From an uncultured Flavobacteriales bacterium (GTDB lineage: Bacteria; Bacteroidota; Bacteroidia; Flavobacteriales_D; Parvicellaceae): DNA of 64,000 bases. Below the pieces are notes generated by a model. The model was not told where the DNA came from and made no database searches. It was given only the letters and a program-made list of their open reading frames with translations. A program made the position numbers and the translations under genes. This document shows, piece by piece, positions 1-64,000 of this stretch (within the stretch, counting starts at the first letter, position 1; each line of letters starts with the position of its first letter). The stretch spans positions 1,488,001 through 1,552,000 of the forward strand of contig CALSRM010000003.1 in assembly GCA_943788755.1 (NCBI GenBank), read 5' to 3'.

Positions 1-55
1 GATAAAAAAATAAAAAGGAGTTGTAAGTTAGTGATCTATTAAAAACATACCGAAA

Positions 56-1072
56 ATGTTAGATTTAAATGGTAAGTCTGTTTTGATAACTGGAGGGACG
101 GGTTCTCTTGGTAAAGCACTTACAAAAAGAATATTTAAAGAGTATCCAGAAGTAAAAAGGTTGGTTATTTTTTCAAGAGATGAGCAAAAACAATTTGTAA
201 TGGCTCAAGAATTCCCACATGAAAAGTACCCTGCAGTTCGATTTTTTATTGGAGACGTTAGAGATAAGGATAGGTTGGTTAGAGCTTTTCAAGGGGTTGA
301 TTATGTTATCCACGCAGCAGCAATGAAACATGTTCATTTAGCAGAATACAATCCATCTGAATGCATAAAAACCAATGTTAATGGAGCGGAGAACGTAATT
401 CATGCTAGTTTAGAAACGAAGGTTTCAAGGGTAGTGGCACTGTCAACAGATAAGGCATGTGCCCCAATAAACCTTTATGGCGCAACAAAATTAACTTCAG
501 ATAAATTATTTGTTGCTGCCAATAATATCAAAGGATGGTCTGATATTAAGTTTTCGGTTGTGAGGTATGGAAATGTGATGGGTTCAAACGGCTCTGTTAT
601 TCCTTTTTTTATGAATAAACGTAAAGAAGGTTTTTTACCAATTACAGATCCTAGTATGACTCGCTTCAATATACCTCTTGAGGGAGGTGTTGATATGGTT
701 CTATATGCTTTAGACAATGCATGGGGAGGTGAAATATTCGTTCCAAAAATAGCATCTTATAAAATAGGGGATGTGGCAAAAGCGATAGCTCCTAATATTG
801 AGCATAAAATTATAGGAATTAGACCAGGTGAAAAAATACATGAAGAAATGATTACGCACTCTGACTCTTTCAACACGTATGATATGGGGAAATATTATGC
901 AATACTGCCTACCATTCCCAACTGGAGCGTTGATAAATACGTGTCCGAATTTTCAGCAACTAAGGTAGAAGAAGGATTTGAATATAATTCCAACGAAAAT
1001 ACCGAATGGGAAACACCTGAATCTTTAAGAGAATTGATAAAAATACATGTAGACCCTTCATTTGAAGTTTAA
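56..1072 (+). CDS. pseB: UDP-GlcNAc 4,6-dehydratase (inverting), PseB
   Basis: First enzyme of pseudaminic acid synthesis: it converts UDP-GlcNAc to the 4-keto-6-deoxy-L-arabino sugar with NADP. The 338-residue protein is close to the usual PseB length. The Rossmann motif GGTGSLG is at residues 13-19; the catalytic region has TDK (131-133) followed by YGATK (141-145), the PseB arrangement in which Asp and Lys replace the usual SDR serine. The ATG at 56 is the first start in frame. The stop overlaps the pseC start by one base, so the two are translationally coupled. No Shine-Dalgarno sequence sits before the ATG, as is normal in Bacteroidota. Function is firm from motifs and from the neighbouring pseC, pseG and pseI. 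Confidence 0.95.
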   Translation: MLDLNGKSVLITGGTGSLGKALTKRIFKEYPEVKRLVIFSRDEQKQFVMAQEFPHEKYPAVRFFIGDVRDKDRLVRAFQGVDYVIHAAAMKHVHLAEYNPSECIKTNVNGAENVIHASLETKVSRVVALSTDKACAPINLYGATKLTSDKLFVAANNIKGWSDIKFSVVRYGNVMGSNGSVIPFFMNKRKEGFLPITDPSMTRFNIPLEGGVDMVLYALDNAWGGEIFVPKIASYKIGDVAKAIAPNIEHKIIGIRPGEKIHEEMITHSDSFNTYDMGKYYAILPTIPNWSVDKYVSEFSATKVEEGFEYNSNENTEWETPESLRELIKIHVDPSFEV

Positions 1073-2220
1073 TGGGGAAAAAGATAATACCATACGGGAA
1101 ACAGAATATTGAACAAGACGAAATAGATGCCGTTATTAAAACGTTACAGTCTGATTTCTTAACACAAGGGCCCAAAGTTAGAGAGTTTGAAGAAAAGTTT
1201 GCAGAATACGTGGGTGCCAAATATGCAGTTGGAGTTAGCAATGCTACTGCCGGATTACACATTTCTGTGCTCGCTTTAGGTTTAAAAAAAGGTGAAAGAG
1301 TGATAACGACTCCTATAACATTTGCGGCTACAGCTAATTGCGTTAAATATGCAGGGGGAGAGGTTTGGTTTGCTGATATTGACCCAAATACTTATTTATT
1401 AGATTTAAAATCTGTAGAACAACTCATATTATCTCAGCCAGTGGGTTTTTTTAAGGGAATTATCCCCGTTGATTTTGCGGGACTCCCAATTAACTTAGAA
1501 CAATTCAAAATACTAGCAAAGAAACATAACCTTTGGATAATTGAAGATGCATGTCATGCACCTGGTGGCCACTTTACTGATTCATCAAATAATATACAAA
1601 AATGTGGTAATGGGAATTTTGCTGAATTAGCTGTTTTTTCGTTTCACCCTGTCAAGCATATTGCATGTGGCGAAGGAGGTATGGTTACTACCAATTCTGA
1701 AGACTTATATAATAAGTTGCTTAGCCTTAGGTCTCATGGTATCACTAAAGAGAACATGGGCGAAAATCACGGCGGATGGTATTACGAAATGCAAGAACTA
1801 GGCTTTAATTATCGACTAACAGATATTCAATCAGCTTTAGGTATAACACAGCTAAAAAAAAATATTAGCGGTGTAAACAGAAGAAATGAAATAGCAGCCA
1901 TTTATAAAAAAGCTTTTAAAGGAAAAGTGACGTTTCAAGGCTTACTTGAAAATGATTTAAATGCGCATCATTTATTTGTGATTGAAGTTAACAACAGAAA
2001 AGATGTGTATGATAAATTAAGAGGTAAAGGGGTTTATGCTCAAATTCATTATATCCCAGTCCATCAATTACCATATTACAAGGCGATTGGCTATAAGGGG
2101 GCAGATTTACGCTATGCTGAAAACTATTACAAACACTGCATAAGCTTACCGATGTATCCCGCTCTGACAAAAGAAGAACAAGATTACGTTATTACTAATT
2201 TACTGAACATAGTAGAATGA
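1072..2220 (+). CDS. pseC: UDP-4-amino-4,6-dideoxy-N-acetyl-beta-L-altrosamine transaminase, PseC
   Basis: PLP-dependent aminotransferase of the DegT/DnrJ/EryC1 family; in the pathway it aminates C4 of the PseB product using glutamate. At 382 residues it has the usual family length. Visible landmarks are the aspartate in IIEDACHAPGG (D159), which pairs with the PLP ring nitrogen, and the Schiff-base lysine K195 in the segment FHPVKHIACGEGG (191-203). It starts on the last base of the pseB stop codon and ends in a four-base ATGA overlap with the next gene. The PseC assignment over other DegT members rests on the tight pseB-pseC pairing. Confidence 0.94.
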   Translation: MGKKIIPYGKQNIEQDEIDAVIKTLQSDFLTQGPKVREFEEKFAEYVGAKYAVGVSNATAGLHISVLALGLKKGERVITTPITFAATANCVKYAGGEVWFADIDPNTYLLDLKSVEQLILSQPVGFFKGIIPVDFAGLPINLEQFKILAKKHNLWIIEDACHAPGGHFTDSSNNIQKCGNGNFAELAVFSFHPVKHIACGEGGMVTTNSEDLYNKLLSLRSHGITKENMGENHGGWYYEMQELGFNYRLTDIQSALGITQLKKNISGVNRRNEIAAIYKKAFKGKVTFQGLLENDLNAHHLFVIEVNNRKDVYDKLRGKGVYAQIHYIPVHQLPYYKAIGYKGADLRYAENYYKHCISLPMYPALTKEEQDYVITNLLNIVE

Positions 2221-3995
2221 AAAAAGGGTATCACATATTAGAAATTGCCAATGTGCATGGGGGAGACTTCAGTTATTTCAAAAAATTAATTCAAGGGATT
2301 TCTGAATATAAATCACCTGACTTTGGAGTTAAACTACAGATATTTAAATCAGATTTAATTTCACTACCGGATTTTTCTTTTTATCATGTTTATGAGGAAT
2401 TATTCTTTGACTTTTCTGAATGGGAGGAAATTATTGACCTTACCAGTGCCACAAAAGATGTTTGGATAGATGTATTTGACTTATACGGAGTGCAGGCGCT
2501 TGAAAAATTCTCAAACAAAGTGTACGGTATTAAGTTTCAGGCATCTGTTTTAGATAATATTGAAGTATTTGAAGCGTTGTCGACATTGGACTTAACCAAT
2601 AAATACTTGATGATTAATGTTTCTGGATTAACAATCGAAGAAATTAAAACAAAAATTACTGTCATCAGTAATTTAGTAGATTGTAAAGAAATCCTCCTAC
2701 AGATAGGATATCAATCTTATCCAACGCCAATTGAAAAGTCTGGGCTAGGTAAGTTAGATTGGTTAAAAGATGAATTTGATAATAGAATTATTTATGCGGA
2801 TCATACTGCTGGAGATGATGAAGATACTTATCTAGTTCCAATTTTGGCAATGTATGCTGGTGCCTATGGTATTGAAAAGCATATTATGTTGGGTGACGAA
2901 GAAACAAAGTATGATTTTCAAGCGAGCATTACTTTAGAGCAGTTGTCCAAATATATGCAACAGTATAATAAATACTGCAAAGGACTTGATCTAAGTTTTA
3001 TTAATGATAAAGAAGTTGAGTATCTTGAGAAAACGATTCAAAAGCCAGTGACTAATGTAGGGTTGAAGGCCGGTAAAGTTCCTTCTTTAGAAGATTTTTA
3101 CTTTAGAAGAACGGATTTTGATGGTTTGTCTCTTGATGAAATAAAAAAATACCAAGAAGAAGGTTTTATTTTGCGTAATACAATTCCTAAAAATAGCACG
3201 ATTAGAAAAGAAGATTTTAGAAAGCCAAATGTTGCTGCAATTGTAGCTTGTAGGTTGAAAAGTTCTCGGTTAAAAAATAAAGCATTATTAAAGATAGGTG
3301 ATTTAACTTCTATCGAAATGTGTCTGAAAAATACAATGAGAATTAAAGAAGTAAACCATGTTGTATTGGCTACTTCTAATTTAGAGTCTGATGCTGATTT
3401 AGTTAATTATACGTACCATGATTCTGTGATTTTTCATACGGGCGATGCAGAAGATGTTATACGTCGATATTTAGATGTCTGTGATCAATTGCACGTAGAT
3501 ACGGTCATTAGAATTACAGGTGATTGTCCTTACATCTCACATGAAATTGCCTCGTATTTATACGAAAGCCATCTGAAAAGTGGAGCAGATTATACTGCAA
3601 CAAATGAGGTGTCTGTTGGTACTTCAGCGGAAATAATTGAAGTAAGTGCTTTAAGGAAAATAAAAAGTTATTTTGAATCAGCAGATTATTCAGAGTACAT
3701 GACATGGTATTTTATCAATAACCCAGATCACTTTAAAATTAATAAAATTGATTTACCAAAAGAGTATGTAAGAAATTATAGATTGACTTTGGATTATCAA
3801 GAAGATTTAGATTTGTTTCTTGAAATAGAAAAACATTTTACAAATGAAAAAAAGGAATATTCAATTATAGAATTGAATAAGTTTTTGGATGATAATCCAG
3901 AAGTTGCTGCGCTAAATTCTCACCTAACATTAAAGTATAAAACAGATCAATCATTAATTGATACATTGAATAAATGTACAAAAATAAAAGTATAG
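2217..3995 (+). CDS. Nonulosonic acid synthase-like (NeuB/SpsE) domain fused to CMP-sugar cytidylyltransferase (PseF/SpsF-like)
   Basis: A 592-residue two-enzyme protein. Residues 1-240 resemble the NeuB/SpsE synthase barrel: E9 in EIANVHGGD, K39 in GVKLQ, H196 in ADHTAGD, H222 in EKHIM and D233 occupy the places of known catalytic and metal-binding residues. Residues 275-335 look like the small SAF domain that normally ends these synthases. Residues 338-592 are a cytidylyltransferase of the SpsF/PseF type (IVACRLKSSRL near 342-352, RITGDCP later), the activity needed to make CMP-Pse. The glycine of the usual nucleotide loop is replaced. A canonical pseI lies downstream, so the synthase domain is either a second synthase of different specificity or an accessory domain. 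Overlaps pseC by four bases (ATGA). Confidence 0.85.
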   Translation: MKKGYHILEIANVHGGDFSYFKKLIQGISEYKSPDFGVKLQIFKSDLISLPDFSFYHVYEELFFDFSEWEEIIDLTSATKDVWIDVFDLYGVQALEKFSNKVYGIKFQASVLDNIEVFEALSTLDLTNKYLMINVSGLTIEEIKTKITVISNLVDCKEILLQIGYQSYPTPIEKSGLGKLDWLKDEFDNRIIYADHTAGDDEDTYLVPILAMYAGAYGIEKHIMLGDEETKYDFQASITLEQLSKYMQQYNKYCKGLDLSFINDKEVEYLEKTIQKPVTNVGLKAGKVPSLEDFYFRRTDFDGLSLDEIKKYQEEGFILRNTIPKNSTIRKEDFRKPNVAAIVACRLKSSRLKNKALLKIGDLTSIEMCLKNTMRIKEVNHVVLATSNLESDADLVNYTYHDSVIFHTGDAEDVIRRYLDVCDQLHVDTVIRITGDCPYISHEIASYLYESHLKSGADYTATNEVSVGTSAEIIEVSALRKIKSYFESADYSEYMTWYFINNPDHFKINKIDLPKEYVRNYRLTLDYQEDLDLFLEIEKHFTNEKKEYSIIELNKFLDDNPEVAALNSHLTLKYKTDQSLIDTLNKCTKIKV

Positions 3996-4045
3996 GCTCA
4001 CTGTTCCTAATTAAGCGCTAAAAGAGAACTAATTTTGAAAGGAAT

Positions 4046-4918
4046 ATGGAAGAAATTATTAAAAATCAACACGGTTACTATTCGGTGAAAAATATTCCTA
4101 CGGAAGTTGAACTAGCTGAATACTACGAAAAGAAATATTATCAAGCAGCTGTTGGAAGTTACGAAATAGAGTATGACTCTGAAGAGATATTGTATTTTAA
4201 AAACAAAATAGAAGAACGAGCATATATTATTGAGCAAAATTTGTCTGCTAGTAATAATAGGAGGTTTTTAGATGTTGGTTGCGGAGAAGGGTGGGCATTA
4301 AATAATTACAAGGAAAAAGGATGGGAAGTTGTTGGACTTGACTATAGCGATTTTGGTTGTGAAAAGTTTAATTCATCTTGTCAGGAAAATCTTATTGTTG
4401 GGAATATTTATAGTAATCTAAAAAAATTAATAGAGGAGAAAGAACAGTTTAGCGTTGTTTGGATTGATAATGTTTTAGAGCATGTTACTGCCCCTGAGTT
4501 CTTAGTGAATGAAATCAAGGCTATTATTGAGCCAGGAGGAATATTGGTAATTGAAGTTCCTAATGATTTTTCTTTTATTCAAAAACATGCTATTGATAAA
4601 AAGTTGGTTGATAATGAGTTTTGGGTGGTTACCCCTGATCATTTATCTTATTTTAATAAGGAAGGATTAAATAACTTGCTATCTTCTAGTGGGTATCAAA
4701 CTATTGATTTTATTGCTGATTATCCAATTGATATTAACTTGTTAAACCCGAACACCAATTATGTTAAAGATAGGACGAAAGGGAAATCTTGTCACAAGGA
4801 GAGAATTAGTTTTGAAAATTTAATTCATCAGCGTTCCATGGATGATGTTCTTGATTTTTATAGAGCGTGCGCTCAATTGGGGTTAGGTAGGCAAATAACA
4901 GGCTTTTTCAGAATGTAA
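4046..4918 (+). CDS. Class I SAM-dependent methyltransferase
   Basis: 290 residues with a Methyltransf_23-like core. Motif I, FLDVGCGEGW, is at residues 74-83, and the acidic loop VVGLDYS follows; DNVLEHV matches the post-motif region typical of small-molecule and sugar methyltransferases. The acceptor is unknown. Sitting where pseH is often found, between the cytidylyltransferase and pseG, it may methylate the nonulosonate or its precursor, but that is inference from context. The gene begins 50 bases after the fusion gene and ends 13 bases before pseG. Confidence 0.85.
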   Translation: MEEIIKNQHGYYSVKNIPTEVELAEYYEKKYYQAAVGSYEIEYDSEEILYFKNKIEERAYIIEQNLSASNNRRFLDVGCGEGWALNNYKEKGWEVVGLDYSDFGCEKFNSSCQENLIVGNIYSNLKKLIEEKEQFSVVWIDNVLEHVTAPEFLVNEIKAIIEPGGILVIEVPNDFSFIQKHAIDKKLVDNEFWVVTPDHLSYFNKEGLNNLLSSSGYQTIDFIADYPIDINLLNPNTNYVKDRTKGKSCHKERISFENLIHQRSMDDVLDFYRACAQLGLGRQITGFFRM

Positions 4919-4931
4919 TAATTAACAAGTT

Positions 4932-5933
4932 TTGATTTTGAATAGGAAAATTATTTTCAGAGTAGATGGTAATAACAAAATTGGGTTAGGACATATTACT
5001 CGTTGTATTGCATTAGCTGAAATGATAAATGCAGAATACAATTGTTCCTTTGCAATTATGCAGCCAGAGCAGAGCTTAGCAAATCAAGTTACAATTGCCG
5101 GTTGTGATGTTTTTCCTTTAGAAAATTCAAGTTTAACTGCATTTTTAGATTGTTTAAAAGGGAATGAAATAGTCGTTCTTGATGGATATAAATTTGATGA
5201 AGTCTATCAAGATAGAATTAAAGAAAAAGGCTGTAAGTTGGTTTGTATAGATGACCTATCACAGCAACATTTCAAGGCAGATGTGATAATTAATCATGCT
5301 CTAACTGCTTCTGCTGAACAATATTCGAAAGAAGAATACACAAAAGTATTGGTAGGTAATAAGTATGTTTTATTGCGGAAAGAGTTTTTAGGAATTCCGC
5401 AAAATCAAAAACATCAAAAACATCAAAAATTTGATATTCCTTTCGTTTGTTTAGGTGGGGCGGATAAAGATAATTTATCTTTTAAGGTAGCTTCTCTATT
5501 GGGGCAACTTGAGGGAATAAAACATGTAAATGTTTTAGTAGGAAGTGCATACCTTGGTAATATCCAGGAGTTAAAAGCAATAGACTCTAGAATTAATGTT
5601 TTTCAAAATTTACCTGCAGAAGAAGTGGTAAAAGTGATGCGACAAAGTACTTTTGCGATTGTATCTGCTAGTGGCATAGCTTATGAGTGTGCAGCTGTAG
5701 GTTTGCCTATGATTACAGGACATTATATAGACAATCAATTACTTTTTTATGCAGCATTAATATTGCAGCCAAATATTGTAGGATTAGGTTCTTATTTTGA
5801 TTTATCATTGGATAAATTAAAATATGTAGCTTTACAATTAAAATTAGCCTATCAGGGTGATGTTGATGGTTTGATTGACGGGAAACAAAAACAACGATAT
5901 TTGGAAGTTTTTAATGAATTATGTATAGATTGA
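4932..5933 (+). CDS. pseG: UDP-2,4-diacetamido-2,4,6-trideoxy-beta-L-altropyranose hydrolase, PseG
   Basis: Removes UDP from the diacetamido-trideoxy altrose intermediate. The 333-residue product has the PseG/MurG-like GT-B fold with an N-terminal GLGH motif (residues 18-21, containing the catalytic His) and a C-terminal donor-binding segment SASGIAYECAAVGLP. The start is TTG at 4932; no ATG occurs early enough to preserve the N-terminal strand. A short in-frame tandem repeat near 5405-5427 encodes NQKHQKHQKF between the two lobes. The last 13 bases overlap the next gene. Confidence 0.92.
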   Translation: MILNRKIIFRVDGNNKIGLGHITRCIALAEMINAEYNCSFAIMQPEQSLANQVTIAGCDVFPLENSSLTAFLDCLKGNEIVVLDGYKFDEVYQDRIKEKGCKLVCIDDLSQQHFKADVIINHALTASAEQYSKEEYTKVLVGNKYVLLRKEFLGIPQNQKHQKHQKFDIPFVCLGGADKDNLSFKVASLLGQLEGIKHVNVLVGSAYLGNIQELKAIDSRINVFQNLPAEEVVKVMRQSTFAIVSASGIAYECAAVGLPMITGHYIDNQLLFYAALILQPNIVGLGSYFDLSLDKLKYVALQLKLAYQGDVDGLIDGKQKQRYLEVFNELCID

Positions 5934-6637
5934 AGAGATTAATTATAGTTACTGGAGCTAATAAAGGCTTAGGGAAAGCATTTTATGATCGGTTTATTAG
6001 TGAAAAAAATGAAGATATTATTATTTCTATTTCTAGAATAATTTCTGAGGACCAACAGCAATTAATTGACAAGAAGAGTAGTAAATTTGTTTTTATTCCA
6101 ATAGATCTAGGGCAAATGCAGGATACATCTGGTTTAAAGCAATTGGTAAATTTTCAAAATGAAGTCAAAGAAATTATTTATATCAATAATGCAGGTGTAA
6201 TAGATCCAATTGGTAAGGTTGGAGATATTGCAATTAAAGAATTGGTTAATTCGATCAATGTAAATATTTTGGCACCTGCAATAATAATTAACTATGTATT
6301 TGAATTGTTTAAAGGAAAAAAAATAACAATAGTTAATATTTCATCTGGAGCTGCTGATCATGTTATTGAAGGTTGGGGAGCTTATTGTAGTGGTAAAGCA
6401 TTTATGAAGATGTTTTTAAACGTTCTTGGAGAGCAAGAAAAAGATAGCTCTTTAATTGAAGTGTATAATATATCCCCAGGGCTTATTGATACTGAAATGC
6501 AGCGGAAAATAAGAGACACTAATGTAGATGGATTCACCCGGCATAATGAGTTTGTACTATTCAAAGAAGAAGGGAAATTGCAAAGCGCAAAAGAAGTAGC
6601 TAATAAAATCTTATTAGAAACAAATATATCACCATGA
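5921..6637 (+). CDS. SDR-family oxidoreductase (PtmA-like)
   Basis: A 238-residue classical short-chain dehydrogenase. The cofactor loop TGANKGLG lies near residues 11-18, the structural NNAG motif near 90, and the catalytic Ser-Tyr-Lys set appears as SSG ... YCSGK. SDRs are recurrent partners of nonulosonate clusters (PtmA in Campylobacter legionaminic acid synthesis), where they probably reduce a sugar intermediate. The substrate cannot be told from sequence. The start overlaps pseG by 13 bases and the end overlaps the phosphoesterase gene by four. Confidence 0.82.
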   Translation: MYRLKRLIIVTGANKGLGKAFYDRFISEKNEDIIISISRIISEDQQQLIDKKSSKFVFIPIDLGQMQDTSGLKQLVNFQNEVKEIIYINNAGVIDPIGKVGDIAIKELVNSINVNILAPAIIINYVFELFKGKKITIVNISSGAADHVIEGWGAYCSGKAFMKMFLNVLGEQEKDSSLIEVYNISPGLIDTEMQRKIRDTNVDGFTRHNEFVLFKEEGKLQSAKEVANKILLETNISP

Positions 6638-7338
6638 AAATAGCTATTCTTTCAGATATTCATGGTAATCATTATGCGCTTGAACAAGTGTTAAAAGCCG
6701 CTAAACAAAATAAAGTAGAAAAGCTATTGGTTTTAGGTGATATTGTTGGGTATTACTATCATCCAGATAAAGTTTTATCGATGTTGGATGAATGGGATTA
6801 TGAATTAATCAAAGGGAATCACGAAAAACTGATTGAAGGGTTATTGAATAACACTATTGACGCAAGTACACTCCAGAAAAAGTATGGAAGTGGACACCGA
6901 ATGGCACTGGATAAATTAACTAAGACTCAGATAACGAAACTAATTTCTGCCTCTGAAAAAAAAGAGATTACATTAAATGACACCACTATATTAATGTGTC
7001 ATGGTACCAATTGGGATTCAGACTTCTACCTTTATCCAGATAGCGATCAGAAGTTATTAGAAAAAGGCAATGTGGTTGGAGTTGATTTTGTGGTTATTGG
7101 GCATTCGCATTATTCATTTGTTCACAGAAACACTAATAGCACCTTAATTAATGTCGGTTCTGTTGGTCAGTCCCGTAGCGTTGGAGGAATAGCGAATTGG
7201 ATTGTTATCAATACAAGGAACAATTGTTTTGAACTAAAGGCAACTCCTTATGATGTTAAACCACTTATTGAAGAAATTGAACGAATCGATCCTGAGGTAA
7301 ATTATTTAAAGAAAATATTAATAAGAAATAACCCATGA
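6634..7338 (+). CDS. Calcineurin-like metallophosphoesterase (YfcE/MJ0936 type)
   Basis: 234 residues with the full two-metal motif series: DIH at 8-10, GDIVG at 35-39, a GNHE block, then HG and GHSH near the C-terminus. Stand-alone enzymes of this class hydrolyse phosphomono- or diesters. Its place within the nonulosonate operon, coupled on both sides by ATGA overlaps, suggests a dedicated sugar-phosphate or nucleotide substrate. No pathway step of canonical Pse synthesis needs it, so its role here is unknown. Family assignment is firm; substrate is not. Confidence 0.85.
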   Translation: MKIAILSDIHGNHYALEQVLKAAKQNKVEKLLVLGDIVGYYYHPDKVLSMLDEWDYELIKGNHEKLIEGLLNNTIDASTLQKKYGSGHRMALDKLTKTQITKLISASEKKEITLNDTTILMCHGTNWDSDFYLYPDSDQKLLEKGNVVGVDFVVIGHSHYSFVHRNTNSTLINVGSVGQSRSVGGIANWIVINTRNNCFELKATPYDVKPLIEEIERIDPEVNYLKKILIRNNP

Positions 7339-8282
7339 AACCTACTTTTAACATATTAGTGACTGGTTGTGGAGGAGATATAGGCCAAAGTATAGGGAAA
7401 ATACTTAACGAATCACCTTATGTAAATAAACTGTACGGTTGTGATATTTCTGATAAAAATGCTGGACAGTTTATTTATAGAAACTTCTCTCTGGGCTTAA
7501 GGTTTTCCGATAAGAATTACTTAAACAGCTTAGAAAAGTTCGTAATAAACCAAAATATAGATGTCATTATTCCTGTTTCTGAACCCGAATTACGTTTTTT
7601 TTCAAAAGAAAATGTGTTGAGTCAAATTGGAGGAGCAAAATTGATTACTGCTTCATCTGTTGCGTTAGAAATTGGATTTGACAAATTAAAAACTGCTAAT
7701 TTTTTAAAGGAAAATGGACTGCCTTTTCCAGTATCAAATAAAATAGCGGATGTTGAACGTGTAGAGCGCTTTCCTGTTGTTTTAAAATCCAAAACGGGAT
7801 CTGGAAGTTCAGAAGTACACCTTGTCAAGGATATGAAGTCATTTGAATTTATAAAAGCAGGGAACCCAGAATTTATCGTTCAAGAGTATTTAAATGAAGG
7901 TGAAGGAGAGTTTACTTGTGGTGTTTTTAGGAGTAAAAAAGGTGTGCTGAGAACAATGATTCTAAAAAGGGAATTAATGGGAGGATTTAGTGGCTATGGT
8001 GAAGTAGTTGAAAATCAACAAATCAATAAACTATTGGCAGCGATTGCAGAAAAACTAACATTGGTTGGGAGCATAAATGTTCAATTGAGAATTACGCAAA
8101 AAGGACCAGTAGTTTTTGAAATAAACCCTCGTTTTTCAAGCACTGTACGTTTTAGGCAAATGTTAGGATTTAATGACTTGGAATGGTCTCTTGAGGATAG
8201 GTTAGCATTGTCGCTGTCGGAATACGCAGATACTGCTATAGGAAAGAAATTTTACAAAGGATTTAATGAATATATTTCATGA
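7335..8282 (+). CDS. ATP-grasp ligase (CarB/PylC-like)
   Basis: 315 residues: an N-terminal Rossmann-like pre-ATP-grasp domain (TGCGGDIGQS near 10-19), then the ATP-grasp fold with VVLKSKTGSGSS for the nucleotide loop and FEINPRFSST for the metal-binding strand. Such enzymes join a carboxylate to an amine or thiol via an acyl phosphate. In a nonulosonate cluster the likely use is attaching an amino acid or other acid to an amino sugar, or modifying the C1 carboxylate; this is inference. Overlaps the phosphoesterase by four bases and stops six bases before pseI. Confidence 0.83.
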   Translation: MKPTFNILVTGCGGDIGQSIGKILNESPYVNKLYGCDISDKNAGQFIYRNFSLGLRFSDKNYLNSLEKFVINQNIDVIIPVSEPELRFFSKENVLSQIGGAKLITASSVALEIGFDKLKTANFLKENGLPFPVSNKIADVERVERFPVVLKSKTGSGSSEVHLVKDMKSFEFIKAGNPEFIVQEYLNEGEGEFTCGVFRSKKGVLRTMILKRELMGGFSGYGEVVENQQINKLLAAIAEKLTLVGSINVQLRITQKGPVVFEINPRFSSTVRFRQMLGFNDLEWSLEDRLALSLSEYADTAIGKKFYKGFNEYIS

Positions 8283-8288
8283 GAAAGA

Positions 8289-9338
8289 ATGGAAAGTTTT
8301 AGAATAAATAATAGAGGAATTGGAGGTGATAATTCATGTTTTATTATTGCCGAATTATCGGCAAATCATGGAGGGAAAATAGAAATAGCTATTGAAGCCA
8401 TTCGTGCTGCTAAACATGCTGGAGCGGATGCAATTAAATTTCAAACTTTTACTGCAGACACAATTACATTAAATTCTAAGAAAAAGTGGTTTAAAATAGA
8501 TCATGGAACAGTTTGGGATGGACACTATTTACATGATTTGTACCAAGAAGCAGCTCTGCCATGGGAATGGCACAAAGAACTTTTTGAGACTGCGACAGAA
8601 GAAGGCTTGCTTTGTTTTTCCTCTCCATTTGATAAAACTGCTGTTGATTTTTTGGAAGAATTAAACTGCCCTGCATATAAAATAGCCTCATTTGAGATTA
8701 CTGATATTCCTTTGATAAAGTATGTCGCTTCAATAGGAAAACCAATTATTATTTCAACTGGAATTGCGGATGAAGAAGATATTCAATTAGCAATCGATAC
8801 TTGCCGAGCAGCAGGGAATGAGAAAATTGCAATTTTAAAATGCACTTCTGCATATCCCGCATTACCAGAAGATGCTAACCTATTAATAATTCCAGATATT
8901 TCAGAAAGTTTTAATGTTGTTGCCGGATTATCAGACCACACATTAGGTGTTGAAGGACCAATCGTAGCTGTCGCTCTGGGAGCAAAGATAATAGAGAAAC
9001 ACTTTATATTAGATAAATCTATTGGAGGACTAGATGCACACTTTTCATTGGATGAAAAAGAGTTTAAGATGATGGTAGAGGCGGTTCGAAAAGCAGAACT
9101 GATGATGGGTAAAGTAGATTATGAGATGACTGAAAGTAAGAAGAAAAGTAGAGAGTTTTCAAGATCTCTATTTGTTGTTGAAGATATAAAGGGAGGTGAG
9201 ATGCTGACTGATAAGAATATTCGCTCAATTCGTCCGGGTTTTGGAATGCATCCTAAGTTTTATAAAGATGTTCTCGGTAAAAAGGCTTCTAAAGATATTG
9301 AAAAAGGAACCCCGCTCATTAAAGAGTTGTTCAAATAA
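8289..9338 (+). CDS. pseI: Pseudaminic acid synthase, PseI
   Basis: Condenses the free 6-deoxy-AltdiNAc sugar with phosphoenolpyruvate to give pseudaminic acid. The 349-residue protein matches PseI length. Visible landmarks: IAELSANHGG (E22, N26, H27), the KFQ strand (K50-Q52), SDHTLG and EKHF for metal-binding histidines, and a C-terminal SAF antifreeze-like domain with SRSLFV near 286 and RSIRPGFG near 310. Unlike the upstream fusion protein, every expected motif is present, so this is the best candidate for the true Pse synthase. Confidence 0.94.
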   Translation: MESFRINNRGIGGDNSCFIIAELSANHGGKIEIAIEAIRAAKHAGADAIKFQTFTADTITLNSKKKWFKIDHGTVWDGHYLHDLYQEAALPWEWHKELFETATEEGLLCFSSPFDKTAVDFLEELNCPAYKIASFEITDIPLIKYVASIGKPIIISTGIADEEDIQLAIDTCRAAGNEKIAILKCTSAYPALPEDANLLIIPDISESFNVVAGLSDHTLGVEGPIVAVALGAKIIEKHFILDKSIGGLDAHFSLDEKEFKMMVEAVRKAELMMGKVDYEMTESKKKSREFSRSLFVVEDIKGGEMLTDKNIRSIRPGFGMHPKFYKDVLGKKASKDIEKGTPLIKELFK

Positions 9339-9359
9339 ATACTTGTGTAATTTTAGAAA

Positions 9360-10124
9360 ATGCAAAAAATTAAAACCAAATTATACAATACATTAAAATC
9401 TTGGTTGAAACGAATTGAGAGCGAAAATCATGTTTCGAAAAATTCCAAATGTACAATCCATGAATCTGTAAAACAAGAAAGTATTTTTATTGATGGATTT
9501 ATTGAGTTAGGTGAGAACTCAGTTTTACGTAAAGCTAAATTGTATGGAGTAGTTAAGGCAGGGAAAAACATAAAGATTACAGATAGCTTAATTAGTGGAG
9601 AAATAACTATTGGCGACTATTCGAAAATAATTGATGGAGTAGAGTTGCATGGGAATATCGGAATTGGAAAAAATACAACTATTAATGGAGGTAATACTGA
9701 TTTAAGAGCTTCTGTAAATAAAATTTCGATAGGTAGTTTTTGTTCAATTGCTCGAAATGTTACGTTTCAGGAGTATAACCATGATTTAACCAAGCTGACT
9801 TCATATATGGTTCGAACTAACCTAGAGGGTAAATCGTTTAAAGAAGACTTGGTTTCAAAAGGAAATATAGAATTGGGCCATGATGTATGGATAGGAACCC
9901 AGTGTGTAATCCTTTCAGGTGCTAAAATAGGAACAGGAGCTGTAATTGCCGCAAATAGTGTTGTTACTGGAGAAATACCTCCATATGCTATTGCAGCAGG
10001 TTCACCAGCCAAAGTTATTAAATATCGATTTGAAGAAAAAGTAATTTCTGAATTATTGCAATCTAAATGGTGGGATAAAACACATGAACAGATTATTGAT
10101 TTGTTTAATAACTTTAAAGGGTAA
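9360..10124 (+). CDS. Hexapeptide-repeat (left-handed beta-helix) acyltransferase
   Basis: 254 residues dominated by hexapeptide repeats (IGDYSKI, IGIGKNTT, IGTGAVIAANSVV) and the CatB/LacA-type ending PPYAIAAGSPAKVIKYRF. Enzymes of this class transfer acetyl or other acyl groups from acyl-CoA to sugars or amino sugars. As no GNAT-type PseH is found in the module, this gene is one possible supplier of the C4 N-acetyl group; equally it may O-acetylate the finished glycan. It follows pseI by 21 bases. Confidence 0.85.
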   Translation: MQKIKTKLYNTLKSWLKRIESENHVSKNSKCTIHESVKQESIFIDGFIELGENSVLRKAKLYGVVKAGKNIKITDSLISGEITIGDYSKIIDGVELHGNIGIGKNTTINGGNTDLRASVNKISIGSFCSIARNVTFQEYNHDLTKLTSYMVRTNLEGKSFKEDLVSKGNIELGHDVWIGTQCVILSGAKIGTGAVIAANSVVTGEIPPYAIAAGSPAKVIKYRFEEKVISELLQSKWWDKTHEQIIDLFNNFKG

Positions 10125-10138
10125 TTAAAATACAGTAA

Positions 10139-11032
10139 ATGATCTCCATAATAATCCCCGTTAAAAACAGAGAGCAAGAGTTGAAAAGAGCAATTGATTC
10201 AGTGCTAAAACAAACTGTTCAGGATAGCTTGGAGATAATTGTTGTAGATGACAAATCAGAAATGGATATTAATTCGATAGTGGGTAATTATAATGATCCA
10301 AGGATTGTTTGTGTTCTAAACGATAAGTCCATTAGCAACGCAAATGTTTGCAGAAACCTAGGCTTCAAAAGAGCAAAAGGAGAATACATTGCTATGTTGG
10401 ATTCGGATGATGAGTGGCTTCCTAATCATTTAGAACAAAAAATTAAATTTTTAGAAAAAAATAATTGTGAAGGAGTTTTTGGAAGTTATTATATCGATGA
10501 TTCTGTTGAGAAAAGAGATGTGATTAGTCGTCCTTTCAAAAAAGGAGAGAATATGATTAATTATTTATTGACAGATGGGAAAGCGGCTACTCCTTCTCAT
10601 GTTTATAAGGCTGAAGCTGCCAAATCAATAATATGGGACGAAGCGTTATTGAGGCATCAAGATTTTGATTTTAGTGTACGATTTGCAGAGAAATTCTCAT
10701 TCTTGCCAAGCAAGGAGGTTACTTGTATTGTGCATTGGACAAAAGGAGAGAAACGTCTAGAAGATGTGGATTCTCAAATTCGTTTTATTAAAAAGCATAA
10801 ACAAAAAATTTCCCCTGAAATATACAATATGTATCATTCAGGTATTTATAGTCAAATTCAGTATCGAAAAGATCTTTCAGAAGACACTCTAAGGTACTTT
10901 AAAAAAGAAAGTGCAAGGTTTATTCAAGCTATTAGCCTAAATGAATACTTATCCTTAAATAAGGAAGGAAAAGGCAAGTTAGGCAGACTATTGCTAAGAG
11001 TTAAATATATTGTAAAAGTTTTTTTCAATTAA
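10139..11032 (+). CDS. Family 2 glycosyltransferase
   Basis: 297 residues with a GT-A domain: N-terminal SIIIPVKNREQELKRAIDSV, a VVDDKS loop, and the metal-binding DSDD in AMLDSDDEWLP. It should transfer a sugar from a nucleotide donor on the cytoplasmic face during assembly of the repeat unit. The specific donor and linkage cannot be told. It begins 14 bases after the acyltransferase and is followed after one base by the next glycosyltransferase. Confidence 0.88.
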   Translation: MISIIIPVKNREQELKRAIDSVLKQTVQDSLEIIVVDDKSEMDINSIVGNYNDPRIVCVLNDKSISNANVCRNLGFKRAKGEYIAMLDSDDEWLPNHLEQKIKFLEKNNCEGVFGSYYIDDSVEKRDVISRPFKKGENMINYLLTDGKAATPSHVYKAEAAKSIIWDEALLRHQDFDFSVRFAEKFSFLPSKEVTCIVHWTKGEKRLEDVDSQIRFIKKHKQKISPEIYNMYHSGIYSQIQYRKDLSEDTLRYFKKESARFIQAISLNEYLSLNKEGKGKLGRLLLRVKYIVKVFFN

Positions 11033-11033
11033 A

Positions 11034-12248
11034 TTGAAGCCTACATCACTCATACTACTAACCAATGGCTTTCCTTACGAACAAGGAGAGCAGTTTTTGG
11101 AAACAGAGATTCTGCATTTATCAAAGTCGTTTGAAAAGGTGTTTATTTATACAACATCAACAAAGGGAGAAAAAAGAGATTTACCCAATAATGTTGAGGT
11201 TAAGGAGTTTAAATGGGGAAGTACTTTTTCTGTTAAAAAACTTGTTTTTAGGAGAAGTGGATTGATAATGAAATTGTTCTTAAAAGAATTTTGGTCTCCT
11301 AAGCGTAAAAAGCATTACAAAGGTAATTATAAATTTCATTTCAATAATTTACTGGGAATTATCAACGATGCAGAAAAATTTCAAAATGAACTTGGGAAAC
11401 ATGAGTTAACTAATGCCAAAATATACTCCTATTGGTTTGGACCATGGGGAGATATAATGTGTATGGTAAATGTCATAAGTAATAAAAAGTATCCATTTAT
11501 TTCAAGAGTACATGGATATGATTATGACGTTGACCAACGGAAAGAAGGTTTTATTCCTTTTCGAGATTTCCAGATGAAATACATTCATCAGATATCTGCG
11601 GTTTCTGAGTATGGCTATAATCGAATTGGAAAAGAATACCCAGCATTCAAAAACATTTCCGTTTCACGGTTGGGTGTTACTGATAATGGAGATAATCCTA
11701 TGAATGAAAACGAGTTGTTTCATATCGTTTCATGTTCTTCTTTTATCCCATTAAAAGGAGTTCACTTAATAATTGAAATTTTAAAACGATTGACTTTTAC
11801 GGTGAAATGGACACACTTCGGAGATGGACCTTTAAGGGATCGTATTTACTCTTTAGCACAAGAACTTCCAGAGAACATCGATGTTAATTTTAAAGGTTTT
11901 GTTGCCAATGATGTCATTATTGAATTTTACAAGAAGGAACCTATCGATTTATTTATGAATGTAAGCGAGCTGGAAGGAATTCCTGTTTCAATCATGGAAG
12001 CAATTAGTTTTGGAATTCCTTCAACCGGATGTAAAATATGCGGTGTTCCTGAAATAGTAACAGCACAATCTGGGTTTTTGTTTGAAAAGGAATTCGAGAT
12101 TAATGATGCTGTTGCTCAAATTGTTATTTATCAGAAATTAACTAAAAGTGATAAATTTAAGTTTCGTGAGGAAGTTAAAACGTTTTGGAAAAAGAAATTT
12201 GATGCAGACGTTAATTATCCTACTTTTATTTCTGAAAATTTACAGTAA
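11034..12248 (+). CDS. Family 4 glycosyltransferase
   Basis: 404 residues, GT-B fold. The C-terminal domain has the group 1 signature: SCSSFIPLKGVHLII, HFGDGPLRD and a Glu-rich acceptor loop ELEGIPVSIMEAISFGIP. Start is TTG at 11034, directly after the preceding stop; this is the only start giving the complete N-terminal strand LILLTNGFPY. Probably a cytoplasmic transferase building the glycan repeat; donor unknown. Confidence 0.87.
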   Translation: MKPTSLILLTNGFPYEQGEQFLETEILHLSKSFEKVFIYTTSTKGEKRDLPNNVEVKEFKWGSTFSVKKLVFRRSGLIMKLFLKEFWSPKRKKHYKGNYKFHFNNLLGIINDAEKFQNELGKHELTNAKIYSYWFGPWGDIMCMVNVISNKKYPFISRVHGYDYDVDQRKEGFIPFRDFQMKYIHQISAVSEYGYNRIGKEYPAFKNISVSRLGVTDNGDNPMNENELFHIVSCSSFIPLKGVHLIIEILKRLTFTVKWTHFGDGPLRDRIYSLAQELPENIDVNFKGFVANDVIIEFYKKEPIDLFMNVSELEGIPVSIMEAISFGIPSTGCKICGVPEIVTAQSGFLFEKEFEINDAVAQIVIYQKLTKSDKFKFREEVKTFWKKKFDADVNYPTFISENLQ

Positions 12249-12253
12249 GTAAT

Positions 12254-13999
12254 ATGTGTGGAATAGCAGGTATCATAAAGTTTAGAGGAGGAGTTCAACT
12301 AAGTCAGTTGAAATCAATGACAGATGCTATAGTTTACCGCGGTCCAGATGGGGAAGGACATTGGATAAATGCGGCAAGTACCGTTGGTTTTGGTCATCGA
12401 AGATTGTCTATTATTGATTTAGGCGAAGGCGGACATCAGCCCATGCATTACCAAGATAGGTATTCCATAACTTTTAATGGGGAGATCTATAATTATATTG
12501 AACTAAAAAAGGAATTACAAGCAAAGGGGTATGCTTTTAGGTCTGAAAGTGATACAGAGGTATTATTAGCACTTTACACTGAATATGGAGAAGAGTTATT
12601 AGAACATCTTGACGGGATGTTTTCATTTGCAATCTGGGATGAAAAAGAGCAAGTGCTATTTTGTGCAAGAGACCGTTTTGGTGAAAAACCTTTTTTCTAT
12701 TTTTTAGATGATAAACAGTTTGTTTTTGGTTCGGAAATGAAAGAAATATGGGCGTATGGTATTGAAAAGGATATAAAAAAATGTAGGATAGAGAGTTTTG
12801 TGATGCAAGGTGCAGTAAAAGATTCTAACGATATTACTAGTACTTTTTATAATGGGATTAATAAATTGGATGCAGCTCACTATTTGAAAATTGAAAGAAA
12901 TCAGAAAGTGACAATAAAGCGATATTGGTCACTAGATAATATCAAAGTGAATTATAATATTTCATTCGATGAGGCTGTAATCAAATATAGAGAGTTATTT
13001 GAGACATCAGTAAAAGTGCGGTTAAGGTCAGATGTTCCGGTTGGGTCTAGTCTCTCAGGTGGGATTGATTCTTCAACAATTGTAGGTCTGGTAGATCAGT
13101 ATAAGAAGGATGGGCAATTACAGAAAGTTTTTTCAGCACGATTTAAAAATTTCCATAGAGATGAGGGTAAATTTATAGAAGAGGTTGTAATGAGTTGCAA
13201 ATCAATTGAGAGTTTTTACACATGGCCTTCAGAAGATAATATTGTTGATGTTATGGAAAATGCAGCGTACCATCAAGAAGAACCTTTTGGTTCTTCAAGT
13301 ATTTTAGCACAATGGAAAGTGATGGAATTGGCTAAAGAACATAATATTACGGTTCTTCTAGACGGGCAAGGTGCAGATGAATTTTTAGCAGGCTATATGC
13401 CAGAATACAAAACGTATTTAACTCAATTATTTTTTGAAAACAGACGGCTATATGAGAAACAATATAAAATGTATCAAAATCATTTCAAAGAGACATATCC
13501 CTTGGATCAATATAAAAATACTGAGACATTAAGGATGAAAGCAGGAAGGATAAAGAGAAGGATATTAAACCAGCCAATAGAATATTCAGCTCTAAAAGAC
13601 CGATTAAAATTCATGTTAACATCGAGTGGTTTAAAGGAGTTACTGAGATATGCTGATCGAAACTCTATGGCCCATTCTCGAGAGGTTCGACTACCCTTTT
13701 TAAGCCATAAGTTGGTTGAATTTGCTTTTTCATTGCCGGATGAGTTTTTATTACAGGACGGTTGGACAAAATATATACATCGGAAGGCGTTTGAAGATGT
13801 ATTGCCAAAAAATATTTGCTGGCGAATAGATAAAGTTGGATATGAACCCCCACAGCAAAAATGGTTAGATAACCAACTTGTTTTTGAGCGAATTAAAGCA
13901 CAACAAAAAAAATATCAAATACCCGATAATTTAATGGGAAAAGGGAATTATACTAATAGTATGGATTGGAAACTGTTTATGTCATCTTATTTTGATTAA
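12254..13999 (+). CDS. Asparagine synthase (glutamine-hydrolysing)-like amidotransferase
   Basis: 581 residues, full length for the AsnB family. It begins MCGIAGI with the nucleophile Cys2 of the class II glutaminase domain, has RGPDGEG near 30 and the ATP-pyrophosphatase loop SLSGGIDSS near residue 270. In housekeeping form it makes asparagine; copies in glycan loci are thought to amidate uronic acids or otherwise decorate sugars. A paralogue lies at 35.6 kb. The frame is intact and six bases separate it from the preceding gene. Confidence 0.86.
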   Translation: MCGIAGIIKFRGGVQLSQLKSMTDAIVYRGPDGEGHWINAASTVGFGHRRLSIIDLGEGGHQPMHYQDRYSITFNGEIYNYIELKKELQAKGYAFRSESDTEVLLALYTEYGEELLEHLDGMFSFAIWDEKEQVLFCARDRFGEKPFFYFLDDKQFVFGSEMKEIWAYGIEKDIKKCRIESFVMQGAVKDSNDITSTFYNGINKLDAAHYLKIERNQKVTIKRYWSLDNIKVNYNISFDEAVIKYRELFETSVKVRLRSDVPVGSSLSGGIDSSTIVGLVDQYKKDGQLQKVFSARFKNFHRDEGKFIEEVVMSCKSIESFYTWPSEDNIVDVMENAAYHQEEPFGSSSILAQWKVMELAKEHNITVLLDGQGADEFLAGYMPEYKTYLTQLFFENRRLYEKQYKMYQNHFKETYPLDQYKNTETLRMKAGRIKRRILNQPIEYSALKDRLKFMLTSSGLKELLRYADRNSMAHSREVRLPFLSHKLVEFAFSLPDEFLLQDGWTKYIHRKAFEDVLPKNICWRIDKVGYEPPQQKWLDNQLVFERIKAQQKKYQIPDNLMGKGNYTNSMDWKLFMSSYFD

Positions 14000-14011
14000 T
14001 TTAATAACTAA

Positions 14012-15140
14012 ATGAAGAGAGTGGCTCTATATCTTTCTGGTGTTCATGACATTTCTGGTGGCGGCGGTGCCGAGCGATTTTTTGCAGATTTATTTTCAAT
14101 CTATCAAAATCACCAAAACAGAAAATTTGAGTTATTTTTCTTTTGTGATGAATCAACTTTTAATGCATTGAAAAATGTGGGGAAGCTTCAAGAAATAAAA
14201 AATGTAGTGTTACTAAAAAATATATCAAATCGCTTTAAGAAGAAATTGGAGAATATTGATTTTCAACGAAAATTGAAGAAGTATAAAATCGACCTGGTAC
14301 ATTGCGCAAACTACGGGCGACAGGATTTTGACAGGTTGGATGGTTTGGAAAATAAAAAGGTATTGAGGGTATTGAATATTGTTGATTGCCAAGTACCTTA
14401 TGTTTTAAGCGATGAAAACGATTCAAGATTCTCTGTCTACAAAGAGCGATATCTTGATCAGCCTCAAAAAATACAATTTGATGGCGTTTTTTCTTGGTAT
14501 GAAAAGTTTATTCAATTTTTCAAGGAGAAGAAACACTACCCATGGAATCCTACAATGTTTAGCATACAGTCTCGATTTGCAGATACCAGTAAATTTAAAC
14601 CAGCAAAAACCAAAGAGAAGGTGATTGTGTTTGCAAGTAGAATGCATTTCCAAAAACGTCCAGATTGGTTCATTAAAGCAATTTCTATTCTAAAAAACGA
14701 GAGAATTTAAGGAATTGACTAATTGGAAATTCTATTTTTTAGGCGATGGAGATTTGTCAAAAGAAATGGAGGCTTTAATTATTGCTGAAGGACTTGAAGA
14801 CCTTATAGTAAGAAAACTTTCGGGAGATTTATCTACCATTTATCCAACTACTTCTTGTTATGTTTCTACCCAAGATTTTGAAAACTTCCCTTCATTGAGT
14901 ATGATGGAAGCCATGGCATGCGGTAATGCTATTATTTCAAGGAATGTAGGTCAGACTAGTTTAATGGTTGATGATGAAAAAAATGGCCTTTTATTAAAAG
15001 AAGATTCTCCAGAAGGATTGGTTGAAATGCTAAAAAAATACATTAAGTCAACTGATGATGAACGGATTGCCATGCAAAAGGAAAGTATTCGAATTGTAGA
15101 AGAAGTTCATACGTCGGTCCTCCTTTATCTCTCAGATTGA
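14012..15140 (+). CDS. Family 4 glycosyltransferase (frame interrupted)
   Basis: The N-terminal part (14012-14710) carries a glycine-rich SGGGGAERFF loop and a FASRMHFQKRPDW strand starting the donor-binding domain; the C-terminal part (from about 14703) continues with FLGDGDLSKEM and the Glu loop FPSLSMMEAMACG. Together they make one GT-B enzyme of about 375 residues. The join requires a one-base shift at or just after the A6 run at 14692-14697; in the alternative frame the reading becomes REFKELTNW, joining smoothly to the second half. This is the only frame break in the first 32 kb. It may be a sequencing error or a real phase-variable tract. Confidence 0.82.
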
Positions 15141-15181
15141 AGATTTTTGGGTAACTTTGTTAAAAGGAGAATAAAAGAACA

Positions 15182-16057
15182 ATGGTAGCAGAAATTGAAG
15201 AGTTTATTAATAAGGTTAAGGACCTAAAGGTCTTAGTAGTTGGAGAAACCATTATTGATGAATTTGTAGAAGTAGAATACCAAGGACAATCAATGAAGTC
15301 ATTCTGTCCTGTGTTTCGATTTACAGGTGCAGAAAAAAAAGTGCAGAATGGTGGTGCAGGGGCTGTTGTTGGACATTTAAAGGACTTTGTAAAGTCTGTT
15401 GAGTTAATTACCAATACGAACGAAGAGATTGTTAAAACTCGTTTTATAGATAGAGATGGAAAAAAGAAACATTTAGAATTGAATAAAATTGATAATTCTG
15501 AATTTGGTGAAATAACGGTGGATGTAACAAAGTATGATGTTGTTATTGTCGCTGATTTTGGACATGGTTTCTGTGATAAAATGAATATCGGAAGTGGCTT
15601 TAATTTAATGTGTCAAACCAACTCTAACAATTTTGGGTTTAACCGTTTGAGTAAATGGAAAAATCACCGTAAACAAAGTATTTGTTTGGATTTAAGAGAG
15701 GCTAGTCTACAAGTAAACGAGAGGTTTGAGACGTGTTCTGATGAAAAAGCTATTGAAATTTACAATTACGAAATTAATTGTGATGATTTATTTGTTACGC
15801 TAGGTGGAAAAGGGGCTTTACTGACAGAAGGAAAGGATATATTTAGACAGGCCGTTTTTAAATCAGCCATTGTTGATACGATTGGTGCTGGCGATACATT
15901 TTTTGCTTTTACATCTTTAATGTCTTCAGTAGATATAGCTCATGAAGATAAATTAATGATACCATCTTTAGCGGCAAGTTTGTCAACAACATGGCTTTGT
16001 AATGAGCAATCTGTTACACGTCAAAAATTAAAAGACTATGCAAATAAACATATATAA
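15182..16057 (+). CDS. PfkB-family sugar kinase, candidate heptose-7-phosphate kinase (HldA-like)
   Basis: 291 residues, ribokinase fold. Near the N-terminus VVGETIIDEFVEV and later NGGAGAVVGHL match substrate-binding parts of the family; the ATP/anion-hole motif GAGDTF is at 235-240 with the catalytic base D238. The segment QTNSNNFGFNRLSKW is characteristic of RfaE/HldE-like kinases. With the SIS isomerase, nucleotidyltransferase, HAD phosphatase and epimerase around it, it most likely phosphorylates C1 of manno-heptose 7-phosphate. The last 20 bases overlap the isomerase gene. Confidence 0.78.
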   Translation: MVAEIEEFINKVKDLKVLVVGETIIDEFVEVEYQGQSMKSFCPVFRFTGAEKKVQNGGAGAVVGHLKDFVKSVELITNTNEEIVKTRFIDRDGKKKHLELNKIDNSEFGEITVDVTKYDVVIVADFGHGFCDKMNIGSGFNLMCQTNSNNFGFNRLSKWKNHRKQSICLDLREASLQVNERFETCSDEKAIEIYNYEINCDDLFVTLGGKGALLTEGKDIFRQAVFKSAIVDTIGAGDTFFAFTSLMSSVDIAHEDKLMIPSLAASLSTTWLCNEQSVTRQKLKDYANKHI

Positions 16058-16559
16058 TAAGTTCTATAATGAGTATTTCGAAGGAGAAGAATTTAAAGAG
16101 TCTTTTTCCAAAGGGATGCAATTATTGGAAAATAGAAAGCGTATCTTTTTTATTGGAAACGGAGGGTCAAATTCTATCTGTTCTCACATGATGGAGGATT
16201 ATGCAAAAATTGCAAGATTTCAATCTTTTACATTTTCTGATCCAGTATTTATTACTTGTTATTCAAACGATTATGGGTATGAGAATGCCATGAAGGAATG
16301 GTTGGAAGTATATTTTGAAAAAGGAGATTTACTGATAGCGATTTCATCATCAGGGAACTCACCTAATATTTTAAATGCAGTGGACAAAGCATACGAAAAA
16401 GGAGGAGATGTTTTGACTTTAAGCGGGTTTAAACCAGATAATAAATTGCGTCAAAAAGGAGATGTTAATTATTTTCTTGAAATAGAGAATTATGGTGTTG
16501 TAGAATGTTTTCATCAAGTAATCTTACATTCTATGTTGGATGAGTATGCTAATAAGTAA
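16038..16559 (+). CDS. SIS-domain phosphosugar isomerase, GmhA-like
   Basis: 173 residues with the sugar isomerase fold: FFIGNGGSNSICSHMMED for phosphate binding, then AISSSGNSPNILNAV. This matches GmhA, which converts sedoheptulose 7-phosphate to D-glycero-D-manno-heptose 7-phosphate, the first step of heptose nucleotide synthesis. It overlaps the kinase by 20 bases, a sign of coupled expression. Length is slightly below the usual ~190 residues. Confidence 0.83.
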   Translation: MQINIYNKFYNEYFEGEEFKESFSKGMQLLENRKRIFFIGNGGSNSICSHMMEDYAKIARFQSFTFSDPVFITCYSNDYGYENAMKEWLEVYFEKGDLLIAISSSGNSPNILNAVDKAYEKGGDVLTLSGFKPDNKLRQKGDVNYFLEIENYGVVECFHQVILHSMLDEYANK

Positions 16560-16608
16560 CATTAATACCCCTTCTAGTGCCTCAGGGCTTTTCAATATAA
16601 TAAATTAA

Positions 16609-17538
16609 ATGCAAAAAGAGATTAATAAAGTTCTTATCACAGGTGTTTGTGGATTCATTGGTTCTAACTTATTGGATTATTTATTTGAAAAAACGAGTTG
16701 GTTAATAGATGGTGTAGATAACCTAAGTACTGGTAATAAAAAGAATATCCAGCATCACTTAAACGATAGTCGGGTTGCTTTTTTTGAAAAGGAATGTAAG
16801 GATTTAACTTCATTAAAAGAATATGACGCTGTTTTTCATTTAGCGGCTTTACCGCGTATTCAGCCTAGTTTTGAAAGAGTAAACGAACATCTAGAAGCTA
16901 ACTTGAATCAAGCAATTCATTTAGTTGAATTAATGATTCAAGATAAATATTACCCAAGGTTAGTATTTAGTGGCTCAAGCGCTATTTACGGAACACCTGA
17001 ACAGATACCAACTCCTGAAACAGAAAAAGTAGATTGTTTGAGTCCGTATGCGTTTCAGAAATACGAATTTGAAAAATATTTAGAACTGATTTCAACACGG
17101 TTTCCTTTGGATTATATTTCTTTGAGGTATTTCAATCCATATGGAAATAGAAGCTTTAATCCAGATAATCCAGATAATGCATACAGTAGTGTGGTTGGGA
17201 TATTTTTAAATCGTAAAAAAGCAGGAAAACAATTATTGGTAACTGGAGATGGTTCACAAAAAAGAGACTTTATTCACGTAGCTGATTTAGCAAAAGCAAA
17301 TTACTTATCTGCAATCCATCCTGAAAAAATTAATACAGCCTTTAATGTTGGTTTGGGAGCTACTTTAAGTGTTTTGGATTTAGCTAAATTGATAGATGGA
17401 GATAATTTTGAGTTTATCGAAAAAAGAGATGGAGAATCTGATATTACATTTGCCGATACAGCAAAGATTAGGGAGGTATTAGGCTGGAAGCCTTCTATGA
17501 ATATTAAAGAATACCTGGAGGGTGAGTTAATAAGTTGA
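16609..17538 (+). CDS. NAD-dependent nucleotide-sugar epimerase
   Basis: 309-residue extended SDR. Cofactor loop GVCGFIGS near residue 11-18; catalytic SSAIYG followed by YAFQK (Tyr-x3-Lys). Overall it looks nearest to GalE/UDP-hexose 4-epimerases. Its place inside the heptose module makes an HldD-like 6-epimerase role possible, but the sequence does not decide this. The next 587 bases are non-coding, so this is the last gene before a break in an otherwise compact operon. Confidence 0.8.
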   Translation: MQKEINKVLITGVCGFIGSNLLDYLFEKTSWLIDGVDNLSTGNKKNIQHHLNDSRVAFFEKECKDLTSLKEYDAVFHLAALPRIQPSFERVNEHLEANLNQAIHLVELMIQDKYYPRLVFSGSSAIYGTPEQIPTPETEKVDCLSPYAFQKYEFEKYLELISTRFPLDYISLRYFNPYGNRSFNPDNPDNAYSSVVGIFLNRKKAGKQLLVTGDGSQKRDFIHVADLAKANYLSAIHPEKINTAFNVGLGATLSVLDLAKLIDGDNFEFIEKRDGESDITFADTAKIREVLGWKPSMNIKEYLEGELIS

Positions 17539-17577
17539 AATCACCATCTAAACCTTAATTTAATAAGTAAATTACTT

Positions 17578-17608
17578 CATACTTTTTTCCTGCGTCAAAA
17601 AAAGTATG
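17578..17608. repeat. Inverted repeat, 11-base arms
   Basis: CATACTTTTTT pairs perfectly with AAAAAAGTATG around a nine-base loop. The hairpin lies 40 bases after the epimerase stop and could act as a terminator on either strand, since each arm ends in a T run in one direction, but it also starts the palindromic block and may be part of a dispersed repeat. Confidence 0.6.
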
Positions 17609-17979
17609 CAAAAAAGGACGCTTACTATGCGGCTGCTTTTGATTCTCAATCACCATCAGCACAAAGCTTAAGTGCGTCCAAATTATCTCTTCGAGCTATT
17701 TGGTCTTACTAAATCTTTTACTTTATGCTTCAACTTAGCGAAGCGATCTCATAAGCGCTAGCGCATAATCGATCAAAAAAGCCCGAATACATTGGTCGGT
17801 TTTTTAATCTCGAATAAAACAAAGAGGATTATGATAGTAGCATAAACCAAACCCGGCCTTCAGAGGAAAGCTGTTGAAGTCAAAATGAATGAATAGAAAG
17901 ACTGGATAGCTTTGAGGAACGAGAAGATCATTCAGCCGCACTTATCATTTATGAAGAGTGAGATAGTTTTTCGCTGGCA

Positions 17980-18015
17980 GCCTTGACTTTTTTACTTCGT
18001 TTTTTGCGTCAAGGC
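17980..18015. repeat. Inverted repeat, 8-base arms
   Basis: GCCTTGAC and GTCAAGGC flank a 20-base T-rich loop, followed by an A run. The second arm shares the core TGCGTCAA with the loop of the first palindrome at 17591, which suggests that the two hairpins derive from related repeat units. Confidence 0.6.
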
Positions 18016-18125
18016 AAAAAATGATGAGCCCGTCCGGCTTGAGGGCAATTACTGATTAAGAGATTATTTAGAAGCTTTTGGAAAAATACCCAAAAAAAGC
18101 CTAAATTTCGCTAACGAAACTAATT

Positions 18126-18536
18126 ATGATAAAAGGATTTGTTTGTGGAGTTTTTGATATGTACCATGCTGGTCATGTGTTAATGTTAAAAGAATGCAAA
18201 GAAAACTGTGATTACCTTATTGTAGCATTGAATAAAGCAGAGAATATTGATTACTCTATAAATCCAAATAAAACAGCACCCCTATATTCGATTCAAGAAA
18301 GAGTTATGATAATGGAGTCTTGTTCTTTCGTTGATGATGTCTTGATATATAATTCTGAAGATGAGCTGCATAGTTTAATGGAGAAGTTAGACTTAGACGT
18401 TAGATTTTTGGGAGATGATTATAAAGGGAAACCCATAACAGGTTCAGAATTAAATATTCCTATTTATTATGCGGATAGGAGCCATGGGTTAAGTACTTCA
18501 AAGTATAAGAAAGCATTATTTGACTTAATGAAGTGA
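18126..18536 (+). CDS. Cytidylyltransferase-like nucleotidyltransferase (TagD/HldC-like)
   Basis: 136 residues. The adenylyl/cytidylyltransferase signature is present: GVFDMYHAGHV near residues 8-18 with HAGH for HxGH, and a C-terminal GLSTSKYKK in place of the ISTT block. Small enzymes of this type activate glycerol 3-phosphate or heptose 1-phosphate. With GmhA-, HldA- and GmhB-like genes beside it, heptose 1-phosphate is the likelier substrate; the TagD alternative cannot be excluded. It ends overlapping the phosphatase gene by one base. Confidence 0.8.
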   Translation: MIKGFVCGVFDMYHAGHVLMLKECKENCDYLIVALNKAENIDYSINPNKTAPLYSIQERVMIMESCSFVDDVLIYNSEDELHSLMEKLDLDVRFLGDDYKGKPITGSELNIPIYYADRSHGLSTSKYKKALFDLMK

Positions 18537-19084
18537 TGATGAATCAGAGGTTACTGGAGAAATGGAACGTAGATGAATCGTGGACTTTATTTTTAGATAG
18601 AGACGGCGTTATCAATCAGGAAACTTTTGAAAATTATATAACAAGTCCAGCTAAATTCATCTTTTTGGAAGATGTTTTAGTGGCTTTGAAAAGTTTGTCA
18701 TCAACATTTAATAGAGTTATTATTGTCACAAATCAACAAGGAGTTGGGAAAGGTTTAATGTCTGAAAATGATTTAAATACTGTGAATAGCTTTATGATTG
18801 AAGAAGTTGAAAAAGTAGGAGCCAGAATCGATGCGGTATATTGTGCTACAGAACTTCGAGGAACTGTTAATGGATTGCGGAAACCTGCTAGAGGTTTGGC
18901 TGATTTGGCGAAATCGGATTATCCCGAACTTAATTATGAAAAATCGATTATGGTTGGGAATTCTGAATCGGATATAGTTTTTGGAAAAAATTTAGGAATG
19001 AAGACTGTTTTTATTGGAGAAAGCCAAGCGCACGATGCTTTGTTAACGTATCCAAGTTTGTTTAAGTTTGCGGAAGCTTTATAA
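18536..19084 (+). CDS. HAD-IIIA phosphatase, GmhB-like
   Basis: About 182 residues, HAD fold with the nucleophile motif LDRDGVIN and ITNQQG-like second motif (VTNQQGVGKG), then RKPARG and VGNSESDI for motifs III and IV. GmhB removes the C7 phosphate from heptose bisphosphate. The zinc-binding cysteines usually seen before RKP are absent: the region reads CATELRGTVNGLRKP. Three starts are adjacent (GTG 18533, ATG 18536, ATG 18539); 18536 gives the TGATG overlap usual in this locus and is preferred. Confidence 0.82.
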   Translation: MMNQRLLEKWNVDESWTLFLDRDGVINQETFENYITSPAKFIFLEDVLVALKSLSSTFNRVIIVTNQQGVGKGLMSENDLNTVNSFMIEEVEKVGARIDAVYCATELRGTVNGLRKPARGLADLAKSDYPELNYEKSIMVGNSESDIVFGKNLGMKTVFIGESQAHDALLTYPSLFKFAEAL

Positions 19085-20088
19085 TGTTAGAAGACTTACT
19101 GCCATATATTGAAAAAGGAGAAGCTACTTATGCTCTTAAGGGGTATAGAGGTTTGAATGTTGCTGGGAAATTAAAGTTTACTAAGATATTAGTTGACAAT
19201 CATAATCAATTAAATTCTTTTCATAAAAAAGCGATCCAACTAAAAGAATGCTATGTAGGGCCATTTATTGGTGAGTTTGGTAATTTTTTATTACACATGT
19301 TGCCCTTTATAAGCTACTTGCATAAACAAGATGTGAAAATTCATTACTGCGGAATGGCAAACCAGACACCTTTTTTAATTGATGAGTCAGGGAGCAGTTT
19401 GTTGTTTGAGTTTGTTGAGTTAAGAGATTTTTTTCATGAGGTTAGACCAAGTGGTAACAGCATCGAGTTTTTGCCAGAAGATGTTGATATACAAGTAAAG
19501 GGGTTTCAAAAGAGAGGAAATGAAGGACTTGCTCCTTATTTAGATATTTTTTCAAATTCGAATTTATATTGGTACTCTTATCGTAATTGGCAATTAAAAG
19601 GAAAACAGCATGTTTATAATCTGTCGAATCACTATGGGCCAGGAGGAAAAAAAAATAAAGCAGTAATTTTCCCTCGAAAGATGAGTTCTGAGTTTACGCC
19701 AAATAATGGAGGTAACTGGGATTATAATGCGATTAGTGAAATTTTAAAAAAGTATTTTGAAGAAGTTGTGTTCATTGGGCATCCTTCGATGTCTGCTGGT
19801 TTGGATAATGTTTCTTCTGATAGGGTAACATTGGCATTGTCCGCAGATAATAAGAATGTTTTGCAACATTGTTCAACTGCTAAGTTGGTTATTACACAGC
19901 ACTCTGGAGCGATGCATGTGTCTGGATATACACAAACGCCCGTTTTGTTAATATTTAACGGGAAACCTCCTATTAAAGGATTGGATGATAGTATTAGATA
20001 TAGAAAGAATTTTGAATTTAGGGAAACTGATATTTCTTTTGGGTATGAAGAAATTGAGGGGTACTGTGAAAAGCTAAATGGTGAATAG
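19084..20088 (+). CDS. GT-B glycosyltransferase, possibly heptosyltransferase-like (GT9)
   Basis: 334 residues without strong family signature. The C-terminal half resembles GT9 heptosyltransferases: VFIGHPSMSAG followed by CSTAKLVITQHSGAMHVSGYTQTPVLLIF, matching the donor-site region in which a Ser/Gly-rich loop binds the nucleotide. Directly after gmhB-like, with a one-base overlap, it is the natural candidate to use the heptose donor. The N-terminal half (GPFIGEFGNFLLHMLP) fits an acceptor domain. Family call is tentative. Confidence 0.6.
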   Translation: MLEDLLPYIEKGEATYALKGYRGLNVAGKLKFTKILVDNHNQLNSFHKKAIQLKECYVGPFIGEFGNFLLHMLPFISYLHKQDVKIHYCGMANQTPFLIDESGSSLLFEFVELRDFFHEVRPSGNSIEFLPEDVDIQVKGFQKRGNEGLAPYLDIFSNSNLYWYSYRNWQLKGKQHVYNLSNHYGPGGKKNKAVIFPRKMSSEFTPNNGGNWDYNAISEILKKYFEEVVFIGHPSMSAGLDNVSSDRVTLALSADNKNVLQHCSTAKLVITQHSGAMHVSGYTQTPVLLIFNGKPPIKGLDDSIRYRKNFEFRETDISFGYEEIEGYCEKLNGE

Positions 20089-20881
20089 TTTTTTATTTAT
20101 CATACCGGCAATTCCTAAGAAGTTTTCTGACATTCATAGAGTTGGATTACAAGATTTATGCATTTCTCACTTAATCTCACAGACATATTCTAAATGGGAG
20201 GTTCTTTGGATATCTGAAAATGCTCCAAATACAAGTGACAAAAGATTTATTCATATTGATTACGAGGGTCCGAAAGAAGAAAAACTACAAGTAGCGACCA
20301 AGTATATTATCGATAATAATATTTCTGCTGATTATATTATTCGATTAGATGATGATGATTTATTTAATACAAAAATATTGAATGAAATAAAGGGGGCCAC
20401 ATTTGATGTAACGGTTGATAAACATCAATCATTTTGGATGTATGGAACAAATTATTTTGCTTCGAGAGTTTGGTATTGGTTCCCAAATACTTGTATTCAT
20501 AAAAAAGAACATGCTCTGGCAATATATGGTGTTTTGGCAAATGGGGATGTAAAACAACTAAATTCTAAAGTTAGGTTGATTGAGAATGATCATTCGAAAA
20601 TTCATCGATATTATATTGGAAAGCAAATACGATTTTCGTTAAAGAATAATCCAATATATTTAAGGACGATTACAAGTAATTCTGTTACTTACAATAATAG
20701 TAATGACAAAGAGAGCTACTATTCCAAATTTGGGAACTGGAAACAAAAATCATTTGATCAATTTAATATTCCGCATTCATTAAAAAAGCCTCCTTTTAAC
20801 CAGTCGATTAATCAAAAGTTGAATAATTCGAAAAACGATTTTATTGCAAATGTTAAATATCAAAAAATTGTTTTTGAGTAG
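20078..20881 (+). CDS. Putative GT-A glycosyltransferase (rhamnosyltransferase-like family)
   Basis: 267 residues. The acidic cluster IIRLDDDDLFN near residue 90 fits the DxD metal site of GT-A enzymes, and the opening FLFIIPAIPKKFS resembles the putative rhamnosyltransferase family (PF11316). No membrane segments. The start at 20078 overlaps the preceding gene by 11 bases. Donor sugar unknown. Confidence 0.65.
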   Translation: MVNSFLFIIPAIPKKFSDIHRVGLQDLCISHLISQTYSKWEVLWISENAPNTSDKRFIHIDYEGPKEEKLQVATKYIIDNNISADYIIRLDDDDLFNTKILNEIKGATFDVTVDKHQSFWMYGTNYFASRVWYWFPNTCIHKKEHALAIYGVLANGDVKQLNSKVRLIENDHSKIHRYYIGKQIRFSLKNNPIYLRTITSNSVTYNNSNDKESYYSKFGNWKQKSFDQFNIPHSLKKPPFNQSINQKLNNSKNDFIANVKYQKIVFE

Positions 20882-20922
20882 TATTCTAAATTATGCACTT
20901 TTACTAATCAAATGAAAAGTGA

Positions 20923-20930
20923 TATTTTTG
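20923..20930 (+). promoter_or_regulatory. Candidate Bacteroidetes -7 box (TATTTTTG)
   Basis: Matches TAnnTTTG in the 78-base gap before the first CotH gene, 30 bases from its ATG. No clear TTTG -33 element is found at the right distance, so the call is weak. Confidence 0.35.
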
Positions 20931-20959
20931 AATCTAATAAAGGAAATGGATGTGAATAA

Positions 20960-23626
20960 ATGAAAAAATATTTATTAAATATTCTGAGAAAATTAATGGC
21001 CTTTTTAAAAGCCATTAAACGTCTGTTTTCTAAAAAGAATTTATTACGCTTTTTGGTTTTTATTCTTTTGTTGTTGTGCCTATTGTATCAAGTGGATTCA
21101 GTCTATGTTCTTTTTAGAAATAAGGTTAATACTCGAATTGTAAATTATACAGGAGTTGATTTACTTTCTGGGGTAGATGAAATAGCTAATGCCTTAGATA
21201 TTGTGGGAGGGATTAAGGCAATACAAAAACCCGTTGAAGAAAGTGATTATATTGATCTCTATTTTTCAGACTCTTCTAAGAGAAATTTAGATAAATATCT
21301 AACGATCAGTCCGGTAAAAAAGAAGTGGGTTAAAGCTGAAATAGATATAGATGATAAAAAATACCAGTGTAAAATAAAATATCATGGAACCGATGATGCT
21401 CATTATATCAATGGGAAATATTCCTACACAATAAAATTAAAGAATATAACAGGGTATTATCAAAATGCTAAGCGTTATAAATTAATTAAAGGAGAAGAAG
21501 CGGAACCAACCATTTTTGCTGCTAATCATTTGGCACATGAAATGGGTCTTATAGCGCCCGTTGGTAGCATGAAAATGTTAAGGATAAACGGAGCTGAAGT
21601 TGGACATTATTATTTTACAGAAGATGTTAAGAAAGGATACCTAGAACGAAAATTTGGAATATCAAATTATGCCGTTTTAGCCAATGTGAGTGACTGGACT
21701 AGAAAAGAAAGAGCTGTTCTGGGGACTCCGCATATTAGCGATTTAGATTTGTATAAAGAACATGTCGAATCAGACGACGCATTATTACACAGCAAAGGAA
21801 TTGAAGTCTATGGAACCCTATGTGAGCTGATTACTGAACATAATGTTGATGAGTTAGTAAAATATTTTGATGCTGAGTATATGGGGAAGTTTATGGCATT
21901 AGCGTCTTTATTTAATGATGTCCATTTTATTACGGGAGATAATTTGAAATTGATATATGATTTTAATAGAGGGAAATTTTATCCTGTATATAGAGCTGAA
22001 CACGCATGGAGACCATTAAATAATGAGGTGGTTATTTCCGAAGGAAGAACAATCAATAAATACCCTGATTATAATAAAATATTGTTTGAGTCATTTCCAT
22101 TGTACAGAGCATCAATGAATACAAATCTATTTAAATTATTATTAAGTAATAACAAAGTAAGAGAAGCAAGAGATAAAGTGTTATTTAAATTGGTTTCTAA
22201 TAAGAATAATATAATCCATAGTGTTTCAAAAACCCATTCTGAAAATGAGCGTGTGATGTTAAATGCTGATGTATGTCGAAAACCCTATAGAATAAAGAAA
22301 AATGATCAAATTAATTTTGTTTCATCTATGCTACGAATGTCATCTCAGTATCTGCATTATAATCATGTCTATGGTAGTTATGATAGTTTGGGTAATAAAC
22401 TGACTGTAGTGAATGATGGATTTTGCAATGTTAAAATTGTAAGGAAATCTGATTTAATTGATGTAGGAGTCGCTCCTGGAATTGGAATGAGTAGTAATCT
22501 AGATTTTCAATATGGAAGAAGTAATTTTGCTATCGTTGATACAATTTTTAATGCCAAGAACTATTACTTTATTAATACGGTGACGAAAGATACTATTTCA
22601 AAAAAACACATTCATTTTAATTTTATAGATAAATCAGGTGTAATTAAGGCGAAAAATACACTTGAAATGCTAAATACAAACAATATAGATTTTGTTCTAG
22701 ATTCAAATACATTAATGATAAAGACCGGAAACTACTCTGTGTGTTCTGATATTATATTTTCAGACAATTATAGTGTAGTTATTGAAAAAGGAGTAGAGTT
22801 TTCAATTAGCTCGGGTAAAACAGTTTTGTTTCATTCTAACCTATCCGTGAATGGAACGGAAGAATCTCCGGTAATTGTTCGAAAAAAAGATACGACTGCT
22901 TATGGAACATTTGCAATCGTTGGTGGGCACTGTACTCCCATAGTGGAGATAGATTATTTACAAGTTTCAGGTGGTGGAGAAGCCTATTTGCAAGGTTTAC
23001 TGTTTACAGGGCAATTTGCGATTTATAATGCTAATGTATCGATAAATAATTCTTCATTTGTTCATAGCTCTGGAGATGATGGCTTGAACCTAAAATACTG
23101 TAAAGCGAAACTAAATAACTGTTCATTTGAGTACAATAAAGCAGATCAGGTAGACTTGGATTTTTGCTGGGCAAAAGTTGAGAGTTGTAGTTTTTCTCCA
23201 TCACAATTAGATCCCAACGGAGATGGGTTAGATGTTAGCGGGAGTCACGCAAGTGTCAGCCATTGTAAATTCCAAGGGTTTGTTGATAAGGGAGTTAGTG
23301 TAGGGGAGAATTCTACAATTTGCTTGTTGTCAAATAGTTTTTACAATAACAGAAGTGCTATTACAATTAAGGATCAATCAGAGGCTTATGCTTGGGAAAA
23401 CAAATTTTCAAATAACGAGTTTGACTATTCATTATTTATAAAGAAAATGATTTTTAATAAACCTGTATTATTCATGGAGAAAGCTTCAAGAGAGTACATA
23501 ATTGATAATATTACTGGTGAGGTGAAAGAATTGGAAAAGAATGACTTAGGCCTAATCTATGAGGCTTTTTTAGAATCTTACGAAAAATATAATTCTGAAG
23601 GAGCCTTAACGAAGCTGGCACAATAA
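20960..23626 (+). CDS. Membrane-anchored CotH-family protein with C-terminal beta-helix
   Basis: 888 residues. A basic N-terminus is followed by one membrane segment (about residues 29-45), placing the rest outside the cytoplasm. Residues 130-360 resemble the CotH spore-coat kinase fold: KIKYHGTDDAH, YYFTEDVKKGY and GDNLKLIYDF; the usual YDxD metal motif is replaced by VYRAEHAW. Residues 600-830 form a right-handed parallel beta-helix with short Asn-rich turns (DDGLNLKYCKAKLNNCSFEY), as in carbohydrate-binding proteins. A second protein of the same layout follows two genes later. A role as an envelope glycan-modifying or glycan-binding enzyme is inferred. It replaces a glycosyltransferase pattern and is preceded by a 78-base gap. 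Confidence 0.78.
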   Translation: MKKYLLNILRKLMAFLKAIKRLFSKKNLLRFLVFILLLLCLLYQVDSVYVLFRNKVNTRIVNYTGVDLLSGVDEIANALDIVGGIKAIQKPVEESDYIDLYFSDSSKRNLDKYLTISPVKKKWVKAEIDIDDKKYQCKIKYHGTDDAHYINGKYSYTIKLKNITGYYQNAKRYKLIKGEEAEPTIFAANHLAHEMGLIAPVGSMKMLRINGAEVGHYYFTEDVKKGYLERKFGISNYAVLANVSDWTRKERAVLGTPHISDLDLYKEHVESDDALLHSKGIEVYGTLCELITEHNVDELVKYFDAEYMGKFMALASLFNDVHFITGDNLKLIYDFNRGKFYPVYRAEHAWRPLNNEVVISEGRTINKYPDYNKILFESFPLYRASMNTNLFKLLLSNNKVREARDKVLFKLVSNKNNIIHSVSKTHSENERVMLNADVCRKPYRIKKNDQINFVSSMLRMSSQYLHYNHVYGSYDSLGNKLTVVNDGFCNVKIVRKSDLIDVGVAPGIGMSSNLDFQYGRSNFAIVDTIFNAKNYYFINTVTKDTISKKHIHFNFIDKSGVIKAKNTLEMLNTNNIDFVLDSNTLMIKTGNYSVCSDIIFSDNYSVVIEKGVEFSISSGKTVLFHSNLSVNGTEESPVIVRKKDTTAYGTFAIVGGHCTPIVEIDYLQVSGGGEAYLQGLLFTGQFAIYNANVSINNSSFVHSSGDDGLNLKYCKAKLNNCSFEYNKADQVDLDFCWAKVESCSFSPSQLDPNGDGLDVSGSHASVSHCKFQGFVDKGVSVGENSTICLLSNSFYNNRSAITIKDQSEAYAWENKFSNNEFDYSLFIKKMIFNKPVLFMEKASREYIIDNITGEVKELEKNDLGLIYEAFLESYEKYNSEGALTKLAQ

Positions 23627-23651
23627 CGTATAATTTTAGCTGACGCATATT

Positions 23652-24881
23652 TTGAAAGATAGAATCCTGATAATATCTTATGTATACCCTCCATCAACAG
23701 GTATTGGGGGGAGAAGGTGGAGTAAGTTTGCTAAGTATCTCAATAAATCAGGGAGCGATATCTATTTACTAACACTTAAACCTGATAGGGAAGCTGTTAA
23801 TCGTCTAAATGAATATGACTCTATAAAAAGTGTATCTCACTTAAAAAATGTTTACCCCAAAGTTTTAGGAACCCAGCCAAATAGTGTTTTCGAGAAAGTA
23901 AAATATAAAATAGCTCTGCTATTTGTTCAAGTTTTTTCAAAGGGGAACTATTACGATAGAAGTGTGTTCTTCAAAAACCAATTTCTTAATGAGGCGACAA
24001 ATCTGATTGAGAAGCATAATATAGAAAAGGTAATTATTACTGGAGCTCCTTTTAGAATGTTATATTACGGAGTGTTATTGAAAAAGAAACATAATATTAG
24101 GTTGTTATCGGATATTCGAGATCCTTGGACTTGGGGAGCGGGATACGGAATGAAATTATTATCTAAAAGAAGAAAAGAAAAGGAGTTGTTTTATGAAAAA
24201 CAAGTTTTAATTGATTCAGATGTTGTGACCGTTCCGGTTGCTCCAATGTTGGGTCATTTACAAAATGTATATTCCAAACAAGCAAGTAAAATTAAGTTGC
24301 TTTCTCATGCTTATGATTTGGATGATTTTGAGATTGGCAATGCGACCCGAAAACTCGGTGATAGTTATAGATTGGTGTATGGAGGGACTACATACAGGAA
24401 CCTGGAGGAAGAATATGATGCTCTTTATGAATTGTGTAAGTCAAGTGACAACGTAGATTTTAATATTCAAATCCATACCAATAAATTTCAGTATTTGAAT
24501 AATGACAAGAAAGGTGAGATAAAGAGTAAGTTAGAAATTAGTCCTTATATTACTCCAAGTGAAATAAATACAAAAATTAAAAATGCTGATGCTTATTTAT
24601 TGATTTTCCCGGATGAGGTAAAAGATTTCATAACAACTAAATTTTACGAGATTATCTATTGCCAAACACCCATAATTTTTGTTGGTGCAAAAGGAGTTGT
24701 AAGTGAATTTATTGTTGAAAACGGCTTGGGTGTCCATATTTCACCTTGTAACCTTAAGGAGGAGTTAAATGAAATACTTTCGGGACATAAAAGTATTTCA
24801 TTTAATAAGAATTTCTCTGTAGAGGATTATAGTTTTGAAAAAGTGACTGATATTCTAGTTTCACTCTTGGAAAAAGAGTAA
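23652..24881 (+). CDS. Family 4 glycosyltransferase
   Basis: 409 residues with an N-terminal IISYVYPPSTGIGGRRW loop typical of GT4 enzymes and a C-terminal donor domain (LVYGGTTYRNLEEE, then KFYEIIYCQTPIIFVG in the acceptor/donor switch region). Start is TTG at 23652. It lies between the two CotH/beta-helix genes. Donor unknown. Confidence 0.82.
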   Translation: MKDRILIISYVYPPSTGIGGRRWSKFAKYLNKSGSDIYLLTLKPDREAVNRLNEYDSIKSVSHLKNVYPKVLGTQPNSVFEKVKYKIALLFVQVFSKGNYYDRSVFFKNQFLNEATNLIEKHNIEKVIITGAPFRMLYYGVLLKKKHNIRLLSDIRDPWTWGAGYGMKLLSKRRKEKELFYEKQVLIDSDVVTVPVAPMLGHLQNVYSKQASKIKLLSHAYDLDDFEIGNATRKLGDSYRLVYGGTTYRNLEEEYDALYELCKSSDNVDFNIQIHTNKFQYLNNDKKGEIKSKLEISPYITPSEINTKIKNADAYLLIFPDEVKDFITTKFYEIIYCQTPIIFVGAKGVVSEFIVENGLGVHISPCNLKEELNEILSGHKSISFNKNFSVEDYSFEKVTDILVSLLEKE

Positions 24882-24989
24882 TTATCGTTTTTATATGTTT
24901 GTAGGGGGTTCTATTAAGGTTAAAATACCTGAAAAATGGTTATCATTGTATGATTGTTAAATTTATAGATACAGTCGATTAAAAGCGAA

Positions 24990-27521
24990 ATGCGTAAAAA
25001 CTTATTTAAAATAGGAATATATTTTATGTTAATTGCTTGTGGATATATGATTCACAAAACAGGAATTATAAATAGAGTATACCAAAAATATTTAAATTCA
25101 ATTGAGTCTGAAGAGTATAAGGAACATGTTGAGTTATCAAAGAATTCGAATCCTAAGTCGATTGAGCTTATTATTCCAGACAGTAATTTAAACACCTTAA
25201 ATGATCAACGAAGATTGGCTCTGGAATTAGGGCCTTATTATCAAAATGACCCAAGATTCACAGGTTATGTAAAAGGTAAATTGGTACATGGGAACGATAC
25301 CATGAAAATTAAATTAAGGTTAAAGGGTTTATTTCCCGATCATTATGCAGATTCTTTAAAGTGTTCGTATAAAATTAAAATCAAAGGAAGCAAAACCTTT
25401 AATGGGATGAAGAAATTTGCAATTCAACATCCTAAAACAAGAGAGTATCTAAATGAATGGTATTTGCATCGACTATTCGATTATGTAGATATAACTTATT
25501 TAAGATATAAATTTATTAATGTAACTATCAATGGAAGAAACTCAGGGATTTATGCATTGGAAGAAAATATGCATAAAAACTTAGTCGAAAATAACCAAAT
25601 GAAAGAAGGTCCCATTTTCCGTTTTAGTATTGAAGATGGTGCTGGCCCAATGTTTTGCAGACCATTAAAACCATATGGTAGAGGACGTTTAAAATCTGAT
25701 AGCTCTCTTTTGTTGCAGTACCAGTATGCCGAGATGTTGATGTATGAATTTAGGGATGGACATAAAAAAACTTCAGAAATTTTTGACGTAGAAAAGATGT
25801 CAAAATTTTTAGCACTGATAGACTTAACTGGACATCATCATGCATCTCATCCTCACAATTTGAAGTTTTATTTTAATCCTGTGACTAGTCTTATAGAGCC
25901 CGTAGGTTATGATAACTCAAGTCTTCTTCCCTTAGAAAATCAGGGTTTGTTGGGAAATGTGAAAAATGTAAAAGCACCTATTCGAAATAGAGGAGAGGTT
26001 CAATGGAAAAATGATCCATTGAGCGAACAGCTTTTTAATGATTCAATATTTTTTAATTCCTATATGCATTATTTAACCGAGTATTCTAATAAAGAATGGT
26101 TAACCTCTTTTTTTTCAAAGTATAATGAAAGTGCCCAAGAACAATTACAGACAATTTGGAGATCGTATCCCGAGTATGATTTTTTAGGAAAGGAAATTCT
26201 TTTTCATAATCAAGAGATAATCCGGAATAACTTAGAATTATGTATTGAGCCCGTTATTAAAGATGATTTGATTGTTAACGAAAATGGGGAAGCTGAACTG
26301 AAATTTAGAAACCCAAATTCATTACCATTAGAGCTGCTCTCTGTTAAAGTAAATAGTAAAGTATACACTCTTGAAAACCTATTTTTAGAATCAAGTTATA
26401 ATAGAGAAAGACAGCAATTTACTTCTATATCGATAGAGGAAGTTTTTGAGGATACAGTTAATGTGCAGTTGGAGTATAAAATTTTTGGAGTGGATAGGGT
26501 ACACATATTTGATTATGAATGTACAACTGAAAATAGAATAAGCACTGATGTCTCTAAAGTACCTGCGTTAAATAATTTTAGTGATTTGTCATCTTTAAAA
26601 GCGCTTGTTATTGAGGATGGAAATATAGATTTTACCAAAGGAGAATATTTATTCGATAGTGATATTATTATTCCTTCTGGTTATGTGGTTAAACTAAATC
26701 CTGGAGTAAGAATTAATTTGGTAAATGGAGCTAAGTTCATTTCTCAATCTCCATTTATAGCTGAAGGACTTGAAAATGATAGTATTCATTTTTATTCTAC
26801 GGATAAAACAGGAGAAGGAATTTTTATTTTGAAAACGGCGGAACAATCTAAATTTGAGTATTGCAGGTTTAGTGGTTTGTCAAATTTAATAGATGCGCCA
26901 TGGAAACTTTCTGGAGCAGTGAATTTTTACAATGCTGAAGTATTAATGAATCATTGTTTGCTTAGCTCTAATCTTAGAGGTGACGATATGTTAAATATCA
27001 TGAATTCTAATTTTGAAATAAATAATTGTGTTTTCATAAAAGTTTTAGCTGATGCTTTTGATGGAGATTTTGCAATTGGAAAAATAGTAAATTGTGAGTT
27101 TGAAATGATTGGAAATGATGCTATGGATTTCTCAGGAAGTAATATTACCATTGAATCATGTAGAATCTCTGATGTAGAAGATAAGGCATTAAGTGCTGGA
27201 GAGAAGAGTGTTGTTGATATAAAAAGTTTAGTAATTCGTAATAGTGCAATAGCTATTACTGCAAAGGATAAGTCGATGATAAAAGGTGAAAATATTACCA
27301 TCTCAGGTGCAGATATTGGAATTAGTGCATTTCAAAAGAAATCCCAGTTTGGGTCTGGAACGATAGAATTAGCAGGTTGTAAGTTTAGTCAGGTTAAAAT
27401 AGAAAACATGATTGAAGAGGGAAGCCTACTTTTATTAAATGGAATTGAAATAAAAGGAGAATATGCTGATGTTGAAGATCTTCTTTATGGCAGCGTATAT
27501 GGTAAAATCACTATTAAGTAA
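24990..27521 (+). CDS. CotH-family protein with C-terminal beta-helix, probable lipoprotein
   Basis: 843 residues. The N-terminus reads as a short signal with lipobox-like LIAC (Cys17), so the protein may be lipid-anchored; an uncleaved membrane anchor is the alternative. Residues 90-320 match the CotH fold: KLRLKGLFPDHY, YALEENMHKNL, HPHNLKFYFNP and PVGYDNSS, the last fitting the YDxD-type metal site better than in the paralogue at 21.0 kb. Residues 545-800 are a beta-helix region with repeated NC/DC turns (NNCVFIKV, VNCEFEMI, IESCRISD). A 108-base gap precedes it. Confidence 0.8.
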   Translation: MRKNLFKIGIYFMLIACGYMIHKTGIINRVYQKYLNSIESEEYKEHVELSKNSNPKSIELIIPDSNLNTLNDQRRLALELGPYYQNDPRFTGYVKGKLVHGNDTMKIKLRLKGLFPDHYADSLKCSYKIKIKGSKTFNGMKKFAIQHPKTREYLNEWYLHRLFDYVDITYLRYKFINVTINGRNSGIYALEENMHKNLVENNQMKEGPIFRFSIEDGAGPMFCRPLKPYGRGRLKSDSSLLLQYQYAEMLMYEFRDGHKKTSEIFDVEKMSKFLALIDLTGHHHASHPHNLKFYFNPVTSLIEPVGYDNSSLLPLENQGLLGNVKNVKAPIRNRGEVQWKNDPLSEQLFNDSIFFNSYMHYLTEYSNKEWLTSFFSKYNESAQEQLQTIWRSYPEYDFLGKEILFHNQEIIRNNLELCIEPVIKDDLIVNENGEAELKFRNPNSLPLELLSVKVNSKVYTLENLFLESSYNRERQQFTSISIEEVFEDTVNVQLEYKIFGVDRVHIFDYECTTENRISTDVSKVPALNNFSDLSSLKALVIEDGNIDFTKGEYLFDSDIIIPSGYVVKLNPGVRINLVNGAKFISQSPFIAEGLENDSIHFYSTDKTGEGIFILKTAEQSKFEYCRFSGLSNLIDAPWKLSGAVNFYNAEVLMNHCLLSSNLRGDDMLNIMNSNFEINNCVFIKVLADAFDGDFAIGKIVNCEFEMIGNDAMDFSGSNITIESCRISDVEDKALSAGEKSVVDIKSLVIRNSAIAITAKDKSMIKGENITISGADIGISAFQKKSQFGSGTIELAGCKFSQVKIENMIEEGSLLLLNGIEIKGEYADVEDLLYGSVYGKITIK

Positions 27522-27527
27522 TTCTAA

Positions 27528-28610
27528 ATGAAAAAAATATACATCCTAATAGGAACTCGTCCCAATTTTATCAAAGTGACTCGATTCAAAGAATTAGGGG
27601 AGGCAAAAGGAATGGAGATTAAAATTATCCATACGGGTCAGCATTTTGATGCGAACATGGCGGATGTGTTTTTTACACAATTTGGATTACAACCGGATTA
27701 TTTTTTAAATGTGGGGGGACAAACTCCGAATTCACAAATAGCTAATATTATTTTAAAATTAGAAGAGCTTTTCAACGAAAAGGGAAAACCCGATTTGTTT
27801 ATCGTCCCAGGAGATGTTAATTCAACAATGGCAGGAGGAATTGCAGCTAATAAATTAGGAGTCACATTGGCACATTTAGAAAGTGGATTGCGATCGTATG
27901 ATAAAAAAATGCCAGAAGAGCACAATCGAATTATTACGGATAACCTTTCTGATATTTGTTTTGTAACAGAACCATCAGGAGTTGAGAATTTAAAAAATGA
28001 AAATATAGCAGCTAAGGTTGAATATGTTGGTAATACAATGATCGACACGCTAGTGCATTTTGAGCCACAAATTGAAGCAAGTGATGTGTTGGAAAGATAC
28101 GGAGTGGAGAAAGGAAATTATCACTTACTGACTTTTCATCGACCATCCAATGTAGATAGTATAGAAGAATTACAAGTATTGATTGACATCATTAAAACGG
28201 TAGCTAAATTTGGTAAAATGGTTTTGCCTTTACATCCGCGTACTCGAAATAAATTGAACGATTTTGGGTTACTTGCAGAATTGGAAAATATGAATGATTT
28301 GATCCTTACAGGACCAATTGGTTATTTTGAATTTCAAAAACTAATAAAATATGCTAAGGTTGTTCTAACAGATAGTGGAGGAATACAAGAGGAAACTACT
28401 TTTAGACAAGTACCTTGTCTGACTTTACGAGAAAATACAGAAAGACCCGTCACGATTACAGAGGGCACTAATACTTTGGTTCCTATAAATGCTGTTGCAG
28501 TGCAAAAGCATTTGAAATTAATAGAAAGTGGTAATTATAAAAAAGGATCTGTTCCTTATCTATGGGATGGAAAAGCCACAGAACGAATTTTAGATATAGT
28601 TAGTGTTTAA
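27528..28610 (+). CDS. wecB: UDP-N-acetylglucosamine 2-epimerase (non-hydrolysing)
   Basis: 360 residues, usual WecB length. It opens with IYILIGTRPNFIK, has HTGQHFD, HLESGLRSYD and PEEHNR, and ends with TDSGGIQEE, all marks of the non-hydrolysing epimerase that interconverts UDP-GlcNAc and UDP-ManNAc. It would supply ManNAc-type donors for the glycan. It starts six bases after the CotH gene and overlaps the next gene by one base. Confidence 0.93.
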   Translation: MKKIYILIGTRPNFIKVTRFKELGEAKGMEIKIIHTGQHFDANMADVFFTQFGLQPDYFLNVGGQTPNSQIANIILKLEELFNEKGKPDLFIVPGDVNSTMAGGIAANKLGVTLAHLESGLRSYDKKMPEEHNRIITDNLSDICFVTEPSGVENLKNENIAAKVEYVGNTMIDTLVHFEPQIEASDVLERYGVEKGNYHLLTFHRPSNVDSIEELQVLIDIIKTVAKFGKMVLPLHPRTRNKLNDFGLLAELENMNDLILTGPIGYFEFQKLIKYAKVVLTDSGGIQEETTFRQVPCLTLRENTERPVTITEGTNTLVPINAVAVQKHLKLIESGNYKKGSVPYLWDGKATERILDIVSV

Positions 28611-29707
28611 TGTATTACATTACTTTTAACGATACTCCCTCTGGTATTTATCAAAGTCAAGTAATTGATGTAGTTACATACCTTTCTCACTTAGGGGATG
28701 TAGAAGTTAAATTGATTGCTTTTTTACCCTATTCGAATTTTAAAGAGAACAAAAAGAAAATAAAAATGCAATTGCCCAGTGCAGTAGTTTTTCCAATTTT
28801 TTTGGGTATTACTCGATGGCGAATGCTTAAACCGCTTTTGAAAATAATTACAAAAAAAGGAGAAGTCACAATCTGTAGAGGACCAATCGCGACTGAATTA
28901 GCTTTGGGAAGTTTTCGGAAAGTTGTTTACGATGGTCGTGCAGCTGTTAAGGCGGAGGTAGAGGAATTTAATGTAACAGGGAATAAACAATTAGGAGTAG
29001 ATTTTATTAAAGCGGAAAAAAATGCTGTACTTCAATCCGATTATCGAATTGCTGTTTCAAATAAGTTAGTTGATTACTGGGAAAAGGAGTTTGGTTACCA
29101 AGTAGATAAGCATATCGTTATTCCATGTACACTTGCATCTAAAAGCTCAGGTGAATTATTGATGAATAAAAATGATGACTCAATTAAACTGGTCTTCTCG
29201 GGAGGAACAGGGGCATGGCAGTCAATTGACTTTGTTGCAAACCTTTGTAGAAAAGCAATGAAAGAGAATGCAACTATTAACGTTCTTTTTTTGACGAAAG
29301 AAAATAGAGTACTTGCTGATTTTATAAAAGAATTTCCTGATCGGTGTGAAAGAAAATGGTTGAAGCATGAAGAGGTTTTTAATGAGCTGTCAGAATGCGA
29401 TTATGGAATCTTGATAAGAGAGCAGAATGTTACGAATCAAGTTGCTTCACCCGTAAAATTTGCAGAGTACTTAAATGCTGGATTGAAGGTTTTGATATCC
29501 GGAAATTTGGGAGATTTCTCTGAGTTTGTCAAAGAGAATGCTTGTGGAATTGTGATTGAAGATGAGATACCAGAGTTGATATCTGTGTCCCCCTCTGAAA
29601 AGAAAAGATTAAATGAAATAGCAAATCAGTATTTTTATAAGAATTCTGAAAAAATAAAATCATCTTATTTCAAAATGTTAAAAAGCCTAAGCGAATTAGA
29701 TAAATGA
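28610..29707 (+). CDS. Glycosyltransferase (GT4-like)
   Basis: 365 residues with GT-B character: VVYDGRAAVKAE in the N-terminal domain, LVFSGGTGAWQS and FAEYLNAGLKVLISG in the C-terminal one. The classical Glu-x7-Glu loop is only weakly visible, so donor and mechanism are uncertain. It shares one base with wecB and four with the following transferase. Confidence 0.72.
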   Translation: MYYITFNDTPSGIYQSQVIDVVTYLSHLGDVEVKLIAFLPYSNFKENKKKIKMQLPSAVVFPIFLGITRWRMLKPLLKIITKKGEVTICRGPIATELALGSFRKVVYDGRAAVKAEVEEFNVTGNKQLGVDFIKAEKNAVLQSDYRIAVSNKLVDYWEKEFGYQVDKHIVIPCTLASKSSGELLMNKNDDSIKLVFSGGTGAWQSIDFVANLCRKAMKENATINVLFLTKENRVLADFIKEFPDRCERKWLKHEEVFNELSECDYGILIREQNVTNQVASPVKFAEYLNAGLKVLISGNLGDFSEFVKENACGIVIEDEIPELISVSPSEKKRLNEIANQYFYKNSEKIKSSYFKMLKSLSELDK

Positions 29708-30861
29708 AAATACTTCTTTTGACAGACGGAATAGCACCTTATGCAATGGGCGGAATGCAAAAGCACTCTGCAAACCTAGCTAAGTATTTAACCTTAGCAG
29801 GTGTTAAAGTAACATTGGTTCATTGTGTTGCACGGGAAAAAGAAATTCCCTCAGATTATGAGGTAAATGAAAGTTTATTTTCAAGTCAACAAAAGCTGAA
29901 TAAAATAATTGGATTAAAATTCCCATCTATGGGAAAAGCCCCAGGACATTATTTGAAGGAATCTTACCGCTATTCAGAAATGGTTTTTGAGAAAGTTAAA
30001 GATGAATTGAATAGTTACGATTTTATTTATGGAAAGGGATTTTCAGCTTGGAAATTATTGCAAAAAAAGTCAAAAGGAATGAAGATGGCTCCTATTGGAG
30101 TGAAATTTCATGGATATGAAATGTTTCAAAAACCTCCTTCCTTTCGAGCCAAAATTGAACAGCTTTTTTTACGTAAACCCGTTAAATGGAATACTTTAAA
30201 TTCGGATTTTGTGTTTTCTTATGGCGCAAAAATTACAGAGCTTATTAGAGGGTTAGGAGTAGGAGATGATAAGATTATTAGTATTCCTTCAGGGATTGAT
30301 AATACTTGGATTCGTCAATCCAAATTAAAGGTAAACAGTCCTATTCGATTTGTTTTTTTAGGGCGCTATGAACGAAGAAAAGGAATAGAGGAGTTAAATG
30401 ATATATTAAATTATATTATTGAAAACAATGAATTTGAGTTTCATTTTATTGGTCCTATTCCACAGGATAAACAAATTGAAAGTAAGAAGATAGTTTATCA
30501 TGGAGTTGTGCAAGATAAAGAGAAGTTGACTGGGTTGTTAGATGATGCAGATGTATTGGTCTGCCCAAGCCATTCCGAAGGTATGCCGAATGTTATTCTG
30601 GAGGGAATGTCAAGAGGAATGGCGGTAATTGCAACTGATGTTGGCGCGGTCCGGCTTTTAGTTAGTGACAAAGTTGGAATTTTACTGAAACAGATTGATA
30701 AAGAAGAGTTTAAACAAGCTATTTTAAGTTTATCCAACGTTGAACCTGCCAAATTATTAGAGATGAAAATAAATTCATTGGAATTAGTTTCGAATGCGTT
30801 TAAGTGGGAGCGAATTGCAGAACAGCTTATTGATAAAGTAAAAGAAGTTATTAATGACTGA
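29704..30861 (+). CDS. Family 4 glycosyltransferase
   Basis: 385 residues. Clear GT4 signature: LTDGIAPYAMGGMQKHS at the N-terminus, then FLGRYERRKGIEEL and VLVCPSHSEGMPNVILEGMSRGMAVIATDVG with the two glutamates of the donor loop. Expected to act on the cytoplasmic face during repeat-unit assembly. Overlaps its neighbours by four and eight bases. Confidence 0.9.
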   Translation: MKILLLTDGIAPYAMGGMQKHSANLAKYLTLAGVKVTLVHCVAREKEIPSDYEVNESLFSSQQKLNKIIGLKFPSMGKAPGHYLKESYRYSEMVFEKVKDELNSYDFIYGKGFSAWKLLQKKSKGMKMAPIGVKFHGYEMFQKPPSFRAKIEQLFLRKPVKWNTLNSDFVFSYGAKITELIRGLGVGDDKIISIPSGIDNTWIRQSKLKVNSPIRFVFLGRYERRKGIEELNDILNYIIENNEFEFHFIGPIPQDKQIESKKIVYHGVVQDKEKLTGLLDDADVLVCPSHSEGMPNVILEGMSRGMAVIATDVGAVRLLVSDKVGILLKQIDKEEFKQAILSLSNVEPAKLLEMKINSLELVSNAFKWERIAEQLIDKVKEVIND

Positions 30862-32008
30862 TAAAAGTCAATATAGCGTTTATTTGCCTGGGCTAAATGC
30901 AATGCGGTTTTTTGCAGCTTTCTTGGTTATTGTAACCCATATTGAATTGTTAAAGGGACAATTGGGTTTTTCGAATTCATTGAAATTCCTCGAACAATTT
31001 AATCTAGGAGGATTGGGTGTGTATTTCTTTTTTGTGTTGAGTGGATTTTTAATCACCTATTTATTAATTCATGAAAAGGAAAAAACGGGAACTATTAAAA
31101 TAAAGGCTTTTTATATAAGGCGGTTGTTGAGAATTTGGCCACTTTACTATTTTATAACATTACTGGCTTTCTTCATCTTGCCTAATTTCGAAATGATGGA
31201 GGTGCCTTGGTTACAGCAATTTTATCATTCCAATTTTACAGTGAATCTGGTTTTGTTCTTATTGATGCTTCCGAACCTTGCCTTGGCCTTAAATCCTGCT
31301 GTTGCTCATGCAGGTCAACTATGGTCTATAGGGGTAGAAGAACAGTTTTATTTAATCTGGCCAGTACTATTTAAACGGACAAATAATTTATTACGCTTGT
31401 TAATTCTATTATTTGTTGTTGTTGTAGGAATAAAAGTATTGTTTATACTCCTTTTAAATTCGAATACAATTCCTTCTTCTGAGAACATGTTGGCTTTAAA
31501 AAAGTTTATGGCAATGAGTAAGTTTGAATGCATGATAATAGGAGCTTTTGGTGCTTATGGGGTGAAATATAATTCAAAGAAGATGTTAAGTATAGTGTAT
31601 CATCCAATTGTATTTGGTATTTCTTTATTGTCGTTACCATTAATGAATTATTTTTCTCCTGAAATATTGAATGACGCGATTCACCTACCTTATTCTGTGA
31701 TGTTTATCGTAATTATTCTAAACGTGTCAACCAATAACAAAGGGCTTATGTTATTAGAAAATAAATTCTTTAATTTTTTAGGAAAAATATCTTACGGGCT
31801 GTACATGTATCATATGATGATTGTTGTTTTTGTGATACAAATGGTGGCAAAAATTCATGGAGAAATAGGAGTGAGGGAAAATATTTTAATTTATTTTTGT
31901 TCAGTAGGTTTAAGTATATTAGTAGCTTGGCTATCTTATGAATATTTTGAGAAGCTTTTTTTAAAGTTAAAACCCAAATTTACAATTGTTAAAAGCGGAA
32001 AAATATAG
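30854..32008 (+). CDS. Acyltransferase 3 family membrane protein (OafA-like)
   Basis: 384 residues with about ten hydrophobic segments. The N-terminal GLNAMRFFAAFLVIVTH and later FFVLSGFLITYLL and GQLWSIGVEEQFYLIWP are typical of acyltransferase 3 enzymes that O-acetylate lipopolysaccharide or capsule at the inner membrane. The tail overlaps the next gene by 23 bases. Confidence 0.9.
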   Translation: MTDKSQYSVYLPGLNAMRFFAAFLVIVTHIELLKGQLGFSNSLKFLEQFNLGGLGVYFFFVLSGFLITYLLIHEKEKTGTIKIKAFYIRRLLRIWPLYYFITLLAFFILPNFEMMEVPWLQQFYHSNFTVNLVLFLLMLPNLALALNPAVAHAGQLWSIGVEEQFYLIWPVLFKRTNNLLRLLILLFVVVVGIKVLFILLLNSNTIPSSENMLALKKFMAMSKFECMIIGAFGAYGVKYNSKKMLSIVYHPIVFGISLLSLPLMNYFSPEILNDAIHLPYSVMFIVIILNVSTNNKGLMLLENKFFNFLGKISYGLYMYHMMIVVFVIQMVAKIHGEIGVRENILIYFCSVGLSILVAWLSYEYFEKLFLKLKPKFTIVKSGKI

Positions 32009-33298
32009 ATATTCTCCAGTTTCAGTTCGAATTGAAAAAGTAATTTTTTTAACACTTTTCACATCCGCTTTTGTTTTTTTTAAAACCCCTTTTGAATTTT
32101 ATTTTCACTATATTATATTTTTAGCTTTACTACCTTTTTTCATGTTAAAATACCGGTTTCCAAAACTGGCATTTCAAATAATGACAATTCCTTTAATAGT
32201 AGGAGTGGTTAATGTGTTGGGAGAGAATACCGATCAATTTTCCTTCATTAAAGTATTTGGAGGTTTATTGCTTACCCTACTTTTTTATCAATATGTAATG
32301 CTTTATTATGAATTTAATGTGAAGCGTTTGTTTAAAATGTATGTTAAATGGTGCTACTGGATAGCTTTAATTGGCATAGTGCAGCAAGTTTCTTATATAA
32401 TTGGGTTTAAATTGGGTTATGATTATAGCTGGCTATTCAATAAATGGGGAGTTATCCCTGGCGGTATATTAGGATTGCGGGTAAATTCGATTATTTCAGA
32501 ACCCTCAGGTCTAGCAATTGTGCTGATGCCAGCGGTGTATGTGGCTATTTATAATTTATTCAGAAAGGAAACTTATATTATCGATAAAAAACAGTCGTTA
32601 GTAATTTTGTTGGTATTGATATTAACCTCCTCTTCTACAGGGTTAATTGGGCTTGTTGTAGCGTTTATGTTAGCCTCAGACACATTGAATATTCGGTATG
32701 TAGTAATAGGTGTTGCAATATCGATAAGTGGTGGGTATGCAGCGTATTATAACCTAGATGAATTTCGCTCAAGAGTAGATACTTCAATTGGGTTATGGAT
32801 AGAAAATGATTTTGATATTAAAAATACAAATTCATCAAGTTTTGTTCTTTATAATAACTTACATGTTGCAATGGAGAACTTAAAAGAACACCCCATTTTT
32901 GGAACTGGTTGGGTTCTCATGAGTCTGCTTATGAAAAGTATTCGTTAACCAATACAGTTGTCCTATATGATTTTTCTTTTAATACGAAAGATGGAAATTC
33001 ATTGTTAATTCGATTGTTGTCCGAGACAGGTTTGTTAGGTGCTTGTTTTATCTTATTAATCTTGTTTAGGTCTTTTGTGCATAAAAATCAGAATAGCGAA
33101 TTGAACGAATATCGAATCGTAAGCCAAGGACTTTTTATTCTGATATTTGTTACTTTATTGCGGCAAGGAAACTACATGTTAAATGGGTTTCCGCTGATAA
33201 TGTTGATGTATTATTACACAAAGAAGGAATATATCAAAAGGAAAAATGAGTTACTTCAGTTAGAAGCTGATACTGGAGGAATAGAAGAAACCAATTAA
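31986..33298 (+). CDS. O-antigen polymerase/ligase-like membrane protein (frame interrupted)
   Basis: Two overlapping frames (31986-32948 and 32909-33298) form one polytopic protein of about 435 residues. The break lies near 32909-32915: correcting one base gives GTGWGSHESAYEKY, the periplasmic motif typical of Wzy/WaaL-family proteins. Hydrophobic segments cover most of the chain, with a polar loop around residues 255-330. TTG at 31986 is the start; no nearer ATG preserves the first membrane segment. It probably polymerises the repeat unit, though ligase versus polymerase cannot be told. A homologue with an intact frame would confirm a sequencing error. Confidence 0.78.
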
Positions 33299-33299
33299 C

Positions 33300-34357
33300 T
33301 TGAAAAAAAGAGCTCTTATACTATACACCGAGATTGCAGGTTATACGATAACCTGTATAAATAAAACAATTGACCTTTATCCTGATGTAGAATTTTATGT
33401 TGTTCGATGGCCAGTAAACAAAGAGGCTCCTTTTAAATTTGAATTAAATAGCGCTTATATTTATGAAAGAAATGACTTTACCAATGAGCAGTTGCTAGAA
33501 TTGGCGAATACAATTAATCCTGATCTAATTATTTCATCGGGATGGATGGATAAAGGCTATGTAAATGTTTGTAAGCATTATAAAGGAAAGTAAAAACGGT
33601 GTTGGCTTAGATAATCATTGGTTTGGGAGATGCTAGACAAAAAATCGCAACTTTACTAAGTTCCTTTATAGTCAAAAATAAATTCTCTCATGTCTGGGTG
33701 CCTGGAAAACCACAACGTCAATTTGCTAAAAAATTAGGTTATAAGTCTTCAGAAATATCAGAAGGATTTTATTCTGCGGATGTGGACTTGTTTTCGTCCT
33801 ATTTTGAAAAGGCGAAAGAAAGTAAGATTAGTAATTTCCCTAAACGTTTTATTTACGTAGGAAGATATGTAAAACATAAGGGGATATTTGATATGTGGAA
33901 TGCTTTTATTGAATTACAAAAAGAACATCCAAATGATTGGGAATTATGGTGTATTGGGACTGGGGATGAATTCGAAAATAAGATAGAACACGATAAGATT
34001 AAACATTTTGGCTTTGTTCAGCCAGAAAATTTTTTAGAATACATTGAAAAAACAGGAGTATATATATTGCCAAGTCATATAGAACCTTGGGGTGTTTCTC
34101 TGCATGAATATGCTGCAGCCGGTTTTCCTGTGATTTGTAGTAATAAAGTTGGATCATCAGAAAAGTTTATACAAGAAGGCAAGAATGGTTATGTTTTTCC
34201 AGCAAGAGATATAGAAGCAATTAAAGATTCTTTTCGCAAAGTAATCGATTCTTCAGAAAATGAGCTATTAGAGATGCAGAAAAAAAGTATTGAGTTATCT
34301 TTGTTAACTACTCCCGCCAAATGGGCAAATACATTAATTAAATTACTCAATGATTAA
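33300..34357 (+). CDS. Family 4 glycosyltransferase (frame interrupted)
   Basis: The first part (TTG start at 33300, to 33593) gives an N-terminal Rossmann domain (LILYTEIAGYT, IISSGWMDKGY); the second, from about 33623, gives FIYVGRYVKHKGIFDMW and PSHIEPWGVSLHEYAAAGFPVICS, the GT4 donor domain. Bridging needs more than one shift between about 33590 and 33622; with shifts applied the link reads VLALDNHWFGDAR. The intact protein would be about 350 residues. No initiating ATG is near the second part, so it is not a separate gene. Confidence 0.8.
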
Positions 34358-34475
34358 TCCACAAATCTAAATTTGAAGAGGGTGGTAGGAATTTTGGTTG
34401 ATCGAAATTTTGTTAACTAACAACAATTACTTTACAGAAAATGACCTATTTTTTATGTAAAATAAAAGCATTAAC

Positions 34476-34483
34476 TATATTTG
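34476..34483 (+). promoter_or_regulatory. Candidate Bacteroidetes promoter -7 box (TATATTTG)
   Basis: The 173-base gap before the epimerase contains TTAACTATATTTGTT, a match to TAnnTTTG. The same 15 bases occur on the minus strand before the PD40 gene (40346-40353). The -33 element is not clear: TTTTATG stands at about the expected place. The site is 48 bases before the ATG and could start a second transcript in the glycan locus. Confidence 0.45.
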
Positions 34484-34530
34484 TTATATACCATATAATA
34501 AGAATGTAGTCACATAAATGAAATTACCAA

Positions 34531-35478
34531 ATGATTAAAATATTAATTACAGGGGGAGCAGGAAATGTAGGGGGAGCATTGGCGAGAAAGTTAGTTCAAA
34601 ACCCTTCCTATTTTGTTGTTATCGTGGATGACTTAAGTACGGGTGATAAAGCCAAATTACCTTCATCAGATTATTCTAATTGGACATTTGTTTATTGTGA
34701 TGTAAATGAGCATCAGGACTTATCTGAAATCATGATAGCGAATAATTTTGATTATGTTTTTCATTATGCTGCTGTTGTTGGGGTTCAAAGAACCTTGGAA
34801 AATCCAATAAAAGTTTTAGGCGATATTGACGGTATTAAAAATGTGTTGAGTCTAGCAAAAAACACCTCTGTAAAAAGAATATTTTATTCATCTTCTTCTG
34901 AAGTTTATGGTGAGCCTGTTGAATTACCTCAGCATGAGGAAACTACCCCATTAAACTCGCGTGTTCCTTATGCAGTTGTAAAAAATGTTGGTGAGGCATT
35001 TTTTCGATCTTACAAAAAATCGTATGATTTAAATTTTACAATCTTTCGGTTTTTTAACACCTATGGTCCCAACCAAAGTGTGGATTTTGTTGTCGCTCGA
35101 TTTTTAGAGAAAGCCTTAAAGAATGAAGACATTGGTATTTATGGTGACGGTTCACAAACAAGAACATTTTGTTACGTAAATGACAATGTAGATACTTGTA
35201 TAGCAATATTAGAAAGGGAGCTAGAAATGAACGATGTTATAAATATTGGCGGAGAGGTAGTCCTAACAATTCTTGAACTAGCCGAACTGATAATTGAAGA
35301 GACAAATTCATCTTCTAAAATTATTTATTTAGAGCCGCTGGAGGAAGGCGATATGACAAGGAGGCAACCTGATAATTCTAAAATGCGAAAGATATTAGGG
35401 AGACCCTTGTTAACTATTCGAGAAGGAGTAAAAATGATGATTGCTGATCCTATTTTTCTGAAGAACATAGGGCTTTAA
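34531..35478 (+). CDS. NAD-dependent nucleotide-sugar epimerase/dehydratase
   Basis: 315-residue extended SDR with TGGAGNVGGALA near residues 8-19, an acidic VDDLSTGD, SSSSEVYGEP and the catalytic YAVVK. The ending resembles UDP-glucuronate decarboxylases and UDP-hexose 4-epimerases; sequence alone does not choose. It is preceded by a candidate promoter and followed by 117 bases with no gene before the second asparagine synthase. Confidence 0.8.
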   Translation: MIKILITGGAGNVGGALARKLVQNPSYFVVIVDDLSTGDKAKLPSSDYSNWTFVYCDVNEHQDLSEIMIANNFDYVFHYAAVVGVQRTLENPIKVLGDIDGIKNVLSLAKNTSVKRIFYSSSSEVYGEPVELPQHEETTPLNSRVPYAVVKNVGEAFFRSYKKSYDLNFTIFRFFNTYGPNQSVDFVVARFLEKALKNEDIGIYGDGSQTRTFCYVNDNVDTCIAILERELEMNDVINIGGEVVLTILELAELIIEETNSSSKIIYLEPLEEGDMTRRQPDNSKMRKILGRPLLTIREGVKMMIADPIFLKNIGL

Positions 35479-35595
35479 TGGAGGTTCTAGATAAAAGTAA
35501 GAAGATTTAGCTTCGCTGAGAAAAGTTCTCCATTATGGTCGTACTCAGCAGAGTGCCCAAATATCGGATAGTATGGTATAGTCAAATAGATCGCT

Positions 35596-37477
35596 ATGTG
35601 CGGAATAAACGGAATATATAATATTTCAAAATTAAATTCTCCTCTCCAAGAGATGGAGAAGATGATCGCTAAGCAAAACCATCGTGGTCCGGATGCTTCT
35701 GGTACTTATGTCAATGATTTTGTTGCTTTTGGACACAGTCGGCTATCCATCATTGATTTAGAAGCTTCTTCTAATCAGCCATTTTATAGTTCAGACAACA
35801 AGTTTATACTCATCTTTAATGGCGAAATTTACAACTATAAAGAAATAAGAGAAAGTTTACCAGATTATCACTTTAGAACGAACTCTGACACTGAAGTTGT
35901 TTTAGCTGCTTACCAAACATGGGGAACGAATTGTGTTCATCAATTTAATGGGATGTTTGCATTTGCTATTTGGGATGTTGAAAAACGAACTCTATTTATA
36001 GCAAGAGATAGGTTAGGTATAAAGCCACTTTACATTTATGATAATAATGAAAGTATTGTATTTTCTTCTGAGATAAGAAGTTTAATGGAATGCTCATTAG
36101 TAAAGAAGAAAATTGACAAGGATTCCTTTGTCGATTATTTACGATACAATACGGTGCACGCGCCAAAAACTATAATAGAAGGAGTTAAGATGCTTATGCC
36201 AGGTCATTACATCTGGGTTAGTGACGATGAATATAAAAACGAAGCCGTATTGGGATATTAATAAATATATTAACCGAAAATCAGACAATCAGTCTTACGA
36301 AGAAATTAAGATTGAAGTAAAAGACCGATTAACTAAATCGGTTAAAAGAAGGTTGGTAGCAGATGTTCCATTTGGTGCATTTTTAAGCGGTGGGATAGAT
36401 TCCAGTGCTATCGTTGCATTGATGAGTGAAGTAAGTGATGAGCCTGTGAAAACATTCAATATATCTTTTGCAGAGGAAGCGTTTTCTGAAGCAAAATATG
36501 CTCGGATTATTGCAAAGAAATATAAAACAGATCACACTGAAATTAAATTAACTCCAGCAGATTTTTTAGCAGACCTTCCAAGCGCATTATCGGGAATGGA
36601 TCACCCAAGTGGTGATGGACCCAATTCATTTGTTGTTTCAAAAGCGACAAAGGATGCTGGAGTTACAATGGCGCTATCTGGGTTGGGAGGTGATGAATTA
36701 TTTGCTGGTTATGATATTTTCCTCAGAGCCGTCTCCTTATTGGATAAAAAGTGGGTTTATTCCTTTCCTATAGGGATTAGAAGATTAATGGGGAAAGCAT
36801 TAAAAATTGTAAAACCCACAATAGCTTCAGATAAAATAGTTGAAACGATAACTCAAAAATATTTAGAGCTTCCGTTTTATTACCCAATTAATCGGCAAGT
36901 TTTAAATGATGAACTGATCTCTAAACTAACAGGAATTGGAATTCTTCCCGAAAATGCAGTTTATAGAATTGGTCTTAATAGCATAGATGTGAACGCCCCT
37001 GGCTTTAAATCACCGTTTTTAAGCAAAGTTTCCTATATGGAAATGAATACTTACATGCAAAATGTATTGTTGAGAGATACTGATCAAATGAGTATGGCGC
37101 ACTCTCTTGAGGTAAGAGTTCCTTTTTTAGATCACGAGTTGGTCGAATATGTTTATGGTGTTGCTGATGAACACAAATTCCCCTATTCTCCAAAGAAATT
37201 ATTGGTAGATAGTTTGGGTGATTTATTACCAAAGGAAATTGTAAATAGACCCAAAATGGGGTTCACTTTTCCATGGGAACAGTGGATGAAAAATGAATTA
37301 AAGGATTTCTGTATTAAGAACTTAACCAATCTTGTTGATAGAGAGTTGTTAGACAAGAAACACTTGTGGGATATGTGGGATAGGTTTTTAAAAGGAGATA
37401 AAAAAGCTACTTGGTCTCGTTTATGGGCTTTGGTAGTTCTTGGGTTTTGGTTGGAAGAGAATGAAGTTGAAGTATAA
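35596..37477 (+). CDS. Asparagine synthase-like amidotransferase, second copy (frame interrupted)
   Basis: The N-terminal glutaminase part (35596-36261) begins MCGINGIYN with Cys2 and contains HRGPDASG; the C-terminal part (about 36221-37477) has the ATP loop FLSGGIDSS and SGLGGDELFAGYD. A single shift at the A5 run 36235-36239 restores EYKTKPYWDINKY and a ~627-residue enzyme. Only about a third of the length is shared in detail with the copy at 12.3 kb, so the two probably serve different acceptors. Likely amidates a sugar acid of the glycan; an asparagine-making role is possible. Confidence 0.85.
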
Positions 37478-37499
37478 AGAAAATAGTTAATTTAGCTTT

Positions 37500-38054
37500 A
37501 TGCAAAAAACTGATTTAAGTAAATTTGATAACTCTTGGTACAATCCTGGAGGTCTTTTTAAAAGAGGCGTATGGTTTTTTGTGAATGTTTGTGTTATGCA
37601 AAACAGAATGAATCCATTCAATGGGTTACGTGTTTTTTTTCTTAAAATATTTGGCGCTAAATTAGGTAGTGGAGTTGTTATAAAACCAAATGTGAATATT
37701 AAATATCCATGGAAATTGGAAATTGGAAATAACGTTTGGATTGGTGAACAAGTTTGGATTGACAACTTAGGAGAAGTTAAAATTGGAGATAACGTTTGTT
37801 TATCGCAAGGAGCCATGTTATTATGTGGAAATCATAATTATAAAAAAGTTGAGTTTGATCTGGTAGTGGGGGATATCACTTTAGAAGAAGGTGTTTGGAT
37901 TGGCGCTCATTCAGTAGTTTGCCCCGGAGTTAGTTGTAAATCTCATTCTATATTATCGGTAAACTCTGTTGCAGTAAAAACACTAGAGCCATATACTATT
38001 TATCAAGGTAATCCAGCTGTAGAACTTCGTAAAAGAGAATTTAAGGACGAATGA
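37500..38054 (+). CDS. WcaF-like hexapeptide acetyltransferase
   Basis: 184 residues. After an N-terminal helical region (FKRGVWFFVNVCVMQNRMNP) come hexapeptide repeats (IGNNVWIGEQVWI, IGDNVCLSQGAM) and the His of GNHNY, as in colanic acid acetyltransferase WcaF and its relatives. The ending YQGNPAVELRKREF is typical. It overlaps the next transferase by four bases, and such WcaF-GT pairs are common in capsule loci. Confidence 0.88.
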   Translation: MQKTDLSKFDNSWYNPGGLFKRGVWFFVNVCVMQNRMNPFNGLRVFFLKIFGAKLGSGVVIKPNVNIKYPWKLEIGNNVWIGEQVWIDNLGEVKIGDNVCLSQGAMLLCGNHNYKKVEFDLVVGDITLEEGVWIGAHSVVCPGVSCKSHSILSVNSVAVKTLEPYTIYQGNPAVELRKREFKDE

Positions 38055-38831
38055 AAGTTAGTCTTATTACCATAGCTTATAATAGTGCAGAAACAATAGA
38101 AGACACTATTAAGTCTATTGTTGCGCAGGATTACTCCAATATAGAATATATTATTATAGATGGAGGTTCCACTGATAATACGCTTTCTATTATAGATAAA
38201 TTCAAAGATTCAATAACAACTATTATTTCAGAACCTGACAAGGGAATTTATGATGCAATGAATAAAGGTGTTCAAAATGCCACTGGCGATATTGTAGGGA
38301 TATTAAATTCAGATGACATTTACGCTGATAATAAGGTTGTTTCGCGCATTGTAGAAGCAATTGGAAATAAAGATTCTATCTATGCGGATTTAGTGTATGT
38401 GAATAGAGACAATACGGATAAGGTAACTCGTTATTGGAAATCTGGTAAATATAGAAAGGGAATCTTTAAAAAGGGGTGGATGCCACCGCACCCGACTTTT
38501 TTTATAAAGAAATCATGTTATGATCAATACGGAACTTATAATTTACAGATTAAAGTCAGCAGCGGATTATGAACTGATGTTACGAATGCTTCATAAACAT
38601 AATATCTCTGTTGCTTATTTACCAGAAGTAATTACTAAAATGAGAGTTGGTGGTCAAAGTAATGTTACGCTATTGAATAGGTTCAAGGCTAATAAAGAGG
38701 ACAGACTAGCATGGTCTATAAATGATTTGAAACCAGGGCCATTAACGCTTATAATGAAGCCCATTCGAAAGATTAGTCAGTTTTTTAAGAAGGGGAAAAA
38801 AGTGCATAGTTTACGAAACTTTTCAGGTTAG
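38051..38831 (+). CDS. Family 2 glycosyltransferase, WcaE/WcaA-like (frame interrupted)
   Basis: N-terminal part: SLITIAYNSAETIEDTI, IIIDGGSTDNT and LNSDDIYAD, a full GT-A core with its DxD. The C-terminal part continues in another frame with SAADYELMLRMLHKHN. One extra base near 38545-38556 explains the break, giving about 260 residues. It is the last gene of the plus-strand glycan locus and its 3' end overlaps the convergent PD40 gene by nine bases. Confidence 0.85.
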
Positions 38832-40307
38832 ACAAGGAGAAACTAGTCTTCTTAATCCCAGAGCTAAATATCTCTTTCTTCCTTTTCTAACAGGAGAAAC
38901 ATAAGGTGTAATGTTTAATCCTAATTTACTAATGTCAATTTGGAAGATATCTGCATCTCCTTTGGATTCGATATCATAATAAGCACCAACATACATTGTT
39001 TTGCCATCTGCAGAAACTGAAACTGTTTTTTCTTCTTTAACTGTATTAATTGGATACCCCATGTTTTTTGGTTTGCTCCAAGAATCACCATTTTTAACTG
39101 AGTAGTAGACATCGTAACTACCTACACTTTCTTCATATCCATTTGAAGTAAAAAATAGTATCTCTCCATTTGGATGAATAAAGACACACTTTTCATCTGA
39201 AAGCGTATTGATAGAAGATCCTAAGTTAATAGGCTCAGACCATTCTCCCCCTTTTTTCTCCACATAATATATGTCAGCTTGACCTTGACCTCCTGGCCTT
39301 TCAGATACGAAATAGATTCTTTTCCCATCAGCGGTCATACTTGCAGAACTTTCAAAATAAGTTGAGTTTATTTTTTTAGCGATTTTAGGAAATTTGTTAA
39401 GGATTTCTTTTGGAGCTCCCCATTTACCTGATTTACCTCTTTTGGAAACGTAGATGTCACCACTACGAGTAGCGCCAGACATTCCATCTGTAATGTTTCT
39501 GTATATAATTAAGTCACCAATTGGCGAAAAACTTAATCCCCCATCATGGTATTCTGTATTTACTTTTCCTGATAAGTTTTGTGCTTCACCCCAAGTCACT
39601 ATCTTCTTTACTCCATTCAGAGATATAAATATCTGAATAATACATATGGTCATAATTTACATCTACCATTCCACCTTTTGTGTCTGGTCTGCGAGAAGTA
39701 AATACCATAGATTTTCCATCTAAAGAAATACAAGGAGCAAATTCTGGAGCAGAAGAATTAATATTTTCTCCAATGTTTTTAATCAGGACATCCACCGGTG
39801 AAGCAATGGCAGCTTTTGCGTAATCACAATGTTTCAATAATAAGTCAACATCATAATCTTCTAGTTTTTTGATGTTTGGAGTAGCTGATTTGAATGCTTG
39901 ATAGCTAATAATTGCACTGTCTAATTCTCCTAATCTAAAGAAGATGTTACCGTGCAAATAATCAACATCCTTGTCCACTGGTTTAATAGAATCAGCTGCT
40001 CCATGTAATTCAATCGCCATATCAATGATGCGTTTTAGCAAGTTCGAAATTTTTTAATGAATATTGACATTCAGCAATTCCATATTGTGCTTTAGGGTTG
40101 TCTTTATCTATAGAAATTACCTCACGATAAATGGTCAGTGCCCCACGATAATTATGTGCGTAATACTTATGCTTTCCTTCAGATAGTTTGTATTGAATCT
40201 TAGCTTTGTCGATAATGTTTTTAGTAGTATCGGTAACCAATTTAATACCTCGCCTGTGCAGAAGCAGTGAAGAATAATGCAAATGCGATTGTCAAAAAAC
40301 TTTTCAT
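38823..40307 (-). CDS. Secreted TPR/PD40 beta-propeller protein (frame interrupted)
   Basis: Read from 40307 the protein starts with a signal peptide (MKSFLTIAFALFFTASAQA), then TPR-like helices (about 40240-39850), then WD40-like PD40 blades with recurring SxDGKxxxFTSxRP and GxxDIYxxE motifs. Three frame changes (about 40250, 40030 and 39625) split it. In Bacteroidota such N-terminal TPR plus PD40 chains usually precede an OmpA domain; here the chain ends without one, in RKGRKRYLALGLRR. It probably sits in the periplasm or outer membrane. Downstream of a strong promoter-like motif. Confidence 0.75.
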
Positions 40308-40345
40308 ATATTTCTATTGAATTGTATATTTTCTTTGCTTAAAAA

Positions 40346-40353
40346 CAAATATA
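40346..40353 (-). promoter_or_regulatory. Candidate Bacteroidetes promoter -7 box for the PD40 gene
   Basis: On the minus strand this reads TATATTTG within TTAACTATATTTGTT, the same 15 bases found before the epimerase at 34.5 kb. The distance to the PD40 start codon is 38 bases. No good -33 TTTG is seen. Confidence 0.45.
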
Positions 40354-40379
40354 GTTAATTTAGATTTAATTATTTCCTT

Positions 40380-40544
40380 TTATTTTTCAATATGCCCCTT
40401 GTTTTCATTGGATTTATCTTCCTTTTTAATTGCAAAAGCATTTTTATTTAAGTCAACTAATTCGTGTACACCTAGAGTTGCAGCAACCATTGTTACAATT
40501 GGGATAACAGCCATAATGATAGAAGAAATTATTATAATAAACAT
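40380..40544 (-). CDS. Small single-span membrane protein, unknown function
   Basis: A 54-residue reading frame directly downstream of the EI24-type gene (26-base gap). It has one hydrophobic segment (residues 1-25, FIIIISSIIMAVIPIVT) followed by a charged tail rich in Lys, Asp and Glu ending HIEK. Codon use resembles neighbours and the frame is free of breaks. I do not recognise it. The topology (short N-terminal span, polar C-terminal tail) suggests a small inner-membrane subunit. Confidence 0.5.
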   Translation of the reverse strand: MFIIIISSIIMAVIPIVTMVAATLGVHELVDLNKNAFAIKKEDKSNENKGHIEK

Positions 40545-40570
40545 AAATGTAGTACTCGAAACATCCTCTT

Positions 40571-41263
40571 TTATTCGATAAAATACTTATTTGTGTAGTG
40601 AAAAAAAAGCGTAAAAACCAATCCTAATGCAACAGCAAAACCTTTATGTTTCTTGACAAATTTCACACTTTCTTTAATCGTTAATCTTCTTCTTTCATTC
40701 ATAAAATCAATAAACCCGAATCCGTAATAATAAAATGCTACAACCATAGCAAATTGACCTGAGATAAATTTAGCAGTCCCTTCAGGTGAAGGTACTATCC
40801 AAAATATAATGTATAGAATTAAGGCTACACCATAAACAATGCCGAATTCGAAAAAAATATTTCGAATAGCAAGGTTAATAGTTCGTTTAATGTCCTTGAT
40901 AAGTTGTTTTAGATTGAATTTGTAGTTATTTCCCGTTATTATTTTTTCAACTTTTTCGGATACAACGGAAAGTACTGGAGAGATTAGTATTATGAGAATG
41001 TATCTCATAAAATTAAAAATAACATATGACATCATAAGGAAGAAACCAGAAACAAAGAAATACCATACTTTTTTTATCATCCCTGCATCATCGCCGGCAG
41101 TATAATCTCTTTTAAGTTCTTGAAAAGTAAATCCAGTGTAATAGATTGCAAAAAAGATGATTATGGGGAACAAGAAATAAATCCAAAGCTTATGCTTTTT
41201 TATAAATCTTACAGCATTAATATAGCTGTTAACACCTAATTTAAAATCTTTAATAAACCCCAT
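40571..41263 (-). CDS. EI24-domain integral membrane protein
   Basis: 230 residues with about five membrane segments (near 28-46, 70-90, 85-105, 140-162, 170-190 and a final one). The pattern of an N-terminal amphipathic stretch (FKLGVNSYINAVRFIKKHKLWIY) and the central ILISPVLSVVSEKVEKI is typical of the EI24/CysZ-like family found in many Bacteroidota. CysZ members carry sulfate, but no transport residues can be assigned here. The next gene is divergent purB. Confidence 0.75.
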   Translation of the reverse strand: MGFIKDFKLGVNSYINAVRFIKKHKLWIYFLFPIIIFFAIYYTGFTFQELKRDYTAGDDAGMIKKVWYFFVSGFFLMMSYVIFNFMRYILIILISPVLSVVSEKVEKIITGNNYKFNLKQLIKDIKRTINLAIRNIFFEFGIVYGVALILYIIFWIVPSPEGTAKFISGQFAMVVAFYYYGFGFIDFMNERRRLTIKESVKFVKKHKGFAVALGLVFTLFFHYTNKYFIE

Positions 41264-41386
41264 CTTTCAAGTTCTTTTGGTTCAACGATGATCGTTTTTC
41301 CATAAATACCAACCCGTAATAAAATTATAGTTGATAAATAGTAGGCTGAAAATACAAAATCTTTATGGCAGGCGTGCAGTATTTCC

Positions 41387-41394
41387 TATTTTTG
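41387..41394 (+). promoter_or_regulatory. Candidate purB promoter -7 box (TATTTTTG)
   Basis: In the 168-base divergent gap, TATTTTTGCAATCC lies 38 bases before the purB ATG. The identical 14 bases form the rpmH -7 region at 60379. The -33 element is weak (TTTATGG). Confidence 0.45.
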
Positions 41395-41431
41395 CAATCC
41401 TGATTTTTACAATAATTTAACAAAACAGTAA

Positions 41432-42793
41432 ATGAGCCTTACTACTTTAACCGCAATTAGTCCTGTTGATGGAAGATACAGAAGAGTAACAGATCGATTA
41501 GGAGATTATTTTTCTGAAGCAGCATTAATTAAATATAGAATATTAGTTGAAGTAGAGTATTTCATTTCACTATGTGAATTACCCTTGCCGCAGTTAGCGA
41601 ATTTTGATAAAAGTTTATTTTCTACTTTAAGAGGTTTGTACGAAAACTTTACGGATGCGGATGCTCTTCGAATTAAAGAGATTGAGAAAGTAACGAATCA
41701 CGATGTTAAAGCAGTAGAGTATTTTATAAAAGAAAAATTGGATGCGATTGGAATAGGTGTAGGGGGTAAAGAGTTTATTCATTTTGGATTGACATCTCAA
41801 GATATTAATAACACTTCTGTTCCGCGTTCAATTAAAGATGCATTAGCGGATGTATATTACCCGATGATCGAAGAAATTGTTGAGCAATTAAGTGGTTTGG
41901 CAGCAGATTGGAAGGATATTCCTATGTTGGCTAAAACACATGGTCAGCCCGCTTCTCCGACAAGACTAGGTAAGGAGATATATGTTTTTGTTGAACGATT
42001 AAATGTTCAATTGGAACAAATGAAAGCTATTCCGTATTCTGCCAAATTTGGTGGAGCAACAGGTAATTTTAACGCACATTTTGTTGCTTACCCTTCTATT
42101 GATTGGGTCAATTTTGCAAATAAATTTCTGCATGAAAAGTTGAAAATATCTAGGTCTCAAACAACTACTCAAATTGAGCATTACGATAATTTAGCAGCAC
42201 TTTTTGATGCCATGAAACGTATTAACACTATTCTAGTTGATTTAGATAGGGATATGTGGACATATATTTCAATGGAATATTTTAAACAAAAAATTAAAGC
42301 CGGAGAAATAGGATCCTCTGCTATGCCACACAAGGTAAATCCAATTGATTTCGAAAATTCTGAAGGAAATTTAGGAATAGCGAATGCTTTTTTCGAACAC
42401 CTATCTGCTAAATTGCCTATTTCAAGATTGCAAAGAGATTTAACAGATAGTACGGTTTTAAGAAATGTTGGTGTTCCAATAGCACATACAATGATTGCTT
42501 TGGCGTCTTTAAAGAAGGGGTTGACTAAATTACTGTTGAATGAAGAAGCAATTGCAAGAGACCTTGAAAAGAATTGGGCGGTAGTAGCAGAGGCAATTCA
42601 AACAGTTCTTAGACGAGAAGCGTATCCAAACCCATACGAGGCGCTTAAGGAATTAACAAGAACAAATGAGGGCATCAATGCGAATTCAATAGCTAGTTTT
42701 ATTGAAGGCTTAAATGTAAATGAAGAAATAAAAGCTGAATTAAGGCTAATAACTCCTGCTAGTTTTACTGGAATTAATTTAGTTAAGGATTAA
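41432..42793 (+). CDS. purB: Adenylosuccinate lyase
   Basis: 453 residues, full length. PurB cleaves SAICAR in purine synthesis and adenylosuccinate to AMP. The fumarase/aspartase signature SSAMPHKVNP is present (serine of the mobile loop), as are TSQDINNT with the catalytic region and KTHGQPASPTRLGKE. It is transcribed away from the EI24 gene and stops two bases before the convergent addB end; no terminator is visible between them. Confidence 0.97.
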   Translation: MSLTTLTAISPVDGRYRRVTDRLGDYFSEAALIKYRILVEVEYFISLCELPLPQLANFDKSLFSTLRGLYENFTDADALRIKEIEKVTNHDVKAVEYFIKEKLDAIGIGVGGKEFIHFGLTSQDINNTSVPRSIKDALADVYYPMIEEIVEQLSGLAADWKDIPMLAKTHGQPASPTRLGKEIYVFVERLNVQLEQMKAIPYSAKFGGATGNFNAHFVAYPSIDWVNFANKFLHEKLKISRSQTTTQIEHYDNLAALFDAMKRINTILVDLDRDMWTYISMEYFKQKIKAGEIGSSAMPHKVNPIDFENSEGNLGIANAFFEHLSAKLPISRLQRDLTDSTVLRNVGVPIAHTMIALASLKKGLTKLLLNEEAIARDLEKNWAVVAEAIQTVLRREAYPNPYEALKELTRTNEGINANSIASFIEGLNVNEEIKAELRLITPASFTGINLVKD

Positions 42794-42795
42794 GG

Positions 42796-45559
42796 TTATT
42801 CACATAACATACAGTATTTAGCTTTCGAATCATGTGCAAATAAAATGCTTACGTTATATATTTCTTGAATCTTAGAAATTAAGATTTCTTCAAAATTGTT
42901 GTAGAGCTCTTCTTCCGAAATTTTTTCTTCCCCTTTCTTTTCTTTGAAAGAAAAAGGTATAAGATTTTGTTTCAAGTTTCTCATTGAAACTATTCCTGAT
43001 ATTGCTCCAGAATTGGGATTTTCTTTATTGTATAAGTATCCATAAAACAATAATTGAGCGGCTTTAGGTTTCTCGAATACTTGTTCTATGGATGAAACGC
43101 TAACTTCTTCTGGCTTGACAAATCCAGATTTATAATCAATAATTCTAGTTTGACCATTTTGAGTGTCTATTCTATCTACGTTTCCTTTTAAAACAATTGT
43201 CTTTCTGCCTTGTGAAGTCTCAATTTCGATAGCTGTAGTAAAGGTTTTTTCTAAACCTAGTATTTCAATTGGACCCTTTTTTTGAATTTGTTTTTTTTCT
43301 TGCGTTAAAAAAAGCTTTATCTCTTTTAAAGCCATTTTATAGTACAAGAGGTTTTTTCCATAGCGATAACTTTTCGAAGGGAATTGCTTTAGGTATAGCT
43401 TTGTCTGTTAAAGCTTCATATTTCTTCAACATTGCGTCAACAGATGATTCTGTAATAGTAGGAGAATGCTCTTTATATAACTCTTCTAAAACTTCGTGTA
43501 TTATGGTCCCTTGCGTACTATTTTCAATAGTTTCTTCTAGCTCTTGTTTTTCGTTGATTCTTAACGCATACTTATAGTAAAAATCAAGTGGACATGATAA
43601 ATAGGTGTTTAATGCTGAGGGAGATAAACCTTTTTCGAAGAGTAAATCAATCTTTTTCAATGTACTGCTATCTTTTTTAATCTCATTAGGAACAGATTTA
43701 TTGTCCCATTTAAAATTATAGTCCTTACGGGCAATTTTATGTGGCAATTCACTTTCTATTTGAATTAAGTAACGGCTAATTTCATTGCTGTCAAGTCCGT
43801 TAGGTAAACCATTGTTATATATAAAGTGAATGTTCTTTACACGATGCAACAGACGGTAAAAATAGTAGGAGAAAATAGCTTCTCGATCTTGTTTTGTTGG
43901 TAATCCTAGGTAGATTTTTAAATCATGTGGAATAAATGAATTGGAACCTTGAACTCCAGGAAGAAATTTTTCATTACATGAAACAAGAATTATATTATCA
44001 AAGTCTATTGCGCGACTTTCTAATAATCCCATTACCTGAAGACCTTCAAGTGGCTCTCCATAAAATGAAAGTTTTTCACTTTTATTAATAAGATTGAATA
44101 AGTTTCGAATTCCTTCAATGTCATCAATGTATGGGTATTCTCTATTAATTGATTCAATTTTTTTGAGATTGGAGATGATTTTATACAATACTTCAATTTC
44201 AAATGTTTTGTTTCCTTCATCAATTAATGTTAAACGCAACTTATCACAAAAGCTAGCTAATTGTAGTATCGTGCTTTCTATATTTATTGCAGAATGATAG
44301 AATAATATGTCTAGTAAACCAGCGTTTGTGCCGAATACTTCTTCTAGATTTTTCTTTGTAATAAAAGAAGAGTTATTCTTTGTAAAATGACTAATTACAT
44401 AACTTGTATCGATTCCTTTACTCTTAAAGTATTTGATAACCAATACATGTTCTAAAAATGTAAAGAGGTCTTTAAAATAAATAGTGTTTTTATTTTGATT
44501 AGATTGAAATCGTTTAGAATTGATTTGAATAGTAAAAATAATATCTAGTAATTCGAGAGATAAAGTATTCGAAAATGAATACCCCATTGTAATATTCATT
44601 TTGTCTATTCCAATAGGAATAGCATTTAAAAACGGTTTTAATAGTTGTTCATCTGAAAGGATTACAGCGCTTTTTGTATCTCCGAACTGAGGTTTACTAC
44701 TCAGTATTTGAGCAGCAATGTTAACCTGATTCAAATTTGTGTTGGCTGGATAGATTGTAACCGTTTTATCTTTAATCGTATTATTAGGGATTTTTTTTAA
44801 ATTCTCTTCATTCCATTTTTTATACTGACGGACAAAATTCCCGGCTTCCTGAATGTTGTCATTCATGTAATATTGATCCACATCCCAAAACACTTCTGCT
44901 TTACCCAGGTTTTTAAGCCATGCAAATATGGTTTCTTCACTTTTTGAAAGTGCATTAAACCCTATGAAAATAATTTTCTTATGTGGATTGTTATTTAAAT
45001 ACTTTTCAGGATTATTTGCTACATCTTTATAGATTCTTCCTTTTGTAGAAAACCCTTTCTTTTCTAATTTTGAATTAAAAAGAAGGTAAAGTTCTCCTAG
45101 TTTTTCCCAGAACTCTAAAAATTTCTCCTGACCAGCACTTAATTCATCCGCATTGAAACTCCATGCTTCAATTTCTTTAATGTCTTTTAGGTTTTTAAAA
45201 ACCAATTCACTTGGTAATAAATACCTGTCTATTTCATTAAAATCACTTAGCACTTGACTTGACCAGCTATGAAAAACATCGAAACTTCCGGGCTCTTCAA
45301 AAAGTTTGCAATAACAGGAAAACAATTCGAAATGAACGGAAATAGGGTCGATGGGTGTTAATTCGTGTAAGTCAATAATATAATCATCAAGACTTTGAAT
45401 TTGTGGAGCCCAAAATGTTTGTTTAATCTGTTTCGCTAATTCTGTTTTGAAATGTCAGCCAGCTCTTCTGGATGGCACAATTACGGCAATGTCCTTTAAT
45501 TCCTGGACAGAATATTGCGTTAATAATTTTTGCGCTACTTCAGATAGAAAAGAGTCCAT
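42796..45559 (-). CDS. AddB-like PD-(D/E)XK nuclease/inactivated helicase (frame interrupted)
   Basis: Inferred product about 920 residues. From the ATG at 45559 it reads MDSFLSEVAQKLL, then the inactive-helicase motif IVPSRRAG, then an in-frame TGA at 45455-45457 (codon 35), where homologues have a hydrophobic residue. The frame then runs to about 43340 and shifts by one to the end. The C-terminal nuclease core is clear: GNVDRIDTQNGQTRIIDYKSG, followed by a CMLC pair that may bind an iron-sulfur cluster. AddB pairs with AddA for double-strand-break end processing. An addA homologue lies at 48-51 kb. Confidence 0.82.
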
Positions 45560-45564
45560 TCAGC

Positions 45565-46142
45565 TTAATTATTTTTTATTTTAAAACCGGATCGTACAAA
45601 TTTGACAAACTCTTTAAATGTTTCTTTTTTTGTAAAAACTTCTTTAATTATTCTATTTTTTGATGTTGGAATTTCAGGTTTTGGTTCAGGAAGTTCACTT
45701 TTTTTTTCTAAAGTAATATCTTTATCCTTTAAAACTTCTCTAAACTATCTGCCTTTTTAAATGTTTTTCCCGCTTTTTTGTTCCAACCTAATTGGTCTTC
45801 TAGTAGTCCCATATTATTCCAAGAAATAGCATCTTCAGGGTCTAATTCTGTACATTTTTTATAATCTAAAATAGCATCTTCTGTCATTCCAAGACTCGCT
45901 TTAATGTATGCTCTGCTGGAATAACGATAGCTGTAATTCGGCTCTAAATCAACAGCTTTGTTCATGTCTATAAGAGAGTCTTCTTTTCTGTCAAGGTGAA
46001 ACAATACCACACCACGAGCAGAATATAAATCCGGATCATTTGGAAGGACATCAATTGCTTTCGAGTAAAGTTGAAACGCTTCTTGATAATCTTCTGCTGC
46101 GTTACTTTCTTTCGCTTGTGTTATTAAATCTTCTATCGTCAT
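45565..46142 (-). CDS. TPR-repeat protein (frame interrupted near its end)
   Basis: From the ATG at 46142 (MTIEDLITQAKES) there are three to four tetratricopeptide repeats with the usual W/A/G/Y/P spacing (AFQLYSKAIDVLPNDPDLYSARG, and the last in ISWNNMGLLEDQLGW). A shift near 45742 is needed to continue into a Lys/Glu/Pro-rich tail ending SGFKIKNN, which keeps open reading to 45565. The stop lies five bases before the addB start, so the two are probably co-transcribed. A protein-interaction role is likely. A longer N-terminal extension in frame to 46289 is less likely. Confidence 0.72.
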
Positions 46143-46160
46143 TTTGTGTAATTTTGAGGT

Positions 46161-46391
46161 ATGGATTTTCCTCAATACCGAAAGTACAAAAATATAGAAA
46201 CCTATTTCAAGATTATCTCCGAAAAGGAGTTTGAAGAGATATCTTCTTTGGGGAGTAATTATGTTAAACATTCGATTGTTGCAAAACAATATCCTGAATT
46301 ATTGCGCATTCAAGATATGTTGAATTGTGAAGAGAATATTTGGGAAATTATTGAAGAAAATGAATATTTTAAAATATGTTTAAATTTTTAA
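46161..46391 (+). CDS. Conserved small Bacteroidota protein of unknown function
   Basis: 76 residues, no signal or membrane segment. It has a polar, aromatic-rich opening (MDFPQYRKYKNIETYFKI) followed by SEKEFEEISSLGS and IQDMLNCEENIWEIIEE; from memory, small flavobacterial proteins with this FEEI ... IQDML pattern are common. It diverges from the TPR gene with only 18 bases between start codons and overlaps the start of the CotH gene by 16, which suggests co-expression with the latter. Confidence 0.55.
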   Translation: MDFPQYRKYKNIETYFKIISEKEFEEISSLGSNYVKHSIVAKQYPELLRIQDMLNCEENIWEIIEENEYFKICLNF

Positions 46392-47551
46392 GACATAAAA
46401 CACGGATAAAGACTTATTTGTTTTTTATCTTATTTGTGGGTATTGTGCTGTGGTACTTTTTTATAAGAGTTCCTAATTACAAATTAGAACAACTTCGGAT
46501 TTATTTTCCGGAGGAATCGTACAATAAACTTTCTGGTTATGCCGATAATGCTTTAGATAAAGGTTATCTTAAAAGAGAAGAAGACGATTATGTTCCTGGA
46601 AATATTGTTTATCGAAACGAAATGATTGAAGGAAAATTTCGGCTGAAAGGGGATTGGTTGGATCACGTCAGAAATAACAAATGGTCATTTCGGATTAAGT
46701 TGAAAGAGGAAATGAAGGATGAGCTAAAAGTCTTTAGTGTCCAAAATCCTAAAACACGTGGGTTTTTAAATGGGTACGTTTATTATCAGATGTTAAAAGA
46801 TGAAGGGGTGCTGACCAATGAATTTAGATATGTGCACCTTTATGTAAATGATAGGAGTTGGGGTGTTTACTGTTTGGAAGAACACTTATCGAGTAGAATG
46901 ATGTCTAACCAGAATAAGCCCGAAGGTGTGATATTAAAGTTTGATGACATGGAATATTTTAATGTTGCGAAGGATTCTGACGCAAATACGGATGGTCTGA
47001 TAAAAAAGGCGGAGATTAAGCTGTATGGTGATTTGAAGAAGAAAAAGAAATATAAATCACAAATACAACGAGCATGCGATATCATTCGTGCTTATCAGTT
47101 TCAAACCGATACTGTGCTCTTGAATTTTGATGCAAAAGTAATGGGTGATTATTATGCATTGTGCGATCTTAATACTGCTTACCACGCAATGGGGTGGATT
47201 AATATTCGCTTTTACTATAATTTTTTAAGCCAAAAAATGGAGCCTATAGGATATGATCCATACCCTATAGTTGACGAGTTAAAGCCAACTTTAGGTTCAA
47301 ACATTGATGCGAAATTGCCTCCGTTTGAAACAAAAAATATTATATATCGACCGCTTAAAAATAAAGCGATTGCAGATGAGTATGCTAAAACACTAAATAG
47401 GGTTTCTAATCCTCAATATGTTCAAAATTTCATGAATAAATATATGCACTATTTGCAGTTTCTTGAAAATGAAATTCAAAGGGAATATTATTTTTATAAA
47501 TATGATTATAATTTCTTGATAAATCGGGCTAAAGAAATAAAAAGTCTTTAG
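46376..47551 (+). CDS. CotH-family membrane-anchored protein, third copy
   Basis: 391 residues: one N-terminal membrane segment (14-31), then the CotH fold (FRLKGDWLDHVRNNKWSF, then YCLEEHLSSRMM, then NIRFYYNFLSQKMEPIGYDPYP). The YDP metal-site motif fits the family better than in the copy at 21.0 kb. It lacks the beta-helix tail of the two glycan-locus copies. Function as an atypical extracytoplasmic kinase is known for CotH of spore formers; here it is inferred only from fold. Confidence 0.78.
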   Translation: MFKFLRHKTRIKTYLFFILFVGIVLWYFFIRVPNYKLEQLRIYFPEESYNKLSGYADNALDKGYLKREEDDYVPGNIVYRNEMIEGKFRLKGDWLDHVRNNKWSFRIKLKEEMKDELKVFSVQNPKTRGFLNGYVYYQMLKDEGVLTNEFRYVHLYVNDRSWGVYCLEEHLSSRMMSNQNKPEGVILKFDDMEYFNVAKDSDANTDGLIKKAEIKLYGDLKKKKKYKSQIQRACDIIRAYQFQTDTVLLNFDAKVMGDYYALCDLNTAYHAMGWINIRFYYNFLSQKMEPIGYDPYPIVDELKPTLGSNIDAKLPPFETKNIIYRPLKNKAIADEYAKTLNRVSNPQYVQNFMNKYMHYLQFLENEIQREYYFYKYDYNFLINRAKEIKSL

Positions 47552-47989
47552 TAAGTGTCTATCTGGGGCAATGGATTTATATGAATATACATTACAAAAC
47601 ATCTTAGGTATGATATGCTAGTAACTTAACAGTCGACATAAGTTCAAATGGGCATCCTTTTCTAGCCCAGTTATATGGAGGAATCATAGAAAGTAAATAT
47701 TTTCCAAAACCCTGTTGATATAGGTGTTAAATGTGATTAAAGGGTTAAGCCGTATTTCTAAACTGTAAATTCTCTCCGAAACATCAACTCTATTTTGAAT
47801 TTTATTTGCTTGTTGCTCCGCATCAGAATGAGGCTTTTCTGTAATATGGTTGTCAACTATTAGGTTTATAAATTATCGTTAAATATTTTTTCTCCACTCA
47901 TACTTCAAATTGCTCAAATTCATGTATTTCCGAGGCTATAGCCACTTTAAATTTATTGTATAATTAAAAAAAAATTCTAACTTACAACC
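47552..47989. other. Non-coding gap with a possible minus-strand coding remnant
   Basis: 438 bases without a complete gene. On the minus strand about 60 codons stay open (roughly 47695-47870), including DNHITEKPHSDAEQQ and RVDVSERIYSLEIR, but no start codon or upstream continuation is present. Composition resembles coding sequence. The last 60 bases contain A/T-rich sequence that may hold the addA promoter. Confidence 0.4.
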
Positions 47990-50900
47990 ATGTATGCTTC
48001 CCCCCAAGAAAAACCTTTTAAAATATATCAATCTTCAGCTGGGTCCGGAAAAACCTATACACTTGTAAAAGAATATATTTCGATTGTTCTGAAAAGTGAT
48101 AATCCAAATAAATTTAGGCAAATATTGGCAATTACATTTACCAATAAAGCAGCTACTGAAATGAAAGAACGCGTTTTGGATGCGTTACTTCAATTATCCA
48201 AAGATGCAGATGCGAGACTTGATGAAAGATTTTGTTACTTCTACGGGCATTAAGAAGCCTGAATTAATTAATAAATCTAGTAAAGCCTATAAGAATATTA
48301 TTCATCAATATGGAGACTTTAATATTTTAACGATTGATAAATTTGTCCATCGAATTATTCGTTCGTTTGCAAGGGAATTGGATTTAAGCCTCAGTTTTGA
48401 AATAGAAACGGATATAGATACTTTTTTACAAAGAAGCATAGGCGTTCTGCTAAATAATATTGGAGCTGATGAGGAACTTACAAGAGTATTTAATTCGATT
48501 TTCGGAACAATTGATTGAAGATAGCGATAAAGGTGACATAGAGAAACAATTGTTGCGTTTAACAAGTATTCTTAAAAATGAAAAAACAAGAATTCCATTA
48601 GCAGATTTTGAAAAACATGACCTTACTTTTTTCTCTGATTTAGGAAAAAAAGTAAAAGAGAATGAGAAAAAGTTAATCCTTGAAGTGGAACTTCGATTTC
48701 TAAAATAGTTGAGTTATTGTCAAGTCAAGGTTTAGGTATAGATTTCTTTAAAGGAAAGATGAGCAGTGGATGGGGAGCTTTGATAAATAAGTTTTTAACG
48801 AAAGATGAATTTACATTAACAGACCCCACTATAAAACAATACCGCGAAGAAACTTGGTATACTCCAAAAACAGAAAGTTTAGTTAGACCCATTATTTCAC
48901 CTTTACAGGGTGAAATGGAAAAATTGATCAAAATCAATGAGGAATTGAACTTTGCAAAAGAATTCAATAAACAACTAGTAGGCTTTTCATTATTGAATTC
49001 GATTCATCAGATTTTATTTAAAGTTAAATCTGAGAATAATATTGTTTTTATAAGCGATTTTAATGAGGTTATTAGCAAAATTGTAATAAATGAACCTGCT
49101 CCTTTTATTTACGAAAAAATAGGAGCTCGATATAAAAACTATTTGATAGATGAGTTTCAGGATACATCTAGTCTGCAATGGACCAATTTAGTTCCGTTGG
49201 TTTATGACTCTTTGTCAGAAGGGAATAAAAACTTGATTGTAGGAGATGCGAAACAAGCAATCTATAGATGGCGAAACGGAGATGTACATCAGTTTGTTAA
49301 CCTGCCAAAGGTTGAAGGAGAGTTTACTTATTTGGATGAAATTAACGCTGTTTTTAATTATTCGGCAACGAGAAAAGTTTTAGAGAATAACTATCGATCA
49401 GCATCGGCTATTGTTCAGTTTAATAACTGGCTGTTTGAAGCTTTAGCGGTTGGTGAAAATGAACAGATTCAAAAGATCTACAAGGACTCTTCACAAAATG
49501 TAATTAAAAAACAAACGGGTTTTGTTAATGCTAAAATAATTGGAAAAGACATTGAAAGTCCAGCAGAAATCGTGTGCCAAAATGTTTTACAATACGTCAA
49601 ACAAGCAAAATCTGATGGCTTTTCGGATGGAGATATTGCACTTCTTGTTAGAAGTAAAAGTGATGGAATGACTATCGCTGCGTTTTTAAAAGAACAAGGT
49701 TATCCCGTTGTTTCATCAGATAGCATTGTTCTTGGAAGTTCTAAAGATGTTTCTTTTCTCGTCTCATTTTTACAGGCTTTTGGAGATGATAAAAACGAGC
49801 ATGCAGCAATAAAGTGTCTAGATTACCTAAAAGAGGACCCTTCGTTAACAAAGGAATATGATAACTGGAGAATCCCAGATAGGAAGAACGATTATCTACA
49901 CTAAGGGAATTGACCTAAAAAAATACTTGTCAGAGCGGCATCCAATATTTAAGCAAACTTATTACTTGTCTCTCAATTTATATGATAAAATTATCTACTT
50001 GATTCAAAGTTTTAAGATGAATCGATATGATCCTTTTCTGGATCAGTTATTAAACACTGTGCATCATTATTTGAAAAGAAATACTTCTAGTATTCAATTA
50101 TTTGTTGAGTTTTATGAAAATAAAAAAGAATCAATTTCCGTTAATCTTGGGAGTGTAGATAATGCAATTCAAATAATGACCATTCATAAATCTAAAGGTC
50201 TTCAATTTCCAGTGGTTATAATTCCTTTCGCAAAATGGCAAAACACAAACCCTGGGATGTCAAATTTAACGTGGATTGAGCATGAGAAATTAGATGATTT
50301 AAATTTACCGAAGTACATAACTCCTCTTACGAAGTCTAGTTTGAAAAATTATAATTTGGAAAAAATAGCGGAGAAAGAAGAGGAGGAAGCTGTTCTGGAT
50401 AACTTAAATCTATATTATGTTGCATTTACCAGAGCGATTGAGAGATTACATATTCTATTAGAAGAGCCCAGGAGTAAAGGTAGTGTGACTTCTAAAATAA
50501 TTAATCAGGTTGCTAGTCACTCCGATTTTAATGAGGATACCAAGGAGTTTGTTTCCGGTGAATTGGAACCAAATAAAAAGAAGCGTAAACAGCAGGAAGA
50601 TTTTGTAAAAGGGGTGGAGGTCATTTCAAAAAGAGAGAGCTTAAACCTTAGCTTTGATAGAAATGCACATATCGAAGAATTTAATACAATTAGTGAAAGG
50701 GAAAAAGGAATTGCCATTCATGCTGTTCTTTCTGAAGTTAATAGTAAAAATGATATTGAGGCAGTGGCAAATCAGTTAGAAAAAAAAGGCATAGTGCCAA
50801 GTTCTATCAAATCAGAAATTATTGTTTTGATAAATAAGTTATTTAATATTCCTCAGGTAGCTAGCTGGTTTAATTCCTCTAGTGAGGTATACAATGAACA

Positions 50901-51116
50901 AGAAATAATTTCGAAAGATCGGGTCATTTTTATATTCCAGATAAAGTTATTTCGAAAGGTTTGCATGCAATTGTTATTGATTATAAAACAGGAAAACCCT
51001 TAACAAAGCATACTTTACAAATAACGGAGTATGGAAATCTGTTAGAAGAAATGGGATATACGCATATCGAAAAGTATTTACTTTATATTAATGATTTAAA
51101 AATAGTGACTGTATAA
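47990..51116 (+). CDS. AddA-like UvrD/Rep helicase-nuclease (frame interrupted)
   Basis: Inferred product about 1,040 residues. The N-terminus holds the Walker A loop SSAGSGKTYTL (near residue 11-21), later DEFQDTSSLQW for the Walker B region, VGDAKQAIYRWRNGD for motif III and TIHKSKGLQFPVVI for motif V; the C-terminal end has IVIDYKTGKP, the nuclease active site. At least five shifts (about 48215, 48490, 48700, 49900, 50935) break the frame. The stop TAA overlaps the next ATG by one base. Partner of the addB-like gene at 43-45 kb. Confidence 0.85.
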
Positions 51117-51865
51117 TGTTTGATGATATAAGAGGTGATATTCGATTGAAAACCTATGTTTCGTACATTTTAGCAGCTTGTATGGTTATAATTACCCTTA
51201 TTACTATTTTTATTCCTGAATTGAAGGCTCTTTATGGAGTAGGAGATGGGCCGGCAGTAAATATTTTTGTCCGGTTAACAATTCCTTTTCAGCATGGTTT
51301 TGATACTGTTTCGTCAATAATTCATTTAGTATTTAACCTTATTATAATGTGGGTGTTAGGAACATATTTAGAAAAAGTGCTTGGTTCGTATCGCTTTCTG
51401 ATTACAACCTTGGTTTCATTTTTTATGTATGTTCTATTTCATAGATTACTGTTACTAATAGGTCATGGTTTTACGCCTATATTAATGACTTACTCCGGGG
51501 TTATGTTTGTCGTTATGGCAGAAGGAAGGTATGTGAAAACTCGAAGTATGTTTGAAGATTATTTTATCACTCTTCGTGGAGTTCAATTAGGTATTTGGAT
51601 TTTATTACCTGTTTTGATGGTCTTTGTACCCTTGTATTATAATTCATTGTCCAGTTTATTGCAAAATATTTTTTATGGAAACATTACACATGTTATATGC
51701 GGGGCTACTGGAGTTGGACTAGGGTTTGTATTTAGACAGCATATTCGTCAAAAATTAACACAACAAACTAGAAAACATTATATAAAACATTCCAAATCAG
51801 ATAGATTAGCAGTTTATGTTGCTTTTGGATTTCCTTTGTATCTGGCATTGATCTTTTTCATCTGA
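51116..51865 (+). CDS. Rhomboid-like membrane protein
   Basis: 249 residues with about six membrane segments. Rhomboid landmarks: HLVFNLIIMWVLGTYLE in the first conserved region, TYSGVM at the serine loop and THVICGATGVGLGF for the histidine helix. The serine and histidine are present, but the usual glycine before the serine (GxSG) is replaced by Thr. It could be an active intramembrane protease or an inactive relative. It starts on the last base of the addA stop and ends ten bases before the convergent phosphodiesterase gene. Confidence 0.68.
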   Translation: MFDDIRGDIRLKTYVSYILAACMVIITLITIFIPELKALYGVGDGPAVNIFVRLTIPFQHGFDTVSSIIHLVFNLIIMWVLGTYLEKVLGSYRFLITTLVSFFMYVLFHRLLLLIGHGFTPILMTYSGVMFVVMAEGRYVKTRSMFEDYFITLRGVQLGIWILLPVLMVFVPLYYNSLSSLLQNIFYGNITHVICGATGVGLGFVFRQHIRQKLTQQTRKHYIKHSKSDRLAVYVAFGFPLYLALIFFI

Positions 51866-51875
51866 CCGTTTTAGA

Positions 51876-52721
51876 TTATCTTTTGATAAATGCTCCAGGA
51901 TAATCAGTAATAATTCCATCTATTCCGTATCGTTTTAGTCGCTCAAAATCTTTGTAGGAGTTAACTGTCCAAGCAAAAACTGCGATGCCTAATTCATGTG
52001 CTTTTATTAATTTCTCTTTTAGAAATTGTTGGGTTGTACATTCCTATCGCGTAAGGCTGGATAGTTAAGTCTTTAATGCTGCTCTTGACTGATTTAAATG
52101 GGGCGTAAGTCAGGTAGACTCAATTTATATTGTGGAGCTCGTTTGTGTAACTCGTTAATAATATTTGCGTCAAAAGACATGAAAACAATATTTTCCCTAT
52201 GTACATAATTACTAACCTCTTTTAGAATGATATCGACATATTCATCTAGGTTGAGGTTGATACTTTCCATAATATCTTTTTTCAGATTTTATCTCAAAAA
52301 GAAGCATAACCTCACTAAAATCTATTTTATCAAATAATTCTTGCAAGAGAGGTTTGTATGTCTTTAATTTCTTTTGTTCCGGAAAATTTGGATGATATTT
52401 AGAGCCACAATCAAATTGTTCTATTTCCATTTGTGTCATTTGAAAAAGATTAAATTCTTTTTCTTGCTTAATTCTTCCTCCATCCGGCAGTAAACAATAC
52501 TTCTGTTCCATATAGGGTGCGTGCGAAATTACAATCTGTTTGTCTTTGTTGACTACCACATCAAACTCAATACCATCTACACCCAGATTAATAGCTTTTT
52601 GAAAGCCATCTATGGAGTTTTCAGGCAGAATACCTCTACAGCCTCTATGTCCAAATATTTTAGGAGCGTCAGTCTTTGCAGTTAAGATTATATTTGCCAT
52701 AATCAATAGGATTAAAATCAA
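51876..52721 (-). CDS. Glycerophosphodiester phosphodiesterase family protein (frame interrupted)
   Basis: N-terminal hydrophobic stretch, then IFGHRGCRGILPENS and DGIEFDVVVNKDKQIVISHAP, the GDPD catalytic histidines and acidic residues. The C-terminal continuation, found after shifts near 52245 and 52040, reads AVFAWTVNSYKDFERL and GIDGIITDYPG, the usual ending. It hydrolyses deacylated phospholipids to glycerol 3-phosphate. Start ATG at 52721 gives a signal or membrane segment; a later ATG is at 52700. Confidence 0.8.
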
Positions 52722-52787
52722 CCAGAATAGACTTGTTTTAATTTCTTTAAGGTAAATAATAACAGCATTTCTATGAAAGAAAAATTC

Positions 52788-54049
52788 CTAGGTTTTCTGT
52801 TTTTTCTTTTTGGCAGCAGGAAAAAGGATGTTATTCAATATCAACCTATATCCAGCCGAGTTTGGAAATAAATTTAAATCAGTTGGGGGGTCATTTACAT
52901 AATGTCTAAAATCTTCAGGATCGTGGCCACCATAGAAAGTCCATTGCCCCTTGCCGTATTCCCCATGAATATAACGAGCAGTGCCTAAAGCTTTGTTTTC
53001 TCCCATAATTAATACATCGGATTTAATGTACTTTGTGTAAAAGTCGGTTGTTTGTCCCATGAACCCTTTTACAATGCCTGTGTGGCTTTGGCAAAGCATT
53101 GTAGGTACAACATCCCACTTTGCAGAAAATTCAAATAATGAAAATTTGTCTTGACTTTCTGGACTTCTATGAGAAATAGTAGCGTCAATACTTGAGAACT
53201 CATATTCCAAAGGATTTGATTTTAATACAAAATCTTTAAATGCAAACGTGTTGTTAAAATCTAGTTTAGACTGAGCTGCTGGGTCAGCAGGATCTCCGTC
53301 ATACATATAATCACAAATATCCAATCCTTCAGCTGCTAATGCTATGTCATAACTATCTGTACCAGAACACATGGTAAACAAAAAGCCGCCACCGGCCGTA
53401 AATTCTTTTATTTTGTTAGCTACACCTAACTTAAGTTGAGATACTTTTTCAAAACCTAATTCTGCTGCCATTCCTTCCGTTTCCTCTTTGTTGTCGACGA
53501 TACCATTCTGCGTTTTTATAATTACGATAAAACTTGCCATATTGCCCTGTGAAATCTTCATGGTGTAAGTGCAGCCAGTCATACTTTATCATTTCTCCAG
53601 CAATTACTTCGCGGTCATAAACTTTATCATATGGAATTTCAGCGTAAGCTAAAACCATTGTAACAGCATCATCCCATGGTTGTTTTCCGCCTGGAGTATA
53701 AACGGCAATTTTCGGAGCTTTTTCTAGTTTTACGATTTCTTGATTTACTTCGGGATCAGCAATTTCACTTTTTATTTTCTGAGCTTGAACATCGGCAATA
53801 ACTTCATAAGTGACTCCGCGGATAATACATTCTTCTTCAATGGTTTTGTAATGCTTAATCAAAAAGCTTCCACCTCTGTAATTTAAAAGCCATTCGACTT
53901 CTATGTCATTTTGTAATATCCAAAATGCAATTCCGTAAGCTTTAAGATGATTTTTTTGTCTCTCCATCTCCCATTGGTATTAGAATTGAACTTGCAGAAA
54001 CTTTAAAAGTAAAGACAATTAAAAATAATATGAATAGAATTTTTCTCAC
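52788..54049 (-). CDS. Secreted GATase1-like protein (family often labelled asparagine synthetase B) (frame interrupted)
   Basis: Read from a GTG at 54049 the product starts with a signal peptide (MRKILFILFLIVFTFKVSAS), then QKNHLKAYGIAFWIL and YRGGSFLI, then a fold like ThuA/class I glutamine amidotransferases: AGGGFLFTMCSGTD places a cysteine in a nucleophile-elbow position. Later parts include GYRLILNN and a poly-Lys tail. Shifts near 53960 and 53470 break the frame. From memory this family is common in Bacteroidota and is annotated as asparagine synthetase B, but it has no AsnB motifs. It lies just downstream of dnaB. Confidence 0.72.
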
Positions 54050-54109
54050 TTATAAATCGGTAATAATAACTATTGTAATAGTTAACGAATATATTTTGAT
54101 TATGTTTTG

Positions 54110-55684
54110 TTAGAATGGGCTTTCTTCTTCACTATCTTCTAAGAAGTCAGAGGGGAAGGTATCTTCAGCATCATCATTCATTTTAGATTGAACGGTTCTA
54201 AACCCTCCTCCGTCGGTATCGAAATCTGGATTAGGAAGCATAGGGTTAAAGTCAGCACCATTGTCAAAAGTATCGAGGTTTTCGAATTTAGCAAACTTTC
54301 CAATAAAGCGTAAGTCGAACATCTTCTAAAGAACCATTTCTATGTTTTGCAATGATAATTTCTCCTTGTCCATTACATGGAGTATTGTCTGCCCATTCAG
54401 TAAGGCCGTAATACTCTGGACGGTAAATAAAGCAAACAATATCTGCATCCTGTTCAATTGCACCAGATTCACGTAAATCAGAAAGCATAGGACGTTTATC
54501 TCCACCACGTGTTTCTACAGAACGACTTAATTGAGACAATGCAATAATTGGAATATCTAATTCTTTTGCAATTTCCTTTATAGATCTTGAAATAGTACTA
54601 ATTTCTTGTTCACGATTTCCCGCCATTCCCGCCAGCTGACATTAATTGAAGATAATCGATTACAACCATTTGAATATCGTGTTGCTGTTTTAATCTTCTA
54701 CATTTTGCGCGTAATTCAAAAACAGATAGGGCAGGAGTATCATCAATAAATAAAGGTGCTTCTGCTAGTTTTTTTGTTCTTTCAAATAGTTTAGAAAATT
54801 CATCTTTGGATAAATTACCTTTACGTATATCGCTTGCTCCAATTTCTGCTTCACCAGAAATTAAACGATTGACCAACTGCACGGAACTCATTTCTAGTGA
54901 AAAGAATGCAACCGCTTTATTATGGTCAACAGCGGCATTTCTAGCCATTGATAAGACGAAAGCAGTTTTTCCCATACCGGGACGAGCGGCTAAAACAACC
55001 ATGTCCGATTTTTGCCATCCAGAGGTTACTCGGTCTAAGGCAGTAAAACTAGAAGGGATTCCACTAATTCCATCTTCTCGGCTCATTGCATCTTCGATTC
55101 CTTCAACAGCCATTCTCATTAATTGAGACATGGTGTCATGATTTTTACGAAGGTTTCCTTCAGCAACTTTGAATAATTCAGCTTCTGATTCATCTAGCAA
55201 GTCAAAAACATCTGTTGTTTCGTCGTAAGCCTTTTGAATAACAGTTCCTGATATTCTAATAAGTTCTCTTAATATATGTTTTTGAGAAATAATTCTTGCA
55301 TGTGCTTCAGCGTGAGCCGCAGAAGCAACTCTATTTGTAAGTTGGCTAATTAAATAAGGCCCTCCAACTTCATCTAATTCACCTTTAGAACGTAATTTTT
55401 GTGTAACCGTTAGAATATCAATAGGTTCAGAATCTCCAAATAAATCTCGAATCACACCGATATATTTTTTGATGGGCTTCTTTATAAAAGCTCTCTGGCG
55501 TAAGAATATCTATAATATCATTGACAGGACCTTTTTCAAGCATCAATGCTCCAAGAACAGCAGCTTCAAGCTCAACTGCTTGGGGTGGTAATTTTCCTCC
55601 TTCAATAAAATTGGAAGGCATAGCATTTCCAATTTTTCTGGTTTTACCAGCATTATCTATAATTTTTCCAATCTGTTCAGCCAC
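54110..55684 (-). CDS. dnaB: Replicative DNA helicase DnaB (frame interrupted)
   Basis: Unwinds DNA at the replication fork. N-terminal part: [19 protein letters not shown]; Walker [18 protein letters not shown]; later [28 protein letters not shown], as in DnaB. Frame breaks occur near 55440, 54615 and 54305; no intact copy is in the window. Because dnaB is essential, the breaks are almost certainly sequence errors. The start is a GTG at 55684; an ATG is available 21 codons later. Acidic C-terminal tail EDSEEESPF. Confidence 0.93.
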
Positions 55685-55787
55685 AGTACAAATATATATT
55701 TAACAAGTATCATGATCGATGTTTTCCATAATTAATGCTATGAAAAGTTATTGACTAAGGTTATTAACAATTGTTAGTAAAGTCAAA

Positions 55788-55830
55788 AAAAGCCACTAAA
55801 GATTTTTCTTTAGTGGCTTTTAAGTTTTTT
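55788..55830 (-). terminator. Rho-independent terminator for accA
   Basis: AAAAGCCACTAAAGA (55788-55802) pairs perfectly with TCTTTAGTGGCTTTT (55807-55821) around four T. On the minus strand the stem is followed by a T run, placed 14 bases after the accA stop. The plus strand also has a T tail, so it can work in both directions. Confidence 0.8.
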
Positions 55831-55843
55831 TTAATTCAGAAAT

Positions 55844-56803
55844 CTATTTTTTATAAACTCCCATGTCACAAAATTTTTCAATTCTGCTTTCAACCAATTT
55901 GTCAATAGGTATTTCAGAAAGTTTATTGATGTGTTTTTTTAATTCGGTCTTTAATTTTTTCTGCATTTTTTCTGGAGAGTATGCGCTCCACCCTAAAGGC
56001 TCCTTAATTATTCCATCAATTAATTTGTTTTTAAGCATGTCCTTGGCAGTAAGTTTTAGTGCTTCAGCTGCTTTTTCTTTGTTGTCCCAATTTCTCCAAA
56101 GAATAGACGAACATGATTCAGGAGAAATAACAGAATACCATGTATTTTCTAGCATTAATACTTTGTCTCCGATTCCAATACCCAGGCACCACCAGAAGCA
56201 CCTTCACCTATTATAACGCAAATGATAGGAACTTTTAGCACCATCATTTCATAAAGGTTTCTCGCAATCGCTTCGCCTTGTCCTCTTTCTTCTGCTTCTA
56301 ATCCAGGAAATGCTCCGGGAGTATCAATTAAACATACAACAGGTTTGTTAAACTTTTCGGCAAGTTTCATTAAGCGAAGTGCTTTTCGGTACCCTTCGGG
56401 ATTCGCCATTCCAAAGTTTCTGAATTTACGTTGCTTTGTATTTCTACCTTTCTGCTGCCCGATAAACATGACTGATTTTCCGTCAATCATTCCAAGGCCA
56501 CCTACCATTGCTTTGTCATCTTTAACGTTTCGATCACCATGGAGTTCTAAAAATTCTCCATCCGTAATCCCGTTAATATAATCTAGCGTATAGGGTCTTT
56601 CTGCATGACGACTTACTTGAACCCGTTGCCATGGCGTAAGATTATCGTAAATATCTTTGGTCGTGTTTTCCAGTTTATTTCTCCAGTTCTGTTAAAGTAC
56701 TGGTAATGTCAACCTTTCCCTTTTCTCCAATTTCCTTGGTTTTAGCGATTTGTTCGCTTAACTCTTCGATTGGTTTTTCAAAATCTAAATAAATTGTACT
56801 CAT
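55844..56803 (-). CDS. accA: Acetyl-CoA carboxylase carboxyltransferase subunit alpha (frame interrupted)
   Basis: About 318 residues. Catalyses transfer of carboxyl from biotin to acetyl-CoA in fatty acid synthesis. N-terminus [15 protein letters not shown], then a shift near 56690, [14 protein letters not shown] and the core [32 protein letters not shown] and GEGASGGAW, then a second shift near 56155 to [12 protein letters not shown] and the ending. Two shifts in an essential gene point to sequencing errors. The gene is followed by a strong terminator. Confidence 0.93.
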
Positions 56804-56869
56804 TTCATATAATTGATTAGCTGGGCGAAATTACGAATTATACTGTTTGAATGAATTCTAATCTTAGAA

Positions 56870-56898
56870 AAATCTATATTTGAAGTGTAAATCTATAT
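56870..56898 (+). promoter_or_regulatory. Candidate promoter and operator (direct repeats) of the TetR gene
   Basis: AAATCTATAT occurs at 56870-56879 and again at 56889-56898, a 19-base period. The first copy overlaps TATATTTG (56875-56882), which matches the -7 consensus TAnnTTTG. A TTTG at 56846-56849 is rather far upstream for the -33 element. The repeats may be a binding site for autoregulation by the TetR proteins encoded next; this is a hypothesis. Confidence 0.35.
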
Positions 56899-56903
56899 AA
56901 ACA

Positions 56904-57491
56904 GTGGGAAGAAAGTCATTAAATAAAACGAGAAGTAGTGATTTAGAGAAAAGAAAGAAGTGGATTAATAATGCTATGCCTTATTTTCAAGAATATGGTA
57001 TTCGTGAAATTAATATGGAGAAAATGGCTGAATACTTGGGTATAAGTAAAGGTACGATTTACAATCACTTCTCCTCTAAAGATGAAATAGTAGAGTTTGC
57101 TGTTCGTTTAAAAATGGATTCGATTAAGGATTTTCATAAAATACTATTTGATTATCAATTAGGCTTTGTCGAAAGGTATTATAAAGCTATTCAGTATTAT
57201 ACACAGCAACTGTATGATATATCATTATTAATTATTGATGACTTGAAGGAGCTATATCCTGATGTATGGGCATTGATTAGTAATTTTCAAGATGCTGCTA
57301 TGAAAGGGTTAGTTAGGTATTATGAAGAGGGTATGGCAAGTGGTAATTTTATAAAAGTAAATCCAAAATTATTAGCAAGAGAAGATCGTTTGTTTTTCGA
57401 ATTGTTATTCAATCAAAGATTTTTAATTAAAAATAACCTTACTATAAGGAAGGCTTTTAATGATCACTTTAAGATTAAATTTAATGGTTAA
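56904..57491 (+). CDS. TetR/AcrR-family transcriptional regulator (first of tandem pair)
   Basis: 195 residues starting with GTG. The N-terminal helix-turn-helix is EINMEKMAEYLGISKGTIYNHFSSKDEI, typical of TetR; the C-terminal ligand-binding half is not assignable. The next gene encodes a close paralogue in the same orientation. The GTG starts five bases after the second direct repeat described above. Divergent from accA. Confidence 0.88.
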   Translation: MGRKSLNKTRSSDLEKRKKWINNAMPYFQEYGIREINMEKMAEYLGISKGTIYNHFSSKDEIVEFAVRLKMDSIKDFHKILFDYQLGFVERYYKAIQYYTQQLYDISLLIIDDLKELYPDVWALISNFQDAAMKGLVRYYEEGMASGNFIKVNPKLLAREDRLFFELLFNQRFLIKNNLTIRKAFNDHFKIKFNG

Positions 57492-57522
57492 TTGAGTCTA
57501 AAATTCCTTTTGAATTGGAATG

Positions 57523-58155
57523 ATGGGAAGAAAATCGACTGAAAGATACCGTTATAAGGATCGTGAAATAAAAGAAAAGCACACGGTTCGATTTATGGTA
57601 TATTTCCAGAATAATGGTGTAGAAAATTTTTCCATGTCCAAAATGGCAAAGGATTTAGGAATGAGTAAAACAACTATTTACAATCATTTCTCATCCAAAG
57701 AAGAAATAATTGAAGCGGCTATAACTTATAAGTTGAATGTAATTTCTGAATACCAAACTGTTTTAGAAAATATAACTTTACCCTATACGGAACGTTATCG
57801 TAAGGCTATGTTGTTTTTTTGTGTACAAATTTTTGATGTGTCCAACAAGCTATTGCTTCAAATAAAAGAGAGTTACCCAAAAATTTGGAGAAAAGTTGCG
57901 GTTTTTCAGAAAAATGTAATGTTAGATTTGAAGAGTTATTATGAAATTGGTATTGAAATAGGGGTGTTTAAATCTGACACGAATCCATTATTATTGAGTT
58001 TGGATGATCAGAAATTTTTTGATTTACTTTCTAATCAAGCTGTTTTAAAAGAAAATAACATAGAGGTATTAGAAGCCTTTAATCACCATTACCGTGTTAA
58101 GTTTAATGGGTTGTTGGATCCTAGTTTTGAAATTTTAAATCAGCTACCAAAATAA
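57523..58155 (+). CDS. TetR/AcrR-family transcriptional regulator (second of tandem pair)
   Basis: About 210 residues. HTH: FSMSKMAKDLGMSKTTIYNHFSSKEEI. It is similar to the preceding protein over the whole length, including the opening GRKS, the central helix (ERYRKAMLFF against ERYYKAIQYY) and the ending (FNHHYRVKFNG against FNDHFKIKFNG), so it arose by tandem duplication. ATGs at 57520 and 57523 are both usable; the second aligns with its paralogue. No partner target gene is adjacent. Confidence 0.87.
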   Translation: MGRKSTERYRYKDREIKEKHTVRFMVYFQNNGVENFSMSKMAKDLGMSKTTIYNHFSSKEEIIEAAITYKLNVISEYQTVLENITLPYTERYRKAMLFFCVQIFDVSNKLLLQIKESYPKIWRKVAVFQKNVMLDLKSYYEIGIEIGVFKSDTNPLLLSLDDQKFFDLLSNQAVLKENNIEVLEAFNHHYRVKFNGLLDPSFEILNQLPK

Positions 58156-58225
58156 TAATTGGCAGGACGTATCATTTTGTGGGTCAAATAGTCACAGTTT
58201 AGTGCGGTGTCAGAACTAAACGTTT

Positions 58226-58440
58226 CTAGTACTCATTAAAACCAATTTTCTTCTTCCAAGAATTACAAAGGTTTAGTTTGACATTGTCAATTGTTTTAAT
58301 GGTTTCGGCTGCGTCTTGCATGATACAAGATTTATCAGAGCAATGCGGTAATCCAAAGTTGTGGCCATGATATAAATCTGCTAATGAAAATTTAGAATAA
58401 AATGCTAGAAAGAATAAGCGTATCGATGCAATTATTATAC
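58226..58440 (-). pseudogene. Archaemetzincin-like zinc protease, C-terminal remnant
   Basis: About 70 open codons on the minus strand end in YHGHNFGLPHC, CIM, and a cysteine 17 residues later: HxxGxxxC then CxM then C matches the archaemetzincin HExxHxxGx3Cx4CxMx17CxxC pattern for most positions. The first His-Glu pair is missing (LY in their place), and the final CxxC reads C-N-S-W. The rest of the gene is not found before the ABC transporter. It is therefore a decayed or truncated copy, unless errors hide more. Confidence 0.6.
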
Positions 58441-58445
58441 GTTAT

Positions 58446-60253
58446 TTAATTTTGTTCGAACTGAATACTGCTAAGCTTAGCATAAATACCTTCATTGTTA
58501 GAAAGTTCTTGATGTGTTCCAGACTCTACTATAGCACCTTTGTCGACCACGAGTATCTTATCTGCGTTTTTTATGGTCGATAATCGATGCGCTATGACAA
58601 AGGATGTTCTCCCGATCATCAACTTTTCTAAGGCATCTTGCACTAGTTTTTCTGATTCTGAATCAAGAGAACTGGTTGCTTCATCCAGTATTAAAATTTT
58701 TGGATTTTTCAAAACTGCCCGTAGCAATGGCAATTCTTTGTTTTTGTCCACCAGATAACTGAATCCCTCTATCACCAACCATTGTTTTAAAGCCTTCAGG
58801 GAATTCTGTAATGAAATCGTATGCATTTGCTTGTTTTGCAGCATTTTCGATTTCTTCAAAGGATGCCTTTGGATTTCCATAAGCAATGTTTTCTTCTATT
58901 GTGCCTCCAAATAATAGCACCTCTTGCGGAACAATAGCCATTTGATTTCTCAGCTCCCTTCTGTTAAAGTCCGAACTTGGAATGTTGTCAAATAAGATAC
59001 TTCCTTTTGTTGGTTCATAGAAACGTAATAATAAAGAAGAAATAGTAGATTTTCCAGCTCCTGAAGGACCTACAATTGCCGTAGTTTGTCCTTCTTTTAC
59101 TTCAAAATTTAAATTATTGATAACGTTTATATCTGGCCTTGTCTCATAGTGAAAGTTAATGTCTTTAAATACTACATTTCCTTTAAGGGTGTGATTGAAT
59201 TCTGTTTCATTTTCTTGCGTTTCATTCGTGTCATCTAATAAGTCCATTAACCTTTCAGTTGCACCAATGGCTTTTTGAATTGTTCCGAACATACTGCTAA
59301 TGCCTCCAAATGATGCGCCAAGGAAAATTGTAAATAATATAAAACGAATGAAGTCATGCATTTGAAGTTCTCCAGTATTGGTCATATTCACCCCTTGCCA
59401 AATTACAATTGTAACCGCACCAAACATCCCAATTATAATGAATGCAGCAAATAGTCCACGAAATATTGCGCCACGTATCGAAAGGTTTTTTATAGATTCT
59501 GTAGTCGTATTAAAGCGAATAATTTCAAAAGCTTCATTTGTGAAACTTTTTACATTTTTAATGCCCATTAAAGTTTCCTGTAATATAGTATTGGAATCGG
59601 CAGATGCATCTTGGGCTTGCTTGGATAATTTTTTAATCTTTTTACCAAAAATCACTGCTAATATTGCAACTAAAGGAACTGTTGCTAGCATTATCCCAGA
59701 CAATTTTAAGGAAACATAAGCAATGAAGAAAATGGAGATGAAAACCGTTATCCACTGCCTTATAAATTCAGCAATGGTAGTCATTAATAGTTCTTGAAGG
59801 AGGTTTATGTCGGTTGCAATACGACTGCTTAATTCTCCAACTTTATTTTTGTCATAAAATGAAATAGGAGAGAAGATTAGTTGTTTAAATGCTGCATTTC
59901 TTAAGGTCTTGCAAAGATCTTTCAGTAACTATACTAAATAAGTATACTCTAAAAAAACTGAATATTGCATTTGCAACAAAAACTCCAAATAATAAAGTGA
60001 CTATTACAGTACTGCTTTGCATGTTGTCTATACTGAACCCTTCATTTTCTGCACCAGGAGTAGTTCCAAAGAAGGATCCAATCAAGTATGGAAATCCCAT
60101 AGTAGTAATACTAGATAAAACCAAGAAAAATAAACCAATAAAAAAAGTGAAACGATATGGTTTTATATATCGAAATACTCTAAACGCTCTCTTAACCGCT
60201 CCTTTTTTAAGTTTAACTTTTTCTTCTTTATTTTTTTTACCAAATGGCGCCAT
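58446..60253 (-). CDS. MsbA-like ABC exporter, permease-ATPase (frame interrupted)
   Basis: About 600 residues. N-terminal membrane domain from [16 protein letters not shown] (start ATG at 60253), then the ATPase: [21 protein letters not shown] (Walker A), [12 protein letters not shown] (signature) and [16 protein letters not shown] (Walker B). Breaks fall between about 59885 and 59784 and near 58735. This type of half-transporter moves lipid A or other lipids; the substrate is inferred from family only. No partner gene is adjacent, as expected for a homodimer. Confidence 0.87.
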
Positions 60254-60356
60254 AATCGGCAACGAATCTACTATATATTTATTGGTTATGCTGTCATGGA
60301 ATTGTATTTATATTTTCCCGCATGTTAATTTTATTTTTAATAAATTTGAAATTACT

Positions 60357-60386
60357 TTTGTAAATAGAAAAAAAGGTATATTTTTG
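60357..60386 (+). promoter_or_regulatory. Promoter of rpmH
   Basis: TTTG at 60357-60360 and TATTTTTG at 60379-60386, separated by 18 bases, match the Bacteroidetes primary-sigma consensus (TTTG, then TAnnTTTG). The start codon is 48 bases further on. It is the best promoter match in the window and shares TATTTTTGCAATCC with the purB upstream region. Confidence 0.65.
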
Positions 60387-60434
60387 CAATCCAAAATTTG
60401 GTGCACCTTTATGGTGTAGCTTAAACAAAATACA

Positions 60435-60593
60435 ATGAAAAGAACGTTTCAACCTTCAAATAGAAAGAGAAAGAACAAGCACGGGTTTAGATTAAGAATG
60501 TCTACTAAGAATGGTAGAAAGATTATAAACGCTAGAAGAAGAAAAGGTAGAAAAAAGGTTTCTGTTTCTGATGAACCTCGTCCGAAAAGATAA
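60435..60593 (+). CDS. rpmH: 50S ribosomal protein L34
   Basis: 52 residues. It opens [18 protein letters not shown], has the conserved [21 protein letters not shown] and ends in the Bacteroidota-type extension [11 protein letters not shown]. It lies between a good promoter and a terminator, so it is a one-gene transcript. Not next to rnpA or dnaA here. Confidence 0.97.
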
Positions 60594-60614
60594 TAAATAG
60601 ATTACTTAAACTTT

Positions 60615-60648
60615 AAAAAGGTCGTTTCTAGTGGAGCGACCTTTTTTT
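60615..60648 (+). terminator. Rho-independent terminator of rpmH
   Basis: AAAAGGTCG (60616-60624) pairs with CGACCTTTT (60637-60645) around a 12-base loop, followed by more T. It begins 22 bases after the rpmH stop. Confidence 0.75.
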
Positions 60649-60669
60649 GTTTAAAAATTAATTGAGCAA

Positions 60670-60700
60670 AAAAAAACTCCGATATTGGAGGTTTTTTCTT
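60670..60700 (-). terminator. Imperfect terminator between rpmH and the SPOR gene
   Basis: A run of A, ACTCC, a short loop, GGAGG and a T run. The stem has a bulged or mismatched base, but it has a T tail on both strands. It can stop the minus-strand SPOR gene, which ends at 60719, as well as read-through from rpmH. Confidence 0.5.
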
Positions 60701-60718
60701 GTTTGTTGTGAAATGGTT

Positions 60719-62177
60719 TTATTTAACCCATTTTTGAGAACTTAACATTAATGCCTCTTGAACAGTGATTCTTTCTCCACTGTTATAAGCAGTTACAAAA
60801 GGTCCAGGGAAGTCATACTTCTTAACGCCGTTTCTAGTGTCTCTTGCTCCTTTATAAGTGTTTACACCGTCTGTTGTGTATTTAACCCATCCTTCGTGGT
60901 TGTCTAGATTTAATTTATTGTTGTATCCGTTGTATCTTTTCTTGATGTATTTTGCATCAACAGTTTTGTGAGCTGCTAAAACTTGAACTCTAAAGGAAAC
61001 TCCTGTTATAGGGTTTTCATGTGTTACAATTGTTGTTGACTTCTGCTGCTTCTGCTGCTTCTGCTGCTACTTCTTCTGCTTCTGCTGCTTCTGCTGCTTC
61101 TTCCCTGCTTCTTCGCTCTTCTTCCGCTGTCTTCCTCTGCTGTTTCTTCCGCTGTCTTCCTCTGCTTTTCTTCCGCTGTTTCTTCCGCTGCTTCTTCCGC
61201 TGCTTCTTCCACTCTTCTTCCGCTGCTTCTTCCCTCTTCTTCCGCTGTTTCTTCCGCTGTTTCTTCCGCTGTTTCTTCCGCTGTTTCTTCCGCTGTTTCT
61301 TCCGCTGTTTCTTCCGCTGTTTCTTCCGCTGTTTCGCTAATTAAGTGACTGCTGGAATATCTATACTCTGTGGTATATCATCCACCATTAAAAATTCAGC
61401 TGAGAAATATCCTGTAATAGTAAATTCTTGAGGGGCATTTTCAGTAGGTGTAAGTCTGTATGAAACGTTTATGATAGATTTGTCTGCTGGAATATTAGTC
61501 CATAAAAACTTTACTATGTTATTTGTAAATTTATATACACCTCCAGCAGCTTCAATCTTTGAGGCAGTAAATCCAGCAGGTATATTTTCTTTTAATCTAG
61601 AAAATCCAGTTTGATTTCCTTTTGTTATCGAAACAGCTACGATGTATTCATCGCCATTTTTTTCGATGGTTCTAATTCCAGATACGGGTGTATTTTGGCT
61701 ATTGTTATTTTCTACACTTGCGGTCGGATTGGTTGAGTTTGTTCCTTCAGATACAGTAAATGTAATTGGATCTATCGTTTCTGACTTTCTTTCTTCTCCG
61801 TCCAAGTAAGAAAAAGTACCATCAATAGTTTTATTTCCAATTGATCCAGCTTCCGCTGTTAATTTATATTTTAATGTGATTGTTTCTTCCGCGGGAATTG
61901 AATACCAGACAAATAAAGCTTTTGATTTATCAAAGGAAAATGAAGCACCTGCATTTGATATTTCCTCTATTAGATATGCCAGAGGCATTTTCAAAGTTAA
62001 GCACCAATCGTGCTGGACCAGTTGCAGCTCCTTTATTAATAATTATTGAAACCTCTACACTTTTTCCTCTGCAACTTCAGAAGGTAATTCATGTATAACG
62101 GACACTTCTCCAACATATAAATATGGTAGTAGGATAAGTCCTACTAAGTTTAATGAGATGAACAATGATTTAAACAT
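60719..62177 (-). CDS. Envelope protein with beta-domains, Glu/Ala repeat linker and C-terminal SPOR-like domain (frame interrupted)
   Basis: From the ATG at 62177 a hydrophobic signal or anchor (MFKSLFISLNLVGLILL) is followed by two tandem domains of about 100 residues, each with a TASKIEAAGGVYKF/EEISNAGASFSF motif and a conserved FxWxxIPA strand. A low-complexity linker rich in Thr-Ala-Glu-Glu and Ala-Glu repeats (61020-61335) leads to a C-terminal segment starting SFRVQVLAAH and ending LSSQKWVK, which resembles a SPOR peptidoglycan-binding domain. Frame breaks occur near 62065, 62000, 61340, within the repeats, and at about 61020. Copy number of the repeat is uncertain in this assembly. 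Confidence 0.65.
61237..61332. repeat. Perfect 12-base tandem repeat, eight copies
   Basis: TTCTTCCGCTGT repeated eight times without change. On the minus strand each unit encodes Thr-Ala-Glu-Glu in the linker of the SPOR-domain gene. Degenerate units extend to about 61030 (Ala-Glu and Glu-Glu-Ala variants). The repeat length, a multiple of three, would allow copy-number change without loss of frame. Confidence 0.9.
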
Positions 62178-62278
62178 AGCTGTATGTTTTGCTTATTTAC
62201 AACCAAAAATACCCTAAGTTTAATGTGCTCAAGAGCCTGCTTTTTATAATTTTCTACAGATGTTTGTTAATAAGGAAC

Positions 62279-62308
62279 AAAAAATGCGACCAATTGGTCG
62301 CATTTTTT
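62279..62308 (-). terminator. Rho-independent terminator of the calcium-binding OMP gene
   Basis: A perfect 30-base palindrome: AAAAAATGCGACC, AATT in the centre, then GGTCGCATTTTTT. It lies 22 bases after the minus-strand stop at 62330 and can work in both directions. Confidence 0.8.
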
Positions 62309-62329
62309 AACTTGAGTTTAGAATGTAAT

Positions 62330-63670
62330 TTACTGTTCAAAGAAATAGTCTATAAGGTCATGAAGTATTTTAACTGTAAAGTTGTTAGAGCCTTCGAAGA
62401 AACCATCAATTGCTTCAGTAATTTCACTTGCAGAAATAATTCCATTTCCGTTTGAATCTGCTTCTAGTAAATTTTCAGGGATATTAGAGTCTTCGCTTGG
62501 ATTATCGTTATTGGCTCTAGTTTTTCTCAATGCTTGTCACTTATTTTATTAAGTGTAGATAAGGAAGCGTCTTCTGAGAAAGATTCATGTCTAACCGTTT
62601 CTATGGAGTCTCTTGCTGAAGCGCGGGCGGCTAATAATTCATCCGTTATCTCCATACCCATTTCGTTTACCTGCGCACCACTCTTAGTTCCTTTTTCTTT
62701 ATCTAGGTAGTCTGGAACACCATCGTTGTCTTCATCCATAGGGCATCCAGAAGCGTCTACTTCAACTCCTTTTGGGGTATGTTGACAAGCATCTTTAAGT
62801 GTCAATAATTCCATCACCATCGTCATCCCCTTTTTTTAATTCAGCGAAATCAACATCGTCATATCTATGTTTTAGTTCTTGATCTCTTCTTCCAACTACA
62901 TAATGCAAAGAGAAACCAACGTAAATAAACTTATCATTATTTCCATTTTCTTTATAATTATCAATTCTGTCTGTAAGTGCTAAGTTGTATGAACCGAAAA
63001 CTCTTCCTTGGGTGCGGTCACTAAATTTCCATTTTAATCCAAACGTTAACGGAATTGATAAAGAGTTCCTTTTGTAATTTTCTGTAGAGTCAGTTAATTG
63101 ACTCTCGTAAGTATAGTCTCTTGTAAGTTGCACAGCATTTGTGTCAATGTCGGTATTAGTAAATGCAGCGTCATTAATAGTCCCATTCTCCCAGTAATGG
63201 TAGTCATTTCCATTTTTATCCTGTAAATCAGATTTTGCATCAAATGTTAAATAACTTATTCCTGCAGAAAGGTATGGTGAGAATGGAGAATTTCGTTTAA
63301 AAATCAAATCATCATCCATATGAAAAACAAAGTTGATTCCTATTTGCAAAAGCGGAGATTCAAAATTTCTATTATTTGCAATAACACTTGAATTTTCATT
63401 GTATGCTAATGATCCATATAGTAAATCAATTTGCGCTCCAGCAACATCACCAAACCGATGTTCTAAATTAAATGTGTAGCAACTTCTAATATTCGAAAGT
63501 GTTGAGACTTTCGAATCCGTTGCTAAATCACCAATAAAGCTAGAAAATCCAGTTCCAATACCAATGGTAAAATAATCTAAAGGACCTTTATATTCTGTCT
63601 TTAACTCCTCTTCTTGCGCCATTCCTATTGAAGTTACAGCAAGTAAAAAGAATAGTATTACATTTTTCAT
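62330..63670 (-). CDS. Outer-membrane beta-barrel protein with thrombospondin-3 repeats and EF-hand (frame interrupted)
   Basis: From the ATG at 63670: a signal peptide (MKNVILFFLLAVTSIGMAQ), then about 230 residues alternating aromatic and polar strands (YFTIGIGTGFSSFIGDL, FSPYLSAGISYLTFDA) typical of a small outer-membrane barrel, then DDDGDGIID and DEDNDGVPDYLD calcium-binding thrombospondin-3 repeats, then DSNGNGIISASEI, an EF-hand. Breaks near 62810 and 62530. No OmpA peptidoglycan-binding domain follows. Its calcium-binding tail is presumably periplasmic. Confidence 0.78.
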
Positions 63671-63781
63671 AAATTAGTTTTTTAAGTCCAATATGACAAT
63701 TCCGTAGACTAATCGTTACTAAGTAACTGTAAAAATACACAAACTAATTTAATTATTAAACTTATAACAGCAAGATAGATA

Positions 63782-64000
63782 TTAGAAGTTGGGAGAATGT
63801 GTATGTTGTTTATAAAAGATGTTAATCTCATTTACCGCTTCATCTGCTGAATCAACAATTTTAATTAAATCTAAATCTTTTGCACTTATATTGTTTTCTT
63901 TTTCGAGAAGAGTTGACTTTATCCAGTCTAATAAGCCAGTCCAGTAAGCAGTTCCTACCAGGATTACAGGAAATTTTCCTAATTTTTTAGTCTGAATTAA
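63782..64000 (-). CDS. LOG-family (TIGR00730-like) protein, C-terminal part, runs off the window
   Basis: About 72 residues of a minus-strand gene continue beyond base 64000. The visible part reads IQTKKLGKFPVILVG, then YWTGLLDWIK and DLDLIKIVDSADEAVNEI, matching the C-terminal half of LOG-type nucleotide 5'-monophosphate phosphoribohydrolases. The catalytic GGxGTxxE motif lies outside the window, so activity cannot be assessed. The stop is at 63782-63784. Confidence 0.72.
   Translation of the reverse strand, partial: LIQTKKLGKFPVILVGTAYWTGLLDWIKSTLLEKENNISAKDLDLIKIVDSADEAVNEINIFYKQHTHSPNF

Follow-up and report, generated by a model that had tools for sequence, protein, structure and literature searches.

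Diverged CotH-fold proteins with C-terminal beta-helices in a strain-variable glycan locus of an uncultured Flavobacteriales bacterium

Two large proteins, P1 and P2, encoded close together in a glycan locus whose middle part varies among members of the genus, combine an N-terminal hydrophobic helix, a CotH-fold domain that has lost a defining catalytic aspartate of CotH and a C-terminal right-handed beta-helix (Table 1). The reading that accounts best for these features, offered tentatively, is that P1 and P2 are membrane-anchored, outward-facing modifiers of the locus glycan or of a protein attached to it. It builds on the fold, the domain order, the residue changes and the strain-variable place of the genes, from which we infer the extracytoplasmic side, the glycan as substrate and catalysis. 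Under this proposal, P1 and P2 would act on the exported glycan, or on a protein carried with it; the beta-helix would hold the chain and probably process it through an invariant ladder of Asp, Lys, Ser and Glu residues. The CotH half would be a domain of phosphotransferase type that has diverged but retains a nucleotide site's lysine, glutamate and asparagine and, in P2, also the metal-binding Asp. Replacement of the catalytic Asp might then reflect altered chemistry or an altered donor, or a binding or regulatory pseudokinase.

Organization of the gene pair and its glycan locus

The window, meaning the whole stretch of 64,000 nucleotides analysed here (contig CALSRM010000003.1, positions 1,488,001 to 1,552,000), contains P1 and P2 as intact open reading frames, as the first-pass annotation had placed them. 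That annotation described the two as separated only by a GT4 gene; a single gene does lie between them, but its match to Pfam Glyco_transf_4 (E = 0.0095) falls below the cut-off. It also proposed a membrane or lipid anchor for both proteins. Each N-terminus carries one hydrophobic helix, as expected of a membrane-anchored protein whose remainder is predicted to be extracytoplasmic, whereas a lipid anchor is unsupported for P1, and L088, a close relative of P2, has no cysteine at that place. A promoter and terminator scan around the pair gave a signal no stronger than that of shuffled sequence.

Table 1. Features of the gene pair and of a third CotH-like protein, in window coordinates
Feature	Position	Strand	Remarks
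P1	20960..23626	+	888 aa; N-terminal TM helix, divergent CotH-like domain, C-terminal right-handed beta-helix
P1 CotH-like domain, residues ~95-430	21242..22249	+	Z 22.4 to 5jd9; low-confidence model
P1 active-site segment	21923..22000	+	H322 ... N328 ... R345-A346-E347; D228 and D251 equivalents absent
P1 beta-helix, residues ~575-848	22682..23503	+	33/51 family-conserved positions kept
Glycosyltransferase-like gene between P1 and P2	23652..24881	+	GT4-type match below cut-off
P2	24990..27521	+	843 aa; N-terminal TM helix, CotH-fold domain, beta-sandwich-like middle, C-terminal beta-helix
P2 CotH-fold domain, residues ~54-416	25149..26237	+	Z 27.9 to 5jd9
P2 active-site segment	25839..25913	+	H284-A285 ... 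N290 ... D308; D228 equivalent lost, N and D251 equivalent kept
P2 beta-helix, residues ~540-826	26607..27467	+	AlgG/AlgE4/polygalacturonase-like fold; invariant D/K/S/E ladder, residues 666-786
UDP-GlcNAc 2-epimerase gene	27528..28610	+	Directly 3' of P2
P3	46376..47551	+	391 aa, no beta-helix; CotH 9.5e-10, 38.9 bits against cut-off 23.8; outside the glycan locus

The surrounding locus is long and contains pseudaminic/nonulosonic-acid-type, heptose-type, glycosyltransferase, Wzy and asparagine-synthase-like genes, several of these names having been read from the sequence. Within it, genes for a PfkB kinase, a SIS isomerase, a NAD epimerase, a cytidylyltransferase and a HAD phosphatase (15182-19084) form what looks like a nucleotide-heptose pathway, and this group is syntenic in L067, a locus that has a P1-type gene. 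In the window, at least six genes (31986-32948, 33623-34357, 35596-37477, 38051-38572, 42796-45325 and 48717-51003) are shorter than, or split relative to, intact orthologues of about 88-95% identity in the congener G003, which suggests assembly indel errors and not real pseudogenes.

Comparison of the locus within the genus provides the strongest evidence for a link to the glycan. Among three congeners, most of the conserved flanking genes of the locus are 85-99% identical between the window and G002 and G003, and the middle is variable: the window has P1 and P2 there, G002 a canonical CotH with the motifs N-Q-D...N and N-D-L-D, and G003 no CotH. The UDP-GlcNAc 2-epimerase gene next to P2 has a 96% identical copy in the G003 locus, which itself lacks P1 and P2. 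Since the flanks are conserved and the CotH content between them is swapped, P1 and P2 belong to the portion of the locus that is polymer-specific and exchangeable, and travel with it. Their placement in a glycan locus by the first-pass annotation is borne out.

That annotation further raised association with wzy-type loci in other genomes, which holds within the Flavobacteriales and applies to a minority of loci in the family at large. Among 39 Flavobacteriales genomes that encode both a P2-type protein and a homologue of the window GT4 gene (33623), the two genes lie within 10 kb of each other in six, including the window. Leaving out the window, five pairs were found against 0.39 expected (P ~5e-5); these come from three families, with three pairs from a single family, so that the independent events are fewer. 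One of these five other P2-type glycan loci has an identifiable O-antigen ligase/Wzy gene. The five also encode a second, canonical-type CotH nearby, Pfam-checked in three of them, and L079 and L081, the two in which the site was inspected, have the canonical residues. L088 is likewise located in a glycan locus. Across the wider P2 family, two or more glycan genes occur nearby in only 4 of 77 loci; the CotH-beta-helix genes of the same genus in G001-G003 lie outside glycan loci, as do most P1-type proteins.

CotH-fold domains of P1 and P2

By predicted fold and Pfam profile, P1 and P2 are members of the CotH superfamily, and the CotH-like fold and C-terminal beta-helix that the first-pass annotation assigned to them are confirmed, less securely for P1, by profiles and structure models. 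P2 matches Pfam CotH (PF08757) at E = 6.1e-10 with 39.5 bits, above the cut-off of 23.8, whereas P1 reaches E = 0.0022 with 18 bits and remains below it. A PF08757 scan of the whole genome returned seven places, comprising P1 (the weakest of the seven), P2, P3 and four ordinary ones outside the window. Among P2-type CotH domains generally, 43 of 44 match PF08757 at E = 0.001. The P2 model is of high quality (pLDDT 89.5, pTM 0.85) and superimposes on Bacillus cereus CotH (5jd9) with a Z score of 27.9 and an rmsd of 2.8 over 318 aligned residues. The P1 model has an overall pLDDT of 65.4, being confident in the beta-helix and poor in the rest; its N-terminal domain matches 5jd9 with Z 22.4 and rmsd 3.5 over 308 residues, a value limited by the weakness of the model, for which the alignment consisted mostly of P2-type sequences and contained no P1-type relatives.

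Single-sequence searches of the PDB with P1 and P2 gave nothing useful, CotH being reached by profile only: a profile of P2-type CotH domains found 5jd9 nearly end to end at E = 2.1e-9. Independently of the P1 model, hhalign argues for homology of the P1-type domain to the P2-type CotH domain, aligning a stand-alone P1-type relative with the P2-type profile at E = 1.6e-9 and a second relative at 4.6e-7. NCBIfam assigned no family to P1, P2, P3 or their relatives.

P3, a third CotH-like protein of the window, was missed by the earlier annotation. Its gene stands between a gene for a TPR-like protein and one of helicase/exonuclease type, and it is absent from the same place in G003.

The C-terminal beta-helix

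The beta-helix of P1 matches Pfam Beta_helix above the cut-off (2.4e-7) and that of P2 falls just below it (1e-5). Among 42 beta-helix members of the family, 29 match PF13229 and 17 match Pect-lyase_RHGA_epim. The modelled P2 beta-helix resembles AlgG (Z ~26) and, more broadly, AlgG, AlgE4, polygalacturonases and RbmB (Z 22-27); the P1 beta-helix is modelled as right-handed and also matches folds of polysaccharide enzymes. Sequence searches against solved structures in the PDB gave no strong match for the beta-helix (best E = 0.14). Seventeen columns are invariant in an alignment of 42 relatives, most of them Asp, Lys, Ser, Glu or Gly, and the resulting Asp/Lys/Ser/Glu ladder has the appearance of a site for ligand binding or catalysis; it is peculiar to this family, and none of the known catalytic motifs was recognized in it. 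In the aligned sequences, P1 is conserved more strongly in its beta-helix than in its CotH part, keeping 33 of 51 near-invariant positions in the former against 17 of 59 in the latter. In a tree of the beta-helices, the P1 branch (3.73) is too long for placement.

Active-site residues and the question of catalysis

The CotH motif N-x-D228-x4-N ... W-D251-x-D, in Bacillus subtilis numbering, has a spacing that was confirmed on the 5jd9 sequence. D228Q CotH is inactive, and D251A is likewise described as catalytically inactive (PMC7821199). The equivalent of D228 is absent from both P1 and P2. In the P2 family, this column holds Ala, Gly or Ser in most members, directly preceded by an almost invariant His (position 284, in 73 of 74); hhalign offers an alternative in which this His itself aligns with D228, and the Asp is gone under either alignment. 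N290 and D308 of P2 and its relatives retain the spacing of the CotH Asn and D251, and D308, the D251 equivalent, is found in 73 of the 74 members. The CotH-site lysine and glutamate are preserved too: every member has E192, and most have the K124 equivalent. Within the main family, the four residues K124, E192, N290 and D308 hardly vary, whether in bacteria or in archaeal bins. In P1-type proteins the D228 place is occupied by Phe or His, and the D251 register, A346 flanked by R345 and E347 in P1, is Ala or Ile. The His, Asn, Arg and Glu of the P1 segment are invariant in all seven P1-type proteins; because the R-x-E is conserved in all of them, the site is a distinct one and not the product of random decay.

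The earlier observation that the metal-site residues differ between the two proteins (VYRAEHAW in P1 against GYDNSS in P2) describes a true difference. The suggestion drawn from it, that one protein is catalytic and the other dead, was rejected: the D228 equivalent is missing from each of them, and the P1 site, with its R-x-E, is conserved in its own subfamily.

An alternative, unlikely in our judgement, is that the beta-helix is the sole enzyme, a lyase, hydrolase or epimerase-like protein acting on the chain, with the CotH half serving as a scaffold or as a pseudokinase that binds nucleotide, phosphate or polyphosphate. Several observations point in this direction: nearly all members have lost the D228 equivalent, P1 has no in-register D251 either, the P1 beta-helix is more strongly conserved, and 562-567 aa lipoproteins with a beta-helix and a CotH remnant occur beside VTC and DUF4956 genes. 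A scaffold, however, need not keep residues as nearly invariant as K124, E192, N290 and D308, and there are P1-type proteins, as well as L087 and L088, that have no beta-helix at all.

It is quite improbable that P1 and P2 both function as CotH-type kinases with the glycan or a surface glycoprotein as their phosphorylation target, along the lines proposed in the first-pass annotation. Beyond the fold, this proposal can draw on the retained Lys, Glu and Asn (in P2 also the D251 equivalent) and on canonical CotH proteins with both Asp residues, found in the G002 locus and beside P2-type proteins in related glycan loci. ATP is generally not expected beyond the inner membrane, which counts against it. 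The Asp missing from P1 and P2 is the one whose D228Q replacement abolishes CotH activity (PMC7821199), 73 of 74 P2-family sequences having a His at position 284, and P1 additionally lacks D251. A fold match to CotH is not by itself a demonstration of function; ordinary CotH kinase activity of P1 and P2 is unproven and doubtful, and the proteins are not to be called CotH kinases because a defining catalytic residue is missing. Modification of the glycan or of a protein carried with it by a diverged CotH half and a beta-helix stays the preferred reading.

Distribution of the family and its usual neighbours

P1 and P2 belong to a large and apparently undescribed family. One pattern scan retrieved 301 relatives of P2 (at least 301 loci) from Bacteroidota, KSB1, Planctomycetota, Poribacteria and others, together with a few archaeal bins that may be misassigned. 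CotH-beta-helix genes L098, L100, L106 and L148 stand on contigs binned as Nanohalarchaeota, Woesearchaeota and Pacearchaeota, indicating gene transfer or misbinning. The two closest relatives of P2 (53 and 47% identity) have no beta-helix. Outside the window, full-strength matches to the P1 N-terminal domain come from six genomes within its taxonomic family, as stand-alone proteins of ~490-546 aa (one cut by a contig end); its fusion to a beta-helix was seen in the window only.

Genes for DUF4956 and VTC (polyphosphate-polymerase-like) proteins, rather than for glycan synthesis, are the usual neighbours of the P2 family. A DUF4956 gene is present in 55 of 77 loci, mostly directly before the P2-type gene, and a VTC gene in 42, mostly directly after it; one or both occur in 61. 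A third neighbour cluster (16 of the 77 loci) resembles calcineurin-like phosphoesterases. In three loci (L187:5184-8811, L188:4245-7920 and L186:4827-8454), a lipoprotein of 562-565 aa, its beta-helix intact and its CotH domain reduced to a remnant, precedes VTC, DUF4956 and an inorganic pyrophosphatase that starts like a lipoprotein, a group that is possibly a polyphosphate/pyrophosphate module.

These frequencies (DUF4956 in 55 and VTC in 42 of 77 loci), and the pyrophosphatase lipoprotein adjoining the degenerate CotH form, would suit a general extracytoplasmic phosphate or polyphosphate module of VTC, DUF4956, CotH-beta-helix and metallophosphatase or pyrophosphatase proteins, the glycan locus merely collecting mobile genes. 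For P1 and P2 this account has a low probability: neither VTC nor DUF4956 lies beside them, the genome's own VTC-DUF4956 pair is on another contig (G000:C4:71727-73134), and placement in glycan loci recurs in other families. More speculative still would be a new class of extracytoplasmic phosphotransferase, nucleotidyltransferase or other transferase, with His in place of the CotH Asp, a beta-helix that presents the polysaccharide and perhaps polyphosphate or another non-ATP donor. If true, it would amount to a bacterial kinase-like machine for glycans, found in surface-polymer loci and in VTC/DUF4956 cassettes of many phyla.

Relation to known systems

The family joins a CotH fold to the fold of polysaccharide enzymes at 301 or more loci, with the catalytic Asp replaced in nearly all members, and bears on the role of secreted CotH-fold proteins outside spores and on the source of the phosphate they would use. 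The exchange of P1 and P2 between strains of a genus as glycan-locus cargo makes the question testable. A literature search found no paper joining a CotH kinase with polysaccharide and a beta-helix, and its single match for CotH with a parallel beta-helix concerns the fungus Cryptococcus.

With the CotH spore-coat kinase (PF08757; 5jd9/5jda, Bacillus cereus), P1 and P2 share the fold and the lysine, glutamate and asparagine, and P2 also the D251 Asp. Unlike that kinase, they lack the D228 Asp and show an invariant His there or in the adjoining position, P1 has no in-register D251, and both carry a fused beta-helix and a TM anchor. The AlgG/AlgE4 epimerases, polygalacturonases and the RbmB lyase share the right-handed beta-helix (Z 22-27), and some family members match Pect-lyase_RHGA_epim, but the sequence match is marginal (best E = 0.14) and the ladder distinct.

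In Gram-positive bacteria, a cassette of CotH, polyphosphate polymerase and DUF4956 genes lies beside Pel loci (PMC7112168). In Streptococcus intermedius, Pel level and aggregation changed when the Pel-cluster CotH gene, or its MgtC-like neighbour, was deleted; this CotH has an FN3 domain and no beta-helix (PMC12345266). The window differs from the Pel cassette in having no VTC or DUF4956 gene next to P1 and P2, and a beta-helix instead of FN3. Like that cassette, it ties a secreted CotH-fold protein to a polysaccharide locus, and DUF4956 and VTC genes are partners of the P2 family at large as well.
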